DNA of 64,000 bases from an uncultured Bradyrhizobium sp. (GTDB lineage: Bacteria > Pseudomonadota > Alphaproteobacteria > Rhizobiales > Xanthobacteraceae), in assembly GCF_947648125.1 (NCBI RefSeq), contig NZ_CANSMR010000004.1:248001-312000 (forward strand), read 5' to 3'. This document shows, in pieces, positions 1 to 64,000 of this stretch (positions within the stretch are counted from its first letter, which is position 1; every line of letters begins with the position of its first letter). The translations under genes were made by a program, and so were the position numbers. Below the pieces are notes generated by a model. It had not been told where the DNA came from and ran no database searches. It saw only the letters and a program-made list of their open reading frames with translations.

Positions 1-1892
1 GCGATGACCTTGTCGATCGGGTCGCGCTGGTCGGCTGGCTTGAGCTGGATGAACACGCGGCCGTCGTTGACGGTGGTGGTGCCTCCGCCGGCGCCGACCG
101 CCGAGCCAACCGTGGACACGGCGGGGTCCCGCACCACCGCATCGAGCATGGCTTGCTGGCGTTCAGCCATTGCCTGGAACGAGATGTCCTGCGCGGCTTC
201 CGATTGACCCAGGATCAGGCCAGTATCCTGCTGAGGGAAGAAGCCCTTGGGGATGATGACGTACAGATAACCGGTCACCGCAATGGTTGCGATCATCAGC
301 ATCAAGGTGATTAAGCGATGCCGCAGCACGACCTTCAGGCCCGCGTCGTAGGCATTGAGAATCAGATCGAAACCTCGCTCTGACCAGCGATACAGCCGCC
401 CATGCTCGTGGCTCTCCGGCTTGAGCAGATAGGCGCACATCATCGGCGTCAGCGTCCGGGAGATCACCAGGGACAGCAGCAGCGCGACGCTCACCGTAAC
501 GGCGAATTCGCGGAACAGGAGCCCGACATAGCCGCTCATCAGAAAGAGCGGAATGAAGACGGCGATCAGCGAGAACGTGATCGCCATGACCGTGAAGCCG
601 ATCTCGCCTGATCCTTTCATTGCGGCGTCGTAGGGAGACATACCCTCCTCGATGTGCCGGGTGATGTTCTCGATCTCGACCACTGCGTCGTCGACTACGA
701 ATCCGACGGCGATTGACAGCGCCATCAGCGACAGATTGTCGAGGCTGTATCCCATCTCGTAGAGGATCGCGAAGGTGCCGATTAGCGAGAGCGGAACGGT
801 GACGGCTGGAATGATGGTTGCCCAGAAGCTGCGAAGGAAGACGAAGATCACCATCACGACGAGGGCGATCGTCAGCAGCAGCGTGAACTGTACGTCCGTG
901 ACCGAGGCGCGGATCGTCTGGGTGCGGTCCGAGACGACGTTGATCTTGATAGCGGCGGGGATCGACGCCTGGAGCGCCGGCATCATCGACTTGATCCGCT
1001 GGACTGTGTCGATGACGTTGGCGCCCGGCTGGCGCTGAACCGAAAGCAAGATGGCGCGGTGGTTGTTGTACCAGCCCGCAATCAGATCGTTTTCGCCGGC
1101 GCTGACTGCGCGCCCGATGTCGCGGATGCGCACCGGCGATCCGTTGCGATAGGCGATCACGAGGTCGGCATACTGACCGGGCTGGAACAGCTGGTCATTG
1201 GTATTGAGAGTGTAGGTCTGACGCGGGCTGTTGAGCGTTCCCTTGGCGAGATCGACGTTCGCCTGGCCGAGGACGGTACGGACGTCCTCGAGATTGATTC
1301 CGCGCGCGGCAAGCGCCTGCGGATCGACCTGGACGCGAACGGCTGCCTTTTGCTGGCCGCCGATGCCGACGAGGCCCACGCCAGGGACCTGCGAGATCTT
1401 CTGCAGCAGAATGTTTTCGGCATACGCATCGACTGTGGTGAGCGGCAGGCTGTCCGAGGTGAGACCCAACACCAGGATCGGCGTGTCGGCCGGATTGACC
1501 TTCCGGATCGTTGGCGGATAGGGCATGCCAGTCGGCAGATACGGGCTCGCCGCGTTGATCGCCGAAAGCGTATCGCTGACTGCACCGTCGATCTGGCGGC
1601 TGAGGTCGAACTGAAGCGTGACCTGGGTGTAGCCGAGCGCGCTTGCCGACGTCATCTGCGTGAGGCCGGGTATCTCGCCGAATTGCAGTTCGAGTGGCGA
1701 GGCAACCGAGGACGCCATGGTCTGCGGGTCGGCACCAGGCATCTGGGCGGTGACGGTCAGCGTCGGATAGTTGACGTTCGGCAGCGCCGCCACCGGCATC
1801 AGCGGGTAGGCGACAAGCCCTGCGGCCAACAATCCGACCATGAGCAGGGCGGTTGCGATAGGACGCCGGATGAAGGGGGCGGAGATATTCAT
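1..1892 (-). CDS. RND multidrug efflux permease, MdtB/MdtC-like (3' end outside window)
   Basis: Inner-membrane proton-driven pump of the AcrB/MdtBC (HAE-1) class; about 630 residues are visible and the C-terminal part lies left of the window. The protein starts MNISAPFIRRPIATALL, the typical first RND transmembrane helix, and carries the paired acidic residues of TM4 (FVVDDAVVEIEN) near residues 401-402, followed by ENITRHIEEG. The ATG at 1892 overlaps the TGA of the upstream adaptor gene (ATGA), so the two are translationally coupled. MdtB and MdtC normally occur as two permeases; whether a second one follows cannot be seen. Family assignment is firm, the substrate is unknown. Confidence 0.93.
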   Translation of the reverse strand, partial: MNISAPFIRRPIATALLMVGLLAAGLVAYPLMPVAALPNVNYPTLTVTAQMPGADPQTMASSVASPLELQFGEIPGLTQMTSASALGYTQVTLQFDLSRQIDGAVSDTLSAINAASPYLPTGMPYPPTIRKVNPADTPILVLGLTSDSLPLTTVDAYAENILLQKISQVPGVGLVGIGGQQKAAVRVQVDPQALAARGINLEDVRTVLGQANVDLAKGTLNSPRQTYTLNTNDQLFQPGQYADLVIAYRNGSPVRIRDIGRAVSAGENDLIAGWYNNHRAILLSVQRQPGANVIDTVQRIKSMMPALQASIPAAIKINVVSDRTQTIRASVTDVQFTLLLTIALVVMVIFVFLRSFWATIIPAVTVPLSLIGTFAILYEMGYSLDNLSLMALSIAVGFVVDDAVVEIENITRHIEEGMSPYDAAMKGSGEIGFTVMAITFSLIAVFIPLFLMSGYVGLLFREFAVTVSVALLLSLVISRTLTPMMCAYLLKPESHEHGRLYRWSERGFDLILNAYDAGLKVVLRHRLITLMLMIATIAVTGYLYVIIPKGFFPQQDTGLILGQSEAAQDISFQAMAERQQAMLDAVVRDPAVSTVGSAVGAGGGTTTVNDGRVFIQLKPADQRDPIDKVI

Positions 1893-3070
1893 GGGATCGG
1901 CGCCTGCATCGCGTCCTGTGCTGCGGCTTCCTGCGCCGCCTTGCCATGCAACAGGACCACATGCGTTCCCGGCTGCAGCTTGTACTGACCGTCGACCACG
2001 ACCTGCTCATTGGCTTCGAGGCCGGAATCGACCAGCGCCTGACCGTCGCTGATCTGCGCGACCTTGATTTGGCGGATGGAGACCGTGTCGTCGGAATTGA
2101 CGACATAGGCGTAGGCCCCGCTCGGTCCTTGCTGGACGACGGAGGCGGGGACGGTCAGGCCGTTGTGGCGCGTATCGAGCAGCAGTCGCGCATTGATCAG
2201 CTCACCGGGCCAGAGGCTCCGCTCGGCATTCGGGAAATTCGCCTTGAGCTGGATCGAGCCGGTCGTCTGCAGGATCTCGTTGTTGACGAGCCCAAGTTGT
2301 CCCGCGCCGAGCCGGATCGTGTTGTCCTGATTGTAGGCCAGAACGGTGAAGGGGGCCTTTGTCTTGAGTTGCTGTTGCTGGATCTGTGGAAGCACGGTCT
2401 CTGGCAACGTGAAGATCAGCGAGATCGGGTTCAATTGCGTCACGACGCACAGGCCGTTGGTGCTTGACGGGCTGATGATGTTGCCGACGTCGATCTGGCG
2501 AATGCCGACGGTCCCTTCGATCGGGGATGTCAGGCGCGTGAAGCTCAGCTGCACTTTCGCGGCATCGATCAGGGCCTGGTCGGCCTTGATCGCGGCCTCA
2601 AGCTGTCCGACCTGGGCATCCTGGGTTTCGATCAGTTGAGGTGTGGCCCAGCCCTTGTCGCCCAACTGCTTGTACCGGGTTTGGTTAGCCCGCGCGTTCA
2701 CAAGCTGCGCCTGATCGCGCTGGAGATTGGCGGTATATTGGTCGATCAGGGCCTGATAGGGCCGCGGATCGATTTGTGCGAGCAGATCGCCGGCATGGAC
2801 CTGTTGGCCCTCGGTAAAATTGATGCTGATGATCTGCCCCTGAATCTGGGCCCGCACAATATCGGTATTGTAGGCAATCACCGTGCCGACGCCGGTCAGG
2901 TAGATCGGTACGTCGCGCTGCGTGACGGTTCCAGCGACGACTGGAACACGAGGCGGAGCGGGAGCCGCAACGGCTTTCCGCATCGGATGGAAATCAGCCG
3001 AGTGCAGCAGAGCGGCGCTCGCAATGACCACGCCCAGCATCGCGGCGGAGATGATGATCTTCGTTCTCAT
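1889..3070 (-). CDS. RND efflux periplasmic adaptor (membrane fusion protein), MdtA-like
   Basis: 393-residue periplasmic adaptor linking the permease encoded immediately downstream to an outer-membrane channel. An N-terminal signal/anchor helix (about residues 5-26) precedes a biotinyl-lipoyl-like and hairpin region, with the typical VRAQIQGQI and GDLLAQIDPRPYQA motifs, and a beta-barrel region with FTRLTSPIEGTVGIRQIDVGN. The length fits the MdtA/AcrA family. Its stop overlaps the permease start by 4 bases, and a Ser/Thr-rich exported protein gene ends 27 bases upstream on the same strand, so all three probably form one transcript. No outer-membrane factor gene is present nearby, so a shared TolC-like channel is likely. 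Confidence 0.92.
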   Translation of the reverse strand: MRTKIIISAAMLGVVIASAALLHSADFHPMRKAVAAPAPPRVPVVAGTVTQRDVPIYLTGVGTVIAYNTDIVRAQIQGQIISINFTEGQQVHAGDLLAQIDPRPYQALIDQYTANLQRDQAQLVNARANQTRYKQLGDKGWATPQLIETQDAQVGQLEAAIKADQALIDAAKVQLSFTRLTSPIEGTVGIRQIDVGNIISPSSTNGLCVVTQLNPISLIFTLPETVLPQIQQQQLKTKAPFTVLAYNQDNTIRLGAGQLGLVNNEILQTTGSIQLKANFPNAERSLWPGELINARLLLDTRHNGLTVPASVVQQGPSGAYAYVVNSDDTVSIRQIKVAQISDGQALVDSGLEANEQVVVDGQYKLQPGTHVVLLHGKAAQEAAAQDAMQAPIP

Positions 3071-3097
3071 GGGTGTGCTCCGGATGGCAAGGTGCGC

Positions 3098-3859
3098 TCA
3101 GCAGCTGCCTGCTAAGCTCGTGGAGGTCGCTGCGCCGGAGGACAAGCATTGAGACGCCACAGCCGAAGTCGTCGCCGGCGCGGTGATCGTCGGTACCGTC
3201 GGGGGGATCAACGCGACCCCGGCTGTCGTGACCGGAATCGCCGGCGTGGGAAGCATCGCCGCAGAGCTGACACCGAGATTACTGATCTCCGTCGATCCCA
3301 GGGGCAGGCCGGCGCGCGGGCTTCCGCCGAGCGTCGTTGGCGACGTCGAGGTAGGGCTCGACGATGCGGTGACATTGGTTGAACCGGATCCGCACATGCC
3401 CGACATGCCGGCGGTATCGAGCGCGCCCGACGAGGTTGACATGGTCGAACCTTGCGTCGGGCCCGACATTGCCGAATTCGACGACGGGTCGACCGACATA
3501 GCCGTGCTGCCGGCACCGGCCGAGTTGCCAATCGCCATTCCGCCGCCGTCATAGGTCGACGTCGAACCATACATTGAGCCTGGCGCGGCTGCGAGCGTTG
3601 AGCACGGGGTGCCGGTCGCCGGAACGGAAATGCTGCCGGTAACGGTTGGAGCGGGGCTCACGCCCGAGGAAGGCAGCTCGGTCGCGCCCAGACCGATCCC
3701 GACAGGCGAAATCGGCGCGCCGTTCACGCTGCCAAGCGGAGAGGTAGCGCCGACCGCGGGAGTCGGGAGAGCGATTCCGGTCATTTGCGCAACCGCCGTT
3801 CCCGAGGCGAAGAAGGCAAGACACGCAGCGATCAACCAGCTTCTCACGTTCGTCTCCAT
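3098..3859 (-). CDS. Ser/Thr/Ala/Gly-rich exported protein ending in Cys
   Basis: 253 residues, no recognised domain. A clear Sec signal peptide (METNVRSWLIAACLAFFASG, cleavage probably near AVA-Q at residue 25) is followed by a low-complexity Ser/Thr/Pro/Ala/Gly sequence. The mature part holds four cysteines (TPCS, GMCG, SQCL, and the last residue, AGSC), enough for two disulfides. It is the first gene of the transcript leading into the RND adaptor and permease. A protein of the same build (signal, Ser/Thr/Pro-rich body, four mature cysteines, terminal Cys) lies at 36656-37456 beside another RND system. Function unknown; a periplasmic or surface role is only inferred. Confidence 0.75.
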   Translation of the reverse strand: METNVRSWLIAACLAFFASGTAVAQMTGIALPTPAVGATSPLGSVNGAPISPVGIGLGATELPSSGVSPAPTVTGSISVPATGTPCSTLAAAPGSMYGSTSTYDGGGMAIGNSAGAGSTAMSVDPSSNSAMSGPTQGSTMSTSSGALDTAGMSGMCGSGSTNVTASSSPTSTSPTTLGGSPRAGLPLGSTEISNLGVSSAAMLPTPAIPVTTAGVALIPPTVPTITAPATTSAVASQCLSSGAATSTSLAGSC

Positions 3860-3952
3860 TCGAATGAGCTGATCGGAAATCTATCGATCGTTGCTCGCGT
3901 GCTCTTGCCCGTTTGCACGAAAATCGCCCGCTGGATGAGCGAGGAAAAATGA

Positions 3953-3970
3953 GACCCGCCGAAGCGGGTC
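3953..3970 (-). terminator. Rho-independent terminator of the small exported gene at 4037-4255
   Basis: GACCCGC-CGAA-GCGGGTC forms a perfect 7-bp stem with a 4-base loop. On the minus strand it is followed by TCATTTTTCC, a T-rich tail. It lies about 65 bases after the stop of the minus-strand gene at 4037-4255 and upstream of the gene at 3098-3859, separating the two transcripts. Confidence 0.6.
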
Positions 3971-4036
3971 CATTCTTCAGGCCACTGATGTGCCTGCGAC
4001 ATCGTCGTGCATGGGCGTCGAGATCGCCTAGCAGCA

Positions 4037-4255
4037 TCAGTTGTTCAGTTTTGGACCGCCGTGATAGACGTGCGCATTGGGCGCCGACGCTGATGTCGGC
4101 ATCTGCGGTTCATGCGCGGCATACGGATTGTACGTGTAGACGATGGTCCGATCGGATTCGCGAGGCATATAGCTTGCGCTCGCCGCCGCCAGAGCCGGAG
4201 CGGCGAGTGCAACAAGCATTGCAGTGGATGTGATGACGGTCGATACTGTTCTCAT
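4037..4255 (-). CDS. Small exported protein, function unknown
   Basis: 72 residues with a Sec signal peptide (MRTVSTVITSTAMLVALAAP, cleavage near ALA-A around residue 24) and a short Tyr/Pro/His-rich mature part ending in GGPKLNN. AAAAGGAACAG lies a few bases before the ATG on the minus strand and supports the start. It sits between the paoC gene and the efflux cluster and has its own terminator downstream. Tiny exported proteins of this sort recur through the window; I do not recognise a family. Confidence 0.65.
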   Translation of the reverse strand: MRTVSTVITSTAMLVALAAPALAAASASYMPRESDRTIVYTYNPYAAHEPQMPTSASAPNAHVYHGGPKLNN

Positions 4256-4350
4256 GATCTGTTCCTTTTGTCAGCCCCTCGCAAGCGATTTGGACGCTCC
4301 ACGAAGAGATACAAGCCGGCGCGCGAGGAATTGAACGCGTCGTTGCGCGC

Positions 4351-6552
4351 TCAAGCTTGCTTAGGCAAGGCGGCGAGCACCTTATCGAGTGTGATCGGGT
4401 AGTGTCTGACGCGGGCGCCGCAGGCATTAAACACCGCATTGGCAATCGCCGCGCCGGCACCGCAGATTCCGAGCTCACCAATACCTTTGCTCTTCAGCGG
4501 ATTGGAATGTTGATCCAACTCTGAAATGAAGACGGCATCCAGGCTGGCGGGAATATCCGCGTGTACCGGCACGTGGTATTCGGCCAGATCGTGGTTGACG
4601 AAATAGCCGAAGCGAGGATCGAGGACGAGATCCTCGTGCAATGCGGCGCCAACGCCGAACACCATTCCGCCGATGGCCTGTGACCGTGCCGTCTTGGCGT
4701 TCAGGACCCGCCCGGCCGCAAATACGCCGAGCATGCGCCGCAGGCGTACCTCTCCGGTATCACGATCAACCCCGACCTCGGCGAAGTGCGCGCCGTACGA
4801 TTGCTGGGAGAATTCCCTGTTGTTACGGCCAGGCTTGATTTCGCCATCGGCTTCGACTCCGTCACCGACCAGCTCCAGCAGACTGACAGCACGTTCTCCC
4901 GTCACAATGTGTCCGTCGATAAACTTTGCCGTACCGGCATCCATGCCGACACTGTCCGCCAGCTTCTTGCGCAAGGCTTCACAGGCTTCGAATAGCGCGG
5001 ATCCGGCGCTTGCAGCACCGAAGGAGCCGCCCGAACCGGCCGCTTCCGGAAACAACGTGTCGCCCAACTCGACGCGCACGCGATCAATCGGTAGTCCAAG
5101 CATCTCAGCAGCAATCTGTGTCAGGATCGTATAGGTTCCGGTTCCGATATCGGTCATCGCCATCCTCACCCAGGCCGATCCGCTCGGATCGAGCCGGACA
5201 ATGGCTTTCGAAAAGCGCAGGGGATTACCCCGGCTCGCTGCCGACATGCCCATTCCGACCAGCCAGCGTCCATCCGGCACTTGACCGGGCGTTGCATTGC
5301 GCCTGTCCCAGCCAAACCGACGTGCACCCTCGTGCATGCAGGCAACCAGGTGGCGACTGGAGTAGGGAATGCGCTTTTCAGGGTCTTCCGCAGGCTCGTT
5401 TCGGATCCGGAGCTCGATCGGATCGAGCTTCAATTTATTGGCGAGTTCATCCATCGCGCATTCCAGCGCGAGCAGGCCGACAGATTCGCCGGGAGCGCGC
5501 ATCGAGGATGCGACGGGTATGTCGAGCGGTACCAGGCGATGTCGTGTCTGCCGATTAGGGCCGGCGTAGAGTGACCGTGTCTGCAACGCCGCAGCCTCGT
5601 AGACCTGTTCACCCGGCAGGTTGCCGGAGAAGACATCGTGGCCGATCGCGACGATCAGGCCATCAGAACCCGTGGCGAGACGGATCCGCTGGATGGTATC
5701 CGAGCGGTGTGTCGTCACATGGAAGATCTGCTGTCGGGTCAGTGCAACCTTGACGGGTCGCTTGAGATATCGTGACGCGATCGCAGCGAGGATGGCGTCG
5801 GCGTTGACCCACAGCTTGCCACCGAAGCCGCCGCCGATGAACGGGCTTACCAGACGTACCTTCTCAACAGGGATATCCAGCGTTCTGGCAACGACTTGCC
5901 GTCCCTGGTTCAGCATCTGATTGGCAGTATGCAGAGTCAGATTGTCGCCATCCCAAACCGCCAGCGTCGCATGGGGCTCCATCATCGCGTGGCTCTGTAG
6001 CGGCGTGCGATAGGTTACATCGATTTGTATGGGAGCGTCAGCATAGGCACCCGGGAAGCCGCCGATCTCACTGTCGGCCGGTGCACCGTCGGGCTGATGC
6101 GGAATACGTGCCAGGTCGAGGTGGTGAGCCAGGGAGTAGTGCCCCTTTTCACGATCATACTCGACCTTGAGCAGCAAAGCGGCAGCCCTCGCTTGCTCGA
6201 ATGTCTCGGCGATCACGCAGGCAACCGGTTCGCCGTAGTGGGATACGAGAGGGCCCGTTAAAACCGGGTGCGCCTCACGGTGGTTGCCGTTACCCTGCCG
6301 GGGTGCGTTGCGATGGGTGAGGATGAGCTTGACCCCCGGCGACTGTTCAGCCGCATAGGTGTCAATTGCCGTTATTCGTCCCTTCGCAATCGACGCTTCG
6401 ACGACAAACCCATACAGCACGTCCTGTTGCATCTCATAGGCGTAGCGTGCACCACCAGTGACCTTGAGTCGTCCGTCCACCCGATCAAGCGGCTTCCCGA
6501 CGATCTTCTCCGCGTCCAGCGCATTCGCGCCGACAGGCGTATCCATATCCAT
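4351..6552 (-). CDS. paoC: Periplasmic aldehyde oxidase, molybdenum-binding subunit PaoC
   Basis: 733-residue large subunit of a xanthine-dehydrogenase-family enzyme, binding the molybdenum cofactor where aldehydes are oxidised to carboxylic acids. Visible are the VGKPLDRVDG start, GGGFGGKLW, the Q/R-rich cofactor-binding segments and, near the C-terminus, KGIGELGICGAG with the catalytic glutamate at residue 693 (Glu692 in E. coli PaoC, about the same length). I place the start at MDMDTP (6552), 10 bases after the paoB stop and preceded by GAGAA, rather than at the longer reading frame from 6639 that overlaps paoB. It is the last gene of the paoABC set. The true substrate range cannot be read from the sequence. 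Confidence 0.93.
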   Translation of the reverse strand: MDMDTPVGANALDAEKIVGKPLDRVDGRLKVTGGARYAYEMQQDVLYGFVVEASIAKGRITAIDTYAAEQSPGVKLILTHRNAPRQGNGNHREAHPVLTGPLVSHYGEPVACVIAETFEQARAAALLLKVEYDREKGHYSLAHHLDLARIPHQPDGAPADSEIGGFPGAYADAPIQIDVTYRTPLQSHAMMEPHATLAVWDGDNLTLHTANQMLNQGRQVVARTLDIPVEKVRLVSPFIGGGFGGKLWVNADAILAAIASRYLKRPVKVALTRQQIFHVTTHRSDTIQRIRLATGSDGLIVAIGHDVFSGNLPGEQVYEAAALQTRSLYAGPNRQTRHRLVPLDIPVASSMRAPGESVGLLALECAMDELANKLKLDPIELRIRNEPAEDPEKRIPYSSRHLVACMHEGARRFGWDRRNATPGQVPDGRWLVGMGMSAASRGNPLRFSKAIVRLDPSGSAWVRMAMTDIGTGTYTILTQIAAEMLGLPIDRVRVELGDTLFPEAAGSGGSFGAASAGSALFEACEALRKKLADSVGMDAGTAKFIDGHIVTGERAVSLLELVGDGVEADGEIKPGRNNREFSQQSYGAHFAEVGVDRDTGEVRLRRMLGVFAAGRVLNAKTARSQAIGGMVFGVGAALHEDLVLDPRFGYFVNHDLAEYHVPVHADIPASLDAVFISELDQHSNPLKSKGIGELGICGAGAAIANAVFNACGARVRHYPITLDKVLAALPKQA

Positions 6553-6562
6553 TGGCGTTCTC

Positions 6563-7543
6563 TCAGGTGCGGGCGATCTCGCCCAGCACGCCATGCAGAG
6601 TGCGGCGGGTGAGCGGAATCTTGAAATCGTTGGCACCAAATCCGCGCGCGCCCTTCAGCGCCGCGTCGGCTGTCGCATCGATGGCCCTGGCGTCGGCAGC
6701 CGTATTGGCGAGAATCTGCTCGGCGGCAGCAACCCGCCACGGCTTCGGCGCGAGTCCGCCGAAAGCGAGCCGCGCGGAGCGGACGCGACCACGCACATTG
6801 TCGATGATGGCGGCGACCGAGACCGGTGCAAACGCATAGGACGCGCGATCGCGAACCTTGCGGTAGACTTGGGTGCCAGGAGGGGGCGGGGGCAGAGTTA
6901 CTGCCGTGACGATCTCGCCGGGGGTCAGGGTCGAGTCGACTTCCGGCGTGTTGCCTGGAAGACGGTGGAACTCGGCGATCGGTATGCGGCGGGTTTTGCC
7001 TTCGCGATCGATTGTCTCTACCTCCGCATCGAGTGCGCGCATCGCCACTGCCATGTCGGAGGGATGCGTTGCGATGCAGTCATCGCTCCCACCCAGGATT
7101 GCATGGATGCGATTGAAGCCGGCAAGCGCCGAGCAGCCCGAGCCGGGAACGCGTTTGTTGCAGGGTTTGCTGATGTCGTAGAAGTAATAGCAGCGCGTTC
7201 GCTGCAGCAAATTCCCCGCCGTCGTCGCCTTGTTGCGCAGTTGTGCGCTCGCACCGGCGAGCAAGGCACGGCTCAGTACGCCGTAGTGCTGCCTCACGCG
7301 TAAATCTGCTGCCAAGTCGCTATTGCGGACCAGCGCGCCGATGCGAAGACCTCCATCTGTCGTTTCTTCGACCTTGTCCAACGGAAGGTGGTTGATGTCG
7401 ACCAAGGTAGACGGCGTCTCGATCTGCAATTTCATGAGATCGAGCAGGTTCGTTCCGCCGGCAATGATCTTGACGCCGGGCTGGCTTGCTGCAGCGGCAG
7501 CATGCGCGGTCGACCGCGCGCGCTCGTAAGTAAACGATTTCAT
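6563..7543 (-). CDS. paoB: Periplasmic aldehyde oxidase, FAD/[4Fe-4S] subunit PaoB
   Basis: 326 residues, CO-dehydrogenase flavoprotein family; carries electrons between the Fe-S subunit and FAD. The [13 protein letters not shown] segment (residues 26-38) is the FAD pyrophosphate site. Cys118, Cys128, Cys137 and Cys156 (in TRCYYF, KPCNKR, GSGCSAL and SDDCIA) match the extra [4Fe-4S]-binding insertion that marks PaoB and separates it from ordinary xanthine dehydrogenase FAD subunits. The start ATG overlaps the paoA stop by four bases (ATGA), showing translational coupling. Length agrees with E. coli PaoB (318). Confidence 0.93.
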
Positions 7544-8190
7544 GTCATCTTTCCCGCCGCTTCCTTGATCGCTGCGACGATGTTCGGATAGGCCGCGCAG
7601 CGACAGATATTGCCGCTCATCCGTTCGCGAATTTCGTCGTCGCTTAGCTCAACCGCCGGCCGGGTGAGATCCGCCGTAACATAGCTTGGCGCCCCTCCAC
7701 GGCTCTCGGTGAGCATTCCCACCGCTGAGCAGATCTGGCCAGATGTGCAGTAGCCACACTGGAACCCGTCATATTCAATGAATGCAGCCTGCATGGGATG
7801 CAGGTCTTCGCCCGAAGCGAGCCCCTCGATGGTCGTGACTGACTGGCCGTCGTGCATGACCGCTAGCGTCAAGCACGAGTTGATGCGACGCCCTTCGACG
7901 AGCACGGTGCAGGCGCCGCATTGACCGTGATCGCATCCCTTCTTTGTTCCGGTAAACCCAAGATGCTCGCGCAGGGCATCCAGCAATGTCGTACGCGGAT
8001 CGAGTACGAGCTTGTGAGGGTGCCCGTTGACCCGAAGCTCGGCCGAGATCGGGCAAGGTCCCCCTTGAGCCGCATCCGCGGCAACCGAGACATGTGGAAG
8101 AGCGCCGAGCAGCAGCGCGGTGGTACCCGTCTCAATGACAGTCCGGCGCGTGACTTCTATAGTGGGCAGGATGTGTTGATCGTCATTCAT
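7540..8190 (-). CDS. paoA: Periplasmic aldehyde oxidase, Tat-exported [2Fe-2S] subunit PaoA
   Basis: 216 residues carrying two [2Fe-2S] clusters. A twin-arginine signal (TRRTVIETG, arginines 15-16, then a hydrophobic stretch to [11 protein letters not shown]) exports the folded complex. The plant-ferredoxin-type cluster uses Cys86, 91, 94 and 106 ([11 protein letters not shown]); the second uses Cys145, 148, 196 and 198 (CGYC, ICRC). The start at 8190 is set by an ATGA overlap with the upstream cupin gene; a longer frame to 8430 lies inside that cupin. Only this subunit carries a Tat signal, as in E. coli PaoABC, where it exports the assembled heterotrimer. Confidence 0.93.
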
Positions 8191-8648
8191 GTGTGTATCG
8201 TCGTCGATGTGCGGATCGAAATCGGTGGGGTGCTTTCGGCTCTTGACCAGAAGGCGTCCGGAAGATTGACAACGATGGGTGTTGACGTACTGCGCACCAC
8301 GATCCAACGGAAGGGCTGGAGCCGTGACGGATTGATTTCCATGTGCGGAACGAAGGCCGGAACGTGAATGAAGTCGCCGGCATGCGCGCGCGCAGAGAAC
8401 TCGCCCTTGTCGCCCCAGCGGACTTCGCACTGACCCGACAGGACAAACGCGATGGTTTCCTGTTCGCCGTGGTGATGGATCCCGGTTCGTGCACTAGGCT
8501 CGACTTCGAAGAGTCCGCCCCAGATGCTCGAAGCGATGCCCAGCGTTGGTCCTATCGCGGCATAACGCAGGGAGCCGGAGGTTTGGGCCGTCGCCAGATC
8601 GAAGTGATCCCGGGTGACGACATGGATCATGGGTCCGGCGGCCATCAT
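8187..8648 (-). CDS. Cupin-domain protein in the paoABC operon
   Basis: 153-residue single cupin. The metal-binding motif is plain: GIHHHGEQETIAFVLSGQ (His cluster plus Glu) and, in the second motif, AGDFIHVPAFVPHMEIN. The start MMAAGP at 8648 overlaps the stop of the aldo/keto reductase gene upstream (ATGATG), and its own stop overlaps the paoA start, so the gene is translationally locked into the operon. No signal peptide, hence probably cytoplasmic. The sequence does not say whether it is an enzyme (dioxygenase or isomerase-like) or a small-molecule sensor. Confidence 0.85.
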   Translation of the reverse strand: MMAAGPMIHVVTRDHFDLATAQTSGSLRYAAIGPTLGIASSIWGGLFEVEPSARTGIHHHGEQETIAFVLSGQCEVRWGDKGEFSARAHAGDFIHVPAFVPHMEINPSRLQPFRWIVVRSTSTPIVVNLPDAFWSRAESTPPISIRTSTTIHT

Positions 8649-9667
8649 GCAGCCTCCCGATCGGGAGGCGCCATGAATTCGGGGCCGACGGGATCCTTGA
8701 TGGTCATCTGGAGAATCCGGTCGATCACGGCCATCGCGGCCTCGTCGATCCGCCAGCCGAGCGCATCGGCAATCGGAGAGAGCTGTTCTGCGCGTCGGGC
8801 GCCCCACAACGCGATGTTCAACTCGCCACGATCAAGCACCCAGCGCACAGCTAGATCAAGCACTCGCCTGTTGAAGCGTTCTCGCGCGAACTGGTCCAGG
8901 CGCCTGACGCCGTCCAGGTACTGCTCATAGCGTGGCGATCGAAACTTAGGGTCGCTCTTGCGCAGGTCGTCGCCAGTGAAAGCGCTCGGTGACGACATCG
9001 TGCCGGACAGCAGGCCGCGGCATAGCGAGCCGTAGGCGAGGAGGGCGATCTTGTTCTCCCGGCAATAGGGGAGGACGTCCTGCTCGATTGCGCGTTCGAA
9101 CAGATTATAGGGAGGCTGAGCGGTATGCAGCGGCGCGACCTTGCGGAATTCGTCCATTTGCAGCGGGCTGAAGTTGCTGACGCCGACGGCTCGGATCTTG
9201 CCGTCGCGATGCAGCGCGCCGATTGCTTCGGCGGTTTCGGCAATGCGTGTATGCGGATCGGGCCAGTGCACCTGATAGAGATCGATAACATCGGTTCGAA
9301 GCCGACGGAGCGAATTCTCGACCTCCTCGATGATGCGCACCTTGCGGGCGTTACGGAACGGTTTGTCGTTCTTCCAATCAAGCCCGACCTTTGTGGCAAT
9401 GATCGCGCTCCGGCGCAGCCCGCCGGCAAGGGCCTTTCCAACAATCTCCTCGGAACGGCCGAACCCATAGACCGGCGCGGTGTCGATGAGATTGATTCCA
9501 CGATCGAGCGCTTCCCGGATCGTCCTGATCGCATCGCCTTCATCGGTCCCGCCCCACATCCAGCCGCCGATCGCCCATGTTCCGAGTGCGATACGTGATG
9601 CACGGATTGACGTGCCGGGAATGTCGATGAATTCCATATTCGTGCTGGGTGCGCGGACAATCGTCAT
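8645..9667 (-). CDS. Aldo/keto reductase
   Basis: 340-residue NADPH-dependent aldo/keto reductase of the bacterial YajO/Gre3-like type (TIM barrel). The catalytic tetrad is visible: Asp and Tyr in DTAPVYGFGRSEE, Lys in IIATKVGLDW and His in YQVHWPDP. A C-terminal NALWG-like cofactor motif appears as NIALWGARRAEQL. The start MTIVRAP (9667) follows GCAGGAGCAAGCA, a strong ribosome site; a frame extending to 9769 lacks one. It opens the operon AKR - cupin - paoABC, which suggests that aldehyde reduction in the cytoplasm and aldehyde oxidation in the periplasm are controlled together (inference). Confidence 0.9.
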   Translation of the reverse strand: MTIVRAPSTNMEFIDIPGTSIRASRIALGTWAIGGWMWGGTDEGDAIRTIREALDRGINLIDTAPVYGFGRSEEIVGKALAGGLRRSAIIATKVGLDWKNDKPFRNARKVRIIEEVENSLRRLRTDVIDLYQVHWPDPHTRIAETAEAIGALHRDGKIRAVGVSNFSPLQMDEFRKVAPLHTAQPPYNLFERAIEQDVLPYCRENKIALLAYGSLCRGLLSGTMSSPSAFTGDDLRKSDPKFRSPRYEQYLDGVRRLDQFARERFNRRVLDLAVRWVLDRGELNIALWGARRAEQLSPIADALGWRIDEAAMAVIDRILQMTIKDPVGPEFMAPPDREAA

Positions 9668-9851
9668 TGCTTGCTCCTGCTTGATCTGGGACGCGTTCTC
9701 GCGGGCGTTGACGTCCTGCGCGGACATCGATGGCGCGTGCAACACGTTGACGGTGTTTGTGTGGGTCACCTGCGAAGCCCGGGTTATGGCCGCCGGGATC
9801 GCGACGCCATTAAATTGGACTTCAGAGTAGTCACTTTGGATTGAGGACCAT

Positions 9852-9881
9852 CGGTCCGGGTCCGCGAATGCACCCGGACCG
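9852..9881. terminator. Hairpin after the Gly/His-rich protein gene
   Basis: CGGTCCGGGT and ACCCGGACCG form a perfect 10-bp stem around a 10-base loop, just downstream of the stop of the minus-strand gene at 9896-10357. There is no clear T-run, so a transcription terminator is likely but not certain. Confidence 0.4.
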
Positions 9882-9895
9882 AAGACTAAGTGCGA

Positions 9896-10357
9896 CTAGC
9901 TGCAGCTCAGCGGCAGCGGCTGATCGGGGTGCAGTGCATACCAGTCGTCACAGGTGGGATCGCTGTAATAGTAGCCGTACCCACGCGAGTACCTGCCGTA
10001 GTGATGCATGCCGTGCTCGTGGAAGTTCGCACCGAGGTGATCGCCTCCGACATGTTCGCCACTGACGTGGTCCATGCCGCCGACATGAACGTCTCCGCCG
10101 AGACCGCCGACGTGCATGCCACCGATGGGCGCACCGGCACCCATGCCGCCGAGATGCGTGCCGCCGCCGATGCCGCCGAAGTGTCCGCCGCCGCCAAATC
10201 CGCCCATGTGGCCGCCACCGCCGAAGCCGCCGCCCATGTGGCCTCCGCCGCCACCACCGAAGCCTCCGCCGCCGCCACCTCCGCGTGCGTCAGCCGCGCC
10301 GACGGCGAACGCAGAAACAAGAGCTGCTGCTGCCAGGATCATCATTGCTCGTTTCAT
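9896..10357 (-). CDS. Gly/His/Met-rich exported protein
   Basis: 153 residues. A Sec signal peptide (MKRAMMILAAAALVSAFAVG, cleavage near ADA-R) is followed by irregular repeats of GGGGHMGGxGGG and GxHxGGMG between residues about 26 and 115, then a Tyr-rich tail (YGRYSRGYGYYYSD) and a Cys-containing end (SDPTCDDWYAL, LSCS). AGGAGAATTCTG precedes the ATG. The abundance of His and Met on a Gly backbone would suit metal binding, but this is only inferred from composition. The opposite strand holds a Pro-rich open frame, which is a shadow. Confidence 0.75.
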   Translation of the reverse strand: MKRAMMILAAAALVSAFAVGAADARGGGGGGGFGGGGGGHMGGGFGGGGHMGGFGGGGHFGGIGGGTHLGGMGAGAPIGGMHVGGLGGDVHVGGMDHVSGEHVGGDHLGANFHEHGMHHYGRYSRGYGYYYSDPTCDDWYALHPDQPLPLSCS

Positions 10358-10675
10358 CAGAATTCTCCTCTGTGCCTAGGGTCTCGCCGGTCAATCTTGG
10401 ACGGGAGCGTCACTGCGCGACCCGTCGGACCCTGCGATGATTGGAGAGCTAGGAGCGATCGGCGGCCCTGCCACTAAATTTGCTTTCAAGAATGGCTGGC
10501 GGCGGCGTTATCGCGGCAAGTTGAAACTGCGCAAGCCGGAAGCGTTGATCGCCAGCGCCGATGCCAAATGAAAATGAAGCGGGCTGGAACAATGTCCAGC
10601 CCGCTTCACAATTCGCAACGGCGTTGCGTCGCTTGCGTAACGTATGACAGCAAAGCGATGCGTGTCGGGGACGGA
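10358..10675. other. Gene-free stretch of 318 bases
   Basis: Between two minus-strand exported-protein genes. Apart from the terminator hairpin at 10576-10607 and the presumed promoter of the gene ending at 9896, I see nothing coding; the open frames here lack ribosome sites and protein-like composition. Confidence 0.5.
10576..10607 (-). terminator. Rho-independent terminator of the 10676-10921 gene
   Basis: GAAGCGGGCTGG and CCAGCCCGCTTC form a perfect 12-bp stem with an 8-base loop. On the minus strand the stem is followed by ATTTTCATTTGG, a T-rich tail. It lies about 70 bases past the stop of the minus-strand gene. Confidence 0.7.
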
Positions 10676-10921
10676 TTAGAATGCGCCCGTGCCCGGTTCG
10701 CAGGGAACGTTGTCGCCGGTCCACGGCGCCGTCGCAAAAGCGCCGACGCGCGGCGCCGGAACGCAAGCGCGTTCGCCCGGGTAGACGGGCGCGTTCGTCG
10801 CAGCGGCATTGGTCTCCACCGCAACGCGGCTGGCGACCACGCCGTGCTCGCGAGCCATTGCGGGCGTAGCGAGCGTTGCGACCGCAATCAGTCCGGCCGA
10901 CAGAATTTTGAGATTGGTCAT
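10676..10921 (-). CDS. Small exported protein, function unknown
   Basis: 81 residues: a Sec signal peptide (MTNLKILSAGLIAVATLATP, cleavage after AMA near residue 23) and a 58-residue mature part with two cysteines (RACVPAP, VPCEPG), possibly one disulfide. The ATG at 10921 is preceded by GGAGAAGCTCA, a good ribosome site; a longer frame to 11179 has none. A strong terminator follows. It is divergent from the small exported gene at 11259. I do not recognise a family. Confidence 0.7.
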   Translation of the reverse strand: MTNLKILSAGLIAVATLATPAMAREHGVVASRVAVETNAAATNAPVYPGERACVPAPRVGAFATAPWTGDNVPCEPGTGAF

Positions 10922-11258
10922 TGAGCTTCTCCGTTGAAACAGCGGGCCAGGTCGATCGACAGCCCGCACCTGCAGGTGGGATCGCGACGGATCAGCCAAA
11001 CACACGATGTGTTCACGTGAGTTCAATGCGGCGTGAGCTGCCAACAGACAAGGCGCATCGTGGCCAGGGGCATCTTGCTCGTGGCGCGCACCTTTGCGGC
11101 GCGCGAGGCGACAGGAGTGATCGATCACTTCGCGGTGCGTCCACTGCGGTGCGTGCGAATTCGCAACGTCGGTATCCAAGCGGGCGACATGTGAAGGACG
11201 TCAGGCGGGCCGCGCAGATCTACCGATGTCGCGGCGCGCGCACTCAAAGGAGCAATTT
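10922..11258. other. Intergenic region between two divergent small exported-protein genes
   Basis: 337 bases that must hold two divergent promoters. I could not identify a convincing -35/-10 pair or operator. Open frames here are in the extension of the neighbouring genes and lack ribosome sites. Confidence 0.4.
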
Positions 11259-11489
11259 ATGCCTGTCAAGAGAACCGGAAGATTCCTCGTAGCGCTAGCT
11301 CTGCTGATGACCAGTGTACCACTTGCGTCGCATGCCAGCTGCGTGCCGACGCAAGGTCACGTCCTGCGACTCGGTCACCTCATGCGGTCTCATGTCCGCA
11401 TTCATCAAAGCAGGATTGGCTCGGTGCAGAAGACATCGCCCACGCGGGATCCAAATTATGATCCGTTTGCCGACATGTGGTTGGGCTGA
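11259..11489 (+). CDS. Small exported protein with C-terminal DPFADxWLG motif
   Basis: 76 residues. MPVKRTGRFLVALALLMTSV forms a signal peptide with cleavage near ASHA-S; the mature part is basic and ends in YDPFADMWLG. The start is chosen at 11259 because AAAGGAG lies at 11246-11252. The terminal DPFAD..LG recurs in the otherwise different small exported protein at 41647-41880 (DDPFADLFLG), so the C-terminus looks like a shared recognition or anchoring element. Function unknown. Confidence 0.65.
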   Translation: MPVKRTGRFLVALALLMTSVPLASHASCVPTQGHVLRLGHLMRSHVRIHQSRIGSVQKTSPTRDPNYDPFADMWLG

Positions 11490-11579
11490 CGTGACTTCGG
11501 CGCAGGGCGCTCAACGCTAGACCAAAAAGGGAGGCGACGCTCAAGGACGGAAGGTCAGCGCGTCAGAAGGGTCAAAGGA

Positions 11580-12512
11580 TCAGAGCCCGGCTTCCTCTGA
11601 AGCGACGAGGCCGAGCGCAGTCCAGTCAAGCTTGCCGTGACCGCGCGCGATACCGGTGATCAGGCGGTCACGTACCACCCCGACAGACGGCATCGGCGCG
11701 CCTGCAAGCTCGGCTTCCGTCAACGCGAGGCGTACGTCCTTGAGTGCGAGTGGCAGCGCCAGTCCGGCCTCGTAGCTTTGGGCAATGATCCTGTTGCCAT
11801 AGTTCTTGTGGACGCGGCTGTCGAACATCGTGCCAGTCATGATGTCCACGAATTGCTGTGGATCCAGTCCACGCTTGCGCAGCACGGTCACGACTTCACT
11901 CAGCACCTCGAGCGCCGTTGCGGTCATCATGTTGCCGAGTAGCTTGATCAGGTTGGCCTGCGCCGGATCGGTTCCGATGACGAAGGTCCGGCCCAGCGAG
12001 TCTGTCACCGACCGGCAACGTTCGCAGGATGCCGGACTGCCGGCGAGAATGACGGACAGCTGTCGAGCCTTGGCGGCATCCGGGTTGCCGAACACCGGTG
12101 CGGCAACATAGCCCTGGCTGCGGCGTTCATGCGCATGCAGAAATTCCGTGGACGCCGTGGTGCTGATGGTGCTCATCGACATATGGATCGCGGCAGGCTG
12201 CAAGCCGTCCGCAATTCCGGATGATCCAAAGAAGACGTCTCGCACCGCTGTGTCATCCGGCAACATGGAAATGATGACGTCGCTGTCGAACAGATCGGAC
12301 AGATTCGTGGTCGCTGCCACGGCCAGCGCCTGCAGGTCGCCGACACGTTCCGAACGACGCACATACGCACAGACGTTGTGACCGTCGGCTGCCAGATTGG
12401 CCGCCATGGCCGTGCCCATCAAGCCGAGCCCGACAAATCCGATCTTGCTGGGCTTCAGGCAATCCACAGGGGCATCGCGTTCGGTATTCCCTTCGTCGAC
12501 ATTGTCCAGCAT
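11580..12512 (-). CDS. NAD(P)-dependent beta-hydroxyacid dehydrogenase
   Basis: 310-residue cytoplasmic enzyme of the 3-hydroxyisobutyrate dehydrogenase / tartronate semialdehyde reductase family. The Rossmann motif is IGFVGLGLMGTAMAANLAAD (about residues 23-42), substrate-binding HMSMSTIST follows in the middle and the catalytic lysine is in NLIKLLGNMM. The start MLDNVDEG at 12512 is preceded by AAAGGAAAG; a frame reaching 13112 runs antisense through the response regulator and is rejected. Substrate not predictable. It is divergent from the two-component system at 12922. Confidence 0.9.
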   Translation of the reverse strand: MLDNVDEGNTERDAPVDCLKPSKIGFVGLGLMGTAMAANLAADGHNVCAYVRRSERVGDLQALAVAATTNLSDLFDSDVIISMLPDDTAVRDVFFGSSGIADGLQPAAIHMSMSTISTTASTEFLHAHERRSQGYVAAPVFGNPDAAKARQLSVILAGSPASCERCRSVTDSLGRTFVIGTDPAQANLIKLLGNMMTATALEVLSEVVTVLRKRGLDPQQFVDIMTGTMFDSRVHKNYGNRIIAQSYEAGLALPLALKDVRLALTEAELAGAPMPSVGVVRDRLITGIARGHGKLDWTALGLVASEEAGL

Positions 12513-12921
12513 AGCGGCTTTCCTTTGATCGCTCGCCGGCGAAGCTAGGTGGCTGATGGAAGGAAGTCGTCTAAAATCGAGTTCAGAGTTGGTGAGCGAC
12601 AGTGGGCGCCGGAAGGGAAACGCTCCGGAACAGCGCGACCGGGACCGGGCGACGCCCGGCGGCGGATACGCAAATCTCTCTGAATCGCAATTTAGTGGCT
12701 GCGCCTCCTCGCAGGGGCTATGTCTCCCGAGGGCGCCTCGCCGTGCTTTGCCAAGGCGGCATATCCCCCGGAGCGGACCGCGCTGCGCTCGCGCAAGTGG
12801 GCGGACGGCGCGGTCTGGCTCAATCCAGCAATTTCGGCGGCCCCCTATGACTTTGCGAACCAGCGAGCATATGATTTCCTCCGAACCGGTTGGCCGTTTT
12901 GGAATATCTGAGATTGAGGCG
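12513..12921. other. Divergent intergenic region upstream of the two-component system
   Basis: 409 bases separating the minus-strand dehydrogenase from the plus-strand response regulator. The plus-strand open frame starting at 12556 reads through here but has low-complexity Arg/Pro content typical of non-coding high-GC DNA. No operator was recognised. Confidence 0.4.
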
Positions 12922-13602
12922 ATGACGAAGGTTCTTCTGATCGAGGACGACGGCGGAACGGCCGAGGAGATCGTGGCCGAGCTCAGCGAGCTCGGCTTTG
13001 AGATCGAATGGGCAGCGAACGGGATCGATGGTCTCGACAAGGCGCGCACGACCCATCCTGACGTGCTGGTCGTCGATCGGATGCTTCCCGGCATGGACGG
13101 GCTTGCGGTCATCGAGGCATTGCGAAAGGACCAGGTCGGTACACCGGTGGTGGTGCTGAGCGCGCTCGGCGCAGTCGACGAACGGGTGCGCGGCCTGCGA
13201 AGCGGCGGCGACGACTACCTCACGAAGCCCTTTGCCGTCGTCGAACTGATTGCGAGAATCGAAGCCCTGCTTCGTCGCCCGACTGATAGCCGCGAGACGA
13301 CGTTGCGGGTCGGCCCTCTCGAGCTCGACCTGATCGAGCGGACGGCAAGGCGCGACGAGCGCGACATCGAACTTCTGCCGCGCGAATTTCGTCTCCTTGA
13401 ATACATGATGCGGCGAAGCGGTCAGTTGTTGACGCGGGCGATGCTGCTCGAGGAAGTCTGGAATTACAAGTTCGTGCCGGCAACGACCAATCTCGTCGAC
13501 GTGCATATGGGCCGTCTGCGGCACAAGATTGATGGGCCGGGAGAACCGCAGATGATCCACAACGTCCGGGGATCAGGGTTTATTCTGCGGGCACACCAAT
13601 AG
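12922..13602 (+). CDS. OmpR-family response regulator
   Basis: 226 residues. The receiver domain (1-115) has the acidic pocket EDD at 8-10, phospho-acceptor Asp52 (VVDRMLPGMDG) and Lys102 (LTKPF); the winged-helix DNA-binding domain (130-225) ends with VDVHMGRLRHKIDGPG and VRGSGFIL. I start at MTKVLL (12922), the canonical beginning of receivers, preceded by GAGG; upstream in-frame ATGs add no family sequence. The sensor kinase follows 29 bases downstream. The signal is unknown; the nearest divergent gene is a beta-hydroxyacid dehydrogenase. Confidence 0.93.
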   Translation: MTKVLLIEDDGGTAEEIVAELSELGFEIEWAANGIDGLDKARTTHPDVLVVDRMLPGMDGLAVIEALRKDQVGTPVVVLSALGAVDERVRGLRSGGDDYLTKPFAVVELIARIEALLRRPTDSRETTLRVGPLELDLIERTARRDERDIELLPREFRLLEYMMRRSGQLLTRAMLLEEVWNYKFVPATTNLVDVHMGRLRHKIDGPGEPQMIHNVRGSGFILRAHQ

Positions 13603-13631
13603 GACGTCACCCGCCCCAGTCCGGCGATCGG

Positions 13632-15029
13632 ATGAGGTCCGGAAACCGACCGGCGAGATCGATGCTACAGCTGCAGTTTATACGCTCGAACACGTTTCGC
13701 TGGGCCTCGGCGGTGGCCGGCGTTTTTGCGGTATTCGTGGTCGTGCTGTTCGGTTTCATCTATTTGAAGATCGACAGTTATCTGATTGCCAGAACCGATC
13801 GCATGATCGGCATGCAGCTTGATTTCATTGCGGCTCTTCCGAACGGCCGTCGCACGGATGCGATCTCCGATCACCTTGGACAAGACTCCCGGGGCGTCCA
13901 GTTCGCCGGCTTGTATGATCACGCCGGTGCCCGGCTCGCCGGCAATCTCGCAGGTCTGCCCGAGGGCTTCAGGACCGACGGATCGGTGCAGCCCTTGCGA
14001 GCGGTGCGAGTTGGTCAACCCGCAGGTGGTGATCCGCTGATTCGGGCGGTGGGCAGGCGTCTGGAGGGCGGCGACGTCCTTGTCATCGGACGGAACGTCG
14101 ACGAAACGCATGAGATATCGAGCGTTGTAGGACAGGCGCTTGCGCTGGGCCTTCTGCCGGCCTTCTGCCTTAGTCTGATCGCGGGAGCCTGGCTGAGCCT
14201 GCGCGCTCAGCGACGCGTGGAAGAAGTCAATCAGCGGGTACGCCGGATCATTGCCGGCGACCTGCGAGAGCGTCTGCCGCATAGCAATACCAACGAGCCC
14301 TTCTCGAGGCTGGCCGCGATCGTGAACGGGATGCTCGATGAAATGGAAGCGATGATTAATGCGCTTGCCGGCGTCGGCAATGACATTGCCCATGACCTGC
14401 GAACACCCCTGACGCGTGCCCGGCTGACATTGGAACGCGGCCGGACCCACGCCAACTCGCTTGAGCAGCTCCAGGAGGTTACCGACAAGGCGATCGGAGG
14501 CATCGATCAGTCACTCGCGATCATCACTGCGCTGTTGCGGCTGACGGAGATCGAGAACAGCCGCCGTTCGGCGGGCTTCGGCAACGTCGACCTTCATGAA
14601 ATTCTGCGAGAGGTGTGCGACGTCTACGAGCCGATTGCCGAGGACAAGGGTATCAATCTCGGTGCCGATATCGACCGCAAACTGCAGGTCTGGGGCGATC
14701 GAGATCTGCTGTTTGAAGCAATCGCCAATCTCGTCGATAACGCAATCAAGTTCACGCCGTCCGGCGGCAAGGTGAGCCTCGAGCTGATGCGGGGTGAGAA
14801 GGAAACGATTGTTTGTGTGACCGACACGGGACCGGGAATCAGCGAGCATGAGCGTGAAGCCGTGCTGCGCCGGTTCTACCGCTCCGACAAGATCCGCAAC
14901 ACGGCTGGCGTTGGGCTCGGCCTGAGCCTTGTGGCTGCAATCGTCAAGCTGCACGGCTTTCGGCTGACGATCCACCCCGGCCCCGGGGGCCGCATAGAAC
15001 TCGTCTGCCCTGACAAGCAGGACAGCTAA
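13632..15029 (+). CDS. Sensor histidine kinase
   Basis: 465-residue inner-membrane kinase partnering the preceding regulator. TM1 lies at about residues 24-46, a periplasmic domain at 47-165, TM2 at 168-190 and HAMP at 191-245; the H-box is NDIAHDLRTPL with phospho-acceptor His254; the N-box (NLVDNAIKFTP), G1 (DTGPGIS) and G2 (GVGLGLSLV) complete the ATPase. The architecture matches the QseC/TctE-like OmpR-partner kinases. An internal start at 13662 (MLQLQFIRSN) is equally possible and would remove ten charged residues. The start codon is therefore uncertain, the identity is not. Confidence 0.92.
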   Translation: MRSGNRPARSMLQLQFIRSNTFRWASAVAGVFAVFVVVLFGFIYLKIDSYLIARTDRMIGMQLDFIAALPNGRRTDAISDHLGQDSRGVQFAGLYDHAGARLAGNLAGLPEGFRTDGSVQPLRAVRVGQPAGGDPLIRAVGRRLEGGDVLVIGRNVDETHEISSVVGQALALGLLPAFCLSLIAGAWLSLRAQRRVEEVNQRVRRIIAGDLRERLPHSNTNEPFSRLAAIVNGMLDEMEAMINALAGVGNDIAHDLRTPLTRARLTLERGRTHANSLEQLQEVTDKAIGGIDQSLAIITALLRLTEIENSRRSAGFGNVDLHEILREVCDVYEPIAEDKGINLGADIDRKLQVWGDRDLLFEAIANLVDNAIKFTPSGGKVSLELMRGEKETIVCVTDTGPGISEHEREAVLRRFYRSDKIRNTAGVGLGLSLVAAIVKLHGFRLTIHPGPGGRIELVCPDKQDS

Positions 15030-15103
15030 TTCCCCGACATTCTTGCCTGCGCCAGGAGGTCGGCGTCACCTCGCCGGCGACGTCGACCACCTGGTTCTGG
15101 CAG

Positions 15104-16453
15104 TCAGGAGGCGGGCTTGGTCGGAGCGGGCTTCTCCGCGGAGGAGACGCGCCACACGGCGTTGCCGACGTCATCGGCGATGAGCAGAGCGCCGGAGCGA
15201 TCGACTGCCAGGCCAACCGGTCTGCCGTGTGTGCGATTGTCCGCGTCAAGGAAGCCGGTGACGACATCCTGCGCAGGGCCGGAGGGCTTGCCGTCCTTGA
15301 ACGGCACGAAAACCACCTTGTAGCCATTGAGTGGAGTGCGGTCCCAGCTGCCATGCTCTCCGACGAAAGCGCCGGCCTGGTAGTTCGCAGGCAGATTGTG
15401 GCCAGACGACATGGCCAATCCGAGCGGTGCAACGTGCGAACTGAGCGCGTAATCCGGCACGATCGCCTTCTCGACCAGATCGGGTCGTTGTGGTTGAACG
15501 CGCGGGTCGAGATGGCGGCCATAGTAGCTGTACGGCCAGCCGTAGAAGCCTCCGTCCTGCACCGAGGTGAGATAGTCCGGCACGAGGTCTGGCCCAATCT
15601 CGTCGCGTTCGTTGGCAATTGCCCACAGCTTGCCGGTCGTGGGCTCCCATTGCAGCCCGGTCGGGTTGCGCACGCCGCTGGCGAAAATGCGGTGAGCACC
15701 GGTGGCACGATCGATCTCCCAGATCGCGGCGCGCTCGTATTCGGCCTGCAGGCCGTTTTCTCCGACGTTGCTGTTCGATCCGACGCCGACGTAGAGCTTG
15801 GATCCGTCCGGGCTCGCCAGGAGGCTCTTGGTCCAGTGGTGATCGATCGGCCCGCCCGGAAGATCGGTCAGCTTGGTGCCCTTGTCGGTGATGCTGGTTT
15901 GGCCGTCCTGATACGGATAGCGCATGATCGCATCGGTGTTAGCGACGTAGAGATCGTGACCGACCAGAGCCACGCCGAACGGCGAGTTGAGGTGGTCGAG
16001 GAACACGGTACGCGTGTCAGGGATGCCGTCGCCGTTGGTGTCGCGGAGCAGCGTGATACGGTTGGCATCCTTCGCCTTTGCGCCAGCAAACCACTGTACG
16101 ACACCAGTGATCAGGTCCTTGGGACGGAAGACCGGCGCCTTCGGGCCGTTGCTTTCGATCACCAGCACGTCACCATTCGGCAAAACGTAGAGCGATCGCG
16201 GGTGCTGCAGTCCGGTGGCCAGGGCATGGACCTGCAGTCCTTGCGGCACCTTGGGCGTCTGCGATCCCCAGCCCACGGGTGTTGCGATCCGGATCGGAGG
16301 CACAAGGTACTGATGCAGCGGTGGCAACGCCGGGTTGGCGCCGATCTGCACCCTCGGATCGCCGCCCGTATCGTCGCAGCCCGCAAGTCCCAATCCGGCG
16401 ACCGCGACCATCAAGGCGGCGACGCGCGGCAAGCTCTTCTTGAGTTCGGTCAT
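15104..16453 (-). CDS. Sorbosone/glucose dehydrogenase-like PQQ beta-propeller lipoprotein
   Basis: 449 residues. The lipobox GLGLAGC (Cys near residue 26) predicts a membrane-attached periplasmic lipoprotein. The body is a six-bladed beta-propeller of the L-sorbosone / soluble glucose dehydrogenase family: LATGLQHPRSLYVLPNGDVLVIE, LRDTNGDGIPD, HHWTKSLLASPDGSKLYVGVG and ASGVRNPTGLQWEPTTG. Such proteins commonly bind PQQ, though cofactor use here is inferred. The ATG at 16453 overlaps the stop of the upstream DUF2231 gene (ATGA), so the two are coupled. A frame extending to 16918 lies inside that gene and is rejected. Confidence 0.88.
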   Translation of the reverse strand: MTELKKSLPRVAALMVAVAGLGLAGCDDTGGDPRVQIGANPALPPLHQYLVPPIRIATPVGWGSQTPKVPQGLQVHALATGLQHPRSLYVLPNGDVLVIESNGPKAPVFRPKDLITGVVQWFAGAKAKDANRITLLRDTNGDGIPDTRTVFLDHLNSPFGVALVGHDLYVANTDAIMRYPYQDGQTSITDKGTKLTDLPGGPIDHHWTKSLLASPDGSKLYVGVGSNSNVGENGLQAEYERAAIWEIDRATGAHRIFASGVRNPTGLQWEPTTGKLWAIANERDEIGPDLVPDYLTSVQDGGFYGWPYSYYGRHLDPRVQPQRPDLVEKAIVPDYALSSHVAPLGLAMSSGHNLPANYQAGAFVGEHGSWDRTPLNGYKVVFVPFKDGKPSGPAQDVVTGFLDADNRTHGRPVGLAVDRSGALLIADDVGNAVWRVSSAEKPAPTKPAS

Positions 16454-16899
16454 GCTCTTGCTCCCAAATGGCGGCGATTGGTCAACGTCCAGCGTGGCGA
16501 GACCGTCGACAGCAGAAGGGCCAGGGTCAGGCCTGAAAGAATCAGCCCCGCAGGAACGACCGCGGTGTAGCCGTCGCGGCTGTGAACGAGGACATTGATA
16601 ATGGACAGCACGGCCGCGGACGCATAGGCCAGTGCTCGGATCCACGCCGGTCTCTGGCCACGAAAGAGATCGATCACCGCAACGAGCGCGACGAGCGCGG
16701 CCATGACCAGTCCCCCGGTTATCAGCCAGACGGAAAACCGCTCCCACGTCACCTCGGCGGTTCGCCAGTAAGCCAGGTCGGTGACGAACGCCGCGGCGAA
16801 ATAGGCGACTGGAAACGGCACCAGGATCTGGTGAATCGGTTGTCGGTCGGGCTTTGCCAGCGGCCGGCCGACATCGGCGGCACTTATAAGTTCGCTCAC
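16450..16899 (-). CDS. DUF2231-family membrane protein
   Basis: 149 residues with four predicted transmembrane helices, starting after the IHQILVPFPVAYFAAAFVTD segment that typifies DUF2231 (His followed by a helix), then WLITGGLVMAALVALVAVID, a third helix near AYASAAVLSIINVLV and a fourth near VPAGLILSGLTLALLL. A GTG start at 16899 is chosen because GAAGGAG lies nine bases upstream; the longer ATG frame from 16989 includes that site as coding. It is coupled with the sorbosone-dehydrogenase-like gene. The pair may form a membrane-linked oxidoreductase unit (inference). Confidence 0.8.
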   Translation of the reverse strand: MSELISAADVGRPLAKPDRQPIHQILVPFPVAYFAAAFVTDLAYWRTAEVTWERFSVWLITGGLVMAALVALVAVIDLFRGQRPAWIRALAYASAAVLSIINVLVHSRDGYTAVVPAGLILSGLTLALLLSTVSPRWTLTNRRHLGARA

Positions 16900-17172
16900 G
16901 ATTGTTTGCTCCTTCCATTCAGGTTCGCGTCTTGCGCCCGCGGAAGCGGCTCTATGTCCGCATGCCTGACTAAGGCGCGTCTCCCGCAAGTATCGTCACC
17001 TGGGGCGGATCATCTTTCGAATTCGCACGCAAGCATCGCGGCAAGCGACCTGACATGATCCGGGGACGGCCGAGTGCGGTCGTGCAAACAGGAAACCGCG
17101 AAGCGTGATGGGAAAGAAATTGTCAGAGATCGGGGCATTCTCAGCCCGGGAACGCAGTCCGGAAGGATAGCA

Positions 17173-18000
17173 ATGATTGTCGATCGCTCGCTCAGGCAAC
17201 GGGCCAAACTCATCTGGCGGGGCGGAAACCCCACCTTGTCGTCACGGTTCGTTGCCGAGGAGGAGGCGATCGCGCTCACCTTTGGCGGATCGACCCACGC
17301 CGTGATGATGGCGACGCCCGCCGATCTGAATGATTTCGGCGTCGGCTTTGCCCTGACTGAAGGGATCATCGAAAGCACTGATGAGATCGCGAGCATCGAT
17401 ATCATAGAGAGCAGTCTCGGGGTCGAAGTGCGAATGTGGCTAGACGACGATCGCGCAGAACAGCTCATGGCACGTCGCCGCGCCATGGCCGGCCCGGTCG
17501 GTTGCGGATTGTGCGGGATCGAGAATCTGGAGCAGGCCCGCCTGCCGCCGCCGAGGGTATCGAGCCATGCGACATTTCGTGCGCGCGATCTCCTGCAAGC
17601 CGTAGCGGCGCTCGCACCCCTGCAACAGCTGAATCAGAGGACGCAGGCCGTGCACGCGGCGGCGTTCTGGCGACCGCACGGCGGCATCAGCCTGGTGCGG
17701 GAGGATGTCGGGCGCCACAACGCACTCGACAAGCTCGCCGGCGCGCTTATGCAGCAGGACATCGCGCGAGCCGAGGGAGCCATTCTCCTGACCAGCCGTG
17801 TATCGGTCGAGATGGTGCAGAAGACCGCGCGGATCGGCGCGCCTGTCCTGGTCGCGGTGTCGGCGCCTACCTCGCTCGCGATCGAGACGGCAGATCAGGC
17901 GGGAATATGTCTGATTGCAGTCGCCCGTGCGGATGGCTACGAGATCTTCACCCACCCCGATCGCATCGACTTCTCGGATTCGCGCACCGTCGCGGTCTGA
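17173..18000 (+). CDS. fdhD: Formate dehydrogenase accessory sulfurtransferase FdhD
   Basis: 275 residues. FdhD passes sulfur from a cysteine desulfurase to the molybdenum cofactor of formate dehydrogenases. The essential Cys pair is present as GCGLCG (Cys111, Cys114), along with DFGVGFALTEGII, the VHAAAFW and REDVGRHNALDKLAG segments and TSRVSVEMVQKTA. The start at 17173 follows GGAAGGATAGCA. It sits upstream of cydAB on the same strand, 148 bases away. The likely client in this window is the YdeP-type oxidoreductase at 26486-28801. Confidence 0.93.
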   Translation: MIVDRSLRQRAKLIWRGGNPTLSSRFVAEEEAIALTFGGSTHAVMMATPADLNDFGVGFALTEGIIESTDEIASIDIIESSLGVEVRMWLDDDRAEQLMARRRAMAGPVGCGLCGIENLEQARLPPPRVSSHATFRARDLLQAVAALAPLQQLNQRTQAVHAAAFWRPHGGISLVREDVGRHNALDKLAGALMQQDIARAEGAILLTSRVSVEMVQKTARIGAPVLVAVSAPTSLAIETADQAGICLIAVARADGYEIFTHPDRIDFSDSRTVAV

Positions 18001-18148
18001 ATGCTGCCTCTGTCTCGCGCGGCCGTCCGCCCGATCCAACACGCGTGCAAATCCGCAAGATTCATTCGCTTCGAAAATGGCTCGTTCGAGGGGCACCTAC
18101 GTGCAACCAGGCGGAAACATCCCGCCCGTCAGGTGAAGGAAAGCTCAG

Positions 18149-19552
18149 ATGGACGCCACGGCGCTGCTTCTCTCGAGGATACAGTTCGGCTTCACCATCT
18201 CGTTCCACATCATCTTCCCTGCCTTCACGATCGGCCTTGCGGCCTGGCTGACCGTGCTCGAGGCGATGCATTTGCGGACCGGTCGTCCCGTCTATCAGGC
18301 GCTGTTCGAGTTCTGGCTCAAGATCTTTGGCGTTGCCTTCGGCATGGGTGTCGTCTCGGGGGTCGTCATGGGCTTCGAATTCGGCACGAACTGGAGCGTG
18401 CTCTCGAAGATGTCCGGCCCGATCCAGGGGCCGCTGCTGTCCTATGAGACGTTCACGGCCTTCATGCTGGAGGCCAGCTTCTTCGGTGTCCTCATCTTCG
18501 GTCGCAAACGGGTTCCGCCGTGGTTCTATCTGTTCTCGACCGCGATGGTGTCGCTTGGGACGACACTGTCGGCGTTCTGGATCATGGTCAACAACAGCTG
18601 GATGCAGGTGCCGGTGGGCTATTTGCTGCAGAACGGCTACTTCGTTCCGGACGACTGGACCAGGATCATCTTCAATTCGATCGTCTGGTCGCGCTTCCCG
18701 CACATGCTGCTCGCGGCGTATCTCACCGGCGCGTTCTGCGTTGCCGCCACCGGTGCCTGGTATGTGCTTCGCGGCGACGGTTACGCGGAGACGAGGGTGA
18801 TGCTGCGGATGGGTCTCTTCCTTGCCGCACTGCTGCTTCCGGTCCAGCTGGTGTTCGGTCATCTGGTCGGCGACTACGTTCACGATTATCAGCCGGCGAA
18901 GTTTGCGGCCATCGAAGGCCGTTGGCACGACGAGCAGCCGGCGAGCGAGGTCCTGATCGGACTGCCTGATGCGGCGACGGCAAGCAACAAATACGAAGTC
19001 AAGGTACCGATCCTCGGAAGCATCATCGGCAGCATGAGCCTGTCGTCGAAGGAAGTCGGACTGAACGATTTCCCGCCGCAGGACCGCCCGCCGGTATTGA
19101 TACCGTTTCTCACGTTCCGTATCATGGTCGGTTGCGGGCTGGTCATGCTCGCGGTCGCCTGGCTCGGGTCCTACCTCAGCATCAGGCGTCGCCTGCGGCG
19201 AAACCGCTTCATGCTCTGGACTATCTTTCTGAGTTTCCCGCTTCCGTTCATCGCAATCCTCACCGGCTGGTATGTCGCCGAAGTGGGACGGCAGCCTTGG
19301 GTGATCTATGGACTGCTGCGGACGGCGGATGCCGTGACACCGTTCCTGACGGCGCCCGCGGCGATGACCTCGCTCGTGCTGTTCGGCGGAGTCTACCTTT
19401 TCATCTTTTCGTTCGGCACTTTCTACATCTACCGCCTGCTGCGCGCCGGGCCGACGCGACTAACGGTCGAGCCGTTGCGTGGTGCCTCGCCAAATCGTCC
19501 AATGTCGCTGGCCGAACCGGAACTTGCCGAACCGGCGACTGCAGGAGAATAG
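18149..19552 (+). CDS. cydA: Cytochrome bd-type ubiquinol oxidase subunit I
   Basis: 467-residue integral membrane subunit of a bd-type quinol oxidase that reduces oxygen without pumping protons. A haem ligand His is in SFHIIFP near residue 15, another in RFPHMLLAAY, and the quinol-binding region contains GWYVAEVGRQPW. The short Q-loop and length place it with the CIO/bd-S type rather than the long E. coli CydA (522). About nine transmembrane helices. AAGGAAAGCTCAG precedes the ATG. cydB follows two bases after the stop. The pair supports respiration under low oxygen or with cyanide, nitric oxide or sulfide present. Confidence 0.95.
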   Translation: MDATALLLSRIQFGFTISFHIIFPAFTIGLAAWLTVLEAMHLRTGRPVYQALFEFWLKIFGVAFGMGVVSGVVMGFEFGTNWSVLSKMSGPIQGPLLSYETFTAFMLEASFFGVLIFGRKRVPPWFYLFSTAMVSLGTTLSAFWIMVNNSWMQVPVGYLLQNGYFVPDDWTRIIFNSIVWSRFPHMLLAAYLTGAFCVAATGAWYVLRGDGYAETRVMLRMGLFLAALLLPVQLVFGHLVGDYVHDYQPAKFAAIEGRWHDEQPASEVLIGLPDAATASNKYEVKVPILGSIIGSMSLSSKEVGLNDFPPQDRPPVLIPFLTFRIMVGCGLVMLAVAWLGSYLSIRRRLRRNRFMLWTIFLSFPLPFIAILTGWYVAEVGRQPWVIYGLLRTADAVTPFLTAPAAMTSLVLFGGVYLFIFSFGTFYIYRLLRAGPTRLTVEPLRGASPNRPMSLAEPELAEPATAGE

Positions 19553-19554
19553 AG

Positions 19555-20544
19555 ATGGTCTTGTTCTGGGTAGCACTTCTTGCCGTCAGTATACTCGTCT
19601 ACCTGCTGCTCGACGGGTTTGACCTCGGTGTCGGCATGTTGTTCGGTCTGACCCGCAGCAATGCGGACCGGGACACAATGCTGAGCACCGTCGCCCCGGT
19701 CTGGGATGGCAACGAGACCTGGCTGGTGGTCGCCGGCGTGATCCTGTGGGGCGCGTTTCCACTGGTCTACTCCACGCTGCTGTCGGCTTTCTATCTGCCT
19801 GTCGTGGTCATGCTGCTTGGACTGATCCTGCGCGGCGTCGCCTTCGAGTTTCGGCACAGGGCGACATCGCCGTCTCGCTGGATCTGGGACCTGAGCTTCG
19901 TCGGCGGATCACTGGTCGCGAGCTTCATGCAGGGCGTCACGGTCGGCGCCCTCGTGCAGGGATTGAAGTTCACGGACGGGGTCTATGCCGGCGGTGTCTT
20001 CGGATGGCTCAGTCCGTTTTCCATCCTGTGCGGCATCGGGCTGTGTCTTGGCTATGCGCTGCTCGGCGCCTGCTGGCTGGTCCAGAAGTGCCATTCCGAA
20101 GTCCGTGACGCGGCACGCCGGCAGATTCCTGTGCTGGCGACCGCTGTGCTGGCGTTTCTGATCATCGTCTTTGTGCATGCCTTGATCGAGAACCTTCCGA
20201 TCATGCATCGCTGGCTTGACCGGCCCTATCTCTTCGTCTTTCCCGCGATCGGCGCTGTGGCCGCGGCCGTCCTGGCCAGCAGCATCCTGCATCACAATGA
20301 CCGTTGGCCGTTCTTCGCCGTCGCGGTGATCTTCAGTGCTTCTTTCGGGACCCTGGCGCTATCGTTCTGGCCCTATATGATCCCGTTTGCGATCACGATC
20401 GACGAGGCGGCGGCGCCTCACGCCAGCCTCGCCTTCATGTTTTGGGGCGAAGGTCTGTTCGTGTTTCCGCTGATGCTGCTCTACGCCGCCATGGGATATC
20501 GGGTCTTCGGAGGGAAGGTGGAAACGAAACCCGGTCAGCACTGA
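19555..20544 (+). CDS. cydB: Cytochrome bd-type ubiquinol oxidase subunit II
   Basis: 329 residues, about eight transmembrane helices, family CydB. The start MVLFWVALLAVSILVYLLLDGFD-type N-terminus with DGFDLGVGML is diagnostic, as are WDGNETWLVVAG and the WPYMIPF segment near the C-terminus. AGGAGAAT before the ATG lies at the end of cydA; the two genes are separated by two bases and clearly form an operon. A longer frame from 19132 lies inside cydA and is rejected. No small cydX-like gene was recognised after the stop. Confidence 0.95.
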   Translation: MVLFWVALLAVSILVYLLLDGFDLGVGMLFGLTRSNADRDTMLSTVAPVWDGNETWLVVAGVILWGAFPLVYSTLLSAFYLPVVVMLLGLILRGVAFEFRHRATSPSRWIWDLSFVGGSLVASFMQGVTVGALVQGLKFTDGVYAGGVFGWLSPFSILCGIGLCLGYALLGACWLVQKCHSEVRDAARRQIPVLATAVLAFLIIVFVHALIENLPIMHRWLDRPYLFVFPAIGAVAAAVLASSILHHNDRWPFFAVAVIFSASFGTLALSFWPYMIPFAITIDEAAAPHASLAFMFWGEGLFVFPLMLLYAAMGYRVFGGKVETKPGQH

Positions 20545-20759
20545 ACGCCGGGCGTATCCGCGGAAACGTTCGCAGCATTTCGCTCGAGTGCGGTGTCGAT
20601 CCGTCGCGGAAGTGCGCAACGCATCACATCGGGATTGGTGAACCGGAAACGCGACGCCACATGCCGCGGCGGCCCGTCGGTATCTTCAAGCGAGCGTCGC
20701 GCCGAATCGACCACCGCCCATGTGACGGCGGTGTCGCTATGGGCGATGGCGTTCTTGGG

Positions 20760-22025
20760 CTATTGTCGGCTTGCAGCGAGAGACAGCCACCGTGGCTCCG
20801 CACGCCGATTGTGCGTCGCCAGGGGAAGGCCAAGCTCTCGCCAGACCCAAATCAAGGCGTCGGCCAGCTGCTCGACCAACCGGTCGTCATGCGCCGGAGT
20901 CGGTGTAATTCGGAGCCGTTCGGTTCCTCTGGGCACCGTCGGGTAGTTGATCGGCTGAATGTAGATGCCGCACCTGTGCGGCAGGAGGTCGCTCGCCCAC
21001 CGGCATAGTTCGGGATCTCCGACCATGACCGGGACGATATGTGTCTCGGTCGGCATAACCGGCAAACCGGCCTTACGCAGGGCGGATTTGGTTGCTGCGA
21101 CGGACCGCTGCTGGCCGACGCGCTCGCAGTGCGAATCCTTGAGGTGGGCAATCGACGCCCTGGCCGCCGCGGCAATCGCCGGAGGAAGTGCAGTCGTGAA
21201 GATGAAACCCGGCGCATGGGAACGCACCGCGTCGATGACCGCACTCCGCCCGGCGATGTAGCCGCCCAGCGTACCGAATGCCTTGGCAAGCGTCCCTTCG
21301 ATGACGTCAATTCGATCCATGACGCCATCCCGTTCGGCGATGCCCGCTCCGCGCGAGCCGTACATCCCGACCGCGTGCACCTCGTCGAGATAGGTCATCG
21401 AGCCATAGCGATCCGCAAGATCACATATCTCCTTGAGTGGCGCAACGTCGCCGTCCATGGAATAGACGCTCTCGAAGACGATCAGTTTCGGGCGGTCGTG
21501 GGGTGCGCGCGAAAGCAGCTGCTCCAGATGTGCGAGATCGTTGTGCCGCCAGACCTGCTTGGTACAGCCAGACGAACGGACACCCTCGATCATGGAATTG
21601 TGGTTGAGTGCATCGGACAGGATCAGGCAGTCGGGAAGGAGCCGGGCAATTGTCGCGATGCCGGTCTGGTTCGAGACATACCCCGATGTGAAGACGAGCG
21701 CGGCCTGCTTGCCGTGCAAGTCGGCAATTTCGGCCTCAAGTTCGACGAGTGCGCGATTCGTGCCGGAGATGTTGCGCGTGCCGCCGGCGCCAGCGCCCAT
21801 GCGGCGTGCGGTGCTGCACATCGCCTCGATTACGTCCGGATGCTGACCCATGCCGAGGTAGTCGTTCGAGCACCAGACGACAACGTCTCGCCTGCCGTCC
21901 GGACCGTTCCAGACGGCGTGGGGAAACTGTCCGGCCTTCCGTTCCAGATCGGCGAACACGCGGTATCGCTGCTCGCGCTTGAGAGCGCTGATGGCGTGTT
22001 CAAAGTTGCCGACATAGTCGAACAT
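20760..22025 (-). CDS. hemA: 5-aminolevulinate synthase (haem biosynthesis, Shemin pathway)
   Basis: 421-residue PLP enzyme condensing glycine with succinyl-CoA, the alphaproteobacterial route to haem. Diagnostic segments: [69 protein letters not shown] and the PLP lysine Lys248 in [12 protein letters not shown]. The C-terminal 40 residues after [11 protein letters not shown] are slightly longer than usual. It is convergent with cydAB and lies downstream of katA on the same strand. Placement beside a haem-rich oxidase and a catalase suggests a dedicated haem supply; a second copy may exist elsewhere in the genome. Confidence 0.95.
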
Positions 22026-22087
22026 AATCGAACTCCCTGCGAAAGCATCCCATCGGCGCGCCCGACCGGGACGAACTGTGCCTGTCT

Positions 22088-22113
22088 CCGCCCGCGCCGA
22101 TGAACGCGGGCGG
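22088..22113 (-). terminator. Hairpin downstream of katA
   Basis: CCGCCCGCG and CGCGGGCGG form a perfect 9-bp stem around an 8-base loop, 38 bases beyond the katA stop and ahead of hemA on the same strand. There is no T-run, so it is a possible terminator or attenuator only. Confidence 0.35.
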
Positions 22114-22151
22114 CTCGTTTCAGCGGCGCGTTCGCGCCCGTCCGGCGACGG

Positions 22152-23615
22152 CTAGCGCTTCTCTTGGGCGAACCTGACGAGCGCATCCGCAACGCCCTTG
22201 CCGTAGGCAGGGTCCGCCTTGGCACAATTCGCCACGTGTCGCTCCTGGATGTGCCTTGCGGCCTGGCCGACCTGGCGTGCCGTGTTCTCGAACAGTGTCT
22301 GCTGCTGCGCAGGCGACATCTTCCGGAACAGGTTGCCGGGTTGCTGCCAGTGATCCTCGTCGACACGGTGATCCCAATGCGCTGCCGCACCCGTGATCTC
22401 CAGTGGCGGCTCGTTCAATTGCGGCCGGTCCGTCCACTCGCCGCGGCTGTTCGGCCAGTAGGTCGGCGTGCGGCCGAGATTGCCGTCGGTCCGCATCGCA
22501 CCGTCGCGGTGGTAGCTGTGGAACGGGCACTTCGGCGCGTTGACCGGAATATGGTGGTGGTTGACGCCGAGCCGGTAACGCTGCGCGTCACCATAGGAGA
22601 ACAGGCGCGCTTGCAGCATCTTGTCCGGCGAGTAGCCGATACCCGGAACGATGTTGGCAGGCGAGAACGCGGCCTGCTCGACCTCGGCAAAGACGTTTTC
22701 CGGATTTCGGTTGAGCTCAAAATAGCCGACCTCGATCAGCGGATACTCGGCCTTCGGCCAGACCTTGGTGAGGTCGAACGGATTGAACGGAAACTTCGTT
22801 GCCTGCTCGTCCGTCATCACCTGGACGAACAGAGTCCAGCGCGGAAACTCGCCTCGCTCGATGCTGCTGAACAGGTCGCGCTGGTGGCTTTCGCGATCCT
22901 TGCCGACCAGGGCCTCGGCCTCGGCGTCGGTCAGGTTCTGGATACCCTGCTGGGTGCGGAAGTGAAACTTCACCCAGACGCGCTCATTGTTGGTGTTGAG
23001 GAAGCTGTAGGTGTGGCTGCCGAAGCCGTGCATGTGGCGAAAGCTCTTCGGGATGCCGCGCTCGCTCATGACGACGGTGACTTGGTGCAACGCCTCGGGA
23101 AGCAGCGTCCAGAAGTCCCAGTTGTTGTCGGCGCTGCGCATGCCAGTATACGGATCGCGCTTGATGGCGTGGTTCAGATCAGGAAAGCGCAGCGGATCGC
23201 GGAAGAAGAACACCGGCGTGTTGTTGCCGACCACGTCCCAGTTGCCTTCTTCGGTGTAGAATTTGAGCGCGAACCCGCGGATGTCGCGTTCGGCGTCCGC
23301 GGCACCGCGCTCGCCGGCGACGGTCGAGAAGCGCGCGAACATCGGCGTCTGCTTGCCGATTTCCGAGAAGATCTTGGCCTTGGTGTACCGGGTGATGTCG
23401 TGGGTGACGGTGAAGGTGCCATGAGCGCCCGATCCCTTGGCGTGCATGCGGCGCTCCGGGATCACCTCCCGGCCGAAATGCGCGAGCTTCTCGATCAACC
23501 AGACATCCTGCAGCAATGCCGGCCCGCGCGGTCCGGCAGTCTGGATGTTGACGTTATCCGTGACCGGCGCGCCCGATGCGTGCGTCAGAAACGGTCTTTG
23601 AGTCTTGTCGTTCAT
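22152..23615 (-). CDS. katA: Monofunctional haem catalase KatA
   Basis: 487-residue small-subunit catalase. The distal haem His is in [16 protein letters not shown], Asn in [17 protein letters not shown], and the proximal Tyr in [18 protein letters not shown]. Length fits clade-3 catalases. The start at 23615 follows GCAGGAGAACC. The gene is divergent from an OxyR regulator, the standard arrangement for peroxide-induced catalases, and is followed by hemA, which would supply its cofactor. A 492-residue open frame on the opposite strand is a shadow. Confidence 0.96.
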
Positions 23616-24024
23616 TGGGGTTCTCCTGCATTGGTGTTGTGAGTAACCTTGCCGCCCTCCGATCAATAGGGGAATTACAAGGGTCTTATGAAATTAAGAG
23701 GAGCTGCCTCATAATCGGGTGGTTCTCCGGGTGATGCGCGTTCGAACCCGAAGCTTAAAATTCAGGCGGCTTGGCTACAACGAGCGAGGTCAGCCGTTTC
23801 TGGCCAAAGGTCCGTCGATCTCGGCCATGGCTGGACCGCTTGAAGCGGCGGAACCGCGTCGGGGGATGCATCGGGCGAATGTCTGCGCCCGCGGGTGATC
23901 CAGCAGGCGAGACTTGGCTGGCAGCAGCGGCAGTCTGCCGACGGCTGGTTTCGCATATGGATTGATAGACGTTGGCCTCATCACCATCTGTTCTCATAGG
24001 TGTTATCTATTGGAGCCGGATGCG
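23616..24024. other. katA-oxyR divergent control region
   Basis: 409 bases without a convincing gene. It contains the OxyR-like half-operator at 23996-24010 near oxyR and presumably the katA promoter at the other end. An in-frame upstream extension of oxyR to 23914 is possible but has no family sequence. Confidence 0.5.
23996..24010 (+). promoter_or_regulatory. OxyR-type binding motif (ATAG-N7-CTAT)
   Basis: ATAGGTGTTATCTAT exactly fits one half (ATAG-N7-CTAT) of the OxyR operator. It lies 14 bases before the chosen oxyR start, where binding would repress oxyR while activating divergent katA. A second, imperfect ATAG lies 30 bases upstream (ATAG at 23965-23968). Confidence 0.5.
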
Positions 24025-24933
24025 ATGAACCTCAGTGGCCTGTCGCTGCGTGATCTGGAATATGTCGTCGCCATCGCCGACCAGGGCAGTTTCGTTCGTG
24101 CCGCGGAGCACTGCCGTGTTGCGCAACCTTCGCTGTCCGCGCAGGTACGCAAGCTCGAAGCCTGGCTCGGAATGGCCATCTTCGAGCGCACCACGCGACG
24201 CGTGATCGTGACCGCAGAGGGCAAGTCCTTCATCGAACAGGCGCGCCGCGTGCTGGCCGAGGCGCGGCTTCTGTTCACGATCGTCCAGCGGTCGGACAAG
24301 CCGTTCGGCGGCGTGTTGCGGCTAGCTGCCATCTCGACGCTCGGTCCCTACCTTTTTCCAAGGATCCTGCCTGCACTGCGCAGGAGATACTCCGAGGTCT
24401 CCCTCGTTCTCAGCGAAGGCCTGACCGGCGACCTCGTGCCAAAACTGATCGACGGCGAAATCGATGCCGTGCTTCTCTCGTTGCCGCAGACCGATACTGC
24501 GTTGGCGACGGCAGCGATTTTCTCAGAACCCTTCCTGTTGGCCTGTCCGAAGGGGCACCCCGCCTCGCGCAGGGGCGGGCCGACCTGGGACGGACTGGAC
24601 GTGGACGAACGGCTGCTCCTCGAGGAGGGGCATTGCCTGCGTGAGCAGGCGCTGGCCGGTTGCGCTACTTCGCCGCGTAGCAATCGCCTTGGGACCAGCC
24701 TTGAAACCCTGAAGTACATGGTCGCCGCCGGCGAGGGCTGCACGCTCGTGCCGGCGCTTGCCGTATCCGAGCGGGACGCGGTGGTTTACTCGCGGCTGCA
24801 AGGCTCGACCTATTCCCGAACGATAGGGCTTGCGTGGCGGAGAAGCGATCCGCGCGCAACGGAGTTTTCGACCCTCGCAGCGAAATTGAAGCAGATCGCA
24901 AATTCGTTCGACGTGGGTGTCGAGTCGATTTGA
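24025..24933 (+). CDS. oxyR: Hydrogen peroxide-sensing LysR regulator OxyR
   Basis: 302 residues: N-terminal winged helix (LRDLEYVVAIADQGSFVRAAEHC, AQPSLSAQVRKLEAWLG) and C-terminal sensor domain. The two redox cysteines are preserved in EGHCLREQALAGC (Cys204, Cys213), aligning with Cys199/Cys208 of E. coli OxyR, which form a disulfide on peroxide exposure. The start at 24025 follows GGAGCCGGATGCG. It is divergent from katA, its expected target, with a matching operator motif in between. Confidence 0.93.
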   Translation: MNLSGLSLRDLEYVVAIADQGSFVRAAEHCRVAQPSLSAQVRKLEAWLGMAIFERTTRRVIVTAEGKSFIEQARRVLAEARLLFTIVQRSDKPFGGVLRLAAISTLGPYLFPRILPALRRRYSEVSLVLSEGLTGDLVPKLIDGEIDAVLLSLPQTDTALATAAIFSEPFLLACPKGHPASRRGGPTWDGLDVDERLLLEEGHCLREQALAGCATSPRSNRLGTSLETLKYMVAAGEGCTLVPALAVSERDAVVYSRLQGSTYSRTIGLAWRRSDPRATEFSTLAAKLKQIANSFDVGVESI

Positions 24934-24998
24934 CCTCCCCGTCATGTCTTGCGAGCATGCTCGGGATCGCCGCTGAAATGTTCCGAAAGCCATAGGGC

Positions 24999-26252
24999 CT
25001 AGCCCTTCGGCATCACGCCCGGGGCCGTGTCCGGCCATTTCGCAATCGCAGCCAGGTCGATGTTGAGATGCTGCGCCACGAGCGCCGGCGGCGTGTGCGT
25101 GAGCCAGTCGGAGAGGGAGACCTCCTGATATCGCGAGGCGCGGAACACGGCGACGAACTGCATATCGGTATCGCCGACATTCTCGACATAGTGACCGAGA
25201 TTGCGTCTGACATAGCCGATGTCGCCGGCATTGAAGTCCGTCGTCAGCGCGTTCGGCCCGGTATCGAACACGGTCATGCGCGCCTTGCCCTTGATGTAAT
25301 ACTGCCATTCGTCCGCATTTGGGTGCCAGTGCATCTCGCGAATGCCGCCGGGGCGGACCGTGACCAATGCGGCGGCGACGCCTGTCGATACCTTGAAGTT
25401 GGTGCTGTCGGCGACCTGGAGGGATCCCGTATCTGACGACTTGACGGGGCGCGAGGATCCGAGCGGAAAGATGAACGGATGCGTTGCGACGGGGGCATCT
25501 TTTTGGATGGCAGCCCGATCGGCGACGAGATCGCCGGGGACGGTGCCCTGAAATATCCACAAATTGTGTAGCGGGATCTTCGCGAACGTTTCAGCAGGGA
25601 CGCCGAAGTTCTTGGCGAGCACTTCGGGTGGCGTGTGCGCAAACCAGTCCGTGACGAGCAAAGTGTTGAATTCGTCGGCATGGCCGTCATCGAAGCAGAT
25701 GACGAATTCGCATCCATCCGGACCCAGGCCCTGCAGTGAATGCGGCGCTCCCGGCGGGAAATACCAGAGATCACCCTCCTTGACGTCGGCAACGTATGGA
25801 CGGCCTTGCGCATCGAGAACGGTCACGCGGCAAGTGCCATAGGTCATGATCGCCCACTCGGCAGCCTGATGCCAGTGCAACTCGCGGATGCCGCCGGCGG
25901 TGAGGCGCATGTTGACGCCGGAAATCTCCTTGGAGATTGCAAAATCGTCGACGGTGACCTGACGCGCCCATCCGCCGTTTTGAATTCGCTTCGGTGCATT
26001 GTTGAATGATGCCCAGGTCGTCGGCATTCCACCGACGTCGGTCGCCGGAGGCGTTTGCGCCGACGGAAACTGACTGCCGAGCGCCTGGCTCTGGGGACCG
26101 GGATCAGCGAGATTCCCTGGTCCCTTTGCGTTGATTGCGCCTTGCGGCGGCTCGTCCGGATTGCCAAAGGTCGCCGCCTTTGCCGCAGATACCGTCATGG
26201 CCGTGCCCACCGCCGAGGCTGCCAGGAGGTTACGTCTGGAAATCATGGTCAT
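24999..26252 (-). CDS. oxdD: Tat-exported bicupin oxalate decarboxylase
   Basis: 417 residues. A Tat signal (MISRRNLLAASAV) precedes two cupin domains. Manganese sites: ELHWHQAAEW (His126, His128, Glu132, with His171 in GAPHSL) and EMHWHPNADEW (His308, His310, Glu315). FDDGHADEFNT aligns with the lid FDDGSFSENST of Bacillus OxdC; the lid glutamate is kept (DEFNT against SENST), favouring decarboxylase (oxalate to formate and CO2) over oxidase activity. MTMISRR at 26252 or MISRR at 26246 are both possible starts. The neighbouring YdeP-type oxidoreductase could act on the formate produced (inference). Confidence 0.9.
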   Translation of the reverse strand: MTMISRRNLLAASAVGTAMTVSAAKAATFGNPDEPPQGAINAKGPGNLADPGPQSQALGSQFPSAQTPPATDVGGMPTTWASFNNAPKRIQNGGWARQVTVDDFAISKEISGVNMRLTAGGIRELHWHQAAEWAIMTYGTCRVTVLDAQGRPYVADVKEGDLWYFPPGAPHSLQGLGPDGCEFVICFDDGHADEFNTLLVTDWFAHTPPEVLAKNFGVPAETFAKIPLHNLWIFQGTVPGDLVADRAAIQKDAPVATHPFIFPLGSSRPVKSSDTGSLQVADSTNFKVSTGVAAALVTVRPGGIREMHWHPNADEWQYYIKGKARMTVFDTGPNALTTDFNAGDIGYVRRNLGHYVENVGDTDMQFVAVFRASRYQEVSLSDWLTHTPPALVAQHLNIDLAAIAKWPDTAPGVMPKG

Positions 26253-26485
26253 ACCCTCAAAAGGATTGCTCCGGAGCCGCCAGCGGCGGTCTCCCTGCAT
26301 CAAGTTAGGCAAATGGCGACAGGGCCCAATCCCGGAAGACGACAGGTTTTCCGGAACGCACTACGGCATTGTGCGCAATCGCACTTACATGGCCGTCGCT
26401 CCGGTGTGATCCGGGCATTTTCGAAAGAAAGCTCTGGGCGAACGACGTAACTGACCTGACATCGGTATCCGCAGAGGTCCCCGCG

Positions 26486-28801
26486 ATGTCGGAACGGAAG
26501 TCAATTCAGCCCTATCACCATCCCGCCGGCGGTTGGGGCGCGCTGAAGGCCCTCAGCGCACACCTGATCGAACAGGGTATTCCGGTAAAGGGCGCGGCGA
26601 CGCTCGGATGCATGAATCAACCGGAGGGGTTCGATTGCCCGGGTTGTGCCTGGCCGGATCCGAAACACACGTCATCGTTCGAGTTTTGCGAGAATGGTGC
26701 GAAGGCCGTGGCATGGGAGGCGACCGCCAAGCGCTGCACGCCGGAGTTCTTCGCGGATCACACGGTGACTGAGCTGTCCGCCTGGAGCGACTACGATCTG
26801 GAAATGGTCGGCCGCCTCACGCATCCGATGGCCTATGACGGGACCGCCGATCGCTACGTTCCCGTGAGCTGGAGCAAGGCCTTCTCGATCATCGCCGGCC
26901 ATCTGAACGCGTTGCCGGACCCGAACATGGCCGAGTTCTATACCTCCGGTCGCACCTCGAACGAAGCCGCCTTTCTCTATCAGCTCTTCGTGCGGGAATA
27001 CGGCACCAACAACTTTCCCGATTGCTCGAACATGTGCCACGAGGCGACGAGCGTGGGCTTGCCGCAGTCGATAGGCGTCGGCAAGGGGACCGTCGTGCTG
27101 GAGGATTTTGCCAAGGCGGATTGCATCTTCATCTTCGGCCAGAACCCCGGCACCAACAGTCCACGCATGATGACTGACCTTCGCGACGCATCCCGCCGCG
27201 GTGCGTCCATCATCTCGTTCAATCCGTTCCGTGAGCGTGCCTTGGAGCGATTCCAGGCCCCGCAAAGCCCGATAGAGATGGTAACCCTGAGCGCGACGCA
27301 GATCAGCTCGCGGCTCTACCAGGTGCGCATCGGCGGTGACATCGCCGTCATCAAGGGCATCATGAAGACCTTGGTCGAGGCAGACGACGCGGCGCGCGCG
27401 ACGGGCGCGCAGGCCGTGCTGGACTGGAATTTCATGCGTGACCACACGGATGGGCTTGACGCGCTGGTGAGCGACCTGAAGGCGACACAATGGCCGGAGA
27501 TCGAACGCTGCTCCGGACTTGGCCGCGAGGACATCGAGTACGCCGCGAGCGCCTACATGAAAGCCGAGCGCGCGATCATCGTCTACGGCATGGGCATCAC
27601 CCAGCACCGGCGTGGTGCACAGGCCGTTCAGCAACTGGCAAATCTCGCGCTGCTTCGCGGCCATATCGGCCGCGAGGGTGCAGGCCTGTGTCCGGTCCGC
27701 GGCCATTCGAATGTGCAAGGAGACCGCACGGTCGGCATCACGGAGGTGCCGTCGCAGGACTTCCTTGATCGGCTCGAGCTTCGTTTCGGTTTCAAACCAC
27801 CCCGCGCACATGGCCATAATGTCGTTACGGCACTCGAGGCGATGATATGCGGTGAAGTGAAGGTGTTCGTCGCGATGGGTGGCAATTTTGCCGCTGCGAT
27901 CCCGGACTGGCAGCTGACACAGAGCGCCCTCCGCAACCTCGATCTAACCGTCCATATTTCGACCAAACTGAATCGCAGCCACGTGATCCACGGACGCGAC
28001 GCCCTGATCCTGCCCTGCCTTGGCCGCACGGAGGTGGACATCCAGGCAACCGGCCCGCAATCCATCACCGTGGAAGATTCCATGTCGATGGTGCACGCGT
28101 CGGCCGGGCGCAATCAGCCCGCCTCCGACCATCTGCTCAGCGAGCCCGCGATCGTTGCGGGCATGGCACGGGCGACCCTGGGCGGACGTTCTGTCGTTGA
28201 CTGGGATGGTTTCGTCGCCGACTACGACCGCATCCGTGATGCGATCGAGGACGTGTTGCCGATCTTCCACGACTTCAACGCCCGAATCCGCGTACCCGGC
28301 GGTTTCCACCTTGTCTCAACCGCGCGCGAGCGCGTCTGGGCCACGGCGAGCGGAAAGGCCAATTTTCTGGTGTTCGACGGCCTCGGCGAGGATCCAAGCG
28401 ACGACCACCCGGAGACGCTGTGGCTGAGCACGATCCGCAGCCACGATCAGTACAACACGACGGTATACTCGCTGTCCGACCGCTATCGCGGAGTGTACGG
28501 CCAGCGTGACATCGTGTTCCTCAATCAAGTCGAGATGGACAGGCGGGAACTCAAGGACGGCGATCGCGTCGACCTGGTGACCGCTTCGGTCGATGGCATC
28601 GAGCGCCGGGTGCGCAATTTCCGGGTGGTTGGATACTCGTTCCCGAACGGTTGCTGCGCCGCCTATTATCCGGAGACCAATCCGCTGGTGCCGCTCTACG
28701 CGCACGATCCGCTGAGCTTCACGCCGTCCTCGAAGGGCATTCCGGTCAGGCTCGAGCGCAGTGGTGCGACTATTGCGGGCAGTTTGCCTGCCAAGGAGTA
28801 G
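26486..28801 (+). CDS. FdhF/YdeP-family molybdopterin oxidoreductase
   Basis: 771 residues, family of the bis-MGD formate dehydrogenase-like YdeP proteins. An N-terminal Cys cluster is seen (Cys42, Cys51, Cys54 in LGCMNQ and DCPGC), followed by PDCSNMCHEATSVGLPQSIG, where Cys184 takes the place of the active-site selenocysteine of FdhF. Further family motifs: FGQNPGTNSPRM, GMGITQHRRG, CPVRGHSNVQGDRT and, near the C-terminus, NGCCAAYYPETN. No signal peptide. GAGG precedes the ATG at 26486. A thioesterase gene follows after three bases. Reaction unproven; formate oxidation is plausible given the divergent oxalate decarboxylase and fdhD. Confidence 0.9.
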   Translation: MSERKSIQPYHHPAGGWGALKALSAHLIEQGIPVKGAATLGCMNQPEGFDCPGCAWPDPKHTSSFEFCENGAKAVAWEATAKRCTPEFFADHTVTELSAWSDYDLEMVGRLTHPMAYDGTADRYVPVSWSKAFSIIAGHLNALPDPNMAEFYTSGRTSNEAAFLYQLFVREYGTNNFPDCSNMCHEATSVGLPQSIGVGKGTVVLEDFAKADCIFIFGQNPGTNSPRMMTDLRDASRRGASIISFNPFRERALERFQAPQSPIEMVTLSATQISSRLYQVRIGGDIAVIKGIMKTLVEADDAARATGAQAVLDWNFMRDHTDGLDALVSDLKATQWPEIERCSGLGREDIEYAASAYMKAERAIIVYGMGITQHRRGAQAVQQLANLALLRGHIGREGAGLCPVRGHSNVQGDRTVGITEVPSQDFLDRLELRFGFKPPRAHGHNVVTALEAMICGEVKVFVAMGGNFAAAIPDWQLTQSALRNLDLTVHISTKLNRSHVIHGRDALILPCLGRTEVDIQATGPQSITVEDSMSMVHASAGRNQPASDHLLSEPAIVAGMARATLGGRSVVDWDGFVADYDRIRDAIEDVLPIFHDFNARIRVPGGFHLVSTARERVWATASGKANFLVFDGLGEDPSDDHPETLWLSTIRSHDQYNTTVYSLSDRYRGVYGQRDIVFLNQVEMDRRELKDGDRVDLVTASVDGIERRVRNFRVVGYSFPNGCCAAYYPETNPLVPLYAHDPLSFTPSSKGIPVRLERSGATIAGSLPAKE

Positions 28802-28804
28802 AGC

Positions 28805-29218
28805 ATGCAGACCAAGCTTCTCAAGACCCGGGCCGTCGGTATGACCGCAGAGACCTCGATTATCGTCACGCCCGAAATGACAGTCGGACATTTCGTTGCG
28901 GGAATGCCAAAGGTCTATGCGACGCCCATCATGATCCTTCACATGGAAATGGCGGCGGGACTGGCGATCGCTCCTGTGTTGCCGCCGGGCTACGTCGGCG
29001 TCGGAATGTCGGTTGAGATCCGGCATCTCGCTGCCACCCCGGTCGGAGGCAAAGTCCGTACGTTTGCGCGCGTCATAGGCGTTGAGGGGAAAAGCGTGAC
29101 GTTCGAGGTCGAGGCCTGGAACGATCACGGAAAGATCGGTGACGGCACGCATCGCCGCGGCATCGTCAATGTCGTTGAGTTCGAGAAGCGGTTCGGTGTT
29201 CCCGAGGTCCTGGCGTGA
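28805..29218 (+). CDS. Hotdog-fold thioesterase
   Basis: 137 residues with the layout of fluoroacetyl-CoA-type (FlK) thioesterases: VTPEMTVGHF near residue 20, then MEMAAGLAI with the catalytic-region Glu, VGVGMSVEIRHLAATPVGGKV, and HRRGIVNVVEFEKR at the C-terminus. Its ribosome site AAGGAGTAGAGC overlaps the stop of the YdeP-type gene, so both are one transcript. Probably hydrolyses a small acyl-CoA; the substrate is unknown. A link with oxalyl- or formyl-CoA chemistry is only a thought prompted by the oxalate decarboxylase next door. Confidence 0.85.
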   Translation: MQTKLLKTRAVGMTAETSIIVTPEMTVGHFVAGMPKVYATPIMILHMEMAAGLAIAPVLPPGYVGVGMSVEIRHLAATPVGGKVRTFARVIGVEGKSVTFEVEAWNDHGKIGDGTHRRGIVNVVEFEKRFGVPEVLA

Positions 29219-29322
29219 CTCTGACGTTTGACGCGCGTTCTCCCGCGGCCGGCGCGGCCAACCTTCGCCGTCACTCTGCCGAGCCGCCGATGCGCATTTT
29301 CGAAGGGGGCGCCACCGGCAGG

Positions 29323-30123
29323 TCAGACTCGCCCTTCAAAGCAGGTCGGCGACGACAGGCTGCCGCCCGTTAGCACGGGCATGTCGTTGATGCTGCGCCA
29401 ACGCCTCGGCGTGCAGCCTGCGAACCGCTTGAAGACGGTTGTGAAATGGGCTTGGGTCTGGAACCCGACGGTGAGCGCGATCTCGACGAGGGCCATCGTT
29501 GTGTCCCTCATTAACTCTTCCGCCCGTCGAACGCGCCGCTGTAGCAGAAACTCGTGCGGCCGCAGACCCGTCGCCACGCGGAACTGGGAGGCGAAGTGCA
29601 TCCGGCTGAGTCCCGCAACCCCGGCCAGATCGCACAAGGTGATCCTGGATGAGATGTGGGCATCGATATAGTCGACGACGCGCTTGAGGCGCCATTTCTG
29701 CAGAGCCTGAATCCGGCGGCCGTTTGCGGATGCCCGGACGGCCGCCGCCGCTCCTCCATGTACTGGCCGCAGGCCGGACTGCCTGATGGCAATCGCAACC
29801 CGAAGCGCCTCCGCAGACTGGCCGTCATTGCCTTGCTGCGCCAGCTTCAGGGCGTGAAGCAGCGACCGAGTGACGTCATCATCGGATTCGATCTCGGGGG
29901 ACATGTGCGGCAGCACCGGCATGACCTTCGCAAAGGCAGCCCTGTCATCAGCGCCATCCCGGCCTGAGATAGCTCCAGCAAACATGGGCTGCGGCTTGCA
30001 AGTCTGGACTGACATTCGAATCGCTCCCGAGGCGAAAATTCCAATCAGGCTTTCATCGCTTATGTAGGGCGGTCGGCCAAATGTCCCACTAAATTGCGAT
30101 TCATGAAGCGCCATCGATTCCAA
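29323..30123 (-). CDS. AraC-family transcriptional regulator
   Basis: 266 residues. The C-terminal 100 residues hold two helix-turn-helix motifs (RITLCDLAGVAGLSRMHFAS and MALVEIALTVGFQTQAHFTT) and the family signature ending FKRFAGCTPRRWR. The N-terminal 150 residues have no recognisable sensor domain. MESMALHES at 30123, MALHES at 30114 or MSVQTC at about 30015 could each be the start. It is convergent with the thioesterase gene and may control the oxalate/formate genes (inference). Confidence 0.85.
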   Translation of the reverse strand: MESMALHESQFSGTFGRPPYISDESLIGIFASGAIRMSVQTCKPQPMFAGAISGRDGADDRAAFAKVMPVLPHMSPEIESDDDVTRSLLHALKLAQQGNDGQSAEALRVAIAIRQSGLRPVHGGAAAAVRASANGRRIQALQKWRLKRVVDYIDAHISSRITLCDLAGVAGLSRMHFASQFRVATGLRPHEFLLQRRVRRAEELMRDTTMALVEIALTVGFQTQAHFTTVFKRFAGCTPRRWRSINDMPVLTGGSLSSPTCFEGRV

Positions 30124-30215
30124 ACGGACGAGACATCGACGCGTGCCGAGAGTGAGCCAGTTCGGTTGTGAATCGGCGGTTACTGCATCGCGCGCAAAAG
30201 GCTGCGATAGCGTGC

Positions 30216-30656
30216 TCAGTGTGGCGCAATCAAATCGAGTCGGGTGCTGCCCGGCGTTGCCGTGCCGACGGTAGCCGGCTTCGCGCCGCGCATGACGAAG
30301 ATATCCTGCTCCGCTTGGCTTACGATCTTCCGGGCGAGCTGTCGAAGCGCGTCATCGTGACCGTACTTCATTTCGGTGCGCGCAATGTCGATGACGCCCT
30401 GATGATGCGGAAGCATGATGTCGACGAAATCGCGATCGACGTCGCCGCTCGGCTTGGTGAGCAAGCTCCGGTTCATGTTGCTCATCGCGAGGTCGTTGTT
30501 GAAGAGCAACTGCCGCTCACCGACGTCGCTCACCGTCATGATGCGAGATCGATGCGGCGGGGACTGGGCCAGCGCGAATGACGTTGCCGTGACCGAGAGG
30601 CTGGTTGCCAGCGAGATGGCGCGTCTGCGCACGAATTCGCGGGAAAACAGCGGCAC
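30216..30656 (-). CDS. DUF305-family exported protein
   Basis: 146 residues. A signal peptide (about residues 10-30, ATSFALA-Q) precedes a ferritin-like helical DUF305 domain with the hallmark MLPHHQGVIDIARTE (His84, His85) and NNDLAMSNMNRSL upstream of it. DUF305 proteins are periplasmic and several are linked with copper handling; no direct evidence for metal here. It stands alone between the AraC gene and rpoH. Confidence 0.85.
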   Translation of the reverse strand: MPLFSREFVRRRAISLATSLSVTATSFALAQSPPHRSRIMTVSDVGERQLLFNNDLAMSNMNRSLLTKPSGDVDRDFVDIMLPHHQGVIDIARTEMKYGHDDALRQLARKIVSQAEQDIFVMRGAKPATVGTATPGSTRLDLIAPH

Positions 30657-30892
30657 GGCCTGCTCCAGAGCGTTGATTGATCGGATGGGCGTCGCGCTGG
30701 TGCAACCCCGGCCTCAGAGATGCCAAGAGTGATGCCCGCACTCAACTAAATACGGATTTAAGCTTTTGCCCGGTCAGGCGCGCTCTGCGCTGCTTAAAAG
30801 CGAATTCAGGTTTCTAAAGTCCATTTTAGTGGCTGTTCCGGCCGGGCGCTTCCTACAGTTGACGTGCCGGACCCAAAACGCAGGAGCAGAAG

Positions 30893-31792
30893 ATGAACGC
30901 CGTCGTCAACAGCAACCTGACCGGAGCACTGGTTCCGCAGCCGGTCGGTCTTCGCGCCTATTCCACAGCCATCGGCCGCTTTGGTCTGCTGGAGCGTGGC
31001 CGCGAGCAGCTGCTCGCGCGGCGTTGGCAAGAGGGGCGCGACAAGCGCGCGACGGACGAACTGATCACGACCCATCTTCGCCTGGCTGCAAAGGTGGCGC
31101 GAGGCTACAAAGGTTACGGCCTTCCGATGGCGGATTTGATCGCCGAAGCCAATCTGGGGCTTGTGATCGCTGCAGGTCGCTTCGAACCGGGATACGAAGC
31201 CCGGTTCTCGAGCTACGCCTTGTGGTGGATCAAGGCGACTATCCACGAGTACATCCTGCGCTCCTGGTCGCTGGTGAAGATTGGGACGACGGCCGCGCAG
31301 AAAAAGCTCTTCTTTCGCCTGCGTAGCGAAATGAGAAAGCTTGGGGGCAATTCGGCGATCCTTACCCCGGAAATGGCCCAGTCTGTTGCAGACAAGCTGA
31401 AAGTCAGCGTTCGTGACGTCGTCGAAATGGATTGCCGGCTCGGTGGCGACCTTTCGCTGAATACGCGGGTCGGAAATGAGGATCGTTCGGCCGAGTGGGA
31501 AGCTATGCTGGTCGACGAGAGCCCGGATGCGGAGGCGATCGTCGCTGAGCACGACGAGACGACCCGCAGGACGAGCGCTCTTCGCTCTGCACTGGATGTG
31601 CTGACGGAACGCGAACGGCACGTCTTCGTGGCCAGGCGTCTTGTGGAGCATCCGTTGACGCTCGATCAACTCGGCTGTGAATTATCGATCTCGGGTGAGC
31701 GCGTTCGGCAGATCGAAACGCGCGCCTTCGCGAAGGTCAGGCGGGCGACGATCGCAGCCACCAGGCCCGGCAACGATTCCTCGGAAGAATAG
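30893..31792 (+). CDS. rpoH: RpoH-type (sigma-32) RNA polymerase sigma factor
   Basis: 299 residues directing transcription of heat-shock and related stress genes. Regions 1.2-2.4 run from AYSTAIGRFGLL to FSSYALWWIKATIHEYILRSW; the RpoH box QKKLFFRLR is at residues 136-144; region 4 carries LTERERHVFVARRLVEHPLTLDQLG and SGERVRQIETRAFAKVR. CAGGAGCAGAAG precedes the ATG. Alphaproteobacteria usually carry several rpoH copies and this may be an accessory one. It lies 218 bases before an RND efflux operon. Confidence 0.93.
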   Translation: MNAVVNSNLTGALVPQPVGLRAYSTAIGRFGLLERGREQLLARRWQEGRDKRATDELITTHLRLAAKVARGYKGYGLPMADLIAEANLGLVIAAGRFEPGYEARFSSYALWWIKATIHEYILRSWSLVKIGTTAAQKKLFFRLRSEMRKLGGNSAILTPEMAQSVADKLKVSVRDVVEMDCRLGGDLSLNTRVGNEDRSAEWEAMLVDESPDAEAIVAEHDETTRRTSALRSALDVLTERERHVFVARRLVEHPLTLDQLGCELSISGERVRQIETRAFAKVRRATIAATRPGNDSSEE

Positions 31793-32010
31793 ACTACGGG
31801 AGCGCGGCGCGCGTGCGCGCGGTCTTGTTCGACTGAGTGAAGACCCGCAGCCGGTCACGGCTGCCGGAGTCGTAAGCGAACTGTGAAGCTACGTGAGGGC
31901 TTTGTCAGTTCTTTTTGCGCTCGAATGAACTTCAATCTAGTTGAGCGATCGGCTGATAGCCCTCATGTCTCCCCGAGGTCTCGCAACCGGGAGCTGGACA
32001 GGGATTTGAC

Positions 32011-35000
32011 ATGAGAATTGTTCGCTTCGCGCTGAGATTTCCGCATACCTTCTACGTGGTGGCGGCCCTGATCCTATTTCTCGGCGGTGCCGCGCTCTGG
32101 TCGATGCCGACCGACATCTTTCCGGAAATTCGCATTCCCGTGGTGACCGTCATCTGGCAGTACACCGGACTTTCCACGCCCGAGATGGAACAGCGCGTCG
32201 GCACCTACAGCCAGTACTCCATCAGCGCTAATGTCAATGGAATCAAGAGCATGGAATCGCAGACCCTCAATGGTCTGTCGGTCCAGAAAATCTATTTCCA
32301 GCCGGACGTCAATCTCGACCTCGCCATCGCGCAGATCGTCTCAGCGACAAATTCCATTCGTGCGTTGATGCCGCCGGGTATCCAGCCGCCGATTGTCGTT
32401 CAATTCAACGCCTCGAGCGTTCCTGTGCTCCAGCTCAGTCTGAACTCCGACAGTCTCAACGAGCAGCAGCTTTATGACTTCGGTATCTATCGCGTTCGCC
32501 AGCAGCTTGCTCCCGTTCCCGGTGTCACACTGCCGACGCCCGCCGGCGGCAAGTACCGGCAGATCATGGTGGACATCGATCCAGACAAGCTTCTGTCCCG
32601 CGGCCTGACGCCGCTCGACATCGTGAACGCGGTCAACACCCAGAACCTCACGCTGCCCTCGGGCACAGCCAAGATGGGAGACACGCAGTACACGGTGCGT
32701 ACCAATGCGACGCCGGCGACCATCGACGATCTCAACAATATGCCGGTCAAATTCAGCAACGGCGCGACAGTCTTGCTGCGCGACGTGGCCCAGGTGCGTG
32801 ACGGGTCGATGGTGCAGCAGAACGTTGTTCGCGAGGACGGCCATCGCGCGGTTCTGCTCAGCATCATCAAGAACGGAAACGCGTCGACTCTGGCGGTGGT
32901 CAATGGGGTGAAGAAAGCGCTAACGTCCATTCGCGCCGCTGCTCCGGCGGGGCTCAGGATCACCGAGCTGTTCGACCAGTCGGTCTTCGTGACGAACTCC
33001 GTGAACGGCGTGCTCCGGGAGGGAGCCATTGCGGCGGGTTTGACCGCGATGATGATCCTGCTGTTCCTGGGGTCCTGGCGGTCGACCCTGGTGGTGATGA
33101 TTTCCATCCCGCTCGCGATCCTATCGTCGCTTATTGTGCTCTATTTTCTTGGCGAGACCTTGAACACCATGACGTTGGGCGGTCTCGCCCTCGCGGTCGG
33201 CATTTTGGTCGATGATTCGACCGTCACGATCGAGAATACCCACCGGCTGTGGACGGAGGAGGGCATGCCGCTCGCCGACGCGACCTTGCATGGCGCCGCC
33301 GAGATTGCCGTCCCAACGCTGGTGTCGACACTGGCCATCAGCTGCGTGTTCACTTCGGTCGTATTCCTGGAGGGACCCGCGAAGTATCTCTTTACGCCAC
33401 TGGGTCTTTCCGTCGTCTTCGCGATGCTTGCGTCCTATGGGCTGTCTCGAACCCTGACGCCGATCACGATCGGGCTTCTGCTGAAGGGCGAGCGTCAGCA
33501 CGGGCACGGGGAAGTTGCCACCGGGTTGTTCTCGCGTCTGTCGGCAGCGTTCGAGCGCGGCTTCGAGCGGCTGCGCGGCGGTTACGCGCAGCTTCTGGCC
33601 CTGTTGCTTCGACGTCGCGCCATCGTGCCGGCCGTTGCGGTCCTGATCCTTGGTCTCGGTGCGGTGATGCTGAGCCTAGTCGGAAGGGATTTCTTTCCGC
33701 TGATCGACGGCGGCCAGATCCAGCTTCACGTGCGCGCGCCGGCGGGCACGCGCATTGAAAGCACCGAGGCGATCTTCCAGAAGGTCGAGGACAAGATCCG
33801 CGAGGTCATTCCGGAGAACGAGCGGTCGCTGATCGTAGACAATATTGGGCTGCCGGCGCGGGCTTACAACCTGGCCTTTGCCGATGGTTCGACGATCGGC
33901 ATTAATGACGGCGTCATCCTTGTCTCGCTCAAGGACGGCCACAGGCCGACCGCAGATTACATCAAGAAGCTGCGCCAGGTGCTGCCGGCGGCGTTCCCCG
34001 AGGACACTTTCTATTTCCAGGCGGCCGATATCGTCACGCAGATCCTGAACTTCGGGCTGCCGGCGCAGATCGACGTTCGAACGGTTGGTTATGGTACCAA
34101 CAATCTGGCTGTCGCCAAGGAGCTCCAGAAGCGTCTGGCTGCCATCCCGGGCATCGTTGATGCCCATCTCCAGCAGGAAATCGACGGTCCAGCGTTCTTC
34201 ACGGACATCGACCGGACCCGGGCGGCCCAGCTCGGCCTGAACGCCAGCACGGTGGCGACCAACATCAATGTGAGCCTCAGCTCGTCCGTGCAGGTGTCGC
34301 CGAATTTCTGGACCGATCTGAGCGCCGGCATTCCATACTATCTTGCCGTCCAGACGCCAGAGTACAGGATCAATTCGCTGAATGCGCTCGCAAATACGCC
34401 CGTCTCGACGTCGATTGCGGCGAACGGCCAGACGGTGCCGGGCATGCTGAGCAACATCGCGACGTTCAAGCGCGATACGGTGCCGACCAACGCCAACCAG
34501 AGCAACGTCCAGCCGGTCTATGAGGTCTATGCCAGCGTGCAGGGCCGCGACCTCGGCAGCGTAGCGGCCGAGATCGGCAAGGTCACCACCGAGCTGCAAA
34601 AGCAGCTGAAGCCTGGCAATTCCATTCAGGTGCTTGGTCAGATCCAGAGCATGAATGATTCCTTTCGGGACCTCGGCATCGGCCTGTTGTTCGCAGCGGT
34701 GCTGGTCTATCTCCTGATGGTCGTGAACTATCAGAATTTCGGCGATCCCTTTGTGGTGATCCTGGCGCTTCCGGCGACCCTCTGCGGGATCGTGACGATG
34801 CTGTTCATCACGGGGACGACGCTCAACGTGCCTTCGCTGATGGGCGCGATCATGTCGGTCGGCGTGGCCTCGGCAAATTCGATTCTGCTGGTGACTTTCG
34901 CTCGCGAACAGCAGCTGAAGGGGCATTCAGCGTTCGAGGCCGCGTTGAGCGCGGGCCACACCCGCATCCGTCCGGTGCTGATGACGGCTGCCGCAATGAT

Positions 35001-35193
35001 CGTAGGCATGATCCCGATGGCGATCGGTGGTGCCGGCGAGGAGCAGAATGCAGCACTCGCGCGTGCCGTCATCGGCGGATTGTTGTTCGCGACGCCCACG
35101 ACCCTGCTCATCGTTCCCTACCTGTTTGCCATGCTGCGCAAGGGCAACGACGGAAAGCGACACCATGGCGTATTCGAGGAATTGTCAACATGA
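32011..35193 (+). CDS. RND efflux permease (AcrB superfamily)
   Basis: 1060-residue inner-membrane pump with 12 transmembrane helices and two large periplasmic loops (about 40-330 and 560-870). The TM4 acidic pair is Asp401-Asp402 in VGILVDDSTVTIEN. The TM10 lysine of AcrB (SAKNA) is absent; the segment reads GVASANSILLVTFARE, as in a distinct RND subgroup. The start follows AGGGATTTGAC. The stop overlaps the adaptor start by four bases (ATGA). The order is permease then adaptor, the reverse of the cluster at 1-3070. Substrate unknown. Confidence 0.95.
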   Translation: MRIVRFALRFPHTFYVVAALILFLGGAALWSMPTDIFPEIRIPVVTVIWQYTGLSTPEMEQRVGTYSQYSISANVNGIKSMESQTLNGLSVQKIYFQPDVNLDLAIAQIVSATNSIRALMPPGIQPPIVVQFNASSVPVLQLSLNSDSLNEQQLYDFGIYRVRQQLAPVPGVTLPTPAGGKYRQIMVDIDPDKLLSRGLTPLDIVNAVNTQNLTLPSGTAKMGDTQYTVRTNATPATIDDLNNMPVKFSNGATVLLRDVAQVRDGSMVQQNVVREDGHRAVLLSIIKNGNASTLAVVNGVKKALTSIRAAAPAGLRITELFDQSVFVTNSVNGVLREGAIAAGLTAMMILLFLGSWRSTLVVMISIPLAILSSLIVLYFLGETLNTMTLGGLALAVGILVDDSTVTIENTHRLWTEEGMPLADATLHGAAEIAVPTLVSTLAISCVFTSVVFLEGPAKYLFTPLGLSVVFAMLASYGLSRTLTPITIGLLLKGERQHGHGEVATGLFSRLSAAFERGFERLRGGYAQLLALLLRRRAIVPAVAVLILGLGAVMLSLVGRDFFPLIDGGQIQLHVRAPAGTRIESTEAIFQKVEDKIREVIPENERSLIVDNIGLPARAYNLAFADGSTIGINDGVILVSLKDGHRPTADYIKKLRQVLPAAFPEDTFYFQAADIVTQILNFGLPAQIDVRTVGYGTNNLAVAKELQKRLAAIPGIVDAHLQQEIDGPAFFTDIDRTRAAQLGLNASTVATNINVSLSSSVQVSPNFWTDLSAGIPYYLAVQTPEYRINSLNALANTPVSTSIAANGQTVPGMLSNIATFKRDTVPTNANQSNVQPVYEVYASVQGRDLGSVAAEIGKVTTELQKQLKPGNSIQVLGQIQSMNDSFRDLGIGLLFAAVLVYLLMVVNYQNFGDPFVVILALPATLCGIVTMLFITGTTLNVPSLMGAIMSVGVASANSILLVTFAREQQLKGHSAFEAALSAGHTRIRPVLMTAAAMIVGMIPMAIGGAGEEQNAALARAVIGGLLFATPTTLLIVPYLFAMLRKGNDGKRHHGVFEELST

Positions 35194-36455
35194 CAGATGT
35201 GGATGTGCGACCGGACGAGAGCTTCCGGGATGTTGAGCATCCGGGCAATGCAACCGGCCCGCTCTTGAGGGCCGAGAGCAGACCTGAACGCCGCTCTGGA
35301 AAAGCAATCTTCGGGACGACGGTGCTGCTGTTGCTCGTTGGAGGGCTCGGTGTCGGTGGCTGGCGGCACTACCAGGCGCAGCGCGAAGTCGCCGCGACGG
35401 CTGAGCAGGCGCGCACATCGGTGCCCGATGTTCGGGTCGCGACGGTTCGTGCCAGCGACAGCACGTTGAAGGTCACGCTGCCGGCGACGACGGCTGCTTT
35501 CGAGGCTGCCAACATCTTCGCTCGGACCAGCGGCTATGTGGAAAAGCGCTATGTCGATATCGGGGATCGGGTCAAGGCGGGCGCGCTGCTTGCCGAGATC
35601 GTCGCGCCGGAGCTCGATCACCAGATCGCACAGGCCCAGGCGACTCTGGCCCAGAGCCAAGGGACCATGCAGCAAACGCAGGCAAGCCGCGAACTCGCTG
35701 AGGTCACCAACGCGCGCGACAGCAACCTGGTCAAGCAGGGGTGGCTGACGGCTCAACAGGGCGACAATGATCGCCTCACCCTGCGTGCGCAGCAAGCGGC
35801 AGAGCAGGCAGCGAAGTCGAATATCGCGGCCCAGCAAGCCCAGATCAAGGTTCTGGAACAAGACAAGGCCTATCAGCGCGTGGTGGCTCCGTTCGACGGA
35901 GTGATCACCCAGCGCAATATCGACAATGGCAGTCTCGTGCAATCGGGATCGACATTCATGTTCACGTTGATGCATGCCGATGTTATCCGCACGCAGGTAT
36001 TCGTGCCCCAGGACGAGGCGTTCGGCGTGGAGCCCGGGGTCGAGGCCGTGATCCGGGTTCCCGAGATCCCCGGGCGGGCCTTTCCGGGAAAAGTCACACG
36101 CATCGCGACGGCACTGCAACCCGGCAGCCGTACGTTGCTGACCGAGATCGACGTTCCCAATCCGGACGGCGCGCTTCAGCCGGGGATCTATTGTACCGTC
36201 GAGTTGCGCATTCCACGCAGGACGCCGTCAGTGATCATTCCGGCCGACGCCATCATATTCGATGAGAATGGTCTGCATGTCGCGGTCGTGGAAGACGGCG
36301 CAGTTCATTTGCGCAAGATTTCGATCGCGCGCGATTTCGGCAAGGAGGTCGAAGTGCACGATGGCGTTAAGCCAGGCGATCAAGTCGTTCTCAATCCGAC
36401 GGTGAGCCTGAGCGAGGGAAGCCGGGTTATGGTTCGCGGGCCGCAGACGAGTTGA
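35190..36455 (+). CDS. RND efflux periplasmic adaptor (membrane fusion protein)
   Basis: 421 residues. An N-terminal cytoplasmic stretch of about 35 residues precedes one anchor helix (AIFGTTVLLLLVGGLGVGGW); then come the lipoyl half-motif (RTSGYVEKRYVDIGDRVKAG), a Gln/Ala-rich alpha-hairpin (about 150-220), and the second lipoyl half (VVAPFDGVITQRNIDNGSLV). The C-terminal beta-barrel and membrane-proximal domains follow. It is translationally coupled to the permease upstream. No outer-membrane channel gene follows; instead a convergent exported protein gene lies 200 bases beyond. Confidence 0.93.
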   Translation: MTDVDVRPDESFRDVEHPGNATGPLLRAESRPERRSGKAIFGTTVLLLLVGGLGVGGWRHYQAQREVAATAEQARTSVPDVRVATVRASDSTLKVTLPATTAAFEAANIFARTSGYVEKRYVDIGDRVKAGALLAEIVAPELDHQIAQAQATLAQSQGTMQQTQASRELAEVTNARDSNLVKQGWLTAQQGDNDRLTLRAQQAAEQAAKSNIAAQQAQIKVLEQDKAYQRVVAPFDGVITQRNIDNGSLVQSGSTFMFTLMHADVIRTQVFVPQDEAFGVEPGVEAVIRVPEIPGRAFPGKVTRIATALQPGSRTLLTEIDVPNPDGALQPGIYCTVELRIPRRTPSVIIPADAIIFDENGLHVAVVEDGAVHLRKISIARDFGKEVEVHDGVKPGDQVVLNPTVSLSEGSRVMVRGPQTS

Positions 36456-36655
36456 ATTGCCGCTGGCGATGGACCACCGCGATGCGCAGAAGCGACCGCT
36501 TGGGGGGCCTCCGGATCAGACGGCGACCATCTTCAGCCCCGGATCCGGGCCCTCTCTGAACTCTACGCCCGCCAGCGAGTATCCCGAGATGCAGCCGGTG
36601 ATCGGCAGACTCCATCGGAAGGCGTGTGAGAAGATCGATATCCAGGATGTTCAGC

Positions 36656-37456
36656 CTAGCAACCGGAAGGCGGTGATGCGCCTGCGGTGGCCGAAGGCCC
36701 GCCAGGGCTGGAAGAAATCATGGATGCCGAATTGGCGAGGTCCATCGAAACGGCCTCGGTGCAGGCAGTTGTGTTCGGCGTAGGCATAACGCTTGGCGGA
36801 GGACTTATGCTGGTATTGGTCGTGTCGGGATCGGCCATCGGCGATTGGATGGTGCCGGGCGGCGACGCTGGCGGAATATCGGGAGTGGAGACAGGCAACG
36901 CTGCGGCATTGACCTCCGTGTTGCCCGGTGCGGCCGTGCAGGAGCTGCCCGGCGTAAAACTGCCGAGGGCCGACGGCGGTGCGATCGTGCCGGTCGTGCT
37001 GCCCGTGATCGGACCCACGATCGTCACGGGCATGGCCGTCGGCAAGGTCGGCGACAGGCTTGTACCGGTCATGGGTCGGATCGATCCCAGCGTGCTGGTG
37101 ACGGTGGCCATCGTGCTCATCGCCGTCGGGCTGATGGAAGTGTTGGTGTTTGTGGAGGTAACGCTCGCGACGGAAGGCGAAAGCTCCACCTCGGTAGGCG
37201 AGCAACTCACGCTGGTTCCGGGAAGCGTTGGATCCTGCGCCAACGGAGGCGCGGCCAAGGTGGTTGCCGGCGCTCCGGGAACGGTCGCCGCGGAAAAAAA
37301 ACTCGAAAATGGACTCGGTCCCGCCAGGGACGACGACACGATCGCGCCAGGCGTCGTCGGAATTCCCATGGCAGTCGTGCCCATGGTCGAGACCTGCGCG
37401 AAACAGCTGTTGCCGCTCAGCATGAGTGCGGCCGTTGCGCAGAGGAGTGCACGCAT
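36656..37456 (-). CDS. Ser/Thr/Pro-rich exported protein ending in Cys
   Basis: 266 residues. Signal peptide MRALLCATAALMLSGNSCFA with cleavage before Q; GGAG lies six bases before the ATG at 37456. The mature part is low-complexity Ser/Thr/Pro/Ala with four cysteines (SVSCSP, GSSCTA, TTACTE and the terminal PPSGC). This build mirrors the protein at 3098-3859, also beside an RND cluster, though the two cannot be aligned over their repeats with confidence. It ends tail-to-tail with the RND adaptor. Function unknown. Confidence 0.7.
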   Translation of the reverse strand: MRALLCATAALMLSGNSCFAQVSTMGTTAMGIPTTPGAIVSSSLAGPSPFSSFFSAATVPGAPATTLAAPPLAQDPTLPGTSVSCSPTEVELSPSVASVTSTNTNTSISPTAMSTMATVTSTLGSIRPMTGTSLSPTLPTAMPVTIVGPITGSTTGTIAPPSALGSFTPGSSCTAAPGNTEVNAAALPVSTPDIPPASPPGTIQSPMADPDTTNTSISPPPSVMPTPNTTACTEAVSMDLANSASMISSSPGGPSATAGASPPSGC

Positions 37457-37676
37457 TGGAGGCTCCGACGTTCGTTGGCAGTTGCAACGGGACGTAAGCA
37501 ATGAGATCGGCAGCCTCAATTCACTTTCGGCTGACGATCGCCATCGCGGGTACTGGTCAAGCGTTCCGATCCGTCACGCGAGCCGACCAGTCATTCGTGA
37601 CCAAAGTTTCGAGCGGTAGGCGGAGTGCGCTACGGGCCGCAGCAGCACTCCGTAGGCCCGTCCTCGGGACGTCCGT

Positions 37677-37919
37677 TTAGCGATGCCGCATCCCGAGATG
37701 GACGTTTTTGCCGATGAACACAGGTGCAGCGCCACCGGGGTATTCGAGGCCCATGCGGCCGGCCGGCGTCAAGGCGCCGCCATTGAGCGCATCCCGGTTG
37801 GGATACTCCGCCGAGAAAGCGGCGGGCTCCTGGTCCGCAAACGACCATGCCGCAAATGCGGATGGACTTGTCGCCGCCAGAATCAGCGCCGCTCCGATCA
37901 AGGTCCTGAAGATAGTCAT
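37677..37919 (-). CDS. Small exported protein, function unknown
   Basis: 80 residues with signal peptide MTIFRTLIGAALILAATSPS (cleavage near AFA-A) and a mature segment containing LNGGALTPAGRMGLEYPGG and a basic C-terminus (HLGMRHR). AACGGAGAACCAAT supports the ATG at 37919. Of the same general class as the other tiny exported proteins in the window. No family recognised. Confidence 0.65.
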   Translation of the reverse strand: MTIFRTLIGAALILAATSPSAFAAWSFADQEPAAFSAEYPNRDALNGGALTPAGRMGLEYPGGAAPVFIGKNVHLGMRHR

Positions 37920-38171
37920 ATTGGTTCTCCGTTATCTTGTGCGTGCGGAAAGTCCGCGACTTGCGATCATCGCTGCTCTCTTGATTGCGTCTCCTGGTGT
38001 TCTGTCCACAAGTGGGTGCTTCTAAGCCTTGACGAGGATCACGCCTGCGAGAACGGTCATCGCCAGACTCTGTATTCTTTGTCATCATCGCTCTCGCGAT
38101 CGTGCGTGGCTCGCGCGCATGTGGTGCCCACATTCGAGTTCAGATCACCCACAGCATCTGGAGCACCGATC

Positions 38172-38468
38172 ATGAAGCTGTTATCTCTTCTTTGCTTCGC
38201 CCTCTGCCTCATTCTTTCCGGCACCCAGGCGTTCGCCCGCGGCGGCATGGGGTCGCATATGTCGATGGGGAGCGCGCTCGGCATGGGTGGTGCGCTCGGC
38301 ACCAGCGCCGCGACGCCAGGAACGAACTCATTGGGCACGGCTCTCCCTTCGTCCGGTACAGTCGGTCATGCCATGAAGGGACCGCCGCTCGGTACCAACC
38401 CTGCCATCGACCAGGAGGATGCGCAGCTTCAGAAGATGATCGAGAGTTCGATCTGTCGCGGATGTTGA
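38172..38468 (+). CDS. Small Gly/Met-rich exported protein ending CxxC
   Basis: 98 residues. Signal peptide MKLLSLLCFALCLILSGTQA, then a Gly/Met/Ser-rich part (GGMGSHMSMGSALGMGGALG), then GTALPSSGTVGHAMKGPP, and a charged C-terminus with DAQLQKMIESSICRGC, giving a terminal Cys-x2-Cys. CTGGAGCACCGATC precedes the ATG. Upstream open frame to 37683 is not protein-like. It lies four bases ahead of the lrgA-like gene, so it may be co-transcribed with it. Its Cys end recalls the two Ser/Thr-rich proteins. Confidence 0.65.
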   Translation: MKLLSLLCFALCLILSGTQAFARGGMGSHMSMGSALGMGGALGTSAATPGTNSLGTALPSSGTVGHAMKGPPLGTNPAIDQEDAQLQKMIESSICRGC

Positions 38469-38472
38469 GCCT

Positions 38473-38892
38473 GTGACAATACCCGCCTTTCTGATCCTGC
38501 TGGCGTGCCAACTCGCCGGCGACCTGCTGCGGCACACGCTTGCGCTTCCAATACCGGGACCCGTGATCGGGATGTCAATCCTGACCGTGGTCCTGGTATT
38601 CAGGGCGGAAAGGACGACCAGCAAGTCGTCAACGGTCATCGGCCTCGAACGCACGGCTGAAACGTTGATCCGTAACATGGGACTTCTATTTGTGCCGGCG
38701 GGGGTGGGCATCATCACGGAGATGGGAGCGTTACGGCTGCAGTGGTTGCCGATGGCCGCCGGTTTGATTGGATCGACACTGTTGAGCCTTCTGGCTACCG
38801 GACTGGTCATGCACTGGAGCATCCACAGGCGTGCGGCGGGCCGTTCGGCGGTCGTCCCGCAGGCCACGGAGAGGACGCGAGCGAAAGCGTAG
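38473..38892 (+). CDS. CidA/LrgA-family holin-like membrane protein
   Basis: 139 residues, GTG start, four predicted transmembrane helices. Typical motifs are FLILLACQLAGDLLR, the PIPGPVIGM segment of the family and NMGLLFVPAGVGII. CidA/LrgA proteins are proposed holin-like membrane proteins that modulate murein hydrolase activity or metabolite (pyruvate) transport together with CidB/LrgB. The partner gene follows five bases downstream, so they form an operon. The C-terminal 20 residues are basic and unusual in length, probably cytoplasmic. Confidence 0.9.
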   Translation: MTIPAFLILLACQLAGDLLRHTLALPIPGPVIGMSILTVVLVFRAERTTSKSSTVIGLERTAETLIRNMGLLFVPAGVGIITEMGALRLQWLPMAAGLIGSTLLSLLATGLVMHWSIHRRAAGRSAVVPQATERTRAKA

Positions 38893-38897
38893 TTACC

Positions 38898-39614
38898 GTG
38901 ATCGTAATTCAACATCTCTGGACCACGCTGAGCGCGATGCAGGTGTCCTGGCTCATCGTGACATTGGGTGCCTACATACTCGGCGACGCGCTGCAACGCG
39001 CGTGTGGCGGCTCAGCGCTCGCGAATCCGGTGCTCGCGGCTATCATTCTCGTGGCTTCAATCGTCGTAGTGAGCGGGACGGATTACAAGGTCTTCGCTAC
39101 GCAGACCCAGTTCGTCAGCTTTCTGCTCGGGCCTGCGACCGTCGCGTTGGCCGTACCGCTCGCGCGAAGTGTCTGGCTGGTCTGGGAAAACTTGCTCGGC
39201 GTCGGGTTGGCGGTGCTCGCCGGCTCGATCAGCTCGATCGGCTCCGGCATCGGTCTGGTGTGGCTGTTCGGAGGCTCACGCACGATTGCCCTTGCCATGG
39301 CGCCGAAGGCGGCCACCACGCCAATCGCGGTCGCGGTCTCCAGCCAGGTCGGCGGTGTTCCGGCTCTGACGGCCGCGCTCGCGATCCTTGGCGGCATTCT
39401 GGCGGCGGCTCTCGGTCGGAAATTGCTGACCATGCTGAAGATCGACGATTGGCGCGCCCATGGGCTGGCTGCCGGAATTGCCGGGAGCGGCATTGCGGCG
39501 GCACAGGTGGCTGGGCGCAATGAGCTGGGCGCCGCATTCGCGGCACTGGGGATCGGGCTCAATGGTCTCATCATTGGGCTGATTGCACCTGCGTTCGTCC
39601 AGCTCTGGAAGTGA
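38898..39614 (+). CDS. CidB/LrgB-family membrane protein
   Basis: 238 residues with about seven transmembrane helices; partner of the preceding LrgA-like protein. Family motifs: NPVLAAIILV, FLLGPATVALAVPLAR, SIGSGIGLVWLFG, MAPKAATTPIAVAVSSQVGG and GIAGSGIAAAQVAGRNELGAAFAAL. A GTG at 38898 gives the usual N-terminal length; ATG at 38937 (MQVSWL) is the alternative. The genes are separated by five bases. Confidence 0.9.
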   Translation: MIVIQHLWTTLSAMQVSWLIVTLGAYILGDALQRACGGSALANPVLAAIILVASIVVVSGTDYKVFATQTQFVSFLLGPATVALAVPLARSVWLVWENLLGVGLAVLAGSISSIGSGIGLVWLFGGSRTIALAMAPKAATTPIAVAVSSQVGGVPALTAALAILGGILAAALGRKLLTMLKIDDWRAHGLAAGIAGSGIAAAQVAGRNELGAAFAALGIGLNGLIIGLIAPAFVQLWK

Positions 39615-39727
39615 TCGGGACCCCAGAGGAAACATGCCTCCAACGTGAACCGCCGAGCGGCCCGTGCGGGTTGGGAGTGCGTTCCTCGTGCACTACTTGA
39701 TGGGAGGGCAGGGGATGGAGCAGATCG

Positions 39728-39958
39728 ATGCGATTTCTCTTCTCTTTAGCAGCCTTTCTGATCGCGATGTCGGGCTGTGTGAGTGCCGGGACGCTGCATG
39801 GCCGGTACAACCAGCACCGGTTGACCGCGCGGCACAGGCAAGTGATGTGGCCAGGCCAATCCACACGTGCGCGACCCGGATTCGCCGTTCCCGGATGGAG
39901 CGATGAAGACACCGACCGCTGGCTGGACAACGCCAGCTCGTCCTGGTCCCAGGCCTAG
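39728..39958 (+). CDS. Small lipoprotein, function unknown
   Basis: 76 residues. MRFLFSLAAFLIAMSGC is a lipoprotein signal with lipobox AMSGC (Cys17). The mature part is basic with Arg/His/Trp residues and ends WLDNASSSWSQA. GGAG lies seven bases before the ATG. It stands between lrgB and the sulfite oxidase genes; no family recognised. Confidence 0.6.
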   Translation: MRFLFSLAAFLIAMSGCVSAGTLHGRYNQHRLTARHRQVMWPGQSTRARPGFAVPGWSDEDTDRWLDNASSSWSQA

Positions 39959-40013
39959 CGGCGCGACGTTCTTACGCGTTCCGAAGCGTACGACCGGGGC
40001 CCGGTCGGCGACG

Positions 40014-40349
40014 CTAGGTCTTGCCCTTGGTCTTGACGAGATAGTCGACGATTGCTGGCACATCGCTTTCATCGATGGGAGCTCTGTAGGTCTTGATCAT
40101 CTTGCCGACTTCCGACTCCCAGGCCGCCTTTGGCAAAGCAGGCTGGTTCAGCACCATATCTGCCGAGTGGCAGGCCAGGCAGTTGTTGTTGATCGCATCC
40201 GCGTCCGAGCCGCCGGGAAACAGTTGGTCGCCCGAGGGAAGTTCAACGGTCGTTGATGTGATCGCTGGAGCTTGCTGAACCCACGCGGGGGTGGACGTCA
40301 GCAGGGCAGCAGACAATACGCCCATCATGATGGTTGCGTGTCGCATCAT
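40014..40349 (-). CDS. sorB: Sulfite dehydrogenase c-type cytochrome subunit SorB
   Basis: 111-residue periplasmic monohaem cytochrome c. Signal peptide about 1-25 (STPAWVQ), haem motif CLACH (Cys57, Cys60, His61) and probable axial Met in VGKMIKTYRAP. It accepts electrons from the molybdenum subunit encoded 10 bases upstream. The start at 40349 (MMRHATI) follows GAGGAGAGC; the longer frame to 40580 lies within sorA. Gene order and size match SorAB of sulfite-oxidising bacteria. Confidence 0.9.
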   Translation of the reverse strand: MMRHATIMMGVLSAALLTSTPAWVQQAPAITSTTVELPSGDQLFPGGSDADAINNNCLACHSADMVLNQPALPKAAWESEVGKMIKTYRAPIDESDVPAIVDYLVKTKGKT

Positions 40350-40359
40350 GCTCTCCTCG

Positions 40360-41601
40360 CTAGGTCGTCGTGATGTGGAGTGGTTCGATGACGTTGCGCA
40401 TGAAGCCGCTGTTGTTCCAGTTGGGCTCTGCCGGCTGGACATCGCCAGCGAGATTCGTGCAGCGCGCCATGAAGGAATGACCGCCCTTGGCCAGCGGCGG
40501 GAGATTGGTCTGCCAGCGCCGGAAGCTGTACTTCCCGTGGTCCTCGCCCAGCGTCGCGAGTTGCCATGTCCTGCCGTCATCGACGGAGTACTCTACCTTC
40601 GCGACGCCTGTGTCACCGCCGAAAGCAATTCCACGGATATCTGCGTTTGCTCCCGACGGCAGTGACGCGCCATCCGCGATGTTGGTGACGAACGACCGCG
40701 GCGTCATGCGGCTGATCGGGACCATCTTCACGCCGGTCTGGCCGGGTGTGATGTTGGCGTGCAAGGTATCCGGGATGGTATACGCGGTGGCCATCCAGTA
40801 ATTGTCGTCCGGGCGATCAAGCACCTCGATATCGCTCAGCATCTTGACCCAGTACGTCGAGTACCATCCCGGTACGATCAGACGCAGCGGAAAGCCGTTG
40901 AGCAGAGGCAGCTGCTCGCCGTTCATGGCGAAAGCAATCATGACCTCGCCGTCACGGGCGTGGTCGATATCCAGCGACTTCTTGAAGTCTGGCGCCTCGG
41001 GGACCACAGGCTCATCCAGTCCCTTGAAGCGGACCTGGATTCCGCCCGATTTGACGCCCGCGCGATCCAGCACGTCCTTGAGCCGCACGCCGGTCCATCG
41101 TGCATTGCCCATCGCTCCATGCGCCCACTGCGCGCCGGGAACACGGGGCGAGAAGAATCCTCGCGAATTACCCGAACATTGATTGACGGCAGCAAGCTCC
41201 ACGCGTGGCATCTTGAGCAGGTCGTCGGTGGACAGCGAGAGCATCTGATTGACGTGCCCGCGTACGGTGAGCCTGAAGCTACCTGCATCGACCGACGTGG
41301 GAATCACGGCCCAGTGCCAACGCACATAGAACCGGTCGTTTGGAGTGAACACGCCACGATCGAACACCTCCATCGGCGTCTCCAGCAGCGGCGGCCGCGT
41401 GCGCTGCAGGATCATGTCGCCTTTCTGCGGGAATTCGTGCGTCAAAGGCCGTTCCCGCGGCTCTCCGGCGATCGGCAGCCGGATCGATCCATCAGCCCAG
41501 GCCGTCGAGCTTGCCAGCGTGAGGCCTGCAATTCCCATGGTGCGGAGCAGGGTGCGGCGGGATAGAGCCTGGGTACGTGCATCATGTTGATGATGTGCCA
41601 T
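40360..41601 (-). CDS. sorA: Sulfite dehydrogenase molybdenum subunit SorA
   Basis: 413 residues, sulfite oxidase family, oxidising sulfite to sulfate in the periplasm. A Tat signal (SRRTLLRTMGIAGLTLA, arginines 15-16) precedes the molybdopterin domain with the Mo-ligand Cys142 (NQCSGNSRGFF), and then GFPLRLIVPGWYSTYWVKML and the C-terminal dimerisation domain (VEYSVDDGRTW, FMARCTNLAG). It is followed by sorB. AAAAGGAGC precedes the ATG. Nearby yeiH-type exporter and LysR genes point to a sulfite-detoxification locus, possibly linked to organosulfonate use. Confidence 0.93.
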   Translation of the reverse strand: MAHHQHDARTQALSRRTLLRTMGIAGLTLASSTAWADGSIRLPIAGEPRERPLTHEFPQKGDMILQRTRPPLLETPMEVFDRGVFTPNDRFYVRWHWAVIPTSVDAGSFRLTVRGHVNQMLSLSTDDLLKMPRVELAAVNQCSGNSRGFFSPRVPGAQWAHGAMGNARWTGVRLKDVLDRAGVKSGGIQVRFKGLDEPVVPEAPDFKKSLDIDHARDGEVMIAFAMNGEQLPLLNGFPLRLIVPGWYSTYWVKMLSDIEVLDRPDDNYWMATAYTIPDTLHANITPGQTGVKMVPISRMTPRSFVTNIADGASLPSGANADIRGIAFGGDTGVAKVEYSVDDGRTWQLATLGEDHGKYSFRRWQTNLPPLAKGGHSFMARCTNLAGDVQPAEPNWNNSGFMRNVIEPLHITTT

Positions 41602-41646
41602 CGATAGCTCCTTTTCGGGCTGGTTTGACCTAAGTGGCCGTGCCGC

Positions 41647-41880
41647 TTATCCGAGGAACAGGTCCGCGAAGGGGTCGTCGGCGTGGCTGCGTGGCTGTTC
41701 AGCACGTGCATTCGGAATACGCATGTTCACACCGCGAAAGAGTTGTTCGGAGCGCACGGTGTTCCGGAAGTCCGTGACATGGGTAGCCTTGGCGGCAGCC
41801 ATGGCGGCCGGTGCAGAGAACGTGCAGGCGGCGATGGCCAGCGAAGCAGCGGCGATAAGAGCATGAAGCGATCGAAGCAT
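41647..41880 (-). CDS. Small exported protein with C-terminal DPFADxFLG motif
   Basis: 77 residues. Signal MLRSLHALIAAASLAIAACT; either a lipobox (AIAAC, Cys19) or a later Sec cleavage after AMA (residue 28) is possible. The mature part reads HVTDFRNTVRSEQLFRGVNM and the protein ends DDPFADLFLG, matching the end of the protein at 11259-11489. AAAGGAGACC precedes the ATG. It is the gene upstream of sorAB on the same strand, 45 bases from the sorA start, so perhaps in that operon. No family recognised. Confidence 0.65.
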   Translation of the reverse strand: MLRSLHALIAAASLAIAACTFSAPAAMAAAKATHVTDFRNTVRSEQLFRGVNMRIPNARAEQPRSHADDPFADLFLG

Positions 41881-42076
41881 TGGAGGTCTCCTTTGGTTGG
41901 GCTCCGGCAAGCTGCGATTTTCAGTGTGCTTGCCATGTCCCGAAGCGTAGAACCCGGCGCCGTCGCGGTCTAACGCGATTATCAGCTCATTCTGATCGCC
42001 TGCGGCGATTGAACCGTCCGAGCCCCGTGTGCGCCAATCGGTCGCCGGATCGCCGGCGACACGAGGCTCGGCATGT

Positions 42077-42967
42077 CTAGCGGGTGGCGCCAGTCGTGAT
42101 GCTGGACATCAGCGCAGCTTCGGCCTTGCTGACATGGCGCTCCTTGTGACGGAGCGCGTAGAACGAACGCTTTGCCAACTCGCTGTCCAATTGGACCAAT
42201 CGCTTTGCCGCGACGGCCTTTTCGACGACCAGATCGGAAATGGCCGCGGCGCAGCGGCCCGCTTCAACTGCTGTTCGAATCGCCTCGTTCGACGCCAGTT
42301 CGAGCTGGACCGTCAGATCGGAAAGGCGTATCCCGCGTTTCTTCAACGCCCGCTCAAACATGGCGCGGGTTCCGGAGCCGGATTCGCGAAGGATCCACGG
42401 CGTCTTGCTCATCCAGTCGGGCGGCAGCTTGCGCAGGTCAGCCAGCGGGTGCTGTACCCCCACCACAGCGACCAGCGAATCCCCATCCATGCGGCGCGCA
42501 GACAAGGCCGGGTCGTCGACGTCGCCCTCGACGAAGCCGACATCGGCCATGCCTTCGCGAACATCAGCTGCGACCTGCTCGGTATTGGAGATCCTCACGT
42601 CGATCTTGATACCGGGATGGATCGCCTGAAATGCGAGCAGCCTTGCGGGCAGCCAATAGCTACCGACCGTCTGACTAGCGCCGACTGTCAGCTGTCCGGT
42701 CTTGAGCCCGGCAAAATCCCTCAGAACCTGCTCGGCGTCATGGGCGCGCGCAAGGACCGCTCGCGCTTCGGACAGGAATGTGCGGCCCTCTTGCGTGAGA
42801 ACGATGCCCCGGCCGACCCGATCGAACAGTTTGACGCCATAACGCGCTTCGAGCGCGGCGATTGCCGCGCTCGTGGCCGATTGGGTGAGGTTCAGTTCGT
42901 GGGCGGCTTTCGTCACGTGCTGCTTGTCGGCGACTGCGGCGAAGACCCGGAGCTGTTCGAGCGTCAT
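42077..42967 (-). CDS. LysR-family regulator (CbbR/YeiE-like)
   Basis: 296 residues from MTLEQLRVFAAVADKQHVTK; helix-turn-helix in AAHELNLTQSATSAAIAALE and a substrate-binding domain containing VGASQTVGSYWLP. The family pairs with yeiH-type sulfite/sulfate exporters (YeiE-YeiH) and with CbbR. The gene follows the yeiH-type gene on the same strand; an upstream ATG at 42979 overlaps the yeiH stop (ATGA) and would couple the two. Regulation of the exporter and perhaps sorAB is a reasonable inference. Confidence 0.9.
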   Translation of the reverse strand: MTLEQLRVFAAVADKQHVTKAAHELNLTQSATSAAIAALEARYGVKLFDRVGRGIVLTQEGRTFLSEARAVLARAHDAEQVLRDFAGLKTGQLTVGASQTVGSYWLPARLLAFQAIHPGIKIDVRISNTEQVAADVREGMADVGFVEGDVDDPALSARRMDGDSLVAVVGVQHPLADLRKLPPDWMSKTPWILRESGSGTRAMFERALKKRGIRLSDLTVQLELASNEAIRTAVEAGRCAAAISDLVVEKAVAAKRLVQLDSELAKRSFYALRHKERHVSKAEAALMSSITTGATR

Positions 42968-42975
42968 TGAGCAGA

Positions 42976-44033
42976 TCATCCCATGAGCTTGATGGCCACA
43001 AGGCTGAAGCTGGCGATGAAGAGGAAGGCCAGCGCCCCCAATATAGCCGGACGCAGGCCGGCCGCGTAGAGTTTCGACACGTCGGTCTCGAGACCCATGG
43101 CGGCGAGCGCGATGGTCAGGAGAAATGTCGCCAGAGAGACTATCGCGCTCTTGGCACCACCCGGGATAATGATGACGCTGTTGAGGGCGACCACCGCGAC
43201 GAAGCCGAGCGCGAACCAGGGGAGCGGCGGCCTAGCGGTCTGTTCACGCGTGCGCTGCACCGTAAGCCGGGTTGCGAGGCTCAGGGTCAGCACGACGGGG
43301 GCGAGAAGCAGGACGCGGGCCAGCTTGGAACCGTTCCGATTTCGCCGGCACGCTGGCTGTTCTGGAAGGAGGCGGCAGCCACCTGCGCAATCTCATGGAT
43401 CGATGCGCCGCTCCAGAGGCCGTAGGCGTGGCCGTTGAGATGCAGTAGCCGGGGCAGCAACGGATAGACGAACATGGCGATCGAGCCGAAGATCGTCACG
43501 CAGGCGATCGCGTAGGCGACATCCTCGTCGGACGCTTCGGTGACGCTGTTGGTTGCGACCACCGCCGAGGCTCCGCAGATCGAGGTGCCCGCGGCGATCA
43601 GTTCGGTCAGCTTTCGCTCGACGCCAAGGACGCGGCCGGCCGCGAGCGTGAAGACAAACGTGGCAACGAGTGTGCTGGCGACAATGAAGAGGCCCTTCGC
43701 TCCAACGGCTGTAAGTTGAGTCAGCGTGATCTGGAATCCCAGGAGTACGATCGCGAACCGAAGCAGACGGCGCATGCTGAATGCGATTCCCGGGCGGACG
43801 GAAGATGGTGTGCCGACCAGATTGCGTGCCGCAATTCCGATCGCGATGGCAAGGATCATGGGGCTGAATGTGGCGATCTGCGGAATGCTGCGCATCAGGT
43901 TAGCGACGAGAGCGATGGTCGTGGCAAAGCCGAGGCCGGGGACGATTGCGATGGCGGGCCTGAGCTGCGGCAGGAAGGTCTCGCGCAGTGAAAGTCTGGC
44001 TGCGAAGTTGCTGGGGTCGGTGATCATGGTCAT
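42976..44033 (-). pseudogene. YeiH-family putative sulfate/sulfite exporter, frameshifted
   Basis: About 350 residues of a UPF0324/YeiH membrane protein in two frames. The N-terminal 230 residues (44033 to about 43330) read normally through the glycine/Asn motif [14 protein letters not shown] and [18 protein letters not shown] to EIGTV, then run off frame to a stop. The C-terminal part ([11 protein letters not shown] to the end at 42976) is intact in another frame. One extra base near 43329-43331 would restore [20 protein letters not shown], the family sequence. Either a recent one-base deletion or a sequencing error; the rest of the gene is undegraded. AGGAG precedes the ATG at 44033. Confidence 0.85.
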
Positions 44034-44395
44034 TGGCGTATCTCCTGGGTTACGCCAATTGTGGTTCGAAAACGATAGATCGATCCAACAGATTTATTTT
44101 GACGTTGCAATCGACAAAATCGATTATTTCAGTCCACCGGATCGGCCCGCCCTTAGCGGGGGACACTTGGCGCTGCCTGGCTGGGTCCCGACACCTCGTA
44201 TGACATGACATCCCGGCCGCGCGCGAATTGTGGTCTTCGATCAGACGCTGGCTCAAGCCGTGCAATTGTGCGGGCGAATGCACTTGCGTCTGTCGGCAGC
44301 TCTGCGCGAGCCGCGCATTCCTAACGAGAGTTTTAGTTGTGACGGAGCGGTAGTCGCCCGACTTTCAAAGTGCTCAATTAGCAAAGGAGACAACC
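44034..44395. other. Upstream region of yeiH and of a short plus-strand frame
   Basis: 362 bases with no supported gene. Contains the inverted repeat at 44109-44125 and presumably the yeiH promoter. A 126-codon open frame starting at 44230 is not protein-like. Confidence 0.4.
44109..44125. promoter_or_regulatory. Inverted repeat upstream of yeiH, possible LysR operator
   Basis: AATCGA-CAAAA-TCGATT is a perfect 6-bp inverted repeat 76 bases upstream of the yeiH start, in an AT-rich patch of otherwise GC-rich DNA. LysR regulators bind such interrupted palindromes; the regulator gene lies downstream of yeiH on the same strand. No direct evidence. Confidence 0.3.
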
Positions 44396-44497
44396 ATGAC
44401 GACTACGGCATCGATATCTGCGCTCTCGACGGATCCCTACGATTGGATCAGTTGCTCTCATTGGGGAATGTTTCCGGTACCGCGAAAGACGCGCTGA
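44396..44497 (+). CDS. Candidate 33-residue small protein
   Basis: A short frame starting MTTTASISALSTDPYDW and ending with a basic FPVPRKTR, preceded by GCAAAGGAGACAACC, one of the best ribosome sites in this region. The peptide has one cysteine and two tryptophans and no membrane segment. The strong ribosome site is the only support; it could be a leader peptide or a small protein. No similarity recognised. Confidence 0.35.
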   Translation: MTTTASISALSTDPYDWISCSHWGMFPVPRKTR

Positions 44498-44617
44498 ATC
44501 TGCGGTCCGCCCTTGCCCCATCCGGTAAGCGCGGAATGCAGGTCCTACTCGGCTCGAGAAAGGCTTCCGGCGCTTGGCGCATGCGCCGCCAAAAATCGTG
44601 GAAAAAATGAGTACAGG

Positions 44618-45067
44618 ATGCGGCAATCCGCAACGTCCATACCGGCCTTCGCTGCCATTTTCGGCTGGACGTGGCCGGCTCACGCGGTCCCGGTCCAGCC
44701 GTCTGACCCGCCAATGAGTGCCGAACGGATTGCTCGTCTTCCGCCCGAGATCAGAAAGGCCATTCTGGTCAGGTGTGGTGTGAATGCCGAGGCCGGCCAC
44801 TACTTTGCGACATATGATGACAACTCGAATGTCATTCGGCTGCATTATTCGCTCCTTCAATGTCCGAATGCACCGGAACCTTGCGAAGGCGCTCGCTGCC
44901 TACAAACGTTTGTTCGCCATGGTCACGGATATTTTCTGCCGAAATCCGACATCCATCCGATGCGAGATCCGCATCCGCGGCAGAATCGGTCGGTACGAAT
45001 TAGCTTGATGACCGCTGAGACGTTGACGGATTTGACGCACCGCAAGAACAGCCGACGTGATCGCTGA
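44618..45067 (+). CDS. Exported protein of unknown function
   Basis: 149 residues from [20 protein letters not shown], a plausible signal peptide with cleavage near AHA-V. The mature part has [19 protein letters not shown], a Tyr/His-rich segment ([20 protein letters not shown]) and four cysteines (VRCG, LQCP, EPCE, ARCL). The start is weakly supported: AGG lies directly before the ATG, and 44513 is an in-frame alternative. I recognise no family. Confidence 0.45.
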
Positions 45068-45186
45068 CCGATCGCTGTCTCATTCATAGTAGCAGCCTAT
45101 ATAAAGTCATCTTCGATTGTATTTCAGCAGAGACCTGCGCGACTGTAATTCCCCTTCAGCAGACAGCGATTATGCTGAAGGATGAA

Positions 45187-46653
45187 ATGCCCGCCGTTCA
45201 GGAAACTGTCGATCGCGTTCGGATGATCGACGTCGATCAATACAGATATGGCTTCGAGACGACCATTCCGGTCGATAAAGCTCCGAAAGGCCTGTCGGAG
45301 GACACGGTCCGCTTTATCTCCGAACGAAAGCGCGAGCCTTCCTGGATGCTCGAGTGGAGACTTGACGCCTATAGGCGCTGGCTCACGATGGAGGAGCCCG
45401 GTTGGGCCCGGGTGGACTATCCGGAGGTCGATTTCAATGCGATCCATTACTACGCGGCTCCGAAGGGCATCTCGGGACCGAAGTCGCTCGCCGAAGTCGA
45501 TCCGGAAATCCTGAACGTCTACAAGAAGCTCGGCATTCCGCTGCACGAGCAGGAGATGCTCGCCGGTGTGAAGACGAGGATCGCAGTCGATGCCGTATTC
45601 GACTCGGTCTCGGTGGTCACGACCTTCAAGCAGGAACTGCAGAAGGCCGGCGTGATCTTCATGTCGATATCGGAAGCCATCCGTGAGCATAGTGAGCTTA
45701 TCAGGGAGTATCTGGGCTCTGTCGTTCCGACCTCGGACAATTTCTACGCAACGCTGAATTCAGCAGTTTTCAGCGACGGTTCGTTTGTCTACGTGCCGCC
45801 TGGCGTACACTGCCCGATGGAGCTTTCCACCTATTTCCGCATCAATGAGCGGAACACCGGACAGTTTGAGCGCACGCTGATCATCGCTGACAAGGGCGCC
45901 AGCGTCTCATATCTCGAAGGCTGCACAGCACCGCGGCGCGAGGAAAATCAGCTGCACGCAGCAGTCGTTGAACTGGTCGCGCTGGACGACGCCGAGATCA
46001 AGTATTCCACCGTCCAAAACTGGTATCCCGGTGACAGCGAGGGCAAAGGCGGAATCTACAACTTCGTTACCAAGCGCGGCGATTGCCGCGGTGCCCGCTC
46101 GAAGATTTCCTGGACGCAGGTCGAAACCGGATCGGCCGTGACCTGGAAGTATCCCTCGTGCATCTTGCGAGGCGACGAAAGCCGGGGCGAGTTCTACTCG
46201 ATAGCGGTATCGAACGGCCACCAGCAGATCGACAGCGGCACCAAGATGATCCATCTCGGCAAGAACACGTCGAGCCGCATCGTCTCCAAAGGCATCGCTG
46301 CCGGCTTTTCGGATAATACCTACCGCGGAAAGGTTTCGGCCCATCGCCGGGCGACTAACGCTCGTAACTTCACCCAGTGCGATTCACTGCTGATCGGCGA
46401 CCGATGCGGCGCGCATACCGTGCCTTATATCGAGGCCAAGAACTCGTCGGCAAAATTCGAGCACGAGGCGACGACGTCAAAGATCTCCGAGGACCAGCTG
46501 TTCTACTGCCTGCAGCGCGGTATTCCGGAGGAAGCGGCAGTGGCGCTCATCGTCAACGGCTTCGTAAAGGACGTCCTGCAGCAGCTACCTATGGAATTCG
46601 CGGTCGAAGCGCAGAAGCTGATCAGCATCTCGCTCGAAGGTAGCGTCGGCTGA
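45187..46653 (+). CDS. sufB: Fe-S cluster scaffold component SufB
   Basis: 488 residues, beta-helical scaffold subunit of the SufBCD complex on which Fe-S clusters are built. Family motifs: [78 protein letters not shown] (shown in part), [10 protein letters not shown] and [20 protein letters not shown] with the conserved cysteines. The start at 45187 follows AAGGATGAA; 45172 is an in-frame alternative. It opens sufB-sufC-sufD-hemH. No sufS, sufE, sufA or iscR-like gene is next to it. Confidence 0.95.
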
Positions 46654-46707
46654 ACCCAATGCTGAGCCGCCCGGCCAGCTTTATCACTCTCGATTTCGGA
46701 GACTATC

Positions 46708-47463
46708 TTGCTAGAGATCAAAAACCTCCGCGCCCGCATCGCGAACGACGGAACTGAGATCATCCGCGGCCTGAATTTGACGGTAAAGGCCGGCGAGGTG
46801 GCGGCCATCATGGGACCCAACGGCTCCGGCAAGTCGACGCTGTCATATATCCTGTCCGGTCGCGAAGGGTACGAGGTCACCGAAGGCGACGTCGTCTACA
46901 ATGGCGCGAGCATTCTGCACCTCGACGCTGCGGAGCGCGCGGTGGAGGGTATTTTTCTTGCCTTCCAGTATCCCGTGGAAATTCCCGGTGTTGCTACCCT
47001 GCAGTTCTTGAAGGTCGCTCTCGACGAACAGCGCAAGGCACGCGGTGAGGAGGAGATGACGACGCCGGCGTTTATACATTTCGTCAAGGAATCGGCGGCG
47101 CGGCTAGGGATCGACATGCAGATGTTGAGGCGGCCGCTCAATGTCGGCTTCTCCGGGGGCGAGAAGAAGCGTGCGGAAATCTTGCAGATGGCGCTGCTCG
47201 AGCCGAAATTATGCGTGCTCGATGAGACCGACTCCGGTCTCGACATCGATGCACTGAAGATCGTGGCCGATGGCGTCAATTCCCTGCGATCGCCGGACCG
47301 GGCGGTTGTAGTGATTACCCATTACCAGCGTCTGCTCGACTACATCGTACCCGACACCGTGCACGTCCTTTACAAGGGCAGGATCATCAAATCGGGCGAC
47401 AAATCGCTTGCGCATCAGCTTGAGGCCAATGGCTACGCTGATGTCATTGCAGATGCGGCATAA
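46708..47463 (+). CDS. sufC: Fe-S cluster assembly ATPase SufC
   Basis: 251 residues, ABC-type ATPase driving the SufBCD scaffold. Walker A GPNGSGKST at residues 36-44, the Q-loop in FLAFQYPVEIPGV, the signature NVGFSGGEKKRAEILQ, Walker B LCVLDETDSGLDID and the H-loop VVVITHYQRLL. The start codon is TTG at 46708: GGAG lies seven bases upstream and the sequence after it (LEIKNLRARI) is the usual SufC beginning. It is 54 bases after sufB. Confidence 0.95.
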   Translation: MLEIKNLRARIANDGTEIIRGLNLTVKAGEVAAIMGPNGSGKSTLSYILSGREGYEVTEGDVVYNGASILHLDAAERAVEGIFLAFQYPVEIPGVATLQFLKVALDEQRKARGEEEMTTPAFIHFVKESAARLGIDMQMLRRPLNVGFSGGEKKRAEILQMALLEPKLCVLDETDSGLDIDALKIVADGVNSLRSPDRAVVVITHYQRLLDYIVPDTVHVLYKGRIIKSGDKSLAHQLEANGYADVIADAA

Positions 47464-47473
47464 GGATGCGATC

Positions 47474-48757
47474 ATGAATGTTCAGCTCTCACATTCCGCC
47501 ATCCACGAGTCACTCTCGCCTCTGGGGATCACGGCTGACGAGCTTCGTCGCTTGCCGGGCAATCGCGACGTACAGCTGGCACGGGCGAGGTTGCTGCAAG
47601 ACCTCTGCTCCAGAGGGCTCCCGACCCGGCGGCTTGAGTCCTGGCACTATACCGACTTGCGAACGCGCCTGAAGGCGCCGTCGCGGCCGCAGGCAGCGGA
47701 GGGTGCCGGAGATTCCGGTTCCCTGATCCCGGGTTCGATTGTGCTGCAAGTGAACGAGGCCGGTTGCGGCATGGACGCAGGCATCGCCGGGCTCTCGATC
47801 CGCAATTATCGGCATCTCCTCGAAGACGGATCCGCGGCCGGCGAGTTGGTCGAGTGCGTTGCAGATGATGCTATCGGCCGCATCAACGGCATCCTGGCCG
47901 ATCGCGGCATGCAGATCGAGATCGCCGGCGATCATCGGTTCGAACGTCCGATCGAACTGCAGGTGCGTGGCTCGTCTCATTCGCGCCTTGGCGTGGTAGC
48001 GCGAGCGGGCGCACGAGTCACCGTCATTGAGCGGCATGCGGGCCAGGCCCAGGCGGACGGCGGCTTCTCGACAGTGGTGTCGAGGCTGCGCGTCGGCGAA
48101 GGTGCGGATGTCACCTGGATCATCGTCGGAGAGCAGCAGGCGTCGGACAGCCATCTTGGACAGCTCCGTTTCATCCTGGAGCGGGACGCCAAGCTGCGCA
48201 TTCTCGTCTTGAACACAGGAGGCAAGCTTGTGCGTCAGGAGGTACATGGCCGACAATCCGGCGAAGGCGCACAACTGATCCTGAACGGTATCAATCTCCT
48301 CAGGGACGCCGGGCACACGGATCTGACCATGACGCTTGAACATGAAGCGGTCGGCACGACATCCGCTATTACGGTGCGAAACGTCGTCTTTGATCGGGCG
48401 AGTGGCGCCTTCCAGGGTGGTATCAAGGTCGGGCAGGGTGCACAGCGCACTGACGCCCGCATGGCCTGCAATACGCTGTTGCTCTCCGACGATGGAGAGT
48501 TTTCCGCAAAGCCAGAACTGGAGATCTTTGCCGACGATGTTCAGTGCGGGCACGGTGCCACGATTGCAGATATCGACGATGCCCAGATCTACTATCTGAT
48601 GGCGCGAGGCATTCCGAAGGCGAGAGCCCGCTCGCTCTTGATCGAGGGAATTCTCGCTGAACTTCTTCTTCCGATCGGGAACGAGCAGATTGTGGTTGCG
48701 CTCGAGCAGATCGTCTCGGCCTGGCTCGAGGCAGCGGCTGAAGTCTCTGGAGGTTGA
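47474..48757 (+). CDS. sufD: Fe-S cluster assembly protein SufD
   Basis: 427 residues, SufB paralogue and scaffold partner. Conserved features include PTRRLESWHYTDLRTRLK near residue 55, a beta-helical core (ARAGARVTVIERHAG, HGRQSGEGAQLILNG), DAGHTDLTMTLEHEAVGTTS and the C-terminal QCGHGATIADIDDAQIYYLMARGIP-type segment, here CGHGATIADIDDAQIYYL. AAGGA precedes the ATG at 47474, ten bases after sufC. The ferrochelatase gene follows after one base. Confidence 0.93.
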   Translation: MNVQLSHSAIHESLSPLGITADELRRLPGNRDVQLARARLLQDLCSRGLPTRRLESWHYTDLRTRLKAPSRPQAAEGAGDSGSLIPGSIVLQVNEAGCGMDAGIAGLSIRNYRHLLEDGSAAGELVECVADDAIGRINGILADRGMQIEIAGDHRFERPIELQVRGSSHSRLGVVARAGARVTVIERHAGQAQADGGFSTVVSRLRVGEGADVTWIIVGEQQASDSHLGQLRFILERDAKLRILVLNTGGKLVRQEVHGRQSGEGAQLILNGINLLRDAGHTDLTMTLEHEAVGTTSAITVRNVVFDRASGAFQGGIKVGQGAQRTDARMACNTLLLSDDGEFSAKPELEIFADDVQCGHGATIADIDDAQIYYLMARGIPKARARSLLIEGILAELLLPIGNEQIVVALEQIVSAWLEAAAEVSGG

Positions 48758-48758
48758 G

Positions 48759-49835
48759 ATGACGATTCTGGAGTTCGTTCCTGCCGACAGGATGGATATT
48801 GCGCAGAGAGACGCCAGCGGCTTTGCGCAGCCGCGCAATATTGGGGTGGTCCTGAGCAATTTGGGCACGCCCGACGGGACGGACTACTGGTCCATGCGAC
48901 GGTATCTTGCCGAGTTCCTGTCCGATCGCCGAGTTATAGAGACGCCCCGATTGCTCTGGTTCTTCGTCCTCAACTTCCTGATTCTGACTACCCGACCTCG
49001 GCGAAAGGGCAAGGACTACGCGACGATCTGGAACCGCGAACGCGACGAAAGTCCGCTCAAAACCATTACCCGCTCGCAAGCGAAGAAATTGCAGGAATCC
49101 CTGCAGGACAGGCGATCCAATAATGGTCGCGCCAAGGTAATCGTCGAATGGGGCATGCGTTACGGCAACCCCTCGCTCGAGGCCGCGATCGAGCGGCTCA
49201 GTGCGCAGGGCTGCGACCGCATCCTGTTCGTCCCCCTTTACCCGCAATACTCAGCGGCGACCAGCGCGACCGCATGCGATTCGATCTTCGAGATCCTGTC
49301 GTCGATGCGAAATCAACCGTGCCTGCGGGTTGCGCCGCCATACTATGAAGATGACTTCTACATCGAAGAGATCGCGCGCTCGGTGACAACGCGCCTGGCA
49401 CAGATCGATTTCGAGCCGGAAGTGACTGTGGTTTCCTATCACGGCATGCCGATGGAGACCCGCGCCAAGGGTGATCCCTACTACTCGCATTGCAAGAGGA
49501 CGACGGAACTCCTCGGTCGACGCCTGAGGCTGTCGCCGGACCGCTTGATCATGACGTTTCAATCCCGCTTCGGCGGAGCTGAGTGGCTGAAGCCCTACAC
49601 TGACGAAGCGATCAAGGATCTTGCATCCCGCGGGATCAAGCGAGTTGCGGTCTTAACGCCAGGCTTTTCGGCCGATTGCCTGGAGACCATCGAGGAAATC
49701 GGCGGGGAGAACGCTGAATACTTCTTCGCGGCAGGTGGCGAGGCGTTCGCGAGGATTGACTGCCTGAACGACAGTGACGGCGGAATGCGAGTGATCGACG
49801 CCATCGTGCGCCGTGAGCTGAGCGGGTGGCTCTAG
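48759..49835 (+). CDS. hemH: Ferrochelatase HemH
   Basis: 358 residues. Inserts ferrous iron into protoporphyrin IX, the last step of haem synthesis. Family segments: VVLSNLGTPDGTDYWSMRRY, YGNPSLEAAIERL, LFVPLYPQYSAATSAT, VVSYHGMPMETRAKGDPY with the catalytic His, TFQSRFGGAEWLKPYTDE and LTPGFSADCLETIEEIG. The start at 48759 follows CTGGAGGTTGAG. It is joined to sufBCD by a one-base gap, tying Fe-S assembly and haem insertion into one transcript. The N-terminal 28 residues before NIGVVLSN are longer than in many homologues. Confidence 0.95.
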   Translation: MTILEFVPADRMDIAQRDASGFAQPRNIGVVLSNLGTPDGTDYWSMRRYLAEFLSDRRVIETPRLLWFFVLNFLILTTRPRRKGKDYATIWNRERDESPLKTITRSQAKKLQESLQDRRSNNGRAKVIVEWGMRYGNPSLEAAIERLSAQGCDRILFVPLYPQYSAATSATACDSIFEILSSMRNQPCLRVAPPYYEDDFYIEEIARSVTTRLAQIDFEPEVTVVSYHGMPMETRAKGDPYYSHCKRTTELLGRRLRLSPDRLIMTFQSRFGGAEWLKPYTDEAIKDLASRGIKRVAVLTPGFSADCLETIEEIGGENAEYFFAAGGEAFARIDCLNDSDGGMRVIDAIVRRELSGWL

Positions 49836-49880
49836 CTCGCAGGAAACGGTTTCGCGGTGCCGCGCCGCGAAACAACTTTC

Positions 49881-50786
49881 TCAATCGAGGTCGCGACGGT
49901 ACCGGCTGGGCGTTTGTCCCGTCAGCCGACGGAAGGCTGAGCTGAACGTGCTGGATTCACCAAATCCAATCGCCTGCGCGATCATGGTGATCGACAGCTC
50001 ACGCTCTGCCAGCATCTGCTTTGCTCGCTCGATTCGGCGCATCGCGTGATACTTCTGCGGGGGCACCCCGAAGGATCGCCTGAAGGTGCGACAAAGATGA
50101 TACGGGCTGAGCTCGACCAATTGCGCGAGGGCGGTGAGCGGAATGTCATCGGAGACATGATCCTCGATGTATTCGGCCAGCCGCCTTTGCTGCCATGCCG
50201 CCAGGCCACCCCGAACCGCGGGAGATCTGATCGGGTTGGCATTTGCGTTGCTGCGAACGAGATCGTGCGCCAGGAGAATCCCCAGCGCTTCACCATATTG
50301 CCGGTGCATCACGTCCTGATGCTCGACCTGCGCTTTGAGTTTGAGGGCTGTCTGCCAGAGGCAGCCGTCTTCGAAGAACAACCGGGGCCTGAACTCAACT
50401 TCACTGAATCGCAGTTCAGGATCGGTAAGCGGTCCCCGCGGATCGAGATAGATACAAATCATGCGTGTCAACAGGCGCGGCTTCTGTGAGCCGGCAAAGT
50501 CACGACCTGCGGGAACGAAAGTCATCTTGCGCGAAAAGGTGCGGAGGTCTGATCTAGGCAATCCCTCAAGCAACGTTTCTCCGCTCTCTCGCTCCCCGAT
50601 CTCCGCTGCAATGAGCAGATGGCAGGGTGCTCTAAAGCGATATTCAAAAGGCGAGCGCCGTACGACCTCCACCGTCTCGACCTTAAGGCCAGGCCACGTG
50701 TCGAAGCGACGGCTGATGATCCCGGCTGGTGAAAAATCGATGGCTGAGATCGGACCTATTTGTGCGTCAGCGAGTGGTGAGTCCAT
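49881..50786 (-). CDS. AraC-family transcriptional regulator
   Basis: 301 residues. C-terminal double helix-turn-helix: IPLTALAQLVELSPYHLCRT and LSITMIAQAIGFGESSTFSS, ending FRRLTGQTPSRYRRDLD. The N-terminal 180 residues form a separate, unrecognised sensing domain. The gene is convergent with hemH and lies 185 bases downstream of the aquaporin gene on the same strand. A TTGA-N6-TCAA palindrome sits 41 bases upstream of the start. Confidence 0.88.
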   Translation of the reverse strand: MDSPLADAQIGPISAIDFSPAGIISRRFDTWPGLKVETVEVVRRSPFEYRFRAPCHLLIAAEIGERESGETLLEGLPRSDLRTFSRKMTFVPAGRDFAGSQKPRLLTRMICIYLDPRGPLTDPELRFSEVEFRPRLFFEDGCLWQTALKLKAQVEHQDVMHRQYGEALGILLAHDLVRSNANANPIRSPAVRGGLAAWQQRRLAEYIEDHVSDDIPLTALAQLVELSPYHLCRTFRRSFGVPPQKYHAMRRIERAKQMLAERELSITMIAQAIGFGESSTFSSAFRRLTGQTPSRYRRDLD

Positions 50787-50826
50787 TTACCCTCTTCGCT
50801 CCCGCGAACTTGGCAGGTGCGGCCGT

Positions 50827-50840
50827 TTGACCAAAGTCAA
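50827..50840. promoter_or_regulatory. FNR/FixK-like palindrome upstream of the AraC gene
   Basis: TTGACCAAAGTCAA is a perfect palindrome with the TTGA-N6-TCAA form of FNR/FixK boxes, 41 bases before the AraC-family start codon. The outer T/A extend the match to TTTGAC-N4-GTCAAA. Confidence 0.4.
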
Positions 50841-50924
50841 ATAGGCCGGTCGCGTGTGTGGGCAAGGCGGTGCGCGTCCGCGCTCACGACGAGTTGAGGC
50901 CGGGGGCTCACGATGTCTTGAGAT

Positions 50925-50947
50925 GCGGCCCGCCATCGGCGGGCCGC
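50925..50947 (-). terminator. Strong hairpin downstream of the aquaporin gene
   Basis: GCGGCCCGCC and GGCGGGCCGC form a perfect 10-bp stem with a 3-base loop, 25 bases past the aquaporin stop on the minus strand. No T-run follows, so termination may not be fully intrinsic. Confidence 0.5.
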
Positions 50948-50971
50948 TCGGCGGATCGGCAGTCCCGATAC

Positions 50972-51709
50972 TCATTCGGCGGGCTCTTCGGCTATCCGCG
51001 CAGGCTGCCCTGTGCCTTCGGCGAACCGGCTGAGGCAATTGTGCAGCAGCGCAGCGATGATGGCGCCGACAATCGGTGCTGCCGTATATAGCCAGGCGTC
51101 GTCGAGTGTTCCGGTAACGATCATGGGACCAAGCGCGCGCGCCGGGTTGAAAGCTGCGCCGGTAAGGGCACCCCCCATCAGAATGTTGAAGGTCAGCGTC
51201 ATTCCGATAGCCAGCGGAGCAAGCGTTCCCGCGCGTCCGCTCACGGCGGTGCTGAGCACCACGGTGACCAGGAAGAACGCGAGCATGGCCTCGATAACGA
51301 AGCCGGCAGCCGGCGTTATGGTTACTGTCGCGCCGGCGAGAGCAAGGTCGTGTGCGAGCGCCGGCGTGCCAAGACCGGTGGCGACACCACCGAACAGGCT
51401 TCGCAGCAAGAGTGCGCCGGCGATACCGCCGACCAGTTGACACACGATATAGCCCATCGCCTCGAGCGGTCGCATGGCGCCCGCAGCGAGGACGCCGACG
51501 GTGACCGCCGGGTTCATGTGGCCGCCCGACACCGGGCCGTAAGCGAAGGCGAAGGCCATGATCGCCAGGCCGTGGGCAAGGGCAATTGCGCCCATGCCGG
51601 CCAGGCCGACGCCGTCGCCCATTACGGCCGCCGTTCCGGCGCCGATGAATACGAATGCGAACGTGCCGATGAATTCGGCCATGAGTTTAGCTGTCATCTG
51701 GTTGGACAT
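50972..51709 (-). CDS. Aquaporin (MIP family, AqpZ-like)
   Basis: 245-residue inner-membrane channel with six transmembrane helices and two half-helices bearing NPA boxes at residues 66-68 (SGGHMNPAVT) and 188-190 (GAAFNPARALGP). The Arg after the second NPA is the selectivity-filter arginine. Water-type AqpZ is likelier than a glycerol facilitator because the second box is not followed by the Asp (NPARD) typical of GlpF. The start at 51709 follows GGAGTCAAA; a frame to 51811 adds only non-family sequence. Confidence 0.92.
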   Translation of the reverse strand: MSNQMTAKLMAEFIGTFAFVFIGAGTAAVMGDGVGLAGMGAIALAHGLAIMAFAFAYGPVSGGHMNPAVTVGVLAAGAMRPLEAMGYIVCQLVGGIAGALLLRSLFGGVATGLGTPALAHDLALAGATVTITPAAGFVIEAMLAFFLVTVVLSTAVSGRAGTLAPLAIGMTLTFNILMGGALTGAAFNPARALGPMIVTGTLDDAWLYTAAPIVGAIIAALLHNCLSRFAEGTGQPARIAEEPAE

Positions 51710-52138
51710 TTTGACTCCATAGGTGAGATTGATCGCGCGGCGCGAACAAGGCGCGGCAGCGCCCGCACAGTTCGGGACGAGATCGTTGATGTGCGGTTCT
51801 GGGGGCCTCACGACTTTGGTGAGGTTGCGGGCAGTTCGTGCCTATTGCTCCAAACGCCATTCTCACGACGTTGTTTATGCGTCACGAGACAACAGGCGCG
51901 GCTCCGATCAGCAGAGGGCTTCGAGCTTCGTTAATGTCGCATGCCCGCTGGTGTCATCGCGAAGGGCGATTTCGTCGATGTGACCAATCGTGACACTGCG
52001 ATGGCTTGGGCTGTGTCATCCCGGCATTAGATGACCGCCAGAGAGTACGGTCTCGCGCCCCAAGGCCCCCGCAAAGATCGCTCTCTCCTTGCGACGAGGA
52101 CCGTTCGCTTTGAAACAGAAAACCCGGAGTTTTAATCC
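51710..52138. other. Intergenic region between aquaporin and DUF3551 genes
   Basis: 429 bases. Presumed divergent promoters of the two flanking genes. Open frames crossing it (for example 51350-51934 on the plus strand) are shadows of the aquaporin gene. No repeat or operator was recognised. Confidence 0.4.
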
Positions 52139-52384
52139 ATGCGTCAAGTTCTACTTGCAGGCCTGCCTGTCATCGGGCTCCTCGCGATCGCATCGCCAGG
52201 CTCGGCAGCGGCTGCGAACGATCGGTACTGTCTGCAGGGGCGTGAGTGGGGCTATCCCGGCAATTGCGAGTTTTCGACGTACAGCCAATGCACGGCCAGT
52301 GCGTCCGGCACCGACGCGTACTGCGGTATCAATCCGCAGTACGCGTACAAGGGCCCGCGCTCCGGCCACACGCGGACCTATTGA
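52139..52384 (+). CDS. DUF3551-family small exported protein
   Basis: 81 residues. Signal peptide MRQVLLAGLPVIGLLAIASP (cleavage near AAA-A) and a mature part with the DUF3551 cysteine pattern: YCLQG, GNCEFSTYSQCTASASG, AYCGINPQYA. Four cysteines suggest two disulfides. DUF3551 is a multigene family of small secreted proteins of Bradyrhizobium and relatives, with no established function; its presence supports the taxonomic guess. CGGAG precedes the ATG. Confidence 0.82.
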   Translation: MRQVLLAGLPVIGLLAIASPGSAAAANDRYCLQGREWGYPGNCEFSTYSQCTASASGTDAYCGINPQYAYKGPRSGHTRTY

Positions 52385-52412
52385 GCGACGGCATTCGCAG
52401 CAGCGCGATGCG

Positions 52413-53192
52413 TCAGGAGGCGTGGTGATCGCGGAGGCGACCACTGCAACGTGCTGCGGGAAGTCCCGGCGGTGTCACGCCGGGGCTTCTCATTAAGCGG
52501 AACGCCTTGGCTGGCGGAGGTTTTATGGACGGCTTGTCGGGCAACCCGGTCGAGTCTTGACGCCGGAAACGATCACGATATTCGTTGGGGCCGGTTCCTA
52601 TTCGTCGCATGAATGCACGCCGCATTGTGTCGCGATTCGTGAATCCACAGAGTGCTGCGACGCATTTCAGAGGCTTGTCGGTATCTTCCAGCAGGCGTCG
52701 CGCCCGGTCGACGCGCGCCGTCTCGACGAAGTTGGCCGGCGTCATGCCCGCTTCCGCTTGAAAGACGCGAGTGAAGTTGCGTAAGCTCATGGCGGTTCGC
52801 ACGGCAAGCATCTTCAACGTCAGTCGGAGTTGCAGATGTTCCAGGATCCAATGTTGCAGAGCTTGGACTCGCCCTTCCTTTGTGGCTTGCGCCGCAAGAT
52901 GTGCGCTGACTTGCGATTGGCCGCCCGGCCGCTTCAGGAAGACGACCAGCCTGCGCGCGACTGAAAGCGCGAGGCCTTGACCATGATCATCCTCGATCAG
53001 CTTCAGTGCTAGGTCGATACCTGCAGCCACGCCCGCCGAGGTGCAGAGCGCGCCGTCTTGCACGAAGACTCGGTCTAGCGAGACTTTAGCTGCCGGGAAC
53101 TTCTCCGCGAGTTCGGAGGTATGCTGCCAATGGGTTGTAACGTTGAGTCCGTCGAGAAGCCCCGCAGCGCCGAGAAAGAATGCCCCGGTGCC
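52413..53192 (-). pseudogene. GlxA-family AraC regulator lacking its N-terminal DJ-1/PfpI half
   Basis: From TGAFFLGAAGLLDGLNVTTHW onward (given here as TGAFFLGAAGL and GLNVTTHW) this is a normal GlxA-type regulator: the end of the DJ-1/PfpI-like domain, GALCTSAGVAAGIDLALKLIE, then an AraC DNA-binding domain (LTLKMLAVRTAMSLRNFTRV, KCVAALCGFTNRDTMRRAF). About the first 100 residues of the family are missing: upstream of codon 53190-53192 the frame continues only as the antisense of a LysR gene. The break coincides with the truncated start of that divergent LysR gene. A frame start at 53264 exists but encodes no family sequence. Probably non-functional. Confidence 0.75.
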
Positions 53193-54038
53193 GTTCGCAC
53201 TGTTGTTGCCATTGCTGAAACAGGAAGTTTGTCGAAGGCCGGGGAGCGTCTCGGTCTCAGTCAACCGGCGATTAGCTCGCAGGTGAAGCGGTTACAGAAC
53301 CAGATTGGTGGAGCGCTCTTTGTCAGGACCGCTTACGGGACGACGACCACCGAACTCGGCAAGGTCGCAGTGCAGCAAGCCAGGCGGATTCTGGAAGCCA
53401 ACGATCAGCTGCTTCGGCTTGGCGGCAACAATGAGGGGCCACAACCGCTGCGACTGGGGATCAGCACCCTGCTTGCCGACGATTTCATGAAGCGCCAGAC
53501 CGCCGAGACGCTCGCCGATATCATCATTCACGCCGACCGGTCGCCTGCCATCATCAGGGGACTGATCGACGGCTACATCGACATTGCGTTTGTCTACAGC
53601 AATCCGCTGGTCGACGTGGAAGATGAGGTGACGATCGCCAACAAGGCCGAGGAGCGTTCGGTGTGGGTGCGGGCCCGGGATTTCGTGCTGCGGCCGGGCG
53701 CGCCGATTCCAATCCTCGCGTGGCCAGGCGATGACTGGATGATCCGTACCCTCACCAAGCACAACATCGCGTACAAGATCGTGTTCAGGAGTCCGAACCA
53801 CCAGTTGCGGCTGGAGGCTGCGCAGACCGGCTTTGGCCTGACCGTTGTTCCCGAGCGAATGATCCCATCCTTCCTCGTCCCGGCCAAGGACTACTACCTC
53901 CCGGACCTGCCGGCCTACAAGCGCTTGCTGGTTGTCCGGCCCGGCGTCGAGGGGAGCCGTGTGACGGCGCTCGTGCAGCGCTTGTCGAGCCAGTTCTTCA
54001 ATGCCGCAAGGGCGGCGCGGCAGGTGGTCGGCGCCTAG
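53193..54038 (+). pseudogene. LysR-family regulator lacking its first residues
   Basis: The sequence from RTVVAIAETGSLSKAGERLG to the C-terminus is a normal LysR protein: helix-turn-helix LSQPAISSQVKRLQNQIGG and a substrate-binding domain ending VVPERMIPSFLVPAKDYYL. LysR proteins start about five residues before RTVVA (for example M-x-L-x-x-L), but here the coding sequence begins at the junction with the truncated GlxA gene on the other strand. The only in-frame ATG upstream (53121) lies inside the opposite gene, adding about 24 foreign residues. It may still be expressed from that start, or be dead. Confidence 0.7.
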
Positions 54039-54427
54039 CAAGGACGGCATGTCACGTCGAGGCTGCCGCGTACGTGGGCGTGTCGAGATGGCACGGCGTC
54101 AGGGCGGTCGCATTCGCGGAGCGCTCCTTGCCGCCGAACAGGGCGACCTCGCCCACAACGGCGCTGGGTTTGAGATCGGTCAGAATAGCGCCGCAGCTGT
54201 TTCGCTCGGGCAGCCCGATCCGCCGCTCAGAACCACGATTGCGCTGTGGCCAGGCGGGAGCGGGAAAGGTGACGAGTGCAAGGGGGCGGGAAAGGATCGA
54301 CTGCAACCGAAAGGGGCGCGGGGCCCGCCGGCTCTTCTCACACAATCGCCACCACCTCCGTGGACGCTACCCCAATCTACGGTTAAGCTGCATCGTTGCT
54401 GGAAAACTGGGTGAGGAGCTAGGTAGC
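54039..54427. other. Gene-free region upstream of the CoA-transferase gene
   Basis: 389 bases. The CoA-transferase frame is open back to 54074 but without family sequence. I see no repeat, hairpin or operator worth naming. Confidence 0.4.
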
Positions 54428-55750
54428 ATGACAAGCTTGGAAGCCGCCGATCTCTATGCCGAAAGGTTGACCACAGCAGAGAAGGCCATAGCCGGGATCG
54501 CAGACGGTGAGACAGTGTCCGCCGGCATGGCGATCGGTCAACCGCCGGCCCTGCTCGCCGCGCTTGCGAACAGGCTGCGGACGAACGACCTCAAGAGCAT
54601 TCGCTTCTACTACAAGATTGCGATGGAGCCGCTGGCCAATTCATTGCTGGCCGAGGACGTGCTTGAAAAGATCGATGCGCACAGCTTCTTCGTCGGTGGC
54701 CCAGATCACGCGATCATCAAGCGTCAGGTCAAGGCCGGGCGCAAGCTGATGAGTTTCGTACCGGTACATTTCAGCCAGATCCCACGACTGTTCGAGGAGA
54801 TCATTCGGCTGGATACCTTCGTCGTGACTGTTTCCCCCATGGACAAGGCCGGCTTCTTCTCTCTGGGCACGAACAACGATTTCTCGTCAGTGGCGGCTCG
54901 ACGAGCAAAGCGGCTGATCGTCGAGGTCAATCGCCACATGCCGAGGATCTTCGGCCAATCGTCAATTCACGTAAGTGAAGTCTCCGCGATCATTGAGAAT
55001 CATCTGCCGTTGATCGAGGCAGGCGTCGCGGAAGCCACGCCAGAAGGTAAGGCCATCGGCGATCTCGTCGCCCCCATGGTCCCGAATGGCGCGACGATCC
55101 AGCTCGGCATCGGCAAGATTCCGTCGGGCGTGGCGCTCGCTCTGCGGAAGCACGCAGATCTTGGTATCCACACGGAGTTGTTCTCGCCTGCGATGGCTGA
55201 TCTCATCCGCAGGGGTGTGATTAACGGAAGCCGCAAGACGCTCCATCCACACAAACATGTCTTCACGGTTGCGTTCGGGACCACCGATTCCTACGCCTTC
55301 ATGAACGACAACCCCGCTTTCGAGAGCTATCCGTCCTCATATGTCAACGACATCCGAACCATTGCCGCACACGACGATTTCATTTCGATCAATACCGCAA
55401 TCGAGATTGACCTTTACGGTCAGGTAAACGCCGAGTTCATCGGCGAGCACGAATACAGCGGATCTGGCGGGCAGTTCGACTTCGTCAAAGGGGCTTCGCT
55501 GGCAAAGCGCGGCAAATCGATCATTGCCCTGCAATCGACGGCAAAGAAGGGCACGGTATCGAGCATAGTACCAAAGGTGTCGATGGTGACCGATGTGCGC
55601 ATGGATGTCGAATGGGTTGTCACGGAACATGGCGCCGTGAACTTGCGCGGCAAATCAACCAAGGAGCGTGCTGATGCGTTGATCGGGATCGCTCACCCCG
55701 ACTTCCGAGCCGAGCTTGCAGCCGCGGCTCGGGCAGTGACACTAATCTGA
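54428..55750 (+). CDS. Acetyl-CoA hydrolase/transferase-family CoA transferase
   Basis: 440 residues, family of acetate/propionate/4-hydroxybutyrate CoA-transferases. Motifs: GMAIGQPPALLAAL near residue 34, the VSEVSAIIENHLPLIE segment, GIGKIPSGVALALRKHADLG, LFSPAMADLIRRGVING, the AIEIDLYGQVNAE block with the likely catalytic Glu, and GSGGQFDFVKGA. GAGGAGC lies upstream of the ATG at 54428. The next gene, six-odd bases on, resembles methylmalonyl-CoA decarboxylase, recalling the ScpB/ScpC pair of the E. coli Sleeping-beauty-mutase pathway. Exact CoA donor and acceptor unknown. Confidence 0.88.
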   Translation: MTSLEAADLYAERLTTAEKAIAGIADGETVSAGMAIGQPPALLAALANRLRTNDLKSIRFYYKIAMEPLANSLLAEDVLEKIDAHSFFVGGPDHAIIKRQVKAGRKLMSFVPVHFSQIPRLFEEIIRLDTFVVTVSPMDKAGFFSLGTNNDFSSVAARRAKRLIVEVNRHMPRIFGQSSIHVSEVSAIIENHLPLIEAGVAEATPEGKAIGDLVAPMVPNGATIQLGIGKIPSGVALALRKHADLGIHTELFSPAMADLIRRGVINGSRKTLHPHKHVFTVAFGTTDSYAFMNDNPAFESYPSSYVNDIRTIAAHDDFISINTAIEIDLYGQVNAEFIGEHEYSGSGGQFDFVKGASLAKRGKSIIALQSTAKKGTVSSIVPKVSMVTDVRMDVEWVVTEHGAVNLRGKSTKERADALIGIAHPDFRAELAAAARAVTLI

Positions 55751-55762
55751 GGCTAATTGCCC

Positions 55763-56533
55763 ATGCCGCTCATCCGGACTTCGCTTGCCGATGCCATTGG
55801 CACGATTGCGTTCGACCGCGACACCAAGCGCAATGCGTTGAGCGCTGAGTTGATTGCGGAGTGCATCGCTGCGTTTGACGAATTCAAGAATATGCATGCG
55901 CGTGCCGTCGTGCTGCGCAGCGTGACTGCGGGCAAGGTCTGGTCAGCAGGCCACGATATCGATGAACTTCCGAAGGCGGACGTCGATCCGCTTCCCTACA
56001 ACGATCCGCTGGAGCAGTTGTTGCGTGCGGTGAAAGCCTTTCCGGCACCTGTCATCGCAATGGTTCAAGGCTCGGTGTGGGGAGGTGCCTGTGATCTCGT
56101 CATGGCATGCGATCTTGTTTATGGCGATGAGACCAGCTCTTTCGCCATTACACCCGCAAAGCTTGGCCTCCCCTACAACGTTGTCGGGCTCCTTAATTTC
56201 CTGAGTCGTCTGCCGCTCAACGTGGTCAAGGAGATGTTCTTCTCCGCAGATCCGATCGCGGCAGACCGGGCCGAACGCGTCGGCATCGTCAACCGCATCG
56301 TTCCGGCGGCAGAGCTGGAGCAGATCACTTACGCAATGGCGCGCACTTTCACCACGCGCTCGTCAGCGGCGATCGCGTCAGCAAAGGAATCGATCCGGGT
56401 ACTGAGCGAAGCTACTCCAATCAATCCACAGACCTTCGAGTACCTGCATGGCTTGCGGCGCGGGGTTTATTTTGGTCCCGACTATCACGAAGGCGTCGCC
56501 TCCTTTCTGGAGAAGAGAAAACCGAAGTTCTGA
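55763..56533 (+). CDS. Enoyl-CoA hydratase-family protein, methylmalonyl-CoA decarboxylase-like
   Basis: 256-residue crotonase-fold enzyme. It has SAGHDIDELP at about residue 60 (oxyanion-hole region), GSVWGGACDLVMACDLVYGD with the second oxyanion loop, and ITPAKLGLPYNVVGLLNF. The VWGGACDLVMACD sequence and the Tyr/Asn in PYNVVG resemble YgfG/ScpB methylmalonyl-CoA decarboxylase more than hydratases. Start at ATG 55763; a TTG at 55757 is also in frame. Together with the preceding CoA transferase it could convert methylmalonyl-CoA to propionyl-CoA and free acid (inference). Confidence 0.85.
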   Translation: MPLIRTSLADAIGTIAFDRDTKRNALSAELIAECIAAFDEFKNMHARAVVLRSVTAGKVWSAGHDIDELPKADVDPLPYNDPLEQLLRAVKAFPAPVIAMVQGSVWGGACDLVMACDLVYGDETSSFAITPAKLGLPYNVVGLLNFLSRLPLNVVKEMFFSADPIAADRAERVGIVNRIVPAAELEQITYAMARTFTTRSSAAIASAKESIRVLSEATPINPQTFEYLHGLRRGVYFGPDYHEGVASFLEKRKPKF

Positions 56534-57040
56534 CTTCACGCCCCCGTCGGCGGCAACGTGAGGATATGGACGACTGCAAGGACACACGGGCCGATCGATT
56601 AAGACGCCCCTTCAATACTCACAATCACCAGACCCATGCAGGCGATCTGCTGTACGCCCAGCTTCCGGCGCCAGCACTGCAATGGTTAGCCAGAACCGGA
56701 TGAACAGCGAAACAGTCGTGTCCGGGGCAGCGGGATGTTCGAGCGTGTCGACTGGCGATGCCAGCTTTGGCGAGATCGGCAACGATGGGATCGCAAGAGC
56801 GCGCGCGTCAAGTGTGTCATGTGCCGGCCTGGCGGCCGATCCTTTCCATGCGACGGGATATGGCGACCTACAGCCGAACGTCAGCTTCTTCTCGCAACAC
56901 GGTCGTCGTCCACAGATGCCTCGCTGGGGCAGTGAGTCATTGGTATCAGCTGATGGAATCAGCAACGTTGCCGGTGCTTACGGCCACCATGCCGATGGCG
57001 TGCCATACAAGGTTGTCGCGGTGTGCAAGGTGACGTGCAG
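56534..57040. other. 507-base stretch with no supported gene
   Basis: A plus-strand frame (56682-57044) and a minus-strand frame (56612-56965) overlap here; neither has a good ribosome site. The plus frame's last 50 residues (up to VPYKVVAVCKVTC) look more protein-like than the rest and could be the remnant or 3' part of a small protein. I do not call it. Confidence 0.4.
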
Positions 57041-57400
57041 TTAATGACGCGAAGGTGGTGGGGCTGCTGGCGCAACAGATGCTGCACGCTGCTTTTGCTC
57101 TTTAATCGCGTCGCACCTTGCATTGTGCTCGCTTTTTGTTTTGAATAGATATCCCATTTCCCCCATGCAGCCACTAATAGCTGAGGTGCCGATCTGGTTG
57201 GCTGTCGCGCCGCTGCCACCGGCCGCGCGGGATACGCAAGTCGCCTTCGCCTGCTCAAACTCGACTTGTATGGCTGGATTATCTGCGAGCCGTTGACAGT
57301 CGACGCGCCCCCAGACCATGGGTTCCGCCGGCGCGGTTTCGGCCTGAGGCACACAACCGACGAGCAAGAGCGCGCTGCCAAGCGCAAATATGTACTTCAT
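57041..57400 (-). CDS. Lipoprotein of unknown function
   Basis: 119 residues. MKYIFALGSALLLVGC is a lipoprotein signal with lipobox LLVGC (Cys16). The mature part begins with a Pro/Ala/Glu-rich linker and contains VDCQRLADNPAIQVEFEQAK, CVSRA, SGCMGEMGYLF and ARCDAIKEQKQR, with four cysteines in a helical pattern. GGGAGGTTTCA precedes the ATG at 57400. Resembles small bacterial lipoproteins whose family I cannot name. Confidence 0.75.
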   Translation of the reverse strand: MKYIFALGSALLLVGCVPQAETAPAEPMVWGRVDCQRLADNPAIQVEFEQAKATCVSRAAGGSGATANQIGTSAISGCMGEMGYLFKTKSEHNARCDAIKEQKQRAASVAPAAPPPSRH

Positions 57401-57522
57401 TGAAACCTCCCGCCGCGTCGCCAATGCGACCAATATCAGCGCAGTAATTTTAACCATTGCGTGGTTCTCTCCCCGGCCGGCGCGTTCCAGACGCAAGGGC
57501 ATCGCGAGCTGATCGCCAACAG

Positions 57523-57544
57523 GGCCGCCGGTCATTCGGCGGCC
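57523..57544. terminator. Hairpin at the end of the 57532-57723 gene
   Basis: GGCCGCCG and CGGCGGCC form a perfect 8-bp stem with a 6-base loop; the stop codon of the minus-strand gene at 57532 lies at the loop. On the plus strand it is followed by TTTCTACTT. Confidence 0.4.
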
Positions 57545-57723
57545 TTTCTACTTGCTGAACCTTGGAGTGTGATCTCAATTATCTTCTTGGCGATCATCTC
57601 GGCCACTGGATCGCGGCGGTCGGTGATGCCGATGGCGCGCAAGGTTTGCGCGTAGGCCGCCGTCATGCGTCGGATTTCTTCCGGCTCCGCCGCTAGGTTT
57701 TGCAGCAACCGGTATAGCGACAT
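57532..57723 (-). CDS. Small cytoplasmic protein, function unknown
   Basis: 63 residues, MSLYRLLQNLAAEPEEIRRM at the start, then an amphipathic helical segment (TAAYAQTLRAIGI, DPVAEMIAKKIIEI). No signal peptide or membrane helix. It lies seven bases downstream of the gene at 57731-58201 on the same strand, so probably co-transcribed. No family recognised, but the composition is protein-like. Confidence 0.6.
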   Translation of the reverse strand: MSLYRLLQNLAAEPEEIRRMTAAYAQTLRAIGITDRRDPVAEMIAKKIIEITLQGSASRKAAE

Positions 57724-57730
57724 GGCTAGT

Positions 57731-58201
57731 CTACCCGGGTGCGAAGCCGGCGAACTGCCGCGGCCGAGGCCTGAGTTGCGGCGGCTGCCACGGCCACTGC
57801 TGCGCCGGCGTGATCTGTCGTGGCAGAGCGGCGTATCGCCGATGCGCCGCGGCTCGCGCCACCTTCTTTTTCAGCGAGGGCTTTTTGGTCGGTGTCGGCT
57901 CGATCTGCGCGTAGGCGGCCAGCGGCCCTGCGGCAGCGGGCGATGCGTCCGCGTTCGAGACCGGTGGCGGAGGCGGCGGAGCCGCTACAGCCGTAGCTGA
58001 GGTCGGCGGGACGACAGTCGGGATGCTGGCGTCGATCACCACACGCTCCGGCCCCTTCCGGGTCGTGTTGATCCGGATGATCGACCTGTCGATGTCACCC
58101 CGTTGGGGCGGTTCGGCAGGCTTCGGCAGCATGACGTTGCTGACCAGGAGCAGTGCCAGAAGCACGCCACCGACTGTGACGAAATAACGAAGAATAGGCA
58201 T
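57731..58201 (-). CDS. Membrane-anchored Pro/Ala-rich protein, function unknown
   Basis: 156 residues from MPILRYFVTVGGVLLALLLV, an N-terminal anchor helix. The rest is a Pro/Ala-rich periplasmic region (VAAPPPPPPVSNADASPAAA) with a basic patch (KKPSLKKKVARAAAHRR) and a Gln/Pro/Arg-rich tail. The longer frame to 58297 is rejected because those extra residues are a translation of a dispersed repeat (58237-58340). The ribosome site is weak. Function unknown. Confidence 0.6.
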   Translation of the reverse strand: MPILRYFVTVGGVLLALLLVSNVMLPKPAEPPQRGDIDRSIIRINTTRKGPERVVIDASIPTVVPPTSATAVAAPPPPPPVSNADASPAAAGPLAAYAQIEPTPTKKPSLKKKVARAAAHRRYAALPRQITPAQQWPWQPPQLRPRPRQFAGFAPG

Positions 58202-58236
58202 GGCGCACCCAATCGACGATGTCCGGCCCCACGAAG

Positions 58237-58340
58237 GCGGTCCCGACCAAGCAGTCAAGGTCGGCCAGGACCGCGCTTGCCATCCAATGTCATCCACGGC
58301 CTGAACGGCGCGAAAGTGCCGAAAGTCACGACGCGTGGGG
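58237..58340. repeat. Dispersed hairpin-plus-tail repeat, copy A
   Basis: The head (58237-58274) folds as GCGGTCC-CGACC with GGTCG-(4-base bulge)-GGACCGC around a 10-base loop, a 12-bp stem in all. The tail from TCCAATGTCATCCACGG to GCGTGGGG differs from that of copy B (60706-60831) at only three positions over about 59 bases. It lies just upstream of the minus-strand gene starting at 58201. Confidence 0.75.
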
Positions 58341-58429
58341 AGAGTTTGACGTGACGAATGGCACTACCGGGAACACGGATGACATTCGTCAATATCGCGA
58401 CAGAGATGGATTCTCCGAAGGGGCCATCA

Positions 58430-58609
58430 ATGATCGATATCGCAATTGCTGCCGTAGCCTTCGTCTCTGTCGCAATAGCCGCTACAGTTGCGGCTATGGA
58501 TTATGGCGCCGTCGAACGTCATGTTGATGATCACGGTGCGGATCACGACGCCGCGCGGAGCAGCCCTGATCTGAGGTCGGGGTCGAGGTCACGCCGCCGC
58601 GACGGCTAA
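58430..58609 (+). CDS. Small membrane protein, function unknown
   Basis: 59 residues. MIDIAIAAVAFVSVAIAATVAAMD gives one N-terminal membrane helix, followed by a His/Asp-rich stretch (ERHVDDHGADHD) and a basic Arg/Ser tail. GAAGGGG lies upstream of the ATG. The start at 58358 adds non-hydrophobic residues and is less likely. No family recognised. Confidence 0.45.
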   Translation: MIDIAIAAVAFVSVAIAATVAAMDYGAVERHVDDHGADHDAARSSPDLRSGSRSRRRDG

Positions 58610-58704
58610 TTGAATAGGCTGAGGCTCGTGCGGCGGAAAGCCAAGCGGAGCGCGTGGTGGAATAGGGGCGGCGCCCCACAACTAACCATCGGAGGCGTTT
58701 ACCA

Positions 58705-58953
58705 ATGATAGGTGCTGGTCTTTTTGCGGCGGCGATGCTGCTGGTCGTCTCGACGGTCGATGCTACCGCGTCCGAGAGGTCACCGAAGAGCTGGTTTTCA
58801 AGAGTTTCTTGCGGTGTGGTTCGGTATTACGTCGCCAAATACGATGCGAGCACAGCAGAGGCTTGGGCTAGGAACAACGGAGCGACGGACGCTCAAATCG
58901 AGGCCGCACGGCGATGCCTTGTCGGACAGCAATTGGCTGCTTCAAAGCACTAA
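58705..58953 (+). CDS. Small exported protein, function unknown
   Basis: 82 residues. Signal peptide MIGAGLFAAAMLLVVSTVDA, cleavage near ATA-S; mature part with VSCGVVRYYVAKYDASTAE and WARNNGATDAQIEAARRC, two cysteines and helical character. ATCGGAGGCG upstream of the ATG supports translation. The pattern (CGxVRxYV ... AxxxGxTxxQIxxARRC) looks like a genuine small conserved family, which I cannot name. Confidence 0.65.
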   Translation: MIGAGLFAAAMLLVVSTVDATASERSPKSWFSRVSCGVVRYYVAKYDASTAEAWARNNGATDAQIEAARRCLVGQQLAASKH

Positions 58954-59246
58954 CAGTCACCACAACGTCGCATTCAACGCCAGCCTGAAAAAAGCGGCGG
59001 CGCGCGACAGCCTAAGCCGACGGGCCGGCCTGGGGACGGCTGCTTCAATGAAGTCGCCAGACAGGTGGATCGTGCGCGCGTCCGCAATCAAGATCATTGA
59101 TGACGATTCACGTCCTCGTCCGGTATTTCATCCCGCGATTTGAGCGCGTAAAGTAGTGTAAGCATGCGGCGCTATCTTGTTCCGCAATTGAAACTTCGCA
59201 GCCGGTCCCCAGGCCGCCCGTTTTGACCGCAGGCAAGAGTTAGCTC

Positions 59247-59429
59247 GTGAACTCGACACGCCGCACTCCTTCAGGACTCGCCCAGAATTCTCGGCAGAAT
59301 GCGGTGACATTCCCGCCCCAACTCGCCGAGACAATCGCCGAGAATGCCCGCCTCAAGACCATTGCCATCACCGTCATGCTTGAAATCGCTGTTCTCCGGG
59401 AACGGTTGGAGCCGCCGCTCGGCGAGTAA
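59247..59429 (+). CDS. Hypothetical 60-residue protein
   Basis: MNSTRRTPSGLAQNSRQNAV followed by an amphipathic helix (QLAETIAENARLKTIAITVMLEIAVLRERLE). Helical content is plausible but no ribosome site stands out. Its last codons and stop lie in the first bases of the duplicated segment at 59419-59800. Confidence 0.35.
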   Translation: MNSTRRTPSGLAQNSRQNAVTFPPQLAETIAENARLKTIAITVMLEIAVLRERLEPPLGE

Positions 59430-59800
59430 GGGCGTGGCCTGTACTCACAAAAGGGACGGCTCGGCCGAGGGGTAGTCTATGGGGTGGCCGAGCCGTCTAG
59501 AGAAGCCGAAGTGTGAGTTTCCGGCCAGCACGATGTGCGACTCCGATTCTGGCATTACGAGGGCGCGCGGTCCCGGCCTTTACTGCGTTCAGGGCTCCAA
59601 ATCGTCCGAAATCCACGCCTCATCGCCTGCGACAATCATAGAGAATGTCAGCAGCGTCGTTATGCTGTAGATCGCTAAAATTGCTGGGATCATCCGAGTC
59701 ATTCCGTCCGACCGCAATGAAGCTCGAGAGCGAAGTGCGCGGTCCATGATAATCCGGGGCTGGCGGATGAACCTATCAGGGACCGCGTTCCGCGCCGCTG
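59419..59800. repeat. Diverged segmental duplication, copy 1
   Basis: From TCGGCGAGTAAGGGCGTGGCC to CCGCGCCGCTG this 382-base stretch matches 60867-61434 in order, including the hairpin at 59455-59497, a GATTCTGGCAT block and the small membrane frame 59589-59813. Copy 2 carries about 200 additional bases. Confidence 0.8.
59455..59497. ncRNA. Conserved 12-bp hairpin with 19-base loop (copy 1)
   Basis: GACGGCTCGGCC pairs perfectly with GGCCGAGCCGTC around the loop GAGGGGTAGTCTATGGGGT. The equivalent hairpin at 60904-60946 has a nearly identical loop but a stem with two paired changes, both keeping base pairing. Called as a structured element; whether it is a transcribed RNA, a terminator or a DNA palindrome cannot be told. 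Confidence 0.5.
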
Positions 59801-59813
59801 GCGGGTGTTTCAT
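59589..59813 (-). CDS. Candidate small membrane protein (paralogue of 61234-61410)
   Basis: 74-residue frame. The core MTRMIPAILAIYSITTLLTF with FSMIVAGDEAWISDD predicts one membrane helix. The equivalent frame in the duplicated copy stays open over the same stretch with synonymous and conservative changes (LLTFSM against LLAFSV), which favours coding. The true start may be the internal ATG before IPAILA. No ribosome site is evident. Confidence 0.4.
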   Translation of the reverse strand: MKHPPAARNAVPDRFIRQPRIIMDRALRSRASLRSDGMTRMIPAILAIYSITTLLTFSMIVAGDEAWISDDLEP

Positions 59814-59981
59814 AAGTAGCGAACGGTCAGAAAGGTTCCGGCAGGATTAAAAAACGTCGCGAACCACGAGTCCGGGCGTCTGCATCAATTGCCTGTGCGA
59901 TGATCACGCGTACCCGTTTTGGGATAATAACTCGCACCGTAGGCATAACCCTCACCGCAGTGTCGGCCTATATTAGGGGTC

Positions 59982-60125
59982 TCAGATCATTGAGCTGCGG
60001 GAGCGCGAGTCCCGCTGTCGTCGCCGGCTCCTTTCCCATGCGGCCTTGATCTCAAACACCGCAACGATTGCCGACCACAAAGCCAGGCCCGCTACGCCCA
60101 TCATGAAAAAATTTGCTTCAGTCAT
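59982..60125 (-). CDS. Candidate 47-residue small membrane protein
   Basis: MTEANFFMMGVAGLALWSAI followed by VAVFEIKAAWERSRRRQRDS: one membrane helix then a strongly basic tail, a standard layout for a small single-pass inner-membrane protein with its C-terminus in the cytoplasm. Too short for common gene callers. No clear ribosome site. Confidence 0.4.
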   Translation of the reverse strand: MTEANFFMMGVAGLALWSAIVAVFEIKAAWERSRRRQRDSRSRSSMI

Positions 60126-60270
60126 CAGACAAACCCACAATTTGGCCTCGCCCATGAACGGCTAACGCGGCATCCGGTTCCGCTGCGCGGTCAGAATTTG
60201 GGCGCGTGATGGGGCGGTGGTGCAGGATGCGAAGGCGAGGAGTGGCGTAGGAAAAGCACGCTACTCGGCG

Positions 60271-60666
60271 TCATAGCATGCATAACCATTTGGTTTGGTG
60301 CATATCGAGCGCACGAGCTGCACCGCGTGTCAGATCAATCGTCACCCCGCGCGCAAATGGACCTCGATCGTTGATTATGACAGTGACAGACTTTCCATTC
60401 TCGGGATTCATGAGCGTTACGCGCGACCCGAACGGCAGTGTGCGGTGTGCGGCCGTCAGGCCGCTCACGTCGATTACCTCACCATTCGCTGTACGTCGCC
60501 CCAAAGAATAGAAGCTTGCGACGATGTGCTGTCCCGAGCACGGGCTCTGAGGCTTTCGGGTATGCGCAAAAAACCAATCGAAGCCCCGACTGTGAGCGGG
60601 GGGCGCGATGAGCCATGCCGACACAAGGCCAACGCCGCAAAGTCGTCTGGCAGCCCGGCAGCTCAT
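60271..60666 (-). CDS. RlpA-like double-psi beta-barrel protein
   Basis: 131 residues from MSCRAARRLCGVGLVSAWLI, a signal peptide. The RlpA domain follows: IVASFYSLGRRTANGEVIDVSGLTAAHRTLPFG (given in parts ASFYSLGRRTANGE and LTAAHRTLPFGS), RVTLMNPENGKSVTVIINDRGPF and DLTRGAARALDM. RlpA proteins bind or cleave peptidoglycan stripped of peptides at the septum; the His in AAHRTLP and Asp in NDRGPF fit the active-site positions. The frame to 60774 runs into a dispersed repeat and is rejected as an extension. Confidence 0.85.
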   Translation of the reverse strand: MSCRAARRLCGVGLVSAWLIAPPAHSRGFDWFFAHTRKPQSPCSGQHIVASFYSLGRRTANGEVIDVSGLTAAHRTLPFGSRVTLMNPENGKSVTVIINDRGPFARGVTIDLTRGAARALDMHQTKWLCML

Positions 60667-60705
60667 GTCGATTTGTCTTTGTAGGGCGCAACCATAGGAA
60701 AGGGG

Positions 60706-60831
60706 GCGTGGTCCCGGCCTGGCTGTGGACTGGGATAGGGGGCCGGGACCACGCTTGCCACCGCGCTTGGCCATCCAATGTCATCCACGGTCTGAACGGC
60801 GCGAAAGTGCCGAAAGTCATGATGCGTGGGG
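60706..60831. repeat. Dispersed hairpin-plus-tail repeat, copy B
   Basis: The head is a near-perfect 14-bp stem (GCGTGGTCCCGGCC with GGCCGGGACCACGC) around a 21-base loop, 60706-60754. The tail TCCAATGTCATCCACGG... to GCGTGGGG is almost identical to copy A at 58237-58340. It lies just upstream of the RlpA-like gene on the minus strand. Confidence 0.8.
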
Positions 60832-60903
60832 CTGATCTCTTTCCCGGGGACGGCTACCGCAGGCTTTCGGCGAGTAAGGGCGTGGCCGATACCCACGAAA
60901 AAG

Positions 60904-60946
60904 GACGGCCCGACCTTGGGGTAGTCTATGGGGTGGTCGGGCCGTC
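60904..60946. ncRNA. Conserved 12-bp hairpin with 19-base loop (copy 2)
   Basis: GACGGCCCGACC pairs perfectly with GGTCGGGCCGTC around TTGGGGTAGTCTATGGGGT. Against the hairpin at 59455-59497 the stem has changed T to C with A to G opposite and G to A with C to T opposite, while 17 of 19 loop bases are unchanged. Confidence 0.5.
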
Positions 60947-61063
60947 AAATGCCGGCGCCCACGTGTGAGAAGGCTCCAAGCCACGTGATCACGGATTACG
61001 ATTCTGGCATCATGAGGGCACGGTCACAGCCTTGGGCTGGCCGATGGTCTGGGACTGCGCTGG

Positions 61064-61153
61064 TTACTGCGCCAGCATGGCTATCCCAATGATGATGAGT
61101 GGACTCAGTCCGATCAACACAACGCAAACGCTGGAGAGAACAGTACTGCCCAT
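61064..61153 (-). CDS. Candidate 29-residue single-helix membrane peptide
   Basis: MGSTVLSSVCVVLIGLSPLI continuing IIGIAMLAQ is almost entirely one hydrophobic helix. AAAGGG lies seven bases before the ATG. It lies in the part of duplication copy 2 that is absent from copy 1. Such peptides are often missed by annotation; some act as toxins or regulators, but nothing here shows which. Confidence 0.35.
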   Translation of the reverse strand: MGSTVLSSVCVVLIGLSPLIIIGIAMLAQ

Positions 61154-61233
61154 CGAACTACCCTTTGAAAATTGGAATCCTACGCAAGGTAGAACTCGGT
61201 AGGCCAGTGCAGTTTGTGCCAACGGCGTGGCAT

Positions 61234-61410
61234 TCATTCGTCCGAAATCCGCGTCTCGTCGCCTGGGACAATCACGGAGAACGCGAGCAGCGTCGTTATG
61301 CTGTAGATCGCTAAAATTGCTGGAATCATCCGAGTCGCCCCGTTGGGCGGCAATGAAGCCCCGAAGCGAAGTGCATGGTCCGTGATGACGGGGGCTGGCG
61401 GATGAACCAT
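61234..61410 (-). CDS. Candidate small membrane protein (paralogue of 59589-59813)
   Basis: 58 residues: MVHPPAPVITDHALRFGASL, then TRMIPAILAIYSITTLLAF and a short polar end (VIVPGDETRISDE). The membrane core is nearly identical to the paralogue in the first copy of the duplication, and the frame is kept with no indel across the shared part. The ATG is created by a one-base difference from copy 1. No clear ribosome site. Confidence 0.4.
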   Translation of the reverse strand: MVHPPAPVITDHALRFGASLPPNGATRMIPAILAIYSITTLLAFSVIVPGDETRISDE

Positions 61411-61657
61411 CAGAGACCGCGCTCCGCGCCGCTGTCCCTTTACTGCGCCCGTGCTCTCCTCTCCATTGCAGAGAATCTGCCGAAGGTCACTTCTCAGTCC
61501 TTTGGATTATGACGAACGTTATCTTTTATGAACGTCAATTGAACAACCAGCTCCGAAAAATTCCGCGTTTCGTCGTTCGCTTGCCTTCGTGAAACCATCA
61601 ATTTGTCTCGGCCGACCATTCGAATTGATGCGCGTGATTCACGGGAAACACGCTGAT

Positions 61658-62092
61658 ATGGAGAAAATGCTTATGTTGAATCGTCGGGCTATCATGACAC
61701 TTGTCGTGAGCACGAGCCTATTGGCAACCGCAGGGTTGGCCGTGGCCAAGAACGCCCACCACAATAACGGCCATAACCTTCTTGGTGAGAAGATTCACAA
61801 GAACGGGAAGCATGAAATCGGAAAGATCGGCAACAACGCCGTCGTTGCCGAAGTTAGCAATGACAAGGTGGTGGGAATGAGCGCCGGCAATTTGCCGGCG
61901 CAGAAGGTGAAATCCAGCAAGAAGATGGCGGGGGCCGACACGACGCAGGTTGCCGCGAACGGTCCGATTAAGCTTGCCCAGGTGGGCGATTACTACGCGT
62001 ACTGCTTCGATACCGGCATTGACGTGGAGTGCTATTGGTACCCGGCGACTGACGTGATCGTAACCGATCCGTGGTCGCCCTATCCGTATTGA
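61658..62092 (+). CDS. Exported protein of unknown function
   Basis: 144 residues. N-terminal signal (about MLNRRAIMTLVVSTSLLATA, cleavage near AVA-K), then a Lys/His/Asn-rich section (NAHHNNGHNLLGEKIHKNGK), a Val/Lys segment (EVSNDKVVGMSAGNLPAQKV), and a Tyr/Trp/Asp end (YCFDTGIDVECYWYPA, WSPYPY) with two cysteines. MEKMLM at 61658 or MLNRR at 61673 (GGAG nine bases upstream) could be the start. A terminator-like hairpin follows at 62147. No family recognised. Confidence 0.65.
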   Translation: MEKMLMLNRRAIMTLVVSTSLLATAGLAVAKNAHHNNGHNLLGEKIHKNGKHEIGKIGNNAVVAEVSNDKVVGMSAGNLPAQKVKSSKKMAGADTTQVAANGPIKLAQVGDYYAYCFDTGIDVECYWYPATDVIVTDPWSPYPY

Positions 62093-62146
62093 GTTCCAAG
62101 TCCAAGTATCGGCCCGCGGCGGATGCTCGTCGCCCCCAAAACGAAT

Positions 62147-62170
62147 GAGGTCGCCAATTTTGGCGGCCTC
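62147..62170 (+). terminator. Terminator-like hairpin after the 61658-62092 gene
   Basis: GAGGTCGCCA and TGGCGGCCTC pair over 10 bp (one G-T) with an ATTT loop, 54 bases after the stop. The following bases are not a clean T-run. Confidence 0.4.
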
Positions 62171-62321
62171 TGCTCGTCGAAAGACTTAGCGCTTGAGCTT
62201 GCCCAGCGCGTAGCCGGGATGGCCGGAAACGGATCCGTTGGTCTGCATTTGCCCGCAACAGTCGGAAAGCATCCGCCGCGTCCTTAGACTTTTGCTCTCT
62301 CGACAAGATCATCCCCGGAGG

Positions 62322-62434
62322 GCGTGGTCCCGGCCTTGGGACAGTCCTAGGGTTGGCCGAGACCGCGCTCGCCACCGCCGCTGGCCATCCAATGTCAACG
62401 CACGACTGGATGCCGCGGGAGTGTCGAAAGTCAT
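62322..62434. repeat. Dispersed hairpin-plus-tail repeat, copy C
   Basis: The head (62322-62368) pairs GCGTGGTCCCGGCC with GGCCGAGACCGCGC (one C-A mismatch, one G-T) around a 19-base loop TTGGGACAGTCCTAGGGTT, like the loops at 59455 and 60904. The tail (CCGCTGGCCATCCAATGTCA ... GTCGAAAGTCAT) is a more diverged form of copies A and B. It lies between convergent genes. Confidence 0.7.
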
Positions 62435-62479
62435 ATAGAGCGTAGTTGCTCCACCGAGCGGGGCGCCAGCCGCAGCCGC

Positions 62480-62584
62480 TCATTGATACGCGAGAGTTAA
62501 ACACGTGATGAGGTAGATCGTCCCGGCGACCACCAACGCGGTGACGCCAATCGAGAAAAGGACGCGCCACACGGTAGAGGTCAT
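62480..62584 (-). CDS. Candidate 34-residue single-helix membrane protein
   Basis: MTSTVWRVLFSIGVTALVVA followed by GTIYLITCLTLAYQ: one transmembrane helix with a short polar N-terminus. AAGGCCAAGAA lies just before the ATG. The longer frame to 62686 adds Arg-rich, non-protein-like sequence. No family recognised. Confidence 0.45.
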   Translation of the reverse strand: MTSTVWRVLFSIGVTALVVAGTIYLITCLTLAYQ

Positions 62585-62768
62585 TTCTTGGCCTTGAGCC
62601 CCCGATCTCGACCAGCGAAGGCCGTGCCGCGTCAATCTCACTGAAAGGCGGCACCACACAAGGGGTTCAAAAGGGACATGCATCACAATGGCCCGTCACC
62701 GCGTGCGGCACCGGAAGCAAACGTAATGGTAGGAGCTGTTCGTTTGATTCTCCGGCATCATAAAAGAG

Positions 62769-62794
62769 AAACGGCGCCATTGCGGGCGCCGTTT
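62769..62794. terminator. Bidirectional rho-independent terminator
   Basis: AAACGGCGCC and GGCGCCGTTT form a perfect 10-bp stem with a 6-base loop. T-rich sequence follows on both strands (TTTGATTGATTT on plus, TTTCTCTTTTATG on minus). It isolates the RND gene at 62960 from the repeat-rich region. Confidence 0.65.
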
Positions 62795-62938
62795 GATTGA
62801 TTTGCTTCAGAATCCGCGCTGCGGACGCACTATGGGTGCATTTGCGGAAAGCCGCCTCTACCTCAAGTACTTGCGTCGAATCTCTAAATTGACTCAATCA
62901 GCTTATTCACGAGGTGTTCAGCCTCACACTCGTAGTTT

Positions 62939-62958
62939 AACCTCTGAGAGGAGAGGTT
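62939..62958 (+). promoter_or_regulatory. Hairpin covering the ribosome site of the RND permease
   Basis: AACCTCT (62939-62945) pairs with AGAGGTT (62952-62958); the right arm is the Shine-Dalgarno sequence and the ATG follows two bases later. In the folded form translation would be hindered. Only seven base pairs. Confidence 0.3.
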
Positions 62959-62959
62959 T

Positions 62960-64000
62960 ATGAACCTAGCTGGGCCATCGCTGCGCCGACCTCTGACCGT
63001 TGTAGTCGCAATACTAGCGGTCGCGCTGGCCTCAATTCTGGGGCTGCAGCGGATGCCCAAAGACGTGCTTCCGAACCTGAACGTCCCGACAATCTACGTT
63101 GCGCAAGCCTACGGAGGCATGGACCCGGCTCAGATGGAGGGCTACCTCGCGTTCTATTTCGAATATCATTTCCTCTACATAACCGGAATCCAGCACGTCG
63201 AGTCGAAGTCGATCCAGGGCGCGGCCCTGTTGGAACTGCAGTTCCATCCCGGCACGGATATGTCGCAGGCGATGGCGGAGACCGTCGCCTATGTGAACCG
63301 CGCGCGGGCGTTCATGCCGCCCGGCACGTTGCCGCCGTTCATCACGCGCTTCGACCCGGGCAGCGTTCCGGTGGGACATCTGGTGTTCTCTAGCGAGACC
63401 CGCTCGATCGAGGTGTTGCAGGACGCGGCGTTGAACCTCGTGCGACCGCTGTTCGCGACCCTGCCGGGCGTATCTGCTCCGCCTCCGTTCGGTGGCAACG
63501 CGCGCAGCGTCGTGGTCAACCTGAAACCGGAGCGGCTGCGTTCCTATCATATGAGTCCTGAAGACGTCGTTGCCGCAATTAGTGCTGCCAACGTCGTGAG
63601 CCCGTCGGGGAACGTGACGATCGGTGGCAGCTATCCGCTGGTGCCCGTCAATTCAGTCGCGGGCGACGTCAAAGCCCTCGAAGCCGTACCCATCAAGAAC
63701 GGCAAATTCCCCGCCGTATTCGTCCGCGACTTGGCGGAGGTCGTTGACAGTTCGGACATCGTGACGAGTTACGCGCTCGTCAATGGCAAGCGGGCCGTCT
63801 ACGTGCCCGTGACAAAGCGGGCAGACGCCTCGACGATCGATGTCGCAACACTTGTCAAGGACAGTCTGCCGCGTTTCCAGGGCGTCCTCCCGTCTGGCGT
63901 GACGGTCAGCTACGAGCTCGACCAATCGCCCTATGTCACCCGCGCCCTGGCGGGGCTGCCCATCGAGGGCGTGATCGGGGCTTTGTTGGCCGGGCTCATG
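62960..64000 (+). CDS. RND efflux permease (3' end outside window)
   Basis: First 347 residues of an AcrB-superfamily permease: MNLAGPSLRRPLTVVVAILA (TM1), KDVLPNLNVPTIYVAQAYGGMDP, then the first periplasmic porter domain (GIQHVESKSIQGAALLELQF as a stretch, MPPGTLPPFITRFDPGSVP) up to the start of TM2 at the window edge. GAGAGGAGAGG precedes the ATG. It belongs to a different RND subgroup from the one at 32011 (the YGGMDPAQMEGYL segment). No adaptor gene lies upstream; one may follow beyond the window. Confidence 0.93.
   Translation, partial: MNLAGPSLRRPLTVVVAILAVALASILGLQRMPKDVLPNLNVPTIYVAQAYGGMDPAQMEGYLAFYFEYHFLYITGIQHVESKSIQGAALLELQFHPGTDMSQAMAETVAYVNRARAFMPPGTLPPFITRFDPGSVPVGHLVFSSETRSIEVLQDAALNLVRPLFATLPGVSAPPPFGGNARSVVVNLKPERLRSYHMSPEDVVAAISAANVVSPSGNVTIGGSYPLVPVNSVAGDVKALEAVPIKNGKFPAVFVRDLAEVVDSSDIVTSYALVNGKRAVYVPVTKRADASTIDVATLVKDSLPRFQGVLPSGVTVSYELDQSPYVTRALAGLPIEGVIGALLAGLM

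Follow-up and report, generated by a model that had tools for sequence, protein, structure and literature searches.

Hairpins H1 and H2 probably belong to a small, clade-specific family of folded RNA signals located beside small genes. The main form of this family is a leader of approximately 120 nt upstream of start codons, in which a box, RTGACTTTCGGCAC, is followed by a 14-bp hairpin. Pairing, conservation, placement, orientation, and U-tracts were established for the hairpins, and from sequence comparison we consider it moderately likely that they form a transcribed, cis-acting family comprising 5' leaders and a derived terminator form. A curious hairpin pair in 64 kb of DNA from an uncultured Bradyrhizobium sp. 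(hereafter the window, to which all positions refer unless stated otherwise) thus becomes a defined, searchable RNA family in Bradyrhizobium, represented by two covariance models and 23 aligned leaders. A single hairpin module is found before unrelated small genes and, in altered form, after others.

Both H1 (59455..59497, minus strand) and H2 (60904..60946, minus strand) are located where the initial annotation had placed them, and have the perfect 12-bp stems and 19-base loops that it described (minus-strand loop of H1, ACCCCATAGACTACCCCTC). The two stems differ only in the 6th and 3rd pairs counted from the loop, and compensation is complete at both positions (minus strand, T-A/C-G and G-C/A-T); the loop core of 17 bases, GGGGTAGTCTATGGGGT, is identical, again as had been reported. 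Four random changes on 24 stem bases would fill exactly two whole pairs with a probability of 0.006, even before the new bases are required to pair. Relatives contain a halfway state for each change: U.G in L025 (genome G049), where H1 has U-A and H2 has C-G, and G.U in L037 (genome G010), where H1 has G-C and H2 has A-U. Perfect 12-bp stems with loops of 3-25 bases occur at 5 distinct sites in the 64-kb window, 3 of them in the H1/H2 cluster, and the corresponding counts in ten dinucleotide shuffles of the window are 1, 0, 0, 0, 0, 0, 0, 3, 0, and 0. Folded as minus-strand RNA, H1 and H2 have z-scores of -6.4 and -6.6; the plus-strand values are -5.5 and -4.1. With up to two mismatches allowed, the loop core was found in three places in the whole genome, all of them exact, two being H1 and H2.

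On the minus strand the H1 stem is followed by the tract CCUUUU (59449..59454), the H2 stem by CUUUUU (60898..60903), and the stems of L025 and L037 run into CC and six T. Since their minus-strand stems run into U-tracts, these four hairpins look like intrinsic terminators; in all of them (4/4) a run of 4-6 T is no more than two bases away from the stem, and H1 and H2 combine a stable GC-rich hairpin with a close U-tract. Among more distant terminator-like hairpins, the one in G043 has 4 T and the one in G171 has no T-run longer than 2. The four hairpins resemble intrinsic terminators in the GC-rich stem followed by 4-6 U, but differ from them in the C-rich loop of 18-19 bases, which is common to leaders without a U-tract. 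The 19-base loop of H1 and H2 is long for an intrinsic terminator, and a terminator scan with loops of 3-8 bases listed neither hairpin.

H1 and H2 are carried by the two copies of a diverged local duplication (59396..59800 and 60844..61434), in which BLAST detected two blocks, 59396-59580 vs. 60844-61033 (72% identity) and 59602-59800 vs. 61238-61434 (85% identity). A hydrophobic ORF of 34 aa (MIPAILAIYSITTLL..., 59589..59693, minus strand) lies upstream of H1, and its second copy of 31 aa (61234..61329, minus strand) upstream of H2. The 34-aa ORF has no Pfam match, and both window copies look partly decayed. Small ORFs are found upstream, on the minus strand, of all four terminator-type hairpins; in G010 and G049 the ORF has 95 aa. 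In both copies of the duplication the hydrophobic ORF is preceded by a further hairpin type, with a GCGCGGTCCCTGAT-like stem and a loop containing TTCATCCGCCAGCCCC (59745-59803 and 61380-61440), which recurs in G010 (L037, about 2190-2300, reverse strand). A half hairpin arm at 59565-59579 is joined, at GCGCCCTCGT, to the end of a gene that has been lost; this sequence occurs at both places in G010, which suggests a direct-repeat deletion.

In the leader form, the minus strand reads box RTGACTTTCGGCAC, a spacer of about 30 nt, a conserved 14-nt pre-stem, and the 14-bp hairpin; the box is given as a conserved 20-nt element 5' of the GC-rich stem. BLAST between loci shows that leader-type copies have about 115 nt in common, comprising the hairpin and a flank ending in GCCGAAAGTCA. 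The hairpins are located roughly 20-90 nt before the start codon, and their loops usually carry two C-runs. Three leaders, all on the minus strand, were found in the window. Leader H4 (60697..60820, model match E 2.7e-23) has the box ATGACTTTCGGCAC at 60807-60820 and a hairpin at 60706-60754 with a perfect 14-bp stem and a 21-base loop. Leader H5 (62313..62434, E 3.9e-20) contains a box and the hairpin 62322-62368, whose inner part had been noted before as a third hairpin; the 19-base loop was confirmed, and the full stem has 14 bp, including two non-Watson-Crick pairs. The 58-kb leader (58227..58329, E 3.6e-14) has its hairpin at 58237-58274, with a short 10-base loop lacking C-runs. The H4 and 58-kb hairpins are additions to those listed in the initial annotation.

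H4 and the 58-kb leader still head an ORF. The H4 hairpin is followed, 39 nt downstream of its end, by an RlpA-type ORF of 131 aa (60271..60666, minus strand; Pfam DPBB_1 PF03330, E 9.4e-18). About 35 nt separate the 58-kb hairpin from an ORF of 156 aa (MPILRYFVTVGG..., 57731..58201, minus strand), which has a hydrophobic stretch at its N-terminus. No such gene is now present behind H5 or behind C15, a leader elsewhere in the same genome. The stretch adjoining H5 (62256..62316, minus strand) has 85% identity to DNA of G004 (L027) located just past the 3' end of an 82-aa-family gene. As the adjoining DNA matches the far side of that locus, H5 seems to have lost its gene, and the gene that it once headed appears to have been deleted.

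On contig C8 of the same genome, a leader precedes an 82-aa ORF without a Pfam match, its hairpin ending 30 nt short of the start. A search of 265 genus genomes with the 82-aa protein gave matches in at least 122, of which 30 loci were listed and judged by reading the 175 nt upstream of the start. Among these 30 loci, box and hairpin were present within the 175 nt in all 17 orthologs with at least 87% identity, and in none of 13 loci with 58-70% identity. G004 has neither gene nor leader at the 82-aa locus; its leader elsewhere (L027) precedes a paralogous gene with 61% identity. The placement and orientation of the leader before the coding start of the 82-aa gene are constant across species. 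Leaders with both elements are likewise located before a presumed RlpA-type ORF in G151 (likeness judged by eye) and before a 36-aa hydrophobic ORF in G108. Related hairpins without a clear box precede the 95-aa ORF in G010 (twice), G049, and G108. Two RlpA-type cases are degenerate: that of G108 has the box, no such hairpin in the predicted fold, and only a 66-aa frame, and that of G049 has the box with a different hairpin. The leaders draw attention to small ORFs that match no family and may be genuine genes.

The 17 orthologous leaders are strongly conserved in parts. Their 14-bp stem is paired in 237/238 cells (99.6%); 10 of the 14 pairs never vary, the others gain or lose a G.U, and a single break occurs, in G112. 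The two-helix structure pairs 95% of cells, as compared with 35-51% when it is slid. The mean pairwise identity, with gaps counted as differences, is 0.967 for the box, 0.983 for the pre-stem, and 0.975 and 0.946 for the stem arms, vs. 0.713 at four-fold sites of the 82-aa gene; the corresponding values are 0.700 for the spacer, 0.696 for the loop, and 0.404 for the 60 nt that lie upstream. Given the nearly invariant stem, sequence is conserved in these orthologs as well as pairing. The initial annotation had read the loop as conserved, which holds for its two C-runs, kept in 15/17 ortholog loops, but not for the loop as a whole, which at 69.6% identity is conserved no better than neutral sites and, the C-runs excepted, drifts at about the neutral rate. 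Two C-runs were also present in 14 of 16 other hairpin loops in a hand-made list, and are absent from the loops of the 58-kb leader and of G151. Loop length varies from 11 to 21 across the 17 orthologs and from 10 to 23 across copies.

Selection on structure, proposed in the initial annotation, is supported by the stem pairing in 237/238 cells against 71% identity at four-fold sites, together with the G.U intermediates between H1 and H2; stem variation without compensation, which the same annotation had set against the proposal, was hardly seen. The 17 near-invariant orthologs show no covariation above shuffles (386/500 as high), since their stem varies so little. In the 23 leaders covariation is weakly above shuffles on three measures (36/500 as high) and not on pair types (500/500 as high), and two pairs have a change on both sides. 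Pairing in the leaders appears to be under selection, as supported by the stem comparison, with covariation itself weak or absent.

Inverted repeats are known to homogenise, and the perfectly complementary arms of H1, H2, and H4 could reflect quasi-palindrome correction, i.e., template switching between arms, which would have made the matching changes in place of selection. Imperfect pairs nevertheless persist, one G.U in 15/17 orthologs and another in 8/17, and changes are far fewer in the stem than at neutral sites, so that we regard this origin as improbable. A less easily dismissed possibility, though still a rather doubtful one, is a DNA-level regulatory region, in which box and inverted repeat would constitute an operator or an unusual promoter and pairing would be incidental to a palindromic site. 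The sequence conservation of box (0.967) and pre-stem (0.983), common to several loci, keeps this reading alive, and the 10 invariant stem pairs and the location upstream of start codons agree with it. Against it, the arms are 10 to 23 bases apart in different copies, and loop lengths of 11-21 bases among the orthologs fit an RNA hairpin more readily than a DNA operator of rigid build; further, the H1 and H2 stems still pair although their sequence has changed, and each runs into a U-tract. Stem pairs that depart from Watson-Crick pairing are mostly G.U when read on the minus strand (10 distinct vs. 4 in the opposite sense, counted in 17 hand-chosen hairpins), a lean that reaches only p = 0.09. 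Gene orientation, the U-tracts, and this G.U lean favour RNA of the minus strand.

The initial annotation had alternatively suggested a palindrome moved by a REP-type transposase. Such a mobile palindromic repeat (REP/REPIN or MITE-like) could account for similar hairpins at several unlinked places, for homology that, in some pairs, breaks off abruptly at the base of the hairpin, and for the CGTC at the ends of H1 and H2; the abrupt breaks, however, may be deletions of the following gene, and the CGTC lies inside the paired stem rather than in an unpaired tag, with GTAG inside the loop. Moreover, model matches number only 7 in the genome and occur in 20 of 265 genus genomes (both lower bounds), the hairpins have a single orientation, on the coding strand, wherever a gene follows, and 17 species have orthologs of the copy that precedes the 82-aa gene. 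A REP-type element was rejected because of this copy number, distribution, and placement, and we consider it highly improbable. The published Bradyrhizobium REPs considered here are abundant and unlike the present family in either sequence or architecture. In the available text of PMC5082802, Br-REP1 (about 200 sites in USDA 110) and Br-REP2 (at least 50 sites) are described in 3' UTRs; they resemble the present family as non-coding palindromes of the same genus that form RNA stem-loops, but have another consensus and far more sites than the 7 model matches found here, and most of the present copies are located upstream of a start codon. GTAG- and CGTC-tagged REPs, according to the available text of PMC3733652, are short palindromes reported in Bradyrhizobium, many of them plausibly transcribed; H1 and H2 share with them the palindromic form and the terminal CGTC. 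The CGTC families described there are high-copy, mostly head-to-head dimers with an unpaired tag, stems of 8-9 bp, and loops mostly of 4-5 bases (other loops occur in Bradyrhizobium CGTC-1), in contrast to the few copies, stems of 12-14 bp, loops of 10-23 (mostly 18-21) bases, and paired CGTC observed here. As a separate observation, a palindrome GTCGTCCCGGC with varied loops that looks like a REP is present in several genus genomes (L029, L030, L031, L033, and L042).

For the transcribed hairpin family, we propose that transcription would proceed along the minus strand and that the hairpins would function in cis, as RNA elements. The 5' leader, with its conserved box, 14-bp GC-rich stem, and usually an exposed loop with two C-runs, would stand before small or envelope-type genes. 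H1 and H2 would be a derived form located 3' of small ORFs, serving as intrinsic terminator and mRNA 3' end. Selection would keep the stem paired, and in leaders also its sequence, leaving the loop free except for the C-runs. A putative trans partner, protein or RNA, may read the stem or the C-runs and thereby tune stability or translation. A more speculative and rather unlikely extension is a clade-specific post-transcriptional regulon, in which a single trans partner (a G-rich RNA or a protein) would recognise the leader-loop C-runs of unrelated small envelope-type genes, while the same module would serve again as a 3' terminator releasing a small RNA with a C-run loop. The family offers a direct test of whether leader and terminator hairpins have a common recognition partner.

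Several more specific roles were considered for the leader. A sigma-70 scan of window positions 57600-62700 gave two sites, as many as in shuffles and neither at a leader; a sigma-54 spacing in the box, judged by eye, does not fit. A coding explanation of the 5' box (start MTFGTF or VTFGTF) was rejected, as the reading frame is not kept across orthologs, being interrupted by indels in the loop. In the fold of one sequence the box pairs with the Shine-Dalgarno/start region; neither this pairing nor one between the post-stem CU tract and the Shine-Dalgarno sequence shows covariation. Covariation thus lends no support to direct masking of the ribosome site by the leader.

Covariance model 1, built from five hairpins, gave six matches in the own genome at E <1e-6, five of which are its own members. 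Of 60 genus genomes, 14 contain matches to it at E <=0.01, several being other palindromes. Model 2 (R2) was built from the 23 leaders. It matched at least 7 places in the own genome, at least 20 of 265 genus genomes at E <=0.001, and at least 2 of 248 genomes of the taxonomic family, namely the own genome and one weak case outside the genus (G351, E 8e-4), which was taken as chance. The R2 counts are lower bounds, because the scans scored only the best 13-14 first-look candidates per genome under strict filters. A scan of 8 genomes for the box with two mismatches allowed yielded 20 matches vs. 1 for the reversed pattern; they include a few new leaders and others without such a hairpin. A loose stem pattern in 4 genomes gave 47-64 matches per genome vs. 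7-24 for the reversed pattern, among the matches listed; although above this control, the matches were mostly judged by eye to be chance. The exact loop pattern had 3 matches in the named genomes, all taken as chance, with no hairpin arms seen by eye within 120 nt on each side.

No Rfam family matched the 64-kb window at the gathering score, and up to E 5 the C8 leader and positions 58000-63000 gave only sub-threshold matches to unrelated families. ROSE elements are cis-regulatory 5' leader RNAs of alphaproteobacteria. The present family is similar to such leader RNAs in being a conserved structured leader before the start codon, but differs from them in having no meaningful Rfam match and no supported Shine-Dalgarno sequestration. 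It is not described in the available texts of PMC5082802 or PMC3733652, and may conceivably be identical with one of the BjsR small RNAs aligned in the supplements of PMC5082802.

No leader was found in the plasmid collection, where the sole match, to a plasmid of Bradyrhizobium barranii, extends over 44% of the query, inside its gene part. As to the window itself, the best plasmid match is to Bradyrhizobium sp. 184 (34% of 24 kb, at 83% identity); two pieces of 25005-36455 are 83% identical to a plasmid region of this strain whose annotation comprises an RND efflux permease, an FdhF/YdeP oxidoreductase, and rpoH. A box-like sequence without a hairpin precedes similar DNA in three genomes (L167, L171, and L175), and near-identical palindromes (AGAGCATGATCCGATTGAATCGGATCATGCTCT in L166) are located close to box-like sites in two genomes (L166 and L170).
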